A DNA stretch of 32,545 nt, taken from positions 1-32,545 of the forward strand of contig JAFWQE010000121.1 of the NCBI GenBank assembly GCA_017509155.1, given 5' to 3'. The first letter of the stretch is position 1; each line of letters starts with the position of its first letter. A program made the translations under genes and the position numbers. This DNA is from Prevotella sp. (GTDB lineage: Bacteria; Bacteroidota; Bacteroidia; Bacteroidales; Bacteroidaceae). The notes below the pieces were generated by a model. It was not told where the DNA came from, did no database searches, and saw only the letters and a program-made list of their open reading frames with translations. Below are positions 1-32,545 of the stretch, in pieces.

Positions 1-110
1 AACACACGACCATAGTACCCAGGGCGTTGCCCTGGGCTGGTTGCTGCTGGCCTTCCAGGCCGATTATTCCAGATGTGTATAAAGAGTAGCCCTTCGGAGG
101 GGCTGGGGGA
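1..110 (+). repeat. Left-end copy of composite GC-rich palindromic repeat
   Basis: Bases 1-57 are identical to the last 57 bases of the window (32489-32545). The copy contains a perfect hairpin, CCCAGGGC-GTT-GCCCTGGG, near 18-36. It continues through a GTGTATAAAGAGTAG segment (about 73-88) into a GGGG-rich stretch. The same modules occur in the same order on the opposite strand at 32400 down to about 32265. It is a dispersed repeat or the junction of a circular contig; no coding function is seen. Confidence 0.75.
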
Positions 111-116
111 GATAAG

Positions 117-155
117 AAAAAGGAGCTTAAGAGCAAAGCCCCTAAACTCCTTTTT
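117..155 (-). terminator. Intrinsic terminator of the OmpA-type lipoprotein gene
   Basis: The arms AAAAAGGAG (117-125) and CTCCTTTTT (147-155) are complementary, and the short stretch between them pairs imperfectly. On the minus strand the stem ends in a T-run just downstream of the stop codon at 174, as expected for a rho-independent terminator. Confidence 0.7.
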
Positions 156-173
156 TATTGGTTTCCTGAGTGT

Positions 174-1028
174 TTAATCCTCTGGTGCCTGGTCGATGAG
201 GTCCATGAACTGGTCGAGCTTCGGCGTGATGATGATCTGCGTGCGACGGTTGCGCTGCTTGCCCAGTGCGGTGTCGTTGCTGGCCAGCGGGTTGTATTCA
301 CCACGTCCGCCTGCAGTGAGTCGCTTCGGGTCTACGCCATAGTTGTTCTGCAGATACTGCACCACGCTGGAGGCGCGCAGACAAGAGAGGTCCCAGTTGT
401 TGCGGATGTTCTCGCGCGTGATGGGCACATTGTCGGTGTTACCCTCCACGAGCACGTCGTAGTCCTTGTAGTCCATGATGATCTTGGCAATCTTCGACAG
501 GGTCTCGGCGGCGCGATCGTTGATTTCGTAGGAGCCGCTCTTGTAGAGCATGTTGTCGGCCAGTGAGATGTAGACGACGCCTTTCAGCACCTGCACGTCG
601 ACCTCCTTGAGCTCTTCCTTCGAGAGCGAGCGTGTGAGGTTGTTGGTGAGCACCATATTGAGCGAGTCGCTCTTCGATTTCACCTCCACCAGATGGCGGA
701 TGTACTGGTTCGACTCGTTGATCTGGTCAACCAGTTTCTCAATGGAGATGTTGTTCTGCGAGGCGTTGCTCAGACTCTTGTCGAGGGAGCCCTGCAGTGC
801 GGCGTAGTCTTTCTTGGCCTGAGCGAGCTGCTCTTCGAGCGATGTGACGCGGGCATTGGCGGCGGCCAGCTGTTCCTTGGTGACCTGCCAGTTGGTGTTC
901 AGCTGGCTGTTCTCATCCTGGAGGTTCTGGTTGGTCAACCGGCAGTTGTCCAGGTCCTTCTTGCTTGCGCAGCTGGTCATGACAAGCGCGCCTGCCATCA
1001 AGGCGATGAGCAATCCATTCTTTTTCAT
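174..1028 (-). CDS. OmpA-family peptidoglycan-binding lipoprotein
   Basis: A 284-residue envelope protein expected to anchor the outer membrane to peptidoglycan. It starts with a lipoprotein signal peptide whose lipobox, LVMTSC, puts the lipidated cysteine at residue 20. Residues about 30-110 are rich in Gln, Ala, Leu and Glu with a heptad-like pattern, suggesting a coiled-coil spacer. An OmpA C-terminal domain covers about residues 165-270, with EGNTDNVP, NWDLSCLRA and GRGEYNPLASN-type segments and a closing RNRRTQI motif; the Asp and Arg of NWDLSCLRA fit the diaminopimelate-binding positions. It has its own terminator at 117-155. The upstream sequence has only a poor match to the -7 element (TATTATTG, 1084-1091 on the minus strand). 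The family call is secure; the specific role is unknown. Confidence 0.9.
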   Translation of the reverse strand: MKKNGLLIALMAGALVMTSCASKKDLDNCRLTNQNLQDENSQLNTNWQVTKEQLAAANARVTSLEEQLAQAKKDYAALQGSLDKSLSNASQNNISIEKLVDQINESNQYIRHLVEVKSKSDSLNMVLTNNLTRSLSKEELKEVDVQVLKGVVYISLADNMLYKSGSYEINDRAAETLSKIAKIIMDYKDYDVLVEGNTDNVPITRENIRNNWDLSCLRASSVVQYLQNNYGVDPKRLTAGGRGEYNPLASNDTALGKQRNRRTQIIITPKLDQFMDLIDQAPED

Positions 1029-1193
1029 GTCTGTTTTCCTTTCTATTTTAATGATTGATGATTATTTTGGCTACATTTCGGTGCAATAATAGCGCATTTT
1101 CTTCTATTAAGACGAATAAAGCATGAAAAAATTGCTTTGGTTTAGTGATTTTTAACCACGCGACACCACAGCTTATCTAATATTAACGGAGGA

Positions 1194-1243
1194 AAGCCCC
1201 ACCAACGGCCCCTGATGGGGACGAAAGTGGGGCTTCTCTTTTT
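1194..1243. terminator. Hairpin with T-run, possible bidirectional terminator
   Basis: The arms AAGCCCCAC (1194-1202) and GTGGGGCTT (1227-1235) pair perfectly, with a smaller CCCC-TGAT-GGGG hairpin inside. It lies just after the stop of the regulator gene at 1246. The better T-run (1237-1244) is on the plus strand, so orientation is ambiguous. For the minus-strand regulator transcript the trailing U-tract is short. Confidence 0.5.
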
Positions 1244-1245
1244 TG

Positions 1246-4230
1246 TCATTCTCCCGCTGATTGAGTGAAGCTGCTGGGTGGGACGCCATACTGTCGATGG
1301 AAGCAACGCGTGAAATACTTGGGGTCGTTGAAGCCAACGCTGAAGGCGATGTCGGCCACATTGCGCGACTGGTTCTTGCGCTGCAGCAGCTCGTGGGCGA
1401 TGTTCAGTCGGTAGTTGCGGATGAACTGCGAGGCGGGCATTCCCGTCTCCACGTTGAGCCGCTTGCTGAGCAGCGAGCGGCTCATGCCCATGGCCTCGCA
1501 CATCTGCTGCACGCCGAATTCCGAGTTCTTGTAGTTCTGCTCCATGATTGTCATGACGCGGTCCATGAAGGGCACCTCCTTCAGGCGGGCCTCCTGGTTG
1601 TCGGCCTCGGCGGTCTTGTTGGTGCTCTCCTCCAGACGCTGCTGAATGTGCAGGATGTCCTGTATGCGTGCCTGCATCTGCTCGGGATTGCGGCTCTCGC
1701 GCACGGCCTTCTCGATGGGTTCCATCAGCCGTCGCTCCTCCTCTTTCTTGATGCGCGCGCTGAGCTTCATCATGCGCTGCCGGTAGAGCCACGAGGCGAG
1801 TGCCACGAGCAAGATGAGCAGACCACTGAGGAACCACCAGCTATGCCAGAAGTAGGGAGTGACCTCTATGTTGAGCGTCAGCAGCTCGGACTCCTCGTCG
1901 CTGTAGGCCGAATCGTAGCGCACCTCAAGGCGGAAGGAGCCGGAGGGCAGCGAGGTGTAGCGCACGCTGTGCTCGCCGGCGGGCAGCTGGGTCCATTCTT
2001 TGTCGAGACCGCGCAGCCGATAGCTGTAGGTGCCGCTGTTCTCGCTGGCGTAGTTGAGGGCAGAGAAGCTGAGCACGATGGACTTGTTGCTCTCGTGGAG
2101 GCGCAACAGCTGCACCTGCGAGATGTCGGCATCGATGTAGCGAGAGTCTGCCGTGGCGTCCTCATTGTCCACGGTGAGATGGGTGAACCGCAGCTTTCGC
2201 ACGGGGATGGTGGCACGCTGGTCGATGCCAGTCAGCTCGGTGAGTCCCCTGACAGAGCCGAGGAAGATGGTGCCGTCGGGCCCTTTCACGGCCGAGTTCC
2301 AGTAAAACTGCTCGCTGAGCAGGCCGTCGTCGACACCGTAGTTGGCAAACACCTCGGCATCGGGATTGAGCAGCGAGAGGCCGTAGTTGGTGGTTATCCA
2401 GAACTGTCCGTGCCCGTCTTCCACGATGCCTTTCACGGCATTGTTGGCCAGTCCCTGCTGCATGGTGTAGCGGGTGAAGTGCTCGTGTCCGCTCTTGTCG
2501 ATGGTCCGGTGGTAGAGTCCGTATTCATTGCTGCCCAGCCACAGTGTTCCGTCGTGGGCCTGATAGAAACATGAGATTTTCTCTATGACGCGGCTGTCGG
2601 GGTCGTCGAGCCGATAGCGAATGGCACGGCACGGGAACCGTCCGCGGGCGTCGCGCTTCTTGAGGCTGACCACCCTTGCCCCGTCGAGACATCCCATCCA
2701 AAGCTCGCCCTCGGCGGTGACGAGCGACCCGATGCAGCCCCTCACATCGCGGCAGCCTTCGAAAGGCTCGCGGATGGTGGCCGTGGCGAAATCGTAGAAG
2801 AAGAGACCGGTGTTGGCGCCTATCCAAAGGCCGTTGTTGAAGGGGTCGAAAGCCAGTGCGCCGATGTATTGCAGCAGGTTGTCGAAGGTATTGCCCGAGG
2901 AAAAGACAGACAGACGGTCGGTGGCGAGGTCGACAGTGCACAGACCGCCGCCCCAGGTGCCCACCCACAGTCGGCCATGGTTGTCGGCACAAAGGGTGGA
3001 GACGGAGTTGTGGGGCAGCGCGCTGTTGGCGGTTGTCAGGTGGGCAAAACCGTCTTGGCCGGGCTCGCGCCTGTTCAGACCGCCCTCCACCGTGCCCACC
3101 CAGAGCGTACCGTCGGCCTCCACATACATGGCGTTCACCGCATTGGCCGAGAGCGAAGAAGGACTGTCGGCATGGTGGGCGAAGTTGCGGAGCTGCAGCT
3201 GGCGCGGAGTGAGGCGGGTGATGCCGCCTGTTTCGGTGGCAATCCATATCTGCTGGCCCAGCAGGAACACCTGCGTGACGTAGTCGCTCGACAAAGGCGT
3301 GGGCGAGGTGGTGGTGAGATGCTCGAAGCTGTTGGTCTGTGGATGGTAGATGTTTAGTCCGCAAAGGGTGCCCACGAGAAGGGTTCCGTCGGGCAGGAGT
3401 GTCAGACAGGTGGCCGCATTGTGCGACAGGCTGGCAGGGTCGGCGGTGTGGGTGTAGTGGTTGAGCTGGTGACTGTGGATGTCGTAGCGGTAGAGGCCAT
3501 TGACGGTAGACGCCCAGATGAAGTCCTCCTGACGCAGGAAATCGGACACGTAGGCGGAGTGCAGCTCGGTGTTGCTGGCCATGACGTCCTGACGCTGCAG
3601 GCTGTTTCCCCTGGGCACCAGCTTGTAGAGACCGCCATCGACAGCCGCCCACACGGTGCCATTGCCCTCCACGTCGCGCACCCTGACGACAGGAGCGTTG
3701 CCCGACTCATAGGCATAGGCCAGTGGTTTCTGCGGGTTACCCTCCGCATCGAATGATATATAGTATATATATGTACGCGCGACGAGCCACATGTTTCCCT
3801 TGCTGTCGCAATAGCTTCCCACTGCGGGTCTGGCGAGAATGGAGTCGATGTCGGCGTGGCCGTTGGGGAAAGGCGACAGCTTGCGCATCGTGACGAGGTC
3901 GATGACATCGGTGCCTTCCTCGTAGCTTACCCAAAGACGGTGGAAGCCATCTTCAGAGAGCGAGCGGCAGGAGTTGCTTCTCGGCGAGAAACCCATGTTG
4001 TAGACCGTGGGAGAATAGAACGTATAGCCGTCGTATTTGAGCAGTCCGCCGCCCTGCGAGGCAATCCAGATGAAGCCGTAGCTGTCGGTAAGCAGGGCGT
4101 CGACATGGTTGTTGGGCAGTCCGGTCCGCATGTCCAGCACCGACAGGTTGTAGCGCTCGGCAAAGGATGTCTGGCCCCAGGCGTGGAGCGTTGCGGCAAC
4201 GGAGAGGAGGAACAGGAGCAGCTTTTTCAT
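1246..4230 (-). CDS. Transmembrane beta-propeller/Y_Y_Y sensor with AraC-type DNA-binding domain, no kinase or receiver
   Basis: A 994-residue protein with the outer parts of a Bacteroidetes hybrid two-component system (HTCS). A signal peptide (about 1-20) is followed by repeated propeller blades with motifs such as GFIWIAS, GTLWVGT and GRLWVGTWGGGL up to about residue 690. A Y_Y_Y-type beta-sandwich spans about 715-790 and a single membrane helix about 798-816. After the membrane come a charged, probably coiled-coil linker (about 820-890) and an AraC helix-turn-helix domain (about 890-990) ending GVPPSSF. There is no histidine kinase H-box, ATPase domain or receiver domain between helix and HTH, so it is predicted to act as a one-component membrane-bound regulator. 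The endo-arabinanase gene lies 56 bases upstream on the same strand, suggesting arabinan-derived oligosaccharides as the signal (inference). Canonical HTCS proteins are about 1300-1400 residues. Confidence 0.88.
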   Translation of the reverse strand: MKKLLLFLLSVAATLHAWGQTSFAERYNLSVLDMRTGLPNNHVDALLTDSYGFIWIASQGGGLLKYDGYTFYSPTVYNMGFSPRSNSCRSLSEDGFHRLWVSYEEGTDVIDLVTMRKLSPFPNGHADIDSILARPAVGSYCDSKGNMWLVARTYIYYISFDAEGNPQKPLAYAYESGNAPVVRVRDVEGNGTVWAAVDGGLYKLVPRGNSLQRQDVMASNTELHSAYVSDFLRQEDFIWASTVNGLYRYDIHSHQLNHYTHTADPASLSHNAATCLTLLPDGTLLVGTLCGLNIYHPQTNSFEHLTTTSPTPLSSDYVTQVFLLGQQIWIATETGGITRLTPRQLQLRNFAHHADSPSSLSANAVNAMYVEADGTLWVGTVEGGLNRREPGQDGFAHLTTANSALPHNSVSTLCADNHGRLWVGTWGGGLCTVDLATDRLSVFSSGNTFDNLLQYIGALAFDPFNNGLWIGANTGLFFYDFATATIREPFEGCRDVRGCIGSLVTAEGELWMGCLDGARVVSLKKRDARGRFPCRAIRYRLDDPDSRVIEKISCFYQAHDGTLWLGSNEYGLYHRTIDKSGHEHFTRYTMQQGLANNAVKGIVEDGHGQFWITTNYGLSLLNPDAEVFANYGVDDGLLSEQFYWNSAVKGPDGTIFLGSVRGLTELTGIDQRATIPVRKLRFTHLTVDNEDATADSRYIDADISQVQLLRLHESNKSIVLSFSALNYASENSGTYSYRLRGLDKEWTQLPAGEHSVRYTSLPSGSFRLEVRYDSAYSDEESELLTLNIEVTPYFWHSWWFLSGLLILLVALASWLYRQRMMKLSARIKKEEERRLMEPIEKAVRESRNPEQMQARIQDILHIQQRLEESTNKTAEADNQEARLKEVPFMDRVMTIMEQNYKNSEFGVQQMCEAMGMSRSLLSKRLNVETGMPASQFIRNYRLNIAHELLQRKNQSRNVADIAFSVGFNDPKYFTRCFHRQYGVPPSSFTQSAGE

Positions 4231-4286
4231 GTCAGAAGGCTGTTTTACGGAATGGAAAGCGGTGGGCAGACGCGGTCACGGCGGCA

Positions 4287-5321
4287 CTATTGCAGCTCGG
4301 GCCAACCGTCGGCGGTCCACCGAATGGTTTTCTGCACCAGCACAGAGGCGCCTTCGAGGGGCACGCTGTAGCCGTGGCAGATGAAGATGTCTTCGTTGTT
4401 CAGGTGATAGGCGGCACAGTGGCCCAGGGCCTCAAACGCCTTCTTGTCGCCCTCGATGAGCAGGTTTCCACCACCCAGACGCATGTCCATACCGAGGCGG
4501 TCTGTATAGGGGCCTTCCACGCGGCGGCTTCTTCCCACAGCCACTCTGTAGTTGCTCTTGGCACCTCGACAGCAGTAATCCCAGGCCACAAAAAGGTAAT
4601 AGTAGCCACCGTGCTTCATGATGAACGGCGCCTCGATGGCGTTCTGGCCGGCGAACTTCGATGTGGGGTTCTGCTCGGCGCGGCTTGTGTTGCCCGGTGC
4701 ATGGCGGCGTGCGATGGTGCGCGGACGCCAGCCTTTCATGGGGTGCATGGTGTCGTCGAGGCGAATGAGCTGTATGCCGTCCCAGAAAGAGCCCCAGGTC
4801 ATCCAGGGCTGGTCGTTGTCGTCAATGATGATGTTCGGGTCAATGGCGTTCCAGTCGTCGCGCTTTCCCTTCGAGGCGACGACACATCCCTCATCGCGCC
4901 ACGCATAGTCGGGCGAGGAGGGATTGAGCGTTGGACTGCTGATGAGGCCGATGGCCGAGGTGTTCACGCCAAAGGAGGAACAGCTGTACATCATCCACCA
5001 GCGGCCGTGCCAGCGAATGATGTCGGGAGCCCAGATGTGGCGGCGGAACTCGGGCACCGAGTCATGGGTCCACGCAGGCACGTTGTCCGTGAGCACGCCC
5101 TCGGGATAGACGGTCCATGTTTGGCGGTCGGTGGACGTGGCCATCATGATGTTCACGCCTGTGGCATACAGATAGTAGGTGCCGTCTTCATAGGCCATGA
5201 CGGGGTCATGGACCATCAGCGTGTCGGTCTTGAACGGATGGCGGGGCCGGTGGCTGCGGTTGTCCTGGGCCTGGGCGGTGAGGGAGGCCAGCAAGAGCAG
5301 GGCGGAAAAGAAGATTTTCAT
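4287..5321 (-). CDS. Secreted GH43 endo-1,5-alpha-L-arabinanase (Arb43A-like)
   Basis: A 344-residue glycoside hydrolase predicted to cleave alpha-1,5-linked arabinan. The signal peptide ends near residue 19 (LTAQAQ). Five-bladed GH43 propeller hallmarks are visible: catalytic-base Asp39 in the VHDPVMAYEDGTYYLY segment, Asp161 in NAIDPNIIIDD, general-acid Glu230 in AIEAPFIMKHGGYYYLF, and His301 in LGHCAAY at the usual metal-coordinating His position. The segments NTSAIGL, LNPSSPDY, WGSFWDGIQL and WDYCCRGAKSNYRVAVGRS closely match what I recall of Cellvibrio Arb43A, which supports arabinanase over beta-xylosidase. It has no accessory domain and no lipobox, so it is probably periplasmic. It lies between chromate transporter genes and the kinase-less regulator, all on one strand with gaps of about 56 bases. 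Confidence 0.9.
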   Translation of the reverse strand: MKIFFSALLLLASLTAQAQDNRSHRPRHPFKTDTLMVHDPVMAYEDGTYYLYATGVNIMMATSTDRQTWTVYPEGVLTDNVPAWTHDSVPEFRRHIWAPDIIRWHGRWWMMYSCSSFGVNTSAIGLISSPTLNPSSPDYAWRDEGCVVASKGKRDDWNAIDPNIIIDDNDQPWMTWGSFWDGIQLIRLDDTMHPMKGWRPRTIARRHAPGNTSRAEQNPTSKFAGQNAIEAPFIMKHGGYYYLFVAWDYCCRGAKSNYRVAVGRSRRVEGPYTDRLGMDMRLGGGNLLIEGDKKAFEALGHCAAYHLNNEDIFICHGYSVPLEGASVLVQKTIRWTADGWPELQ

Positions 5322-5378
5322 GTTTTTTGATTGTAGCGGATTGATGATTGATTTTAAGTAGATAGCTTTTTCGGGAGT

Positions 5379-5954
5379 TCAATAGAACAGGATGATGCCC
5401 GCCACGGCACAGTAGAGAATCATTCGGATTGGGTTGATTTTCATGAACTTCGTGGCGACAAAGGTGGCAATAAACAGAGCGCAGCTGATGGTGAACTGCC
5501 ACGGATTCGTCTCGGGCGTGGAGAAGTTGTCGGGCGTCATCAGCAGCAGTGTGGCGGCAGCCAGCAGGCCCACCACGGCTGGTCTGAGACCCATGAAGAC
5601 GCTCTGCACCGTCTGGGTTTTCATGTATTTCATGAACAAGCGACTGATGAGAATCATCAGGATGAGCGAAGGCAGCATGAGTGCAAAGGTGGATGTGGCA
5701 GAGCCAAGGACGGCCATCGGCATGCTGTAGCCGGCTTTTTTGATGACGGTGTAGCCGCAATATGTCGCCGAGTTAATGCCAACTGGACCAGGTGTCATCT
5801 GGCTGATGGCCACAATGTCGGTGAACTCTGCGGTGGTCAGCCAGCCCCAATGGCGCACCACCTCGTCCTGAATCAGCGACAGCATGCCATAGCCGCCGCC
5901 AAAACCGAAAAGGCCTATCTCAAAGAAGGTGATGAAAAGATAGAGGTAAATCAT
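5379..5954 (-). CDS. Chromate transporter family protein, second half-size subunit
   Basis: A 191-residue integral membrane protein with one CHR domain. The family signature is clear near the N-terminus: FGFGGGYGML, then SQMTPGPVGINSATYCGY around residues 51-70, and GLRPAVVGLL around 125. About five or six hydrophobic segments follow. It is half the length of the fused two-domain ChrA. It starts 24 bases after the stop of another half-size CHR gene (5978-6520), so the two probably form an antiparallel heterodimer. Chromate efflux is only the family name; the true substrate in gut-type Bacteroidetes is not known from sequence. Confidence 0.88.
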   Translation of the reverse strand: MIYLYLFITFFEIGLFGFGGGYGMLSLIQDEVVRHWGWLTTAEFTDIVAISQMTPGPVGINSATYCGYTVIKKAGYSMPMAVLGSATSTFALMLPSLILMILISRLFMKYMKTQTVQSVFMGLRPAVVGLLAAATLLLMTPDNFSTPETNPWQFTISCALFIATFVATKFMKINPIRMILYCAVAGIILFY

Positions 5955-5977
5955 TCACTTTTTCTATTTTGGGGTCA

Positions 5978-6520
5978 TTATTCTGTGGGCTGGATGTACT
6001 TGCCGTAGACATATCCCGCCACGGCCGCTGCGATGATGATGAGGATGGGCGACACGCCCAGCAGCCAGATGAGCAGGGCTCCGCCGATGGGAATCCAGCA
6101 GGTGGAGAGGCTGATGTGCGCTCGTTTGGCCAGATTGAAGGTGGGAACGGCTATCAGGGCCACCACGGCGGGGCGGATGCCTTTGAACATAGCGGCCACG
6201 ACGCGGTTGTCTTCGAAGCTGTGGAAGAACATTGCGATGAGCAGGATGATGACAAACGAGGGCAGCGCGGTGGCCACCGAAGCGCACCAGGCGCCTTTCC
6301 GCTGCCGCAGCTTATAGCCGATGAACGTGCTTATATTGATGGCAAAGACGCCCGGACAACTCTGCGCGATGGCGATAAGGTCAAGGAGTTCGTCCTTGGA
6401 AACCCACTGGTGCTTGTCCACGACTTCCGACTCGATGAGCGGAATCATGGCATAGCCACCACCGAAGGTGACTATGCCAATCTTGAAGAATGTTCTGAAC
6501 AGCTCGGTGTACAGGCTCAT
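5978..6520 (-). CDS. Chromate transporter family protein, first half-size subunit
   Basis: A 180-residue membrane protein with a single CHR domain. It has FGGGYAMIPLIE near the N-terminus, IAIAQSCPGVFAINISTFIGYKL in the second conserved block, and GIRPAVVALI near the middle, followed by hydrophobic segments to the C-terminus. Its start codon overlaps the purL stop codon in an ATGA arrangement (6517-6520), so it is very likely translationally coupled to purL. Its partner gene follows 23 bases downstream. The pair is typical of short-chain bipartite CHR transporters. The link to a purine gene has no obvious functional reason and may just be operon neighbourhood. Confidence 0.88.
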   Translation of the reverse strand: MSLYTELFRTFFKIGIVTFGGGYAMIPLIESEVVDKHQWVSKDELLDLIAIAQSCPGVFAINISTFIGYKLRQRKGAWCASVATALPSFVIILLIAMFFHSFEDNRVVAAMFKGIRPAVVALIAVPTFNLAKRAHISLSTCWIPIGGALLIWLLGVSPILIIIAAAVAGYVYGKYIQPTE

Positions 6521-9500
6521 ACGCGTCCTCTCTTCTCTATCCAGCGGCGTGCATTCACAAAGGCCTCAATCCAAGGTGTGACGTCATCCTGACGGCGACG
6601 CTGCGGATACCAGGCGCACTGCCACGGGAAGATGGCACGCTCCAAGTGGGGCATCATGGCCAGATGCCGGCCGTCGGCCGAGCAAATGCCTGCCACATCG
6701 AAGTCGCTGCCGTTGGGGTTGGCAGGATAGCCTGAATAGTTGTATTTCGCAATGATGTGATAGTCGGCCTCGCTGCCGGGAAGATGGAACTTGCCTTCTC
6801 CATGGGCCACCCACAGACCGAGCTTGCTTCCGCTGAGCGAACCGAACATCACGCTGTCGTTCTGCGGTATCTGCACGGTGATGAACTCGCTCTCGAACTT
6901 GTGGGAATCGTTGTGGAGCATTCGAGCCTTCAACGGAGAACCGAGGACTGAGGCCTGAGAACTGTCGGCAGCGTCTGTAGACGAAGCGTCATCATACCTC
7001 TCAGTTCTCAGTTCGCCGTTGTCAGTCAGTCCCAGCTCCACCATCAGCTGGCAGCCGTTGCAGATGCCGAGCGACAGGGTGTCTTCGCGGGCATAGAAGC
7101 GCTGGAGCGCCTCTTTTGCCTTGGGATTGAAGAGGAAAGCGCCTGCCCAGCCCTTTGCCGAGCCGAGCACATCGCTGTTGGAGAAGCCGCCGCAGAAGAC
7201 AATCATCTGGATGTCCTCCAGCGTCTCGCGTCCGCTAATCAGGTCGGTCATCATCACGTCTTTCACGTCGAAGCCGGCCAGATAGAGCGAATAGGCCATC
7301 TCACGTTCGCCATTGGTGCCTTTCTCGCGGATAATGGCGGCCTTGGGATGTCCGTTTTTCACATCATGGCGAGCCTTGAGTCCGTATTGCGAAAGCTTTC
7401 CGGTGAAGTCGTGGTTGAACTTCATTTCCAGCGGCTGTTTCTTGTAGTTCTCGAAGCGCTGCTCTGCGCAGCCGTTGCGACTCTGCCTGCGGTCGAGCAG
7501 ATAGGAAGGCCTATACCACACGTCGCGCAGCTGATTGATGTCGAAGGTGTACTCGTTTTCACCCTTCTTCACCACGATGGTGCGCTCCTTGGGTGTTGGA
7601 TAACCTATCTTGGCATAGCCAACGCCGACGTCCTCGAGGAATTCCTTCAGGTCGAGCTTGTGCTGGTCGCTCACCTGAATCACGACGCCTGGGTTCTCGG
7701 CCAGCAGGTTATTCACCACGCTGCCGTCCAGGTCGTGCAGGTTGACATGGATGCCTCCGGTGGTGTTGGCAAACGTCATCTCAAGCAGCGTTGTGATCAA
7801 TCCGCCGGCAGAGATGTCGTGACCGGCCATCACCCACCCTCTCTTGATGAGCTCTTGCAGGGCGTTGAAGCAGTCGACGAAGTACTCTGGGTTCTTCACC
7901 GTTGGCACATCGCTGCCCACTTTTCCCTGAGTCTGGGCGAAGGCACTGCCGCCGAGCTGCTGCTTGTCGAACGAGAAGTCTATGTGGTAGAGGCTGGAAT
8001 TCTTGTCGTTGACCAGCACAGGCGAAACGACCTTACGCACGTCGCTCACCTCACCACCGGCACTGACGATGACGGTACCCGGAGAAATGACCTTCTGGCC
8101 ATTGGGATACTGCTGGGTCATGGAAAGAGAATCCTTGCCCGTTGGCACGTTCACGCCGATGGCGCAACAGAAGTCCGACAGGGCACGCACGGCACTGTAG
8201 AGGCGTGCATCCTCGCCTTCCTGCGAACGGCAGGGCCACATCCAGTTGGCCGAAAGACTCACGCTGTTGAGCCCATCCTGCAGCGGAGCCCACACCAAAT
8301 TGGTGAGAGCCTCGGCCACGGAGAGCACACTGCCAGCCTCGGGTGAGGCAAGTCCGGCCTGAGGAGCGTGGCCCAAGGCGGTGGCAATGCCTTTCTTTCC
8401 ACGGTAGTCGAGGGCAACCACGCCGCAGTCGCTCAGCGGAAGCTGCAGCTCACCCTGACACTGCTGGCGCGCAATTTTACCCGTCACGGAGCGGTCAACT
8501 TTGTTTGTCAACCAGTCTTTACAGGCGACGGCCTCGAGCGAAAGCACCTTCTCGACCTTTTCCACAAGGCTTTCATTCGTCTCTGTCTGCGCCACTTCCA
8601 CGGGGGCATACTTGCGCTCCACGGTCTTGTCCACCATAATTGTCTTGGGCGAATGTCCAAACATCTGGGCCACATCGAGGTCAAAAGGCTTCACGCCATC
8701 TCCCTGACGGAACGAGAAGTGGGCGTCGCCGGTGGTCTCGCCAACGACATAAAGTGGTGCGCGTTCGCGCTCGGCAATCTGGCGCACATGGTCAATGTGC
8801 TGCTCGTCGATGAGCAGACCCATGCGCTCCTGACTCTCGTTAGCGATGATTTCCTTGGCGGAAAGCGTCTTGTCACCTATAGGAAGCTTGGTCATGTCTA
8901 TCTCACCGCCGCACTCTTCAACCAGCTCCGACAGGCAGTTCAGATGGCCTGCTGAGCCGTGGTCATGGATGCTTACGACGGGGTTGTTGTCTTCTTCCAC
9001 CAACGCGCGGACAAGGTTGTAGGCGCGTTTTTGCATTTCCGGGTTGGCGCGTTGCACAGCATTCAGCTCGATGCCGTTGCTATATCGGCCAGTGTCTACC
9101 GAAGACACGGAGCCGCCACCAAGCCCGATGCGGTAGTTGTCGCCACCCACGACGACGATCTTGTTGCCTTTCTGCGGCTCTTTCTTCAGACAGTCGCGCT
9201 TCTTGCCGTAGCCAACGCCGCCGGCCAGCATGATGACCTTGTCGTAGGCATACATGGTACTTGCCGACGCATCGGGCTCTTCCTCCTGATGTTCAAACGT
9301 GAGCACGGAACCGCAGATAAGCGGCTGGCCGAACTTGTTTCCGAAGTCGCTGGCGCCATTTGAGGCCTTGATGAGGATTTGTTCGGGAGTCTGGTAGAGC
9401 CATTGCCTCACGGGGAGGATGCGTTCCCACTCGCGTGCCTCGTCGCTGCGGGTGTACGACGTCATGTAGACCGCCGTTCCGGCAATGGGCCACGAGCCGG

Positions 9501-10359
9501 TGCCACCGCCCATGCGGTCGCGAATCTCACCGCCAGTACCCGTGGAAGCACCGTTGAAGGGCTCCACCGTGGTGGGGAAGTTATGGGTTTCGGCCTTCAG
9601 CGAGATAACGCTCTCGATGTCTTTCACCTGGAACCAGTCGGCAGTGCTCTGGTCTGCGGGGGCGAACTGCTCCACCACAGGCCCTTCGGAGAACGCCACG
9701 TTGTCCTTGTAGGCTGAAAGTATCTTGTGCGGATTCTCCGCCGTGGTCTTCTTGATCATCTGGAAGAGGCTCATCTCTTCTTCCTTTCCGTCGATGACGA
9801 ACGTGCCGCCGAAGATCTTGTGGCGGCAGTGCTCGGAGTTGATCTGGGCAAAGCCGAAGATCTCGGAGTCGGTGAGCGGACGGCCCAGCTGCTTCTCAAT
9901 GTTGTGCAGATAGGCAATCTCTTCGGGCGAGAGGGCCAGTCCCTCCTGCTCGTTGTAGGCTTCGAGGTCGGCAACGTGCTTGATGGGCTCGGGCTCGATG
10001 TTCACCCTGAACACGTTCTGGTCCAGTCCTTTGTTGTAGGGACGCTGCAGCATGGGGTCGTAGACATCCTCGGGGATGGAACCGTCTGCCGCAAGACTGC
10101 CACTGTCCACGGGAACATACTCCTCGATGCGCGTTATGCCACGAAGTCCCATGTTCTGGGTTATCTCCACGGCATTGGTGCTCCACGGCGTGATCATCTC
10201 ACGTCTTGGCCCCACGAAATGGCCCTCAAGAGCGGCTGCGTCCAGCAACTGGGCATCGCCATAAAGCCAGCATAACTCATTGATTTCCTGTTGATCCAAC
10301 TGATGATCAACCTCTGTTGCAATCACATGTTGTGACGGAGTCTTGAAGAAAAGTATCAT
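6517..10359 (-). CDS. purL: Phosphoribosylformylglycinamidine synthase, single-chain PurL
   Basis: A 1280-residue cytosolic enzyme of de novo purine synthesis that converts FGAR, ATP and glutamine to FGAM. Visible parts are the N-terminal linker region, the first synthetase lobe (EHCRHKIF, SLKAETHNFPTTVEPFNGASTGTGGEIRD, GGVGYGKKRD), the second lobe (HDISAGGLITTLLEM), and the C-terminal glutamine amidotransferase domain. That domain has nucleophile Cys1100 in LGICNGCQLM and the His1238/Glu1240 pair in MMPHLER. Length fits the proteobacterial/Bacteroidetes single-chain type. The oddity is a stretch of about 28 residues (about 1116-1143) between the cysteine loop and MLHNDSHKFES. It is low in conservation-like character and encoded by a palindromic sequence (6931-7014). 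Transcription probably starts from the promoter at 10393-10423. Confidence 0.97.
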   Translation of the reverse strand: MILFFKTPSQHVIATEVDHQLDQQEINELCWLYGDAQLLDAAALEGHFVGPRREMITPWSTNAVEITQNMGLRGITRIEEYVPVDSGSLAADGSIPEDVYDPMLQRPYNKGLDQNVFRVNIEPEPIKHVADLEAYNEQEGLALSPEEIAYLHNIEKQLGRPLTDSEIFGFAQINSEHCRHKIFGGTFVIDGKEEEMSLFQMIKKTTAENPHKILSAYKDNVAFSEGPVVEQFAPADQSTADWFQVKDIESVISLKAETHNFPTTVEPFNGASTGTGGEIRDRMGGGTGSWPIAGTAVYMTSYTRSDEAREWERILPVRQWLYQTPEQILIKASNGASDFGNKFGQPLICGSVLTFEHQEEEPDASASTMYAYDKVIMLAGGVGYGKKRDCLKKEPQKGNKIVVVGGDNYRIGLGGGSVSSVDTGRYSNGIELNAVQRANPEMQKRAYNLVRALVEEDNNPVVSIHDHGSAGHLNCLSELVEECGGEIDMTKLPIGDKTLSAKEIIANESQERMGLLIDEQHIDHVRQIAERERAPLYVVGETTGDAHFSFRQGDGVKPFDLDVAQMFGHSPKTIMVDKTVERKYAPVEVAQTETNESLVEKVEKVLSLEAVACKDWLTNKVDRSVTGKIARQQCQGELQLPLSDCGVVALDYRGKKGIATALGHAPQAGLASPEAGSVLSVAEALTNLVWAPLQDGLNSVSLSANWMWPCRSQEGEDARLYSAVRALSDFCCAIGVNVPTGKDSLSMTQQYPNGQKVISPGTVIVSAGGEVSDVRKVVSPVLVNDKNSSLYHIDFSFDKQQLGGSAFAQTQGKVGSDVPTVKNPEYFVDCFNALQELIKRGWVMAGHDISAGGLITTLLEMTFANTTGGIHVNLHDLDGSVVNNLLAENPGVVIQVSDQHKLDLKEFLEDVGVGYAKIGYPTPKERTIVVKKGENEYTFDINQLRDVWYRPSYLLDRRQSRNGCAEQRFENYKKQPLEMKFNHDFTGKLSQYGLKARHDVKNGHPKAAIIREKGTNGEREMAYSLYLAGFDVKDVMMTDLISGRETLEDIQMIVFCGGFSNSDVLGSAKGWAGAFLFNPKAKEALQRFYAREDTLSLGICNGCQLMVELGLTDNGELRTERYDDASSTDAADSSQASVLGSPLKARMLHNDSHKFESEFITVQIPQNDSVMFGSLSGSKLGLWVAHGEGKFHLPGSEADYHIIAKYNYSGYPANPNGSDFDVAGICSADGRHLAMMPHLERAIFPWQCAWYPQRRRQDDVTPWIEAFVNARRWIEKRGRV
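6931..7014 (-). repeat. Palindromic repeat-like insertion inside purL, in frame
   Basis: The segment contains a 10-bp perfect inverted repeat, CTGAGAACTG at 6955-6964 and CAGTTCTCAG at 7002-7011, extended by degenerate GGACTGAGG/CTCAGTTC copies. It encodes about 28 Ser-, Ala- and Asp-rich residues placed between two conserved blocks of the glutaminase domain. From memory the family usually joins these blocks with a short loop. The reading frame is kept. Confidence 0.6.
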
Positions 10360-10375
10360 TCTATACCTTATAATA

Positions 10376-10387
10376 ATAAACGTTTAT
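10376..10387. promoter_or_regulatory. ATAAACGTTTAT palindrome at the purL transcription start
   Basis: A perfect 12-bp palindrome lies 6-17 bases downstream of the -7 element, over the expected transcription start and 17 bases upstream of the purL start codon. Its AAACGTTT core is the core of LacI-family operators, including the enterobacterial PurR box. An operator function is inference. Confidence 0.4.
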
Positions 10388-10392
10388 GCCTA

Positions 10393-10423
10393 CAAAGGTA
10401 CGACTTTTTGGCGAAATATCAAA
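10393..10423 (-). promoter_or_regulatory. Bacteroidetes-type promoter of purL
   Basis: On the minus strand, TTTG (10420-10423) is followed after 19 bases by TACCTTTG (10393-10400), matching the -33/-7 consensus of the primary Bacteroidetes sigma factor. Predicted transcription start is near 10387, leaving a leader of about 28 bases. Confidence 0.75.
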
Positions 10424-10486
10424 ACAAAGAGCCGAGATAATTAAACAATTAGGACCACTACCCTCCCCGATGGCCCTCGCCAAACA

Positions 10487-10518
10487 GAAAAACCATCAGC
10501 CGGCAAGGCCTCCCCGGC
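10487..10518 (-). terminator. Possible terminator after the glycosyltransferase genes
   Basis: GCCGG and CCGGC arms (10499-10518) form a short GC stem immediately after the stop codon at 10519. A run of five T on the minus strand (10488-10492) follows about seven bases beyond the stem. The gap makes it a weak example. Confidence 0.35.
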
Positions 10519-11307
10519 CTAAGAAAGCTTCCTGAGCAACTGGCGGAAAGCGAACCATACGTGCATCAGGATGGTCGATGGCGTGCCGTAGTGGTGGCAC
10601 ATCACTCGGTAGCGCTCCTTGAGCGAGTCGCGGTGATGCAGCGTGGTCTGCCCCTCTTTCAAGTAGTCCACCAGCGTCAGATGGGTGTTTGCCATGGGGC
10701 GTTTCTGGCGCTCGCCTTCCTTCATCACGCGGATGCACCAGTCCACATCGGCCGAATAGCGGTAGGCGAGGTCGTAGTCCGTGTGGCGGGCGATGTCGGT
10801 GAGGGCATAGAAAGCCTGGTGGCAGACGGTCATTCCCTGTCGGAACGAGCGCCACGACAAAGTCTCCGGCGGTCGCAGGTGTCGCTTTCCGAGCAGACGA
10901 CCTTCGTTGTCCACTACGTCAGTGTCGCCATATACCACCGCCGGCATCACCTCCTGGTCAGCCGCTTCTGCCACTTTCCGCAGCGTGTCGGGACTGTGCA
11001 GCGTGTCGCCAGCGTTGAGAAACACCAGGTAATGGCCCGTGGCCATGTGCAAACCTTTGTTCATGGCGTCGTAGAGACCGTTGTCGGGCTCCGACACGAT
11101 GACCACCTCATGGCCGTTGGCAGCCTGCTCCGACGCCTGCTTGTAGGCGTTGGCCAGTGCCAGTGTGCCATCGGTGGAGGCCCCGTCCACAATGAGATGC
11201 TCCACATTGTCGTAGGTCTGTGCCAGCACACTGTCGAGCGTGCGCTTCAGCACCGCCTCCGCGCGGAAGGTAACGGTGATGACTGTTATCTTGATGTTGC
11301 TTTTCAT
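10519..11307 (-). CDS. Family 2 (GT-A) glycosyltransferase
   Basis: A 262-residue soluble glycosyltransferase. The N-terminal nucleotide-binding fold is plain: ITVITVTFRAEAVLKRTLDSVLAQTY, then LIVDGASTDGT with Asp41 and Asp46, SEPDNGLYDAMNKGL, and FLNAGD with Asp101 at the metal-binding DxD-like position. These motifs match WcaA/WcaE-type enzymes that add a sugar during polysaccharide or glycolipid assembly. Donor and acceptor cannot be read from sequence. No membrane helix is visible, so it is cytosolic or peripheral. Its start overlaps the stop of the upstream glycosyltransferase by four bases (ATGA at 11304-11307), indicating translational coupling. Confidence 0.9.
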   Translation of the reverse strand: MKSNIKITVITVTFRAEAVLKRTLDSVLAQTYDNVEHLIVDGASTDGTLALANAYKQASEQAANGHEVVIVSEPDNGLYDAMNKGLHMATGHYLVFLNAGDTLHSPDTLRKVAEAADQEVMPAVVYGDTDVVDNEGRLLGKRHLRPPETLSWRSFRQGMTVCHQAFYALTDIARHTDYDLAYRYSADVDWCIRVMKEGERQKRPMANTHLTLVDYLKEGQTTLHHRDSLKERYRVMCHHYGTPSTILMHVWFAFRQLLRKLS

Positions 11308-12566
11308 GGCTCGTCGTCTTTTCCTTCGTACACCTCAATATATCGCTTTGCCACGCTTCCCTGCGACCAGCACCGTGTCACTTTGCGCTGTGCCTCGGTG
11401 GCCAGTGCGCCGGCATTGGCCTCGCTGAGCACCCAGGCCAGTCCGCGCGCCAGGTCGTCGGCGTCGCGGTAGTTGGCCACATAGCCGTTCTTCTTGTGGT
11501 CAATCATCTCGGGAATGCCGCCTGTCCGGAACCCCACGCAGGGCACGCCGCAGGCCATAGCCTCCATGATCGTGTTGGGCAGGTTTTCCGAGAGCGACGG
11601 CAGCACAAACAGGTCGCAAGCGCTGTAGAGGGCGGCTATGCGGTGGGCGTCGTTCACATATCCCTGTGCAAACACCGGCATCTGGAACGCCTTGGCCACT
11701 TCCTCGGCATGTCCGCCCAGCACCACGAGGCCCGTCTCCTTGGCCAGTTGCGGATGCGTCTCGCCCAATAGGCGGCACGCCTCGGCCAGATAGTCCATGC
11801 CCTTGTAGGGGTTGGTGGCGCGCTGCGACACGAAAGCAATGAGCTTTTTCCCAGCAGGCAGTCCCAGCTGCTGTCGCATGGCCCGTCGGTCGGCAGGGTG
11901 GAACACGGTGGTGTCTATCGCATTGGGAATGCTCACCACGCGCTGTCCCTTGAGCAGTGCGCTCTGCCGGGCCTCGCCGGCCAGCCATTGGCTGCACGCC
12001 ACAAACGTAATCCGGTGTCCTTCCAGCATGCTTTGCTTGCGGCGCCATGCCGCGGCGGCCGCGTCGTTTTCAGAACCGCCGCCGGGAAGATAGGGACAAT
12101 GGCAGCAGCCGGTGGTGAACTGGCGGCACGTCAGCGTCAGATGGCAGAGGGCGGTGGCGGGCCACATGTCGTGCATTGTCCAGACCACGCGCTTGCCGCT
12201 GTCGAGAATGCGGCGGATGTTGTTCAGCGAGAGCATGCCCTGATTGACCCAATGCAGGTGCACGACGTCGGCTTCCTGGAACTCTCGCGTGCGGGTGATG
12301 TCGCTGCCGGCACAGCCAACGTCGAGGTCCCACAGGTGTTTCCTCCCCAGACGGAGCCGCCACCACACCGCCAGTCGCTCGCGCAGGAAGTTCCATTGTC
12401 CCCGCCAGCCGTCGCCCCACTGGCTCACCAGCAGGTCGTCGGTAGACTTGTCTCTCACCAGCATGCGCGCCTTCACGCCGTTGTTGTTCAGCGCCATCAG
12501 CAGGCGGTTGGCAGCCAGGGCGGCGCCTCCCGTTCGCTCGCTCGTGTTCACTATCAGTACTCTCAT
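11304..12566 (-). CDS. Family 4-type (GT-B) glycosyltransferase
   Basis: A 420-residue GT-B glycosyltransferase. The N-terminal half begins MRVLIVNTSERTGGAALAANRL, a typical acceptor-side Rossmann start, and contains VVHLHWVNQGMLSL and VWTMHDMWP. The C-terminal half has VSIPNAIDTTVFHP, a LIAFVSQRATNPYKGMDYL donor-domain start, and an EX7E retaining motif at Glu327/Glu335 in SENLPNTIMEAMACGVP, followed by GGIPEMI. It probably acts in cell-surface polysaccharide synthesis with the coupled GT2 gene. Only these two genes of such a pathway are present here. A -7-like TACATTTG (12605-12612, minus strand) lies upstream, but the -33 box is weak. Confidence 0.92.
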   Translation of the reverse strand: MRVLIVNTSERTGGAALAANRLLMALNNNGVKARMLVRDKSTDDLLVSQWGDGWRGQWNFLRERLAVWWRLRLGRKHLWDLDVGCAGSDITRTREFQEADVVHLHWVNQGMLSLNNIRRILDSGKRVVWTMHDMWPATALCHLTLTCRQFTTGCCHCPYLPGGGSENDAAAAAWRRKQSMLEGHRITFVACSQWLAGEARQSALLKGQRVVSIPNAIDTTVFHPADRRAMRQQLGLPAGKKLIAFVSQRATNPYKGMDYLAEACRLLGETHPQLAKETGLVVLGGHAEEVAKAFQMPVFAQGYVNDAHRIAALYSACDLFVLPSLSENLPNTIMEAMACGVPCVGFRTGGIPEMIDHKKNGYVANYRDADDLARGLAWVLSEANAGALATEAQRKVTRCWSQGSVAKRYIEVYEGKDDEP

Positions 12567-12659
12567 GCCGCTACAGTTGGGTTGTTCTTTTGGTTTTGTT
12601 GATGCAAATGTAGGAAAAAAAAAGCAGAAAGGGTATCGTTTTGCGGAAAAAGTGCGCCG

Positions 12660-12673
12660 TGCAAACGTTTACA
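12660..12673. promoter_or_regulatory. LacI-family-type operator between divergent glycosyltransferase and amylase genes
   Basis: TGCAAACGTTTACA is a 14-bp palindrome with one mismatched pair and a central CG, the form typical of LacI/CcpA/PurR-class operators. It lies 57 bases upstream of the amylase -7 element and about 50 bases upstream of the glycosyltransferase -7-like box, so it could serve either. No LacI-family gene is in the window. Confidence 0.45.
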
Positions 12674-12706
12674 CAAACAAAAAACGCAAAACCATGGGCC
12701 ATCGAA

Positions 12707-12737
12707 TTGGTGGTTTCGGCTGAATTGCTTATCTTTG
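12707..12737 (+). promoter_or_regulatory. Promoter of the amylase-galactanase unit
   Basis: TTGG (12707-12710) is followed after 19 bases by TATCTTTG (12730-12737). The -7 element matches TAnnTTTG exactly; the -33 box is a partial match. Predicted start of transcription is near 12743, giving a leader of about 28 bases before the ATG at 12771. Confidence 0.7.
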
Positions 12738-12770
12738 CAATGTCAAACACTAATTAAAAAGCGGAAGGAA

Positions 12771-14828
12771 ATGAAAGAGAAAATCAAGACATTGATCAGT
12801 GTGGGTGTCAAGGCCATTGTGGTTCTTGTCATGCTGTTTGTGACGGGCAGCAGCCAGAATGCTAATGCCCAGGGATGGCCCGAAAACTATGGAGGCGTCA
12901 TGCTGCAGGGTTTCTTCTGGGACTCCTACAGTGCCTCGCAGTGGACAAAACTGAGCAGTCAGGCCGACGACCTCGCCCAGACATTCAGCCTGGTGTGGGT
13001 GCCTCAGAGCGGCAACTGTGGCGGACAGTCCATGGGCTACGACGACCTCTATTGGTTCAACAACTACGACAGCTCGTTCGGCACGGAACAGGCCCTGCGC
13101 GACATGATCAAGACATTCCGCGACAAAGGCCTCGGAACCATCGCCGACGTGGTCATCAACCACCGCAAGAGCCTCAACTCGTGGACCGATTTCCCCAAGG
13201 AAGTCTACAAGGGTGTGACCTATCAGCTCACCTGGCAGGACATCTGTGCCGACGATGAAGCGGCGAGCAACGGCCACCAGTGTGGCCCCAACAAGGACAC
13301 AGGAGAAGGATGGGACGGCATGCGCGACCTGGATCACAAGAGCCAGAACGTGCAGACCAACGTGAAAGCCTATCTGGATTTCCTGCTCAACGACCTCGGA
13401 TATGCCGGCTTCCGCTACGACATGGTGAAAGGCTATGCGGCGGAATACACCCGCATGTACAACACTTCGGCCAAGCCGCAGTTCTCAGTGGGTGAGTACT
13501 GGGACAGCAGTTCGCGCATCAGCAACTGGATAGACAACACCGCACAGGACGGCACTCCCACGAGTGCTGCCTTCGACTTCCAGTTCCGCTATACCGTGCG
13601 CAACGCCGCCAACAACGGCGACTGGACGCGACTGGGGCAGCAGAACGACGGCAACTGGCCCCTCGTGAGCAACAACTATCAGCAGGCTAAATACAGCCGC
13701 TGGGCGGTGACTTTCGTCGAGAACCACGACACCGAGCGGAGGGCCAATGCCGAGCAAGACCCGCTCAACAAGGACACGCTGGCCGCCAACGCCTATCTGC
13801 TGGCCATGCCCGGAACGCCGTGTGTCTTCCTCAAGCACTGGCAGGCCTACCGCCCAGAGATAAAGGCCATGGTGGAGGCACGCCGCGTCGCTGGCATCAA
13901 CAACCTCAGCACCTATTCCAACATGCGGTCGAACAAGGCCTACTATTCCAACATCGTGAAGACCAACGGCGAGAACCGTCTGCTCTTCGTCTTGGGAAAA
14001 ACCGACGGCTTCGTGCCCAGCGATGCCCAGTGGAAGGAGATTCTTTCGGGCTATCATTATAAGTACTACCTGTGGCGCGCCCTCGAAACAGCCTGGGCCA
14101 ACCGTGCTTCGGGCACCTACGAAGAGCCGTTCGACGTTCGCCTGACTGCCGTCAGCGAGGCCGCCGACGCACAGCTCGTCTACACCCTCGACGGCACCAC
14201 GCCCACGGCCAGCAGCCCGCGCGTGGCCGACGGCACGACAATCCGCATCGACGGAGACTGCACACTCACCCTCGGACTGCTCGTAGGAGGAGCCGTTAAA
14301 GGAGTGGTGAAGCGCGAGTACAAGATGAAGACTGTGAACCGCACCGACATCACCGTCTACGTGAATACCGATGCCGTGGGATGGACCACCGTGAACTTCT
14401 GGACATGGGGCGGCGACGACACCCACGCTCCGCAGCACGCTTCATGGCCCGGCGACCGGATTACAGACACCAAGACCATCAACGGCAAGAAGTGGTACTA
14501 CAAGACCTTCACGCTCAACTCCGACGACGACTTCGTCAACTTCGTGTTCAGCACGGGCAGCGGCTCGCCGCAGACCGTCGACATTGAGAACGTGCGCTCC
14601 GACAGGTTCTTCGAGATCAGCACCGAGAAGAGCGGCGACAAGCACAAGGTGGACGACGTGACGGGCACCACAGGCGTCGACATCGTGGAGTGGATGGCAC
14701 CCAGCAGCTCGGCAAGGCCCAGCGGCGTGTACTCGCTCGACGGACAGCTGGTGCGCCAGGGAACGTCCACCAGCCAGCTGCCACGCGGCATCTACGTGGT
14801 CAACGGCCGCAAGGTGGTGGTGCGATAA
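12771..14828 (+). CDS. Secreted GH13 alpha-amylase with chitobiase-like, CBM26-like and C-terminal tail domains
   Basis: A 685-residue starch-degrading enzyme. The ATG at 12771 is chosen because a hydrophobic signal segment ending NANAQ (about residues 11-34) follows at once and AAGGAA precedes it; an upstream TTG would lie inside the promoter. GH13 motifs are complete: ADVVINHR (126-133), nucleophile Asp217 in FRYDMVKGY, acid/base Glu242 in GEYW, and Asp320 in FVENHDT. Residues about 450-520 resemble a chitobiase C-terminal-like beta-sandwich (YTLDGTTPTASS). About 525-630 resemble a CBM26-type starch-binding module (VYVNTDAVGWTTVNFWTW). The last 40 residues form a GVYSLDGQ...GIYVVNGRKVVVR tail. 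It is followed after 15 bases by the GH53 gene. No lipobox is seen. Confidence 0.93.
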   Translation: MKEKIKTLISVGVKAIVVLVMLFVTGSSQNANAQGWPENYGGVMLQGFFWDSYSASQWTKLSSQADDLAQTFSLVWVPQSGNCGGQSMGYDDLYWFNNYDSSFGTEQALRDMIKTFRDKGLGTIADVVINHRKSLNSWTDFPKEVYKGVTYQLTWQDICADDEAASNGHQCGPNKDTGEGWDGMRDLDHKSQNVQTNVKAYLDFLLNDLGYAGFRYDMVKGYAAEYTRMYNTSAKPQFSVGEYWDSSSRISNWIDNTAQDGTPTSAAFDFQFRYTVRNAANNGDWTRLGQQNDGNWPLVSNNYQQAKYSRWAVTFVENHDTERRANAEQDPLNKDTLAANAYLLAMPGTPCVFLKHWQAYRPEIKAMVEARRVAGINNLSTYSNMRSNKAYYSNIVKTNGENRLLFVLGKTDGFVPSDAQWKEILSGYHYKYYLWRALETAWANRASGTYEEPFDVRLTAVSEAADAQLVYTLDGTTPTASSPRVADGTTIRIDGDCTLTLGLLVGGAVKGVVKREYKMKTVNRTDITVYVNTDAVGWTTVNFWTWGGDDTHAPQHASWPGDRITDTKTINGKKWYYKTFTLNSDDDFVNFVFSTGSGSPQTVDIENVRSDRFFEISTEKSGDKHKVDDVTGTTGVDIVEWMAPSSSARPSGVYSLDGQLVRQGTSTSQLPRGIYVVNGRKVVVR

Positions 14829-14843
14829 CAATCAAGAAAAACG

Positions 14844-16100
14844 ATGAATATGAAGAAGAAACTGCTCATGGCCGCGCTGATGCTGCTGGCTGCAACCGGC
14901 ATGAAGGCGCAGCGAATGGCAGGCGGCGACCTGTCGATGCTGCCCAAATATGAGGCCGCAAAAGTGAACTACTACGATGCCAACGGCAACCTCATCGCCG
15001 ACGTGCTGCAGCACATGCGCGATGAGGCCGGCTACTCCATCGTGCGCATACGCCTCTTTGTGAATCCCACAAAGGAAACGGGCGTCGTGCAGGACCTGGA
15101 ATACGTGAAGGCGCTGGGCAAGCGCGTGAAGGAAAAGGGAATGAAGCTGATGGTGGACTTCCACTACAGCGACACCTGGGCCGACCCGTCCAACCAGTGG
15201 ACGCCGGAACAATGGAAGTCGCTCAACGACAACGAACTCGCGCAGAAGGTCTACGACTACACCAAGGACTGCCTGCAGCAGCTCACCAATGCCGGCGCCA
15301 AGCCCGACTACATACAGACGGGCAACGAAATCAGCTATGGAATGCTGTGGGGACCAAAGGGCACCGGCTCGCCCAAGAAGTGCTACACCAGCAGCGACGC
15401 CAACTGGAGTCGCTTCCGCTCACTGCTCGCCAAGGCCGCACAGGCCTGCAGGGAGGAGTGCCCAGAGGCGAAAATAATCATCCACACGGAGCGCACAAAC
15501 AACTGGAGCACCACCAAAGGCATCTATGAGAGACTGGCATCGGCCGACTACGACATCATCGGACTGAGCTACTATCCCGAGTGGCACAACAACCTGGCAA
15601 CGCTGAAAAGCACCATCCAGAACCTGAAGAACACCTTCCCGCAGAAACCCGTCATGATTGTGGAGACTGGCTATTTCAACAACTGGTACAACAGCAATGC
15701 CACCTACGACTTCACGTCCACATGGCCGGCCACGCCAGAAGGGCAGAACAAGTTCCTCACCCAGCTGGTGGAAACCGTGGAGCCGCTCGACAACGTGCAG
15801 GCCATTCTCTACTGGTTCCCCGAGGAGAATCCCTACAAGCCGGGCTCAGGCCAGTATAACAATGTGTACAATCCGTGGTTCAACCATGGACTCTTCGCCC
15901 CCGAGACGGGTCGCGCGCATCCGGGCCTCTATGCGCTGAAGCCCTATTCCAACGTAGGCAGCGGCATCGCAACGCTCAACAGCGACGCCAACCCATCGAC
16001 GCAAGCCGTCTACACCCTCGACGGACGCCGCCTCCCCGCCCAGCAGTCTCTGCGCCCGGGCATCTACATCAAGGACGGGCGAAAGGTCGTGGTGAAGTGA
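14844..16100 (+). CDS. Secreted GH53 arabinogalactan endo-beta-1,4-galactanase
   Basis: A 418-residue enzyme predicted to cut beta-1,4-galactan side chains of pectin. The signal peptide ends about residue 22 (GMKAQ). GH53 hallmarks are VRIRLFVNP, LMVDFHYSDTWADP, acid/base Glu162 in IQTGNEISYGMLWG, LSYYPEW and nucleophile Glu274 in VIVETGYF-type sequence (MIVETGYFNNW). The C-terminus carries a tail (VYTLDGRRLP...GIYIKDGRKVVVK) closely like that of the amylase just upstream. The start may be the second Met, two codons downstream. Only 15 bases separate it from the amylase stop, so one transcript is likely although the enzymes act on different glycans. Confidence 0.94.
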   Translation: MNMKKKLLMAALMLLAATGMKAQRMAGGDLSMLPKYEAAKVNYYDANGNLIADVLQHMRDEAGYSIVRIRLFVNPTKETGVVQDLEYVKALGKRVKEKGMKLMVDFHYSDTWADPSNQWTPEQWKSLNDNELAQKVYDYTKDCLQQLTNAGAKPDYIQTGNEISYGMLWGPKGTGSPKKCYTSSDANWSRFRSLLAKAAQACREECPEAKIIIHTERTNNWSTTKGIYERLASADYDIIGLSYYPEWHNNLATLKSTIQNLKNTFPQKPVMIVETGYFNNWYNSNATYDFTSTWPATPEGQNKFLTQLVETVEPLDNVQAILYWFPEENPYKPGSGQYNNVYNPWFNHGLFAPETGRAHPGLYALKPYSNVGSGIATLNSDANPSTQAVYTLDGRRLPAQQSLRPGIYIKDGRKVVVK

Positions 16101-16113
16101 GAAACTTATCTCT

Positions 16114-16242
16114 CAGGAGTACAGGAGTGCAGGAGTTACAGGAGTTGCAGACGTTAGTTTTATTTGCTCAACATACAGAATCGTACTAAAAGTATCGTCT
16201 GCAACTTCTGAACTCCTGAACTCCTGAACTCCCGAACTCCTG
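16114..16242. repeat. Large imperfect hairpin of GGAGTT-type units
   Basis: The left arm (16114-16153) repeats CAGGAGT-like units of 9-11 bases and ends GTTGCAGACG. The right arm (16196-16242) is its near reverse complement, starting CGTCTGCAAC and repeating GAACTCCT. The loop is about 42 bases. It starts 14 bases after the GH53 stop codon and may fold in the transcript. Related units occur at 19345-19380. Confidence 0.8.
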
Positions 16243-16281
16243 AAATTTGAATGAGAAACCTGCCACAGCAGCAACTATAAA

Positions 16282-16327
16282 GAAAGGGCAAAGGCCGTGT
16301 ATTCGTCGGCCTTTGCCCTTTCCTTTT
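16282..16327 (+). terminator. Strong intrinsic terminator downstream of amylase-galactanase
   Basis: A perfect 15-bp stem is formed by 16282-16296 (GAAAGGGCAAAGGCC) and 16308-16322, with an 11-base loop and a T-rich tail (CTTTT). It fits termination of the plus-strand GH13-GH53 transcript. Confidence 0.75.
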
Positions 16328-16413
16328 GCCCGCACTTCCAGACAAAACCGCCGGAAATGAACGGCTAAACTGACGAATCGTCAAGACAAAAGCGACAGAT
16401 TGGCGAGACAATT

Positions 16414-16501
16414 CCAATGGAATCGTTGAACGAAACCAATGGAATCGTTGAACAAAATCAATGGAATGGTTGAACGAAATCAATGGGATTGTTTCAGAAA
16501 A
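16414..16501 (+). repeat. Four tandem 22-nt repeats (family copy 1)
   Basis: Units start at 16414, 16436, 16458 and 16480 and follow the pattern YCAATGGRATNGTTGAACRAAA with a few changes. Each unit can pair locally through ATTCC/GGAAT half-sites. A period of 22 is not a multiple of three, so it is unlikely to code. A second four-unit copy on the other strand is at 29053-29140. Confidence 0.85.
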
Positions 16502-16635
16502 ACGCCAAATAAACTTCATTTATTTGCCAAAAGAAGTGAAGAAAAACGCCAGATAAAATTCAGGAAACCGTCAGTCTGTCCGAGCGGGAGCATCAGACAG
16601 TTTCACTGAAGAAAACGGGCCGTTTGTTTAAAACA
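16502..16635. other. Gene-free spacer
   Basis: AT-rich sequence between the 22-nt repeats and the candidate small-RNA promoter. No ORF, promoter pair or stable hairpin was recognised in it. The remaining part, 16757-16840, likewise shows only sequence downstream of the TolC stop codon. Confidence 0.5.
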
Positions 16636-16667
16636 TTTGCGGATGACGGGCAACGGCCGTACCTTTG
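16636..16667 (+). promoter_or_regulatory. Consensus promoter of an orphan transcript
   Basis: TTTG (16636-16639) is followed after 20 bases by TACCTTTG (16660-16667), an exact Bacteroidetes -33/-7 pair. No gene follows on this strand before a terminator at 16729-16755. Confidence 0.7.
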
Positions 16668-16672
16668 CACCG

Positions 16673-16756
16673 TGATTCATAAATGTTAAGGTTATTAGGC
16701 TAAGGTTGTTAAGATTGTTTTCTTTACCAAAGGGGAGGAGCGCCTCCCCTTTTTTC
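16673..16756 (+). ncRNA. Candidate small RNA of about 84 nt
   Basis: A complete transcription unit without a normal gene: the promoter at 16636-16667, a transcript predicted to begin near 16673, and an intrinsic terminator. Inside are three degenerate TAAGGTTRTTA-like units (about 16686-16720). A six-codon ATG...TAA frame (MLRLLG, 16683-16703) could be a leader peptide but has no clear ribosome binding site. The exact start and any target are unknown. It lies between convergent transcripts, downstream of GH53 and downstream of TolC. Confidence 0.5.
16729..16756 (+). terminator. Terminator of the candidate small RNA
   Basis: The stem AAAGGGGAGG (16729-16738) pairs with CCTCCCCTTT (16743-16752) around a four-base AGCG loop, followed by T to 16755. 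On the minus strand it could also help end the TolC transcript, but the U-tract there is poor. Confidence 0.8.
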
Positions 16757-16840
16757 TTGGCATAAAAACGCAGGCAACTTCGCCCGCTGTGGTTGTCACG
16801 GGGACGAAATTGTCTGCGCTCTTGTGGGGACGTGACGGTT

Positions 16841-18166
16841 TCAGAAGTCAAACGGACGTCCGCGGTAGAAGTCGAGCAGCGCGCTCTGGTAGACGAACTC
16901 GTATTTGGCGCGCACCAGGTCGCTCTCGGCCTTCATCAGGTTGTTCTTGGTCTCGTTGAATTCCGTAATGTTGGCCTTGCCAAACTCATACTTCGCCTGC
17001 ATCAGGCGGAAAGCTTCCTGCTGGCTGTGGAGCGCCTTCTCGCTGCTGTCGTACTTGGCCTGCGCGTTGACGGCGTTGTAGTAGGCCTGCTGTATTTCCT
17101 TGTAGAGGCTCTTCTTGGTATTCTCCAGCATGAGCAGTTGCGTCTGTCGGCTGAGCTCGGCGTTGCGGATGTTGTTGCGCGTCTCGTAGCGGTTGAAGAT
17201 GGGCACGTTCAGACTCAGTCCGAGATACTGGCTGAAGTTGTTGTTGAGCTGCTTGAAGAAGCCGTCGGCAGGAAAGCCGCTCGTCTTGTAGTAGTTGCTG
17301 CCAAGTCCGGCCTGGAACGACAGTGTGGGGAGCTTGGCGCTGCGGGCGATGTCGATGCTCTTGGCCGCACCCTCGAGCCTGAACTGCTCGGCCCTGACCT
17401 CGGGTTTCAGCATGACGGCCTCGGCATATATCGCATCGGGCGACAGCTGCTGGGCGTTGGGCGATGGCGGCACGGTGGTGGGCACCACGATGTTGAAGCC
17501 CTCGGGCGACGGCAGTTCGAGCAACTGGGTCAGCGCCAGCAGCGCCAGCTTGCGGTCGTTCTGTGCCTGTGTGGCAGTGAGCCTGCTCTGCGCCAGGGCG
17601 GCTTCTTGCTGAGCCACCTCGGAACCGCTGGCCTTTCCGTTGCGCATCATCTCGGTCAGGCGGAACACCTGCAGCGAGTCAATCTCAATCTGGCGGTTGG
17701 CCACCTGGCAGAGTTCGTCGCTATAGAGAATCTGAACGAACGCCTGGGCCACCTGCATGCGTATGTCGTTCTTGGCCTTTTCCAGGTCTTCGTTGGCCGC
17801 CTGAAGGTTCAGTTGCTGCAGCTCCAGGGTGCGTGGGATGCGGTAGCCTGTAAAGAGCGGCACCGAAGTGCCCAGCGAAAACGAGGTGCTGCTGGTATTG
17901 GTGTTGGTGTAAGTGTTCTCTGCGGTGAGTCCTCGTCCGAAAGAAAAGTTCTCGCTGACCGACCCGCTGAGGTCGGGCAGACGGCTGTTGCGGGCGGTGT
18001 TGACGTCGATTTCGCGCTGCTGCCGGGTGATGTCGCTCCGCTTGATCTGCAGGTTGTGGTCCACGGCATAGTCGATGCACTGCCTCAGCGTCCATGTCTG
18101 CTGCGCCTGCACGTGCAGGGCAGCGGCTGCCATGATGGCTATGATGGTCTTCCTCTTCATATTCAT
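16841..18166 (-). CDS. TolC-family outer membrane efflux protein
   Basis: A protein of about 441 residues forming the outer membrane channel of the export system. The start at 18166 (MNMKRKT, or MKRKT at 18160) is chosen because a signal peptide ending HVQAQQ follows. A longer upstream frame runs back into the preceding gene and has no signal sequence. Two repeats of the outer membrane efflux domain are visible, each with long amphipathic helices rich in Gln, Ala and Glu. They include TLRQCIDYAVDHNLQIKRSDI at the N-terminus and LGLSLNVPIFNRYETRNNIRNAEL in the second repeat. Its start lies 13 bases after the membrane fusion protein gene stop, so it is the last gene of the exporter operon. Confidence 0.93.
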   Translation of the reverse strand: MNMKRKTIIAIMAAAALHVQAQQTWTLRQCIDYAVDHNLQIKRSDITRQQREIDVNTARNSRLPDLSGSVSENFSFGRGLTAENTYTNTNTSSTSFSLGTSVPLFTGYRIPRTLELQQLNLQAANEDLEKAKNDIRMQVAQAFVQILYSDELCQVANRQIEIDSLQVFRLTEMMRNGKASGSEVAQQEAALAQSRLTATQAQNDRKLALLALTQLLELPSPEGFNIVVPTTVPPSPNAQQLSPDAIYAEAVMLKPEVRAEQFRLEGAAKSIDIARSAKLPTLSFQAGLGSNYYKTSGFPADGFFKQLNNNFSQYLGLSLNVPIFNRYETRNNIRNAELSRQTQLLMLENTKKSLYKEIQQAYYNAVNAQAKYDSSEKALHSQQEAFRLMQAKYEFGKANITEFNETKNNLMKAESDLVRAKYEFVYQSALLDFYRGRPFDF

Positions 18167-18179
18167 AGTGGTGGCTGTG

Positions 18180-19295
18180 TTATTCTTCCTTGTCGTCGTC
18201 GCTGACCACCTGTGGTCCGCGCACCTTTTCCTTGAGGCCGAGTCCTTGCTTGATCTCGATGTTAACGCCGTCGGAGAGACCGGTGGTGACCTGCTTGCGC
18301 TCATAGGTCTTCTGCTCGCCCTCGCCCTTCACGATGTAGACGAACGTGGAGTCGCCACTGAATTCGATGGCGCTCTCTGGCACGCTCACCACGTGAGTGG
18401 CCTTGGCCAGCACGATTTCAGCGTTGGCTGAGTAGCCCGAACGTATCTTGCTGCCCTTGAGAACATGGACGGCGGCCTTGATTTCAAACTGGTTGGCGCC
18501 GTTGCTTTCCACTGCCTTGGGCGAGATATATTCCAGCGAGGCATCGAAGGAAAGGTCCTGCAGGGCGCCGATGGTTATCTTCATGGGCATGCCCGAAACG
18601 AGATGTCCCACCTCCGTCTCGTCGATGTTGCCGCGGAAAATCAGGTCGTTCATGTTGGCCACCGAAGCGATGGTGGTGCCGTCGTTGAAGGTATTGGAGT
18701 TGATGACCGAGTTTCCGACCTTGACGGGAATGTCGAGGATGATGCCCGAAATGGTGGACCGGATGAGCGTTGACGACGCCGAGGCGTTGCTTCGCGACAC
18801 GCCATCGCGCACCACGGCGAGGGCGTCGTCGGCCGCCGTCTTCTCTTCGCGGGCCTGCCGCAGGGCTTGTCGGGTGCGGTCATATTCATCGGCGCTGATG
18901 AGCTCCTGCTTGTAGAGCGCCTCCACGCGGCTGAGGTCTATCTGGGCCTGCCGCAGATTGATTTCGGCAAGACGCACGCGGCTCTGCGCCGAACTGAGCT
19001 GCGACATGTCGGGAATGACCTTCACCTTGGCGATGACCTCACCCGCCTGCACCATGTCGCCGGGTTCTTTGAGCAGCTCGGTGATGATTCCCGAGATCTG
19101 AGGCTTCACGTTGACCTCGTTGCGCGGCTCTATCTTTCCGGTCACGATGGTGGTTTTCGCGATGTCGGTTGTTTGTGGGGTGAACTCATTGTAGACAACC
19201 GGCTGCGGTTGAGACTTCTGCCAGAGGAACAGGAATGTTCCGATGAAGATCAGGGCCACGAGGGCTGCGATGATCAGTTTGCTGTACTTCTTCAT
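18180..19295 (-). CDS. Membrane fusion (periplasmic adaptor) protein, MacA/HlyD type
   Basis: A 371-residue adaptor that should bridge the MacB-like permeases and the TolC channel. One N-terminal membrane anchor covers about residues 7-25. A barrel-sandwich half (VTGKIEPRNEVNVKPQISGIITELLKEPGDMVQAGEVIAKV) follows. Residues about 97-165 form an alpha hairpin (AQSRVRLAEINLRQAQIDLSRVEALYKQELISADEYDRTRQALRQA). The second lipoyl half (STISGIILDIPVKVGNSV) and beta-barrel/membrane-proximal domains (VVSVPESAIEFSGDSTFVYIV) complete it. It ends in an acidic DDDKEE tail. The upstream spacer (19296-19450) contains GGAGTT-type repeats. Confidence 0.93.
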   Translation of the reverse strand: MKKYSKLIIAALVALIFIGTFLFLWQKSQPQPVVYNEFTPQTTDIAKTTIVTGKIEPRNEVNVKPQISGIITELLKEPGDMVQAGEVIAKVKVIPDMSQLSSAQSRVRLAEINLRQAQIDLSRVEALYKQELISADEYDRTRQALRQAREEKTAADDALAVVRDGVSRSNASASSTLIRSTISGIILDIPVKVGNSVINSNTFNDGTTIASVANMNDLIFRGNIDETEVGHLVSGMPMKITIGALQDLSFDASLEYISPKAVESNGANQFEIKAAVHVLKGSKIRSGYSANAEIVLAKATHVVSVPESAIEFSGDSTFVYIVKGEGEQKTYERKQVTTGLSDGVNIEIKQGLGLKEKVRGPQVVSDDDKEE

Positions 19296-19344
19296 ATCTG
19301 TCGTTGTTTTATTTACTCAAGTTCTAAAACTCTGCTTGTCCTTT

Positions 19345-19380
19345 GGAGTTTAGGAGTTTGGACGTTTGGGAGTCTGGACG
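19345..19380. repeat. Short tandem GGAGTTT-type repeat in operon spacer
   Basis: GGAGTTTAGGAGTTTGG followed by a TTTGGGAGTCTGGACG variant. It lies between the second permease gene and the adaptor gene and resembles the units of the hairpin at 16114-16242. It is transcribed as part of the exporter operon if the operon is continuous. Confidence 0.6.
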
Positions 19381-19450
19381 ATAGTCGTGGAGTGACTTTT
19401 GCAACAGAACTGACGTCGAAACTCCAGCGGCTGTGTCCGCCTGGCCGCGT

Positions 19451-20698
19451 TCATTCGTCGCGCATGGCGTCCACAGGCTTGATACTCATGGCGCGCGTTG
19501 CAGGAGCTAGTCCCGCGAGAACGCCCATGATGCTGACCACGAGTGCGGCGAAGATGGCCGTCCAGAAGTTCACCTGAAAGTGGGCCATGACGATTCCGTC
19601 CTCGGTGTTGCCCATCTCCAGCATCTGAAGAATGGCCACGGCGAAGAGGATGCCGCTCATGCCGGCCACCAAGGTGAGCACAATGCTCTCGCTGATGATC
19701 TGCGACAGCACGATGCGCGGGGTGGCTCCGATGGCACGGCGTATTCCTATCTCGGTGGTGCGTTCGCGCACGGTCACCATCATGATGTTGGACACACCGA
19801 TGGCACCCGCCAGGAGCGTGCCCAGACCTACTAGCCATATCAGGAAGTTGACGCCGCGGAACAGGTTGTCGAGCAGCTGGAAGAGCACCTCGGTGTTGAA
19901 CACCATCGTGCCCTGTTCGTCAGTGGGGTCCACATAGTGTGCCCGTGCCACCGTCTCGCGTATGCGGCTGGTCAGGGAGCTCATCACCACGCCCTTGCGG
20001 CCCGTTACCGCAATCATGTCCACCTGGTTGCCACGGTTGTAGGCCTGTTGCATCAGTGTGATGGGCAGAATGACACTGGTTCCGGCCTCGCCGCCGAAGT
20101 TGATGGCCTCCGAGACATTGTAGTCGACACCCACAATCTGGAAGAAGATGGAGTCGATGCGGATGCACTTGCCACACGGATCGCCACCGCCGGGGAAGAG
20201 ATCCTTGTAGGTTTTCTTGCCGATGACGCACACCTTGCGGTGCTCACGCAAGTCGGCCTCATTGATGTATCGCCCGTAGAAGATCTTCGGACTGTTCACC
20301 AGCTGGTAGTCGGGCATGGCTCCATTGACGCCCACCGAGGCTTTCTTGTCGCCGAAATAGGCCGTGCCGCCGTTGGAAAACAGCAGCGGCGTCACCACGT
20401 CGAGCTCGGGAACGCTGCTCTTGATGCGCTCCACGTCCTTGTATTCCATCGTCCAGTAGCGCCCCTTTCGGAAACCCTTGTAGGCTTTCGAGGTGGGCTG
20501 CGACCACACCATGGCCGAATTGGTGGCAAAGCCCGCGAAGTTCTGGTTGAGCATTTCCTTCAGTCCCTGTCCGCCACCTATGAGCGCCACCAGCATGAAG
20601 ACGCCCCAGAAGACGCCGAAGCCGGTGAGGAACGAGCGCGACTTGTTGCGAGTCAGCGTGTCCAGTATTTCGCGATAGCTGTCGAGATCTATTCTCAT
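19451..20698 (-). CDS. MacB-like ABC transporter permease, second copy
   Basis: A 415-residue membrane subunit. The start at 20698 (MRIDLDSYREILDTLTRNKSR) matches the N-terminus of its paralog; an upstream frame extension is unlike the family. One N-terminal helix (SFLTGFGVFWGVFMLVALIGGGQGL) precedes a large periplasmic MacB core domain. Three C-terminal helices form the FtsX domain, with the typical IGVSNIMMVTVRERTTEIGIRRAIGA segment. It lacks a fused ATPase, which is encoded separately at 22267-22986. With the neighbouring paralog it probably forms a heterodimeric mechanotransmission-type exporter. Confidence 0.93.
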   Translation of the reverse strand: MRIDLDSYREILDTLTRNKSRSFLTGFGVFWGVFMLVALIGGGQGLKEMLNQNFAGFATNSAMVWSQPTSKAYKGFRKGRYWTMEYKDVERIKSSVPELDVVTPLLFSNGGTAYFGDKKASVGVNGAMPDYQLVNSPKIFYGRYINEADLREHRKVCVIGKKTYKDLFPGGGDPCGKCIRIDSIFFQIVGVDYNVSEAINFGGEAGTSVILPITLMQQAYNRGNQVDMIAVTGRKGVVMSSLTSRIRETVARAHYVDPTDEQGTMVFNTEVLFQLLDNLFRGVNFLIWLVGLGTLLAGAIGVSNIMMVTVRERTTEIGIRRAIGATPRIVLSQIISESIVLTLVAGMSGILFAVAILQMLEMGNTEDGIVMAHFQVNFWTAIFAALVVSIMGVLAGLAPATRAMSIKPVDAMRDE

Positions 20699-20822
20699 TG
20701 TTGTATGTCTTTTTCTGTTCTTGAAAGTACCCATTGTGATTTTGAAGTCCGAGAGATTAGGAGTGCGGTAGCCATGATGATGGCTGAGGCCTGATGCCTT
20801 TGTGTCTTGCTTCTCCTTTATC

Positions 20823-22079
20823 TCACTCTGCACGGAGCGCTTCTATGGGTCTGATGCGTGCGGCCTTCATAGCCGGGATGAGTCCGGCGATGGTGCCGGC
20901 GATGACCATCACCATGGTTGCCTCGATGCAGACGTCGAGTCCGACGGTGGGGTCGACGAACATCGTGGCCTTGAACAGTCCGGTGTCGATGGTTTCGTGG
21001 CCCAATGTCGCGTCCATGTATTCATTGGCAAAGATGCCAAGCAGCATGCCGATGTAGCCGAAGAAGGTGGTGATGATGACGCTTTCTATGATGATGAGTC
21101 GCAGAATGCCCCATGGCTTGGCGCCGATGGCCTTGCGAATGCCGAACTCATGTGTGCGTTCTTTTACGGTGATAAGCATGATGTTGGACACGCCCACGAT
21201 GCCCGAGAGCAGGGTGAACAGTCCGACAATCCACAGCGCGGTGCGGATGATGCCGAGACCCTGGTTCATCTGCAGGCTCTGCGTGAAGCGGTTCCAGATC
21301 CAGAAACTGCTCTCGTCCTCGGGATGAGCCTGGTGATTGGCGTTGAGGCGCTGACGATAGGTCTTTTCAAAATCCTCGTTGGCCTGCTCGGTCTCCAGTC
21401 CGTGGAAGGTGAACTCTATGCGCCCGACGTCCTCAGAGTTGGCCCCGTAGATGCTCTTGATGGCCGAATAGGACGAGAAGGCGCGAGCCTGTCCGTTCTC
21501 GTTTTCCTTGTAGATGCCCACCACCTGAAAGGCAAAACTGCCCACGTTGAGGTATTTGCCGATGAGCGATGTGGGATTGCCGGGCGCCAGTTCTTTCGCC
21601 TGGTTGTTGCCCAGAACGAGCACTTTGCGCTTCTCCTTGATGTCTATCTGGTTGATGAAGCGGCCGTGCAGCATCTCTGTCTTGTCAATCTTGTTGTGGT
21701 TGGGAAACACACCGGCCAGCTGGGTGCTGATGTATTGCTGGCCCTGACTGATGGTGACGGTGGTGTAGTACTGCGCGCCCACCTCGTCGATGACCTCGCC
21801 AAACTCCTTGCCGGTGGTTTCCAGGTCGCGCGTCTGCACACTTATCTGCCGGCCTTCCTTCAGTCCCTTATAGGGTTTGGAGGTTTCTCCGCCGAAGATG
21901 ACCATCGAAGAGCTGAGGAAACGGTCGCTCTGCTTCAGCTGCGCGTTGATGAGTCCGTTGCCCGCACCCAGCAGCACGATGAGCATGAAAATGCCCCATG
22001 CCACGGCAAAGCCCGTCAGCCCGGTGCGCAGCTTGTTGCGCTGCGTGGTGCTCCATATCTCGGTGATGATGTCTCTCAT
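20823..22079 (-). CDS. MacB-like ABC transporter permease, first copy
   Basis: A 418-residue membrane subunit with an N-terminal helix (TGFAVAWGIFMLIVLLGAGNGLI, about residues 22-44), a periplasmic MacB core domain of about 230 residues, and a C-terminal FtsX domain of three helices. The conserved IVGVSNIMLITVKERTHEFGIRKAIGA segment lies before the penultimate helix. It shares architecture and start with the next gene (19451-20698), indicating tandem duplication followed by divergence. It follows the ATPase gene after an unusually long, repeat-filled spacer (22080-22266). Confidence 0.94.
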   Translation of the reverse strand: MRDIITEIWSTTQRNKLRTGLTGFAVAWGIFMLIVLLGAGNGLINAQLKQSDRFLSSSMVIFGGETSKPYKGLKEGRQISVQTRDLETTGKEFGEVIDEVGAQYYTTVTISQGQQYISTQLAGVFPNHNKIDKTEMLHGRFINQIDIKEKRKVLVLGNNQAKELAPGNPTSLIGKYLNVGSFAFQVVGIYKENENGQARAFSSYSAIKSIYGANSEDVGRIEFTFHGLETEQANEDFEKTYRQRLNANHQAHPEDESSFWIWNRFTQSLQMNQGLGIIRTALWIVGLFTLLSGIVGVSNIMLITVKERTHEFGIRKAIGAKPWGILRLIIIESVIITTFFGYIGMLLGIFANEYMDATLGHETIDTGLFKATMFVDPTVGLDVCIEATMVMVIAGTIAGLIPAMKAARIRPIEALRAE

Positions 22080-22106
22080 TTTGATGGTTGTTTATTCAGT
22101 GTTCTC

Positions 22107-22266
22107 GGGTCCGGGTGGGTGATGGGTGGTGGGTGTAGGGTGGTGGCGTATAGGAAAGATGGCTCCACCCACATTGCTGGCGTTCACGGTGCCGCGGTCC
22201 ACGGTGGTGGCGTATAGGAAAGATGGCTCCACCCACCATCACCCATCCCCCAACACCCATCACCCA
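22107..22266. repeat. Repeat-rich spacer with duplicated 34-bp unit and inverted GT/CA tracts
   Basis: A 34-bp unit containing GGCGTATAGGAAAGATGGC occurs exactly twice, at 22139-22172 and 22203-22236. A GGGTGATGGGTGGTGGGTG-type tract (about 22113-22140) faces a complementary CACCCAT/CCACC tract (about 22230-22266), so the spacer could fold into a long hairpin within the exporter mRNA. Confidence 0.8.
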
Positions 22267-22986
22267 TTATTTCATGATGCCACCCATGCCGAACGGCGAC
22301 GAGTTGTGGTCGGTGTTGATGTCGATGTTTCCAATTACGCCGTCCTTGATGTGCACGATCTTGTTTGTCTCGTTGGCCACGCCGCTTTCGTGGGTTACCA
22401 CGACGATGGTCATGCCCTGCTCCGCGTTGAGTTGCTTCAGCAGCTGCATCACCTCCACGCTTGTCTTCGAGTCGAGGGCACCTGTGGGCTCGTCGGCCAG
22501 TATGATCTGCGGCTTGGTGATGAGGGCCCGGGCGATGGCCACGCGCTGTTTCTGGCCGCCCGACAGCTCGTTGGGATAGTGGTCGGCCCATTCGAGCAGC
22601 CCCAGGCGGTCCAGATAGTCCATGGCCATCTGGTGGCGCTTGCGGCGCGATACGCCCTGATAGAACAGCGGAAGCTCCACGTTCTCTACGGCGGTCTTGA
22701 AACCAATCAGGTTGAAACTCTGGAAAATGAAGCCAATCATGTGGTTCCGGTATTCGGCGGCACGGCGCTCACTCAGGTTCTTGATGAGCGTGCCGGCCAG
22801 GTGATACTCGCCCGAATCGTAGTTGTCGAGGATGCCCAGGATGTTCAGAAGCGTGGACTTGCCCGACCCCGAAGCGCCCATGATGCTGACAAACTCGCCC
22901 TCATCAATGCGGAGCGAGATGCCTTTCAGCACGTGCAACGGCTGGGCACCAAAGTAGGTTTTGTTGATGTCTCGTAGGTCTATCAT
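22267..22986 (-). CDS. ABC transporter ATP-binding protein, MacB/LolD type
   Basis: A 239-residue ATPase for the adjacent MacB-like permeases. It has Walker A GASGSGKST (37-45), the Q-loop Gln89 in FIFQSFNLI, signature LSGGQKQR (141-148), Walker B IILADEPTGALD (161-172) and switch His199 in VVVTHE. It is the first gene of the five-gene exporter operon. A -7 match, TATCTTTG (23024-23031 on the minus strand), lies 38 bases upstream of the start; the matching -33 box is not clear. The last residues are Met- and Gly-rich. Confidence 0.95.
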   Translation of the reverse strand: MIDLRDINKTYFGAQPLHVLKGISLRIDEGEFVSIMGASGSGKSTLLNILGILDNYDSGEYHLAGTLIKNLSERRAAEYRNHMIGFIFQSFNLIGFKTAVENVELPLFYQGVSRRKRHQMAMDYLDRLGLLEWADHYPNELSGGQKQRVAIARALITKPQIILADEPTGALDSKTSVEVMQLLKQLNAEQGMTIVVVTHESGVANETNKIVHIKDGVIGNIDINTDHNSSPFGMGGIMK

Positions 22987-23048
22987 TCAATTGTCAATTG
23001 TCACTTGTTGTTCTTTAGACGTGCAAAGATATAGGAAAAGTTGCACAT

Positions 23049-23402
23049 TTAGTTGTCTTTCCACGCTTTTTCCACGTCTTTGATGTCAATTCCTAACAAT
23101 TTCATGTTGCGGAACAGCTCCGGCAGCTGCTGCTCCATGAAGTCCTTTCGTCGGGCAGCAAGGATTTTCTCGCGTGCTCCTGGCGTTACGAAGTAGCCGA
23201 GTCCGCGCTTGTTGTAGATGATTTCGTCGCGCGCCATCTGGTCGTAGGCCTTCATGGCGGTATTAGTGTTCACCTGCAGGAGCACAGCATACTCGCGGAC
23301 GCTCGGTATGCGCGCGTCGTCGCCGTAGTCGCCTGCCAGAATCTGGTCGCACAGGCGGTCGGCCATCTGCAGATAGATTGCTTTATCGTTGTTGAATGTC
23401 AT
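23049..23402 (-). CDS. GntR-family repressor, YtrA subfamily
   Basis: A 117-residue regulator with an N-terminal winged helix (about residues 8-73: IYLQMADRLCDQILAGDY, RIPSVREYAVLLQVNTNTAMKAYDQM, GLGYFV). It has only a short helical C-terminal segment. This layout, without a large effector domain, defines the YtrA subfamily, whose members usually repress the ABC transporter operon they belong to. Its start overlaps the stop of the upstream membrane protein gene by four bases (23399-23402), so it is translated with the operon. The inverted repeat at 26581-26602 is its most likely operator. Confidence 0.92.
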   Translation of the reverse strand: MTFNNDKAIYLQMADRLCDQILAGDYGDDARIPSVREYAVLLQVNTNTAMKAYDQMARDEIIYNKRGLGYFVTPGAREKILAARRKDFMEQQLPELFRNMKLLGIDIKDVEKAWKDN

Positions 23403-24163
23403 ACGTTCGTGTATTTTGAGGTGATGATCTGAAAGCGCTTGTAGAGCCTATAACTGAGCCGAAAGTTGAAGATGGTGAAGGCGAGATAGAACAAGTTCCA
23501 GAACCAGGTCCAGCCTTCCCTCACGGCTTCGCTGGCATCGGGCGGGCAGAAAAACCGATGGGCCTTGCTCAGAAAAAACGATAAGACCACTGTTATCAAC
23601 ATTCCCACGGCGAAGCTGTGGCGGCGGAGCCAGGTGCCGGCCACGACAAACAGCGAGAGGAACCATGGAAAGAAGGCGCCGCGTGAACCAAAGGTGTTGT
23701 ACACCTGCTTGGAGAGGTTGATGCCAAGGTCCCATTCATAGCCCATCAGCATGAAGAGCGAGGCGCGCAGTACATCGCCGAGCAAGAAGGCCAGGTTCAC
23801 ACACAGCGGCCACACAATAAGCACATAGATGGCGGCCACCAGATAGTGTTCGAGTTCGCTGGCCGGCAACGTGAAAAAGGCGATGCGCTGCTGCTTGGTC
23901 TTCAGGGTGGTGAAAATGCTGCTGGCAATATACAGGATGATAACGGTGATGGCGAAGAGACAGACGTTCGTAGCCATCAACGTGGGGCGCATAGACTCGC
24001 CAAATTCCTTGACCTCAGAATAGCCTAAGGCCCAGGTGAAAAACGCATGTATAAGGGTAAACGCTACGGTGAGGCCGACTGTCCATGCCGTCAGGTTGCG
24101 CTGGTTCTCGCACAGATACCAGCGAAGCAGGCGGCCAAAGCGCTTTATGTTGAACTGTTTCAT
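23399..24163 (-). CDS. ABC-2-type membrane protein of the YtrA-like operon, second
   Basis: A 254-residue integral membrane protein with about six hydrophobic segments (for example TVGLTVAFTLIHAFFTWALG, TNVCLFAITVIILYIASSIF, YLVAAIYVLIVWPLCVNLAFLLG and FAVGMLITVVLSFFLS). A short loop reads AFFTLPASELEHYLV, matching the VPASNVEKFLS loop of the preceding gene, so the two are probably paralogous permease subunits served by the ATPase at 25027-25866. No characterised homolog was recognised. The gene starts 49 bases downstream of the previous stop and overlaps the repressor gene. Confidence 0.75.
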   Translation of the reverse strand: MKQFNIKRFGRLLRWYLCENQRNLTAWTVGLTVAFTLIHAFFTWALGYSEVKEFGESMRPTLMATNVCLFAITVIILYIASSIFTTLKTKQQRIAFFTLPASELEHYLVAAIYVLIVWPLCVNLAFLLGDVLRASLFMLMGYEWDLGINLSKQVYNTFGSRGAFFPWFLSLFVVAGTWLRRHSFAVGMLITVVLSFFLSKAHRFFCPPDASEAVREGWTWFWNLFYLAFTIFNFRLSYRLYKRFQIITSKYTNV

Positions 24164-24212
24164 ATCTTTCTGATTATAAGAATGTTAGGTGAAAATGTAG
24201 TGGCGGCTGACC

Positions 24213-25010
24213 TCAGATGTTGGTGAAGCGGCCGATGAGTTGCCTGCGGCAGAACAGCAGGTAGGACAGTACCACATTGACCACGCTGAGCAGGGGAAGC
24301 ACCACGTACATCACTGCCGCGTTGTTGAGTAGGAAATTGTGAACCATCTGGCCAAACGAGTAGCCGTTTTCGTAAGCATCAGACGAGCCGAAGGACCACA
24401 CGCACACCAGCAGGGCTATGATTGCCACGATGATGAGTGTGGTGAACACCCAGCTGTATTTCACGCTGCGGAACAGGTTGGCGCCGAACAGGAAGAACGT
24501 GTGGACCCAGATGGCCAACAGCAACAGGTGGCACAGCAGCGGCCCGGCGTTTTGCATTGTCCTCCCGCAGAGGCTTATGATGTTGGCAATGACGGAAGAC
24601 ACGTCATCGTGACCTGCCACCACATTCAGGGCGTATTGCAGACCGTCGGCTGCGATGACGGCCACAGTCAGGCTCAACAGCGTCACGATGAACGACACCA
24701 GATAGCGCGAAAGGAACTTCTCCACGTTGCTCGCGGGCACCAGAAGCAGTTCGCGGATGCCATCTTTTCTGTCGCGAAACGACAAGAACATGTAGCTGCC
24801 GCCAACGACAACACACGTGACAATGGCGCTGAAAAAGGCCAGAGCGCCTAAGCGGGCGTCGTCGGGTTGCTTGATGACAAACAAAAAGATGGAGATGAAA
24901 CAGAGCGAGCCTATCCACACCAGCAGGTTTTTCCGGTTGTAGGGCCTGTCGGTGGCCAGCTGCCAGTTCACCAGCTTGACGAACCGGCTGAATTGAAACA
25001 CTTTATTCAT
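24213..25010 (-). CDS. ABC-2-type membrane protein of the YtrA-like operon, first
   Basis: A 265-residue integral membrane protein if translation starts at 25010 (MNKVFQFSRF). A Met four codons upstream (25022) is also possible and would begin four bases after the preceding stop. It has about six helices (for example LLVWIGSLCFISIFLFVI, LGALAFFSAIVTCVVVGGSYMFLSF, YLVSFIVTLLSLTVAVIAADG). The loop RKDGIRELLLVPASNVEKFLSRYL carries the (L/V)PASxxEkfl motif shared with the next gene. It is predicted to be the membrane partner of the ATPase immediately upstream. The substrate is unknown. Confidence 0.75.
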   Translation of the reverse strand: MNKVFQFSRFVKLVNWQLATDRPYNRKNLLVWIGSLCFISIFLFVIKQPDDARLGALAFFSAIVTCVVVGGSYMFLSFRDRKDGIRELLLVPASNVEKFLSRYLVSFIVTLLSLTVAVIAADGLQYALNVVAGHDDVSSVIANIISLCGRTMQNAGPLLCHLLLLAIWVHTFFLFGANLFRSVKYSWVFTTLIIVAIIALLVCVWSFGSSDAYENGYSFGQMVHNFLLNNAAVMYVVLPLLSVVNVVLSYLLFCRRQLIGRFTNI

Positions 25011-25026
25011 GGCTGTGGGCATTGCT

Positions 25027-25866
25027 TTAGGATTGGGGGTTGATGTTCTGGATTTTCCCTGCGGTCACGGCGTTGAAGAGCAGCTCCAGGTTCAGCTGTG
25101 TCTCGCCGCTGCCGGCCTCACGCCGCGCTATCACGGCGTTGCCCTGCATGGATGGCTCGCTGTAGACGACGTCGTCCATCGGGCTGCCCAGCGCGCGATA
25201 CTCAAAACCGTAGCTTTCGCAGATGTCGCCAACCGACGCATTGAGCAGCAGACCCGAGCGCGACAGGATGAGAATATGGTCGAGAAGCGACTCCACGTCG
25301 TGCACCTGATGGGTGGAGATGATGAGCGTGCGATCCTCGGTCATGTTGTTGGCCACCACGCGGCGGAACTGTGTCTTCGACGGAATGTCCAGCCCGTTGG
25401 TGGGCTCGTCCATGAGGAGCAGCCTCGTTCCCGCAGCAAGGGCGAAGCTCATGAAGACTTTCTTCTTCTGTCCCATTGAGAGAGCATTGAGATGAAGTGA
25501 TGTGGGCAGTTCGAAATCTTCAAGGCAGCTCCTGAGCACCTCGCTGCTGAAACGGGGGTAGAAGGGCTTCATGATGCTCACGTATTTGTCGAGCGTCATG
25601 GCGGGCAGGTCGAATTCCTCGGGTACGATGAACAGTTCCTCGAGCATGGCGGGCAGACGCTTGCCCGACTCCATGCCGTCGACGGCGACGCTGCCCTGCG
25701 TGGGGCGCAGCAGTCCGGCCAAGAGGTAGAGCAGGGTACTCTTGCCCGTGCCGTTCTTGCCCAACAGGCCGTAGATGTTGTTTTCGCTGAGCTGAAGGCT
25801 GAAACCGTCGAACACGAGTTCCTTCGAGCCTGCATATCGATAGCTGAGATTCTGAATGTCGATCAT
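25027..25866 (-). CDS. ABC transporter ATP-binding protein of the YtrA-like operon
   Basis: A 279-residue ATPase with Walker A GKNGTGKST (36-44), signature LSMGQKKK (129-136), Walker B LLLMDEPTNGLD (149-160) and switch His186 in IISTHQ. The signature has Met in place of the usual Gly and the Q-loop region is LFIVPEEFDLP, both common in YtrB/BcrA-type ATPases. A C-terminal extension of about 70 residues follows the domain. Two membrane proteins and a GntR repressor follow directly. No promoter match was found in the 194-base spacer upstream, so transcription from the promoter at 26605-26636 is likely. Confidence 0.93.
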   Translation of the reverse strand: MIDIQNLSYRYAGSKELVFDGFSLQLSENNIYGLLGKNGTGKSTLLYLLAGLLRPTQGSVAVDGMESGKRLPAMLEELFIVPEEFDLPAMTLDKYVSIMKPFYPRFSSEVLRSCLEDFELPTSLHLNALSMGQKKKVFMSFALAAGTRLLLMDEPTNGLDIPSKTQFRRVVANNMTEDRTLIISTHQVHDVESLLDHILILSRSGLLLNASVGDICESYGFEYRALGSPMDDVVYSEPSMQGNAVIARREAGSGETQLNLELLFNAVTAGKIQNINPQS

Positions 25867-25941
25867 GGGTGTATCTTTTTTATATATGTGTTCTGTTGAT
25901 GATGATTCTGATGTTTGTGGGTTGCTGGTGTCTCATTTGCT

Positions 25942-26034
25942 ACAGTAGTGGCAGAGGTTCGCTGCTCTGTGCTCTTCAGCCTTGTGGCAGGCAGAGGCGT
26001 TGTCTGTAGTTTCCTGGAATCCTGCCACTACTGT
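25942..26034. repeat. Inverted repeat in spacer between DUF3836-like gene and ABC ATPase gene
   Basis: ACAGTAGTGGCAG (25942-25954) and its exact reverse complement (26022-26034) flank a 67-base loop that itself holds two GGCAGAGG copies. It has no T-run, so it is not a classical terminator. It may be an mRNA processing or attenuation structure. Confidence 0.65.
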
Positions 26035-26060
26035 TGCTCCTTTTCCAAGGCAATGGCGCC

Positions 26061-26540
26061 TCACTTTTTTGCCAGCAGGATGTCGTTCCAGGTGTTGCTG
26101 ATGGTCAGATGGTCTATGGGATGGAAGTCGCCTCGGTGGTCTCTCTTCAGATAGTTCACGGAAACGAGGTTGTCCAAGCTGAACGTATAGACGGCCTTCT
26201 CGTCCACGTTTTTCCATTCCTGGGTCTTGCCGTTCCAGTCGCTGTGTGAGAGTTCGTAGCCGTTGTCGGTGTAGCAGAACTGCAGGCGATAGTCGGGCAC
26301 GAAGCGGTTTTTCCAGGTGTCCCATCGGCTGACGGTCTTTTCCACGAGGCGGCCGTTGGCGTCATAGCTGAACTGGCACGTCAGTTTGTTCTGAAGCATG
26401 TCGCCTTGCTGGGCGTACACATAAAGGGTCTTCACTGCGCCGTTCTCGATGTCGGCGTTGTAGTAATAGTCAGAACTGTTGCTGTTGGCAGCGTTGAAAT
26501 ACATGCTGAGCACGGTGAACACGGTGATGATGGTTTCCAT
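26061..26540 (-). CDS. DUF3836-like small secreted protein
   Basis: A 159-residue protein resembling the Bacteroidetes family DUF3836, recognised from its repeated aromatic beta-strand pattern: VKTLYVYAQQ, CQFSYDANGRLVEKTVSRWDTWKNRFVPDYRLQFCYTDNGYELSHSDWNGKTQEW. The first 20 residues are moderately hydrophobic (METIITVFTVLSMYFNAAN) and could be a signal peptide, though a clear cleavage site is missing. No enzyme motif is present and function is unknown. It is the first gene after a strong promoter whose start site is covered by an inverted repeat, and it probably leads the ABC-GntR operon. Confidence 0.7.
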   Translation of the reverse strand: METIITVFTVLSMYFNAANSNSSDYYYNADIENGAVKTLYVYAQQGDMLQNKLTCQFSYDANGRLVEKTVSRWDTWKNRFVPDYRLQFCYTDNGYELSHSDWNGKTQEWKNVDEKAVYTFSLDNLVSVNYLKRDHRGDFHPIDHLTISNTWNDILLAKK

Positions 26541-26580
26541 AATTCTTGTATTTTTAAATTGTTATTTTAAAGGTGTTTTA

Positions 26581-26602
26581 GTGTACTACTTTAATAGTAC
26601 AC
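26581..26602. promoter_or_regulatory. Perfect inverted repeat, probable GntR/YtrA operator
   Basis: GTGTACTA (26581-26588) and TAGTACAC (26595-26602) are perfect 8-bp arms around CTTTAA. It lies immediately downstream of the -7 element on the minus strand, over the predicted transcription start. GTG and CAC half-ends are 16 bases apart, like the GGTG-N16-CACC form I recall for a Xanthomonas YtrA-type regulator. Confidence 0.6.
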
Positions 26603-26604
26603 CG

Positions 26605-26636
26605 CAAAGGTAGGCTGATTTCGCTTTCCTTCCAAA
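26605..26636 (-). promoter_or_regulatory. Promoter of the DUF3836-like gene and probably the ABC-GntR operon
   Basis: On the minus strand TTTG (26633-26636) is followed after 20 bases by TACCTTTG (26605-26612), an exact consensus pair. The predicted start of transcription falls inside the inverted repeat at 26581-26602, leaving a leader of about 60 bases. Confidence 0.75.
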
Positions 26637-26761
26637 TTTTTCCGAGCTTTTTTTTCGGAAAAGGCCGATATTTAACATTTGTTAGTTCTTTGGGCTTGGT
26701 TTTTGCGTTTTTCGGTCTTGTTTTTCAAGGTTTGAGCACTCTTTGCCTCTGCCTGTCAAGA
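26637..26761. other. Gene-free spacer between convergently placed regulatory elements
   Basis: Part of the 344-base gap 26541-26884. Apart from the promoter and operator (26581-26636) and the terminator (26762-26823), it is T-rich sequence without a recognisable gene or site. Confidence 0.5.
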
Positions 26762-26823
26762 AGAAACCCTGCATGGGTGAAAGCAAAGAAGACGAACTTG
26801 CTTTCTGCCCATACAGGGTTTCT
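26762..26823 (-). terminator. Long hairpin terminator of the lipoprotein arabinanase gene
   Basis: The arms 26762-26786 and 26798-26823 pair over about 24 positions with one mismatch and one extra base around an 11-base loop. The minus-strand transcript leaves the stem into TTCTTCTTG. It begins about 60 bases after the stop codon at 26885. Confidence 0.7.
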
Positions 26824-26884
26824 GTTCTCTTTATCTTGCGGTCCAGGTCTGGGGCCTGGGCCTATGCGCTTCGCGCGTACCTAT

Positions 26885-28831
26885 TTACTTCTTCTTCCCC
26901 CAGAATGTGGTGGGATTGTTGCGGCTTTGCGGTGTGTAGCCGGCATACACGATGGTGGCATGGCGCGGGTTGGCCTCCCAGTCCACCTCGCGGGCCACGC
27001 AGAGCTTGTAGTTGCCAATGGTCAGGATGTTCTTGGCCGGATCGAAGCTCCACTTGGCTGCACTGAACGGTCCGCCGCTCACGGTGTGGTCGGCGCTGAA
27101 GGTGGCGCTGACCGACGAAATCTGCTGTCCGTACTTGTAGGTGATGGACAGGTGGTCCCATGTGCCAACAATCTCGGCCTCGCTGATTTCCTTCTGCGGC
27201 ACGGCGCCATAGCGTTCGGGCAGCACCACGGGCCAGCCGTCCTCAGTCCAGAGGATGCGGCGCACGTGACCCAGCATCACAGCGTTGGGCGCCCACTCGG
27301 GCATCACAGGATAGTCGGTGGGGAAGCGGCCCTGGCACGAGAAGAACCAGTTGTCCTGTCCGTCTTCCCACACGGCGCAGTGGCTGATGCCCACCCATCC
27401 GGCATCGCCCGCAAACTTATACGGGTGGGTGATGATTGGGTAGGCGTCGCCGCCGTTGGTCACGTCGTTGCCCTGATAGTTCAGGTAGGGTCCGTCCACC
27501 TTGGTGGAGCGCACCACGCGCGTATTATAAGGAATGTCGAGTCCGTCGTAGGCCATGAACAGGTAGTAGTAGCCATTGCGATAGATCACTTCCGGAGCCT
27601 CGGAGCCCTGCCAGCGGTTGCCGTTCTCGCGGGTGTACACGCGCTTGCCGTAGTTGGCGGCATTGGCGGCGCCCCACGGGTTGCCCAGTTCGTGCATCGG
27701 CTTGCCGGTGTCGGGGTTCAGCTGCACGGCGGGGAAGCCCGAGTGCCACGAACCGTAGATGAGCCAGTGCTCACCGTTGGGCGTGATGATGTACGACGGG
27801 TCGATGGCGTTCCACCTGTAGTAGCAGTTGCCCCAGTTGTCGGGACGCACGTGGAAGTTGAGTTCGCGGTCGCTGTAGTTGGTGATGACGAAGCCTTTGT
27901 CCTGCCACGACCTGATGTCCTGTGGCGTGCTGGTCTCCATAAGGCCTATGAATGCGCGCTCGCCCCAAGAGTTGTTGGTGCCGTCGATTGTTCCGTCGAT
28001 GGTGATGACATAGTACATGCGGTAGAGATTAGCGCTTACGCGACGTGCGCAGGGTGCCCAGTAGCCGCACTTGTTGAAGTCGGCCTTGCTGTCGCCCAGC
28101 CCCATGGCAGCGTGTATCTCGTTGAGCTTTGTCTTCACCCATGAGGGCAGTTCGGTCATCGTGGCTCCCATGTATTCCCAGTCAACCATGTTCTTCGAGC
28201 GGCGGCAGTGGAAGTGTCCGTGGCCGTCCTGCGGGTTGCCGAAGCCGGCATCGGTCTGATACATGTAGTAGTAGCCGTCGTCGGCCTTCATCACTGTCGG
28301 GTCGTGAACGTTGGCCAGGTTCCATTTGGCGCGGTCATTCCAGCCGGCAAACGAGCGGTAGTCGTCCTTATAGGTGGGTGGTGTGTAGCCGATGAGCGGG
28401 TCGACATAGGGTTTTTCACTGGTGGTGAAGCTGGTCTGCTGCGAGTAGATGGTGCCCTGTGCATTGGTCAGGAAGGCGCGCACGTAGTAGGTGGTGCTTG
28501 GTTCCAGGTTGGTCAGATAGGCCGTCCAGCCCGACGTGAGCGATGCCACGGTGGCGTTCAGGGCGGGATTGGCCGAGGTGCCGTAGCAGAAACCGTGCTT
28601 CGTCATTCCCGAAGCGCTACCCGTAATGGTGGTGGTCAGCGTGGCCGATATCTCGGTGATGTCGCTAACGGTGGGCACGGCCAGCGAGGTGGTCTGAGGT
28701 GCCGGCTCCGGATTGTCGGGGTCGTCGCTGTCGCCGCACGATGCAAACAGCCAGCTGACGCAAAGCAACAACACAGGCAGCACACCGCCCAGCGTTGTGC
28801 AGGTGAATAAAGATGATGATGGTCTTTTCAT
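26885..28831 (-). CDS. GH43 arabinanase lipoprotein with fibronectin III-like domain, probably surface exposed
   Basis: A 648-residue lipoprotein. The start at 28831 (MKRPSSSLF) is chosen because a lipoprotein signal follows (LLLCVSWLFASC, lipid Cys32) and the upstream extension runs into the leader. The Cys is followed by acidic residues (GDSDDPDNPE), in line with the Bacteroidetes surface-export signal. A fibronectin III-like domain spans about 48-138 (TTYYVRAFLTN). The GH43 propeller follows, with Asp177 in NVHDPTVMKADDGYYYMY, Asp344 in NAIDPSYIITPNG and Glu411 in GSEAPEVIYRNGYYYLF. A C-terminal beta domain of about 90 residues (EIVGTWDHLSITY) resembles a lipocalin-like or GH43 C-terminal domain. 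Endo-acting arabinanase is the best guess, by similarity to surface arabinan enzymes of Bacteroides. It is transcribed from 28922-28952 and ends at a long hairpin. Confidence 0.9.
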   Translation of the reverse strand: MKRPSSSLFTCTTLGGVLPVLLLCVSWLFASCGDSDDPDNPEPAPQTTSLAVPTVSDITEISATLTTTITGSASGMTKHGFCYGTSANPALNATVASLTSGWTAYLTNLEPSTTYYVRAFLTNAQGTIYSQQTSFTTSEKPYVDPLIGYTPPTYKDDYRSFAGWNDRAKWNLANVHDPTVMKADDGYYYMYQTDAGFGNPQDGHGHFHCRRSKNMVDWEYMGATMTELPSWVKTKLNEIHAAMGLGDSKADFNKCGYWAPCARRVSANLYRMYYVITIDGTIDGTNNSWGERAFIGLMETSTPQDIRSWQDKGFVITNYSDRELNFHVRPDNWGNCYYRWNAIDPSYIITPNGEHWLIYGSWHSGFPAVQLNPDTGKPMHELGNPWGAANAANYGKRVYTRENGNRWQGSEAPEVIYRNGYYYLFMAYDGLDIPYNTRVVRSTKVDGPYLNYQGNDVTNGGDAYPIITHPYKFAGDAGWVGISHCAVWEDGQDNWFFSCQGRFPTDYPVMPEWAPNAVMLGHVRRILWTEDGWPVVLPERYGAVPQKEISEAEIVGTWDHLSITYKYGQQISSVSATFSADHTVSGGPFSAAKWSFDPAKNILTIGNYKLCVAREVDWEANPRHATIVYAGYTPQSRNNPTTFWGKKK

Positions 28832-28921
28832 GATTGTATACCTTATTTTAAATATTTGTTCACGTTCGGTTTGTTTTCTGGAGTCTTGCGACTGAGTCTT
28901 CCGCAATCTCATTGTTGCATG

Positions 28922-28952
28922 CAAAGATAGGGAATTTTAGGCAAATGGCAAA
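28922..28952 (-). promoter_or_regulatory. Promoter of the lipoprotein arabinanase gene
   Basis: On the minus strand TTTG (28949-28952) precedes TATCTTTG (28922-28929) by 19 bases. Predicted start of transcription is near 28916, giving a leader of about 85 bases before the ATG at 28831. Confidence 0.75.
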
Positions 28953-29052
28953 GGAAAAGCACGAAAAACATGCAGGCATCTCCACATTCCTCGTCTTCAT
29001 TTTGCCAAACAGACAAACCGGCAACGCCATTTTCAAACACCGAAACCGCCAG

Positions 29053-29140
29053 TTCTTGTAAACGATTCCATTGGAATCGTCGAACAATCCCATTGATTTC
29101 GTTGAACGATTCCATTGGTTTCGTTCAACAAATCCATTGG
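29053..29140 (-). repeat. Four tandem 22-nt repeats (family copy 2)
   Basis: Read on the minus strand, units begin at 29140, 29118, 29096 and 29074 and follow the same YCAATGGRATNGTTNAACGAAA-type pattern as 16414-16501. One junction gives ACGATTCC-ATT-GGAATCGT, an 8-bp-arm hairpin. It lies between the divergent promoters of the two GH43 genes. The rest of the 28832-29316 gap holds only those promoters. Confidence 0.85.
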
Positions 29141-29255
29141 TTTTGTTTCGCAATTTTGCCGAAATGCCCGTGTCGTTCTGCCCTTTTTGAACTTTCATTT
29201 CAACGTTTTGCATCAGCTGCAATGTAGGTTAACGATTACTAAATATGGAATTCAC

Positions 29256-29286
29256 TTGCACATCTCGATTCTTTTTCATAACTTTG
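29256..29286 (+). promoter_or_regulatory. Promoter of the plus-strand GH43 gene
   Basis: TTG (29256-29258) is followed after 20 bases by TAACTTTG (29279-29286), which matches TAnnTTTG exactly. Predicted transcription start is near 29292, about 25 bases before the ATG at 29317. Confidence 0.7.
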
Positions 29287-29316
29287 CATGTAAATATTAA
29301 CGCTAACAATTTTTTA

Positions 29317-31839
29317 ATGAAAAGATCTACTTTATGGTTATTGGCGACGCTGCTTCCCCTTTTTGCAGCTGCGTATACGCTGAATCGCGTCAGTGTTCAC
29401 GACCCGAGTGTGGTTTGGGATCCATCGACGCAGTCGTACTACATCTTCGGTTCTCACCGTGGTAGTGCGAAAACGACCGACATGATGAACTGGACAACCA
29501 TTTCCGTGCCTTGGCAGACGGCAACAAGCAACAACGCAGCCAACAGGTATGCCTTCACCACACCTGCGGTGAAGAAAGTGAAGAAAGGCGGGGTGGAAGT
29601 TGACTTCCCTGCCTTCGATGCGTTTGCCTGGTCAAAGCGAGGAAACAGTGCCTACAACATTGACGGTAATCTTTGGGCACCCGACGTCATCTATAACAAG
29701 GCCATGAATAAGTGGTGCATGTATATGAGCGTGAATGGAGACTTCTGGTATTCCAGCATTGTGCTGCTAACGTCAGACAAGATTACCGGGCCCTATCTCT
29801 ATCAGGGACCGGTGTGCATCAGCGGATTCTCCTCTGGCACAAGCTATAAAGACACCGATCTGGAGCTGGTTCTCGGCGAGTTGAGTTCACTGCCCAGCCG
29901 CTATAATGTGGGAAACAACTGGGGACGACGCTACCCCAACAACATCGACCCTTGCGTGTTCTACGATGAGCAGGGCAAACTGTGGATGTCGTATGGCTCA
30001 TGGAGCGGTGGTATCTATATGCTGGAACTTGACGAAGAGACAGGCCTGCGCGACTACGATGTGACGTATCCGCTGACCGGGTCTGGCGACGGCATCACGA
30101 CAGACCCCTACTTTGGCAAGAAGATTGCAGGAGGTTACTATTCTTCGGGCGAAGCATCGTATATCGAATACATCAATGGCTACTACTATCTGTTTGTAAC
30201 CAATGGCGGTCTTGCTGCCGGCGGCGACCCCAACGACTATAACAATGGTGGCTACCAGATGCGCGTATTCCGTTCGGAAACGCCCGATGGTCCGTATGTC
30301 GATGCCAGTGGATTGAGCGCACTATACAGCAGTTACATGCTGAACTTCGGCCCGAAAGCGACCACCAATCGCGGTGTGAACATCTTTGGAGCATACGGCG
30401 AATGGGGCTATCAGACGACGGGCAACATGGGTGAACGTTCGCAAGGCCACAACAGCATAATTGCCGCTGAGGACGGGCGAACCTACCTTGTCTACCACAC
30501 GCGTTTCCAAAACTGGGGCGAAGGACATCAGGTGCGCGTCCACCAGGTGTTCCAGAACGAAGACGGATGGCTGGTGGCAGCGCCGTTTGAGTATACGGGC
30601 GAACAGGTGAAAAGTGCTGACATAGCAACCACTCAGCAGATTGCAACCAATGATATTCCCGGCACCTACAAGGTGCTCATACATAAGTATAAGCTCGACC
30701 ACACAAAAAAGGAACAGGTAAAACCCATCACGGTGTCGCTTAATGCAGATGGCACCATCACCGGCGACAACACCGGCACATGGGAGGTTCAGGAGGGAAC
30801 GTCATACGTGAAGATAACTCTTCGCGGCAACATCTACAAGGGAGTGATGATAGAGCAGACGATGGAGCCGACCACGCAAAAGGTTCCCGCCTTCACTGCT
30901 ATGAACAAGAATGGCGTGAGTGTGTGGGGATACAAGTACTCCAGTGCGACAGCGCCAGAAGATCCCGTTGAGGCAACATGGAAATACTATCAGGACTTCA
31001 GCTCTACCGACGGGCTGACCATCGTGGGCGGAGGTTCGTTTGTTGAGGATGCCACCTTTGGACATGCCTTCCAGAATGGTGGCGGCGCTGTTCGCAGCCA
31101 TTACCTGCTGCTGCCCGAAGATGTGCTCTCGCATTCTACGGAGACTCAGCAGATGACCATCGGCTTCTGGGTGAATGCAAAGAATGCGGGCGATGCATCG
31201 GCCTACACCTACGCGCCGTTCTTTACGGCCTACGGCAGTGCTCCTAGCCCGGCCAACAAGGCGCCGATGCTTGCTTTGGAAAGCAGAGGAACAGTGCAGA
31301 TTAACTGCGCAGGCTGGTGCGATTTCACTGGCGCCAACCATGTAGACGGCAAGGTAAATATCTACAACCAGAACGCATGGGAGGCTGGCGATGCTGCCTT
31401 TAACTTCGTGAACAACTGGCTGGCTGATGGCAAATGGCACTACTACACGATAACTTTCAAAGGCAAGGAAGTCATTCAGTATATGGATGGCGAGGTAACC
31501 AACTGCTGGATACTCAATCCTTATGTTGAGGGCCAGCAGGTGACAGGCCTGTTCAGCAACGGCGCCGACCTGAAATACATCTGCCTGGGCGGCAATCAGG
31601 CTTGGGATTGGGCCGACAGCGACGCGAAGTTTATGTTTGCCAAGCTGCTCATTCAGAACAATGCCATGTCGGTAGATGATATCAAGAACCAGATGTTTAT
31701 CGACAACACGACAGGCATTAGCACCGTGAAAACAGACAGACAACACGATGGCTACATCTACGACATGATGGGACGTCGCGTGACTGACACCTCGCACAAG
31801 GGCATCTACATCGTCAAGGGCAAGAAATATGTTAGGTAG
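29317..31839 (+). CDS. Secreted GH43 arabinanase with GH43 C-terminal, LamG-like and tail domains
   Basis: An 840-residue secreted enzyme. The ATG at 29317 (MKRSTLWLLATLLPLFAAAY) gives a proper signal peptide and follows the promoter; the longer upstream frame crosses the promoter. The GH43 domain (about 22-430) has Asp29 in SVHDPSVVWDPSTQSYYIFGSH, Asp211 in NNIDPCVFYDEQGKLWMSYGSWSGG, Glu279 in SSGEASYIEYINGYYYLF and His378 in GHNS. A beta domain (about 445-545) matches the GH43-associated C-terminal domain. Residues about 555-800 form a LamG/concanavalin-like domain (MTIGFWVNAKN, DGKWHYYTITFKGKEVIQYMDGEV). The end is a tail, YDMMGRRVTDTSHKGIYIVKGKKYVR. The fold suggests arabinan cleavage; endo or exo action is unresolved. 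Codon use looks more AT-rich than in neighbouring genes. Confidence 0.92.
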   Translation: MKRSTLWLLATLLPLFAAAYTLNRVSVHDPSVVWDPSTQSYYIFGSHRGSAKTTDMMNWTTISVPWQTATSNNAANRYAFTTPAVKKVKKGGVEVDFPAFDAFAWSKRGNSAYNIDGNLWAPDVIYNKAMNKWCMYMSVNGDFWYSSIVLLTSDKITGPYLYQGPVCISGFSSGTSYKDTDLELVLGELSSLPSRYNVGNNWGRRYPNNIDPCVFYDEQGKLWMSYGSWSGGIYMLELDEETGLRDYDVTYPLTGSGDGITTDPYFGKKIAGGYYSSGEASYIEYINGYYYLFVTNGGLAAGGDPNDYNNGGYQMRVFRSETPDGPYVDASGLSALYSSYMLNFGPKATTNRGVNIFGAYGEWGYQTTGNMGERSQGHNSIIAAEDGRTYLVYHTRFQNWGEGHQVRVHQVFQNEDGWLVAAPFEYTGEQVKSADIATTQQIATNDIPGTYKVLIHKYKLDHTKKEQVKPITVSLNADGTITGDNTGTWEVQEGTSYVKITLRGNIYKGVMIEQTMEPTTQKVPAFTAMNKNGVSVWGYKYSSATAPEDPVEATWKYYQDFSSTDGLTIVGGGSFVEDATFGHAFQNGGGAVRSHYLLLPEDVLSHSTETQQMTIGFWVNAKNAGDASAYTYAPFFTAYGSAPSPANKAPMLALESRGTVQINCAGWCDFTGANHVDGKVNIYNQNAWEAGDAAFNFVNNWLADGKWHYYTITFKGKEVIQYMDGEVTNCWILNPYVEGQQVTGLFSNGADLKYICLGGNQAWDWADSDAKFMFAKLLIQNNAMSVDDIKNQMFIDNTTGISTVKTDRQHDGYIYDMMGRRVTDTSHKGIYIVKGKKYVR

Positions 31840-31891
31840 TCGTGTGACGATGCACTATTGATGGCATTGCAGCCAAGGCAGCACAATAAAG

Positions 31892-31940
31892 AAGAAAGCC
31901 ATTTCAATACTCGGTTCTGAGTAGCGAAATGGCTTTCTTT
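31892..31940 (+). terminator. Terminator of the plus-strand GH43 gene
   Basis: The arms AAGAAAGCCATTTC (31892-31905) and GAAATGGCTTTCTT (31926-31939) form a 14-bp perfect stem, with an inner TACTC/GAGTA stem in the loop. The run TTCTTT follows. It begins 53 bases after the stop codon. Confidence 0.8.
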
Positions 31941-32170
31941 GTATGGATGGTCAGGCCGTTCCCTATGTTCAAAGACATTCATGAACACTTGCCTGCATCG
32001 TCGTCTTTGAGCACCCATAAGAGTAGTTGAAATTCATTTTGTCTTATAGGCTTTCAGTAAGGCTACTGCTGACCATCGGTAAAGGTGACAATATAGCAGT
32101 TGGCATCTCCGCAACTTCTAGAGCTGAATGAAGATTTGTTTTCAGTTCCGAATGTGTTTTCCATCTGTGC
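31941..32170. other. Gene-free stretch
   Basis: No convincing coding frame, promoter pair or hairpin was recognised here. Small open frames are short and lack start signals. It separates the GH43 terminator from the repeat element at the window end. Confidence 0.5.
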
Positions 32171-32171
32171 G

Positions 32172-32545
32172 CAGCCACTCCCCTCCCATTTTAGGGGAGG
32201 GGTGCAGGGGTGGGGTTACAAATCTTTTGTGCACAAGGTTTACGCATACCCCACCCCTGCCCTTCCCCTGAGATGGGACTACTCTTTATACACATTTGTA
32301 TAGGCAATACAATTGGCAACGAATACATAGCTTTCAATGGTTAGTGGAGAAGACGGCCTGCAAGGCCAACAGCAACCAGCCCAGGGCAACGCCCTGGGTA
32401 TTATATGATGGCCTATGTACGCCCTCCAGGGGCAAAAGCATTGTTTATCTTCATCTGGAAAACGCTTTTGCCCTTCTAGGGCGTTAGTAACACACGACCA
32501 TAGTACCCAGGGCGTTGCCCTGGGCTGGTTGCTGCTGGCCTTCCA
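32172..32545. repeat. Nested palindromic repeat element, truncated by the window end
   Basis: From left to right: a CCCCTCCC/GGGGAGGGG hairpin (about 32178-32200); a larger inverted pair of GGGGTGCAGGGGTGGGGT-like (about 32198-32216) and ACCCCACCCCTGCCC-like (about 32248-32270) arms; an inverted GTGTATAAAGAGTAG-type segment; a 47-bp unit at 32354-32400; inner arms 32421-32439 and 32464-32482; and a second, opposite copy of the 47-bp unit from 32501 to the end. The last 57 bases equal the first 57. Confidence 0.8.

Follow-up and report, generated by a model that had tools for sequence, protein, structure and literature searches.

In Bacillus subtilis, the small GntR protein YtrA represses its own ABC operon, ytrGABCDEF, which encodes a small protein first (YtrG, 45 amino acids, upstream of ytrA), an ATPase with two membrane proteins, and a second, MacB/FtsX-type transporter (PMC8060467; PMC12772383). 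In Staphylococcus aureus, the YtrA-subfamily regulator PmtR controls its own ABC exporter (pmtR-pmtABCD); its 36-bp footprint overlaps the pmt start site, and the PSM peptides that the system exports cause its release (PMC5080381). Sites of the subfamily are long palindromes whose GT/AC positions lie well away from the centre, usually with one such site ahead of the operon, and the comparative study of these repressors, in the part of its text available, analysed no YtrA protein from Bacteroidetes (PMC4494728). Titles and abstract openings of the literature on GntR/YtrA regulators in Bacteroidetes contained no account of the unit described here, and a literature search found no papers on DUF3836.

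We analysed a 32,545-nucleotide stretch of Prevotella sp. DNA (the window). A first-pass annotation had placed in it a five-gene unit of a DUF3836-like gene, an ABC ATPase, two membrane proteins and a GntR gene, and all five open reading frames lie where it had put them (Table 1). The five genes do share one strand, and the same-strand run goes on beyond GntR, after 62 nt, to about 16841. The two membrane proteins had been called paralogous; they are similar, but only distantly (BLASTP E 2e-5, 24% over 147 amino acids), and PDB neighbours of membrane protein 1 gave nothing useful. The start of the GntR gene and the preceding stop overlap in a shared ATGA, as read from the sequence.

Table 1. 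Coordinates and supporting evidence for features of the window
Feature	Position	Strand	Details
DUF3836 gene, first of the unit	26061..26540	-	159 aa; PF12930 E 6.5e-23
ABC ATPase, ABC-2 exporter type	25027..25866	-	PF00005; best NCBIfam model PmtA, 110 bits
Membrane protein 1, ABC-2-like permease	24213..25022	-	weak PF12730, below cut-off
Membrane protein 2	23399..24163	-	profile search; BLASTP match to membrane protein 1
GntR gene, putative repressor of YtrA size	23049..23402	-	117 aa; PF00392
MacB/YtrE-type ATPase	22267..22986	-	starts 62 nt past GntR; YtrE 9o9x E 2e-56
MacB_PCD + FtsX permease	20823..22079	-	MacB E 2e-21; YtrF 9o9x E 4e-10
Second MacB_PCD + FtsX permease	19451..20833	-	domain profiles
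HlyD-type membrane-fusion protein	18180..19295	-	
TolC-type outer-membrane efflux protein (OEP)	16841..18304	-	
Bacteroidales-type promoter TTTG-N20-TACCTTTG	26605..26636	-	consensus scan; arrangement repeated in relatives
Predicted operator GTGTACTA-N6-TAGTACAC	26581..26602	.	perfect repeat over predicted start site
First 16 DUF3836 codons, hydrophobic, no basic residues	26493..26540	-	10-sequence identity comparison
Hairpin in DUF3836-ABC gap, 16-nt arms, no T-run	25939..26037	-	z -3.25
Strong hairpin between upstream GH43 gene and promoter	26762..26823	-	z -5.7

The locus is similar in gene content to the B. subtilis ytr operon, a likeness of content rather than of established orthology to YtrB to YtrF. 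Both have an ATPase and two membrane proteins behind another small first gene, a second, MacB/FtsX-type transporter (here the next genes), the half-sites AGTGTA/TACACT of the YtrA box, and a small GntR protein that represses, here by prediction, its own ABC operon (PMC8060467; PMC12772383). They differ in that the spacer here is 12 rather than 13 bp, the promoter is of the Bacteroidales type, the repressor gene follows the permeases instead of preceding them, DUF3836 replaces YtrG, and HlyD and OEP genes follow (PMC8060467; PMC12772383). With the S. aureus pmt system the locus would share a YtrA-subfamily repressor that sits over the start site of its own ABC exporter operon. Compared with that system, the GntR and ABC proteins fall far below the PmtR and PmtA equivalog cut-offs (45.2 and 110.3 bits against 200 and 350), DUF3836 is extra and the gene order differs.

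We consider the locus best explained, with good probability, as an autoregulated ABC operon with its operator at 26581-26602, into which DUF3836 was inserted in Prevotella. The operator would belong to the YtrA-type GntR protein whose gene closes the unit; a repressor dimer on the start site would block DUF3836, the ABC ATPase, the two permeases and its own gene, and an envelope-related signal would free the operator from GntR. We infer GntR binding, repression and a single transcript. The ancestral state in the order would have had the operator directly before the ABC gene, so that the autoregulated operon would be old, and insertion of a DUF3836 gene between the two in Prevotella would thus make DUF3836 the most promoter-proximal product. 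A regulator, its operator and its target set can now be proposed for many members of one bacterial order. The unknown DUF3836 family is thereby tied to a kind of operon that in Firmicutes reports cell-envelope stress, and it gains a testable regulatory setting.

On the minus strand, the perfect repeat sits 2 nt past the TAnnTTTG box of the promoter, and a mean of 0.02 such repeats would be expected in the window at up to 3 mismatches. A scan with an E. coli-type sigma-70 consensus was uninformative (4 sites versus 2.8 expected); because it was not above chance, the Bacteroidales consensus was used instead, and TTTG-N17-23-TAnnTTTG occurred 4 times in the window versus 0.21 expected. The match at 26605-26636 is the only one within 22,000-28,000, as the first-pass annotation had said of the block. 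Its observation that no promoter match precedes the ABC ATPase also holds: the 194-nt gap between DUF3836 and the ABC gene lacks any TTTG and any minus-strand terminator-like site. None of 24 DUF3836-ABC gaps contained a full promoter, and one held a lone TAnnTTTG. The promoter-repeat arrangement of the window was the same in the 18 loci listed, and GTGTA-N12-TACAC has one exact site in the window's own, incomplete genome.

The proposal of a YtrA-type repressor acting at this promoter is backed by protein size, domain, form of the site and recurrence. The GntR domain (residues 10 to 72; PF00392, E 3.4e-8, above cut-off) provides the winged-helix N terminus of the YtrA subfamily and leaves a short C-terminal part, in keeping with the roughly 50 residues typical of these small proteins, the gene is grouped with ABC transporter genes in the window and its relatives, and GTGTA-N12-TACAC is a YtrA-type palindrome. 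The best NCBIfam scores, neither of them near its cut-off, went to the MocR-type PdxR (50.6 bits) and, behind it, PmtR (45.2 bits); this order counts against the subfamily assignment. Matches in the PDB included 3ic7 (E 1e-35) and 2du9 (E 6e-8, over residues 9 to 85), the latter of which we take to be CGL2947.

Next, we looked at whether the inverted repeat is conserved in relatives, and it is. Promoter and operator together occurred in 156 of 299 genus, 76 of 201 family and 34 of 295 order genomes, and the reversed-motif control in none of any set. A search for the palindrome without the promoter (201 genomes, up to 1 mismatch) gave a tally of 78 genomes, with control matches in 2 of 201. Among the 75 places in the matches listed, 68 had a homologue of the window's GntR no more than 7 kb away, and TAnnTTTG stood exactly 2 nt upstream of the palindrome in 64 and was absent there in 11. 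AGTGTA-N12-TACACT was exact in 65 of 111 loci. The operator mostly stands before an ABC gene: the first gene behind it was ABC in 27 of 28 order-wide loci examined (out of 36 places listed), the remaining one being the window itself. Across the 111 loci the first gene was ABC in 78, DUF3836 in 27, none in 4 and too short in 2, shares that are no frequency because many loci were chosen for holding DUF3836. A few further copies precede other genes, encoding outer-membrane barrels of the OMP_b-brl_3 type in two genera and an M16 peptidase that begins with a signal-like sequence. These results indicate that the small GntR repressor, as predicted from sequence, very probably switches its own transporter operon through a recurrent site.

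Control by the operator may also extend past GntR, over the MacB-type ATPase, the two FtsX permeases, HlyD and OEP to about 16841, making one export-defence unit that resembles B. subtilis ytrABCDEF in gene content, with outer-membrane parts added; we put this somewhat below an even chance. The genes share a strand, and the gap after GntR is 62 nt here and runs from -35 to 105 nt across 10 relatives; in five loci (L013, L017, L023, L057 and L060) the MacB-type ORF overlaps GntR or starts within 22 nt of it, taking longest-ORF starts. A MacB-type gene also lies 72 to 235 nt past GntR in 5 of 9 DUF3836 loci (L213 to L221). The set has the parts of the MacAB-TolC type, namely a MacB-type ATPase, MacB_PCD/FtsX, an HlyD-type adaptor and an OEP channel, but unlike in E. 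coli MacB the permease is a protein of its own, not joined to the ATPase, and occurs twice. YtrE and YtrF were among the PDB matches, and YtrF has MacB-like and FtsX-like domains (PMC8060467). However, MacB and others ranked ahead of YtrE, the matches are to the MacB family in general and not to YtrEF in particular, and the gap in the window holds its own TATCTTTG box. Moreover, a MacB-type gene was absent from 18 of 24 loci, including 8 of 9 with DUF3836, within the downstream sequence covered (0.6 kb in L044, 1.6 in L048, 4.7 in L039, 5.1 in L051 and about 6 kb in the other 14).

We then examined how DUF3836 is linked to the operator, the first-pass annotation having called for a search for the gene pair in other Prevotella genomes. 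The pair recurred: in 9 of 24 Prevotella loci DUF3836 separated the operator from the ABC gene, and of the 146 genus genomes for which a promoter-operator was listed, 24 had DUF3836 immediately downstream of it on the same strand (150 places among the matches listed, from the tally of 156, against 91 DUF3836 rows, with 8 weak rows excluded). In addition to these 24, three genomes (G322, G278 and G425; loci L226, L228 and L242) had DUF3836 before the ABC gene with an imperfect promoter-operator. A second arrangement was found in both genomes of genus g23 that were examined, where a divergent DUF3836 gene has its own promoter-operator and another stands on the ABC side. The family set was compared as 75 listed operator places versus 60 DUF3836 places (13 weak rows excluded); before its 46 DUF3836 ORFs, at least two genes being counted twice, only the two g23 genes had the operator, with 2 mismatches, and the next best had 4. 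What the genome comparison establishes is thus a predicted operator, located at the promoter and linked to the GntR family, together with two arrangements in which DUF3836 is linked to it.

In a midpoint-rooted DUF3836 tree, built without identical copies and without 6 ORFs that were divergent or fused, genus genes (28 of them operator-linked, 15 solitary) formed a clade with 97% support, with the g23 genes outside. The g23 link is therefore, by sequence, apparently separate from that in Prevotella, although one old link with many losses may be the alternative. Between the two g23 genomes DUF3836 hardly differs (dS 0.03) although the ABC genes do (dS 0.62), so that recombination may have spread the arrangement, which we count as a single event; no g23 DUF3836 was found in viral contigs.

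DUF3836 could be a passenger, inserted by chance behind a regulated promoter and without a functional tie to the transporter, and we regard this as unlikely but of real weight. The majority of operator loci lack DUF3836; L049 and L052 are nested among the DUF3836 loci in the ABC+GntR tree yet are without the gene, and L043 and L046 hold in that slot only a 21-amino-acid hydrophobic ORF similar in sequence to the DUF3836 start. The unrelated DUF7010 gene occupies the same slot in L173, and the 15 solitary genes form a lineage (100% support) on operator-free promoters, which means that co-regulation is not obligatory. Against this, the family stands on the same operator in two arrangements, one with its own copy, DUF3836 adjoins the site in 24 of the 146 listed-site genomes, and dN/dS of 0.09 to 0.51 in seven pairs indicates purifying selection. 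The other operator-linked genes seen also encode membrane or exported proteins.

The DUF3836 product scored 81.4 bits against PF12930 (residues 4 to 119; Pfam gathering cut-off 25) and matched the solved chains 4r03, 4r8o and 3msw (E 5e-11, 5e-10 and 0.056). It had been described as secreted; the hydrophobic start is there, but secretion is not secure because no basic residue precedes the hydrophobic stretch, and no consistent cleavage site was seen by eye in a 10-row alignment. Within the family, the window type is set apart by its operator link and by the lack of the basic MK... start found in many relatives. Its N terminus could itself be the functional part, a small membrane peptide placed like YtrG with the DUF3836 body as an extension, which we think improbable. 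The first 16 residues are the most conserved (78% mean pairwise identity versus 47% for the body, 10 operator-linked relatives), the 21-amino-acid ORF kept alone in L043 and L046 has a dN/dS of about 0.12 (one pair, 63 sites), and YtrG is likewise short and encoded upstream of ytrA (PMC8060467). However, the body is conserved too and under purifying selection, the g23 proteins start with an ordinary signal-like MK..., the short form occurs in two loci that are close relatives of each other, and the segment may be just an unusual signal peptide.

As to function, the first-pass suggestion of a sensor, decoy or partner of the ABC system is a guess, and ours is another: that DUF3836 acts with the transporter at the envelope, in an immunity or accessory role, against membrane-active peptides or antibiotics. 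Lantibiotic immunity sets combine LanFEG with LanI, a lipoprotein, and offer an analogy for a unit in which a small envelope protein would accompany an ABC transporter. A wider and rather doubtful reading is a Bacteroidales YtrA-box defence regulon against membrane-active peptides, in which envelope proteins (DUF3836 in its two arrangements, the barrels, the M16 peptidase) have repeatedly joined the ABC core, either in cis or by gaining an operator copy, and DUF3836 would be a peptide-binding or -sequestering protein of the immunity type, its hydrophobic start in the membrane, as a Gram-negative counterpart of YtrG/LanI. That the palindrome serves some other regulator, with GntR nearby incidentally, is very improbable given that nearly all listed sites, in many genera, lie close to the window's GntR family and that the half-sites are the published YtrA box (PMC8060467).

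The hairpin in the DUF3836-ABC gap (arms 25939-25954 and 26022-26037) was matched in folding by 1 of 200 shuffles; it is single copy in the window's own, incomplete genome, and we rejected it as a mobile repeat. This strong hairpin could lower downstream expression. The hairpin at 26762-26823 is likely the end of the upstream unit.

The gene order proposed in the first-pass annotation was borne out by the open reading frames and Pfam families read on the minus strand.

Features of the block and its flanks
Feature	Coordinates	Strand	Remark
GH43 gene	26885-28924	-	upstream of the unit; very stable hairpin (26762-26823) after its end
Promoter	26605-26636	-	Bacteroidales consensus match
Perfect repeat (candidate operator)	26581-26602		between promoter and DUF3836
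DUF3836 gene	26061-26540	-	Pfam, over cut-off
ABC ATPase	25027-25866	-	
Membrane protein	24213-25022	-	
Membrane protein	23399-24163	-	
GntR gene	23049-23402	-	
MacB-type ATPase, two MacB_PCD/FtsX permeases, HlyD-type adaptor, OEP channel		-	after GntR

On comparative grounds, the perfect repeat is the predicted operator of the block's GntR repressor. It exceeds chance (0.02 sites expected even at three mismatches), and the window's own genome, which is incomplete, held one exact site. Bacteroidales promoters have the consensus TTTG, TAnnTTTG. The repeat, allowing one mismatch at most and leaving the promoter out of the pattern, was looked for in 201 genomes of the family, as was the GntR protein, for which 133 of them yielded a homologue (E 1e-10 or below). 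The repeat occurred in 78 of the 201 genomes and a control pattern in 2. A GntR homologue lay within 7 kb of 68 of the 75 listed repeats (distance, 1.1 to 5.4 kb); three of the remaining seven were in genomes without a GntR match, and four were on other contigs. Furthermore, TAnnTTTG stood exactly 2 nt upstream of 64 of the 75 in this promoter-blind search. The combined promoter-operator pattern was found in 156/299 genus, 76/201 family and 34/295 order genomes, and its reversed control in none of these sets. It was also present in 20 of 24 nearest-relative loci; L045, L047 and L058 begin inside the operon, and L057 has no exact match. The closest relatives that bear a name are MAGs of Prevotella and Prevotellaceae, and the window's genus is accordingly taken to be Prevotella. 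Three genomes (G452, G538 and G557) carry two promoter-operators each, with an ABC gene behind both in G452 (L207, L208). The comparison thus supports both the placement of the putative operator on the predicted start site and its tie to this GntR protein.

The motif AGTGTA-N12-TACACT was exact in 65 of 111 loci, the window having G rather than A at the first position. Bacillus subtilis YtrA is described as binding AGTGTA-13 bp-TACACT (PMC8060467), so the spacer is 12 bp here and 13 bp there. Staphylococcus aureus PmtR, of the same subfamily, is described as protecting 36 bp of DNA that overlap the start site of pmt (PMC5080381).

Bacteroidales consensus matches numbered 4 in the window (0.21 expected), and only one lay inside the block, in keeping with the single promoter first noted. 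A strong hairpin (z -5.7) between the GH43 gene and the unit is probably the end of the GH43 unit; because it sets that gene apart, the unit plausibly starts at its own promoter. A GntR dimer would bind the operator and repress the promoter until a signal released it, and the unit would be read as one transcript. We guess that this signal is stress from peptides or at the envelope, by analogy with YtrA, which is described as responding to lipid II cycle inhibitors (PMC12772383), and with PmtR, described as responding to PSM peptides (PMC5080381).

Comparison further suggests that DUF3836 is a derived first gene of the operon. Of 28 loci examined across the order, all but the window (27 of 28) had the ABC ATPase as the first gene behind the operator. 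The pairing of DUF3836, operator and GntR-ABC genes, for which a search of relatives had been suggested, does recur: DUF3836 followed the operator in 9 of 24 nearest-relative loci (L037 to L042, L044, L048 and L051) and, in 24 of 146 genus genomes with a listed site, lay in the same orientation no more than 700 bp downstream of it. In the ABC+GntR tree, the window, these nine loci, L049, L052, L043, L046 and L047 formed one clade (88%), in which L049 and L052 lack DUF3836 and the L047 sequence begins downstream of that slot. This single clade reads as one DUF3836 gain, followed by loss and reduction. No full promoter was found in any of 24 DUF3836-ABC gaps scanned (-26 to 290 nt; a lone TAnnTTTG in one), as had been claimed for the window. 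These comparisons show that DUF3836 is linked to the operator.

Between operator and ABC gene, L043 (3198-3404) and L046 (3121-3329) have nothing but a 21-aa hydrophobic ORF similar to the N-terminus of DUF3836; the two copies differ by eight synonymous and five nonsynonymous changes. The L049 record (4543-5311) splits the ABC gene over two overlapping ORFs, and L216 (1229-1558) has a 109-aa protein between DUF3836 and the ABC gene with a weak, below-cut-off match to Imm17 (immunity protein).

In both genomes examined of a second genus of the family, g23 (L112, L113), DUF3836 is divergent from the ABC operon, with TAnnTTTG and operator on each side. The two DUF3836 genes are near-identical (dS 0.03, versus 0.62 for neighbouring ABC genes), as if gene and promoter had recently been exchanged; this arrangement may therefore have spread by recombination, and we counted it once. 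In a midpoint-rooted tree of 84 DUF3836 sequences, a 97% clade without the g23 genes united 28 operator-linked genes of the genus with 15 solitary ones. That DUF3836 is linked to one operator in two ways speaks for a functional tie. However, the 15 solitary genes formed a 100% clade on operator-free promoters, and, of 46 family DUF3836 ORFs scanned, only the g23 pair had the operator upstream. The promoter-operator was listed for 9 of 14 solitary-lineage genomes in the genus search, DUF3836 being beside none, and in the fifteenth (G075) an ABC gene stands behind it; in this lineage the gene seemingly moved out of the operon, or was never in it. By eye, a common TAnnTTTGCA-N-CGTC...AAA start region lacking the operator precedes solitary DUF3836 genes (L119, L222, L232 and L239), possibly another regulator's site.

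The window's DUF3836 protein matches two chains whose structures are solved, 4r03 and 4r8o, both uncharacterised. Its dN/dS of 0.09 to 0.51 in seven pairs (one based on six changes) indicates purifying selection; the ABC gene gave 0.04 to 0.14 in three pairs. Its family makes secretion, as first proposed, likely, yet for the operator-linked branch this is not certain: the N-terminal 16 residues are better conserved than any other part (78% versus 47% mean identity, 10 operator-linked sequences) but have none of the basic residues that a signal peptide should carry, whereas many relatives start MK. We guess that the protein aids the transporter at the envelope.

Promoter-operator copies away from the ABC operon, few and found by pattern only, precede envelope genes. 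Outer-membrane barrel ORFs of the OMP_b-brl_3 type have a second copy upstream in two genomes of the genus, at distances of 141 and 350 nt (L204, L206), and one in another genus has a copy directly before it (L211); an M16 peptidase, whose start looks signal-like by eye, has one 272 nt upstream (L209). Also pattern-derived is the case of one genome (L173) in which a gene for a DUF7010 membrane protein (1573-2118) separates the ABC gene from the operator. A literature search, with most subscription journals outside its coverage, found nothing on this unit. The YtrA-type autoregulated ABC operon is already known; the apparent novelty lies in how the operator is arranged on a Bacteroidales promoter, in DUF3836 in first place and in the additional operator copies upstream of envelope genes.

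The block in the window may extend beyond its five genes. GntR and the MacB-type ATPase are 62 nt apart, a lone TATCTTTG box lying between them; the MacB-type ORF overlaps GntR or starts within 22 nt in L013, L017, L023, L057 and L060 (longest-ORF starts) and follows 72 to 235 nt after it in 5 of 9 DUF3836 loci (L213 to L221). In 18 of 24 nearest-relative loci, including 8 of 9 with DUF3836, it was absent from such downstream bases as the sequences cover. YtrE and YtrF are among the matches of these genes after GntR, alongside MacB, BceA and LolD, so that the similarity to B. subtilis ytrBCDEF is one of gene content, not proven orthology. Elsewhere in the window (5379-6520), two adjoining short membrane proteins resemble, on reading their translations, a split chromate-type transporter.
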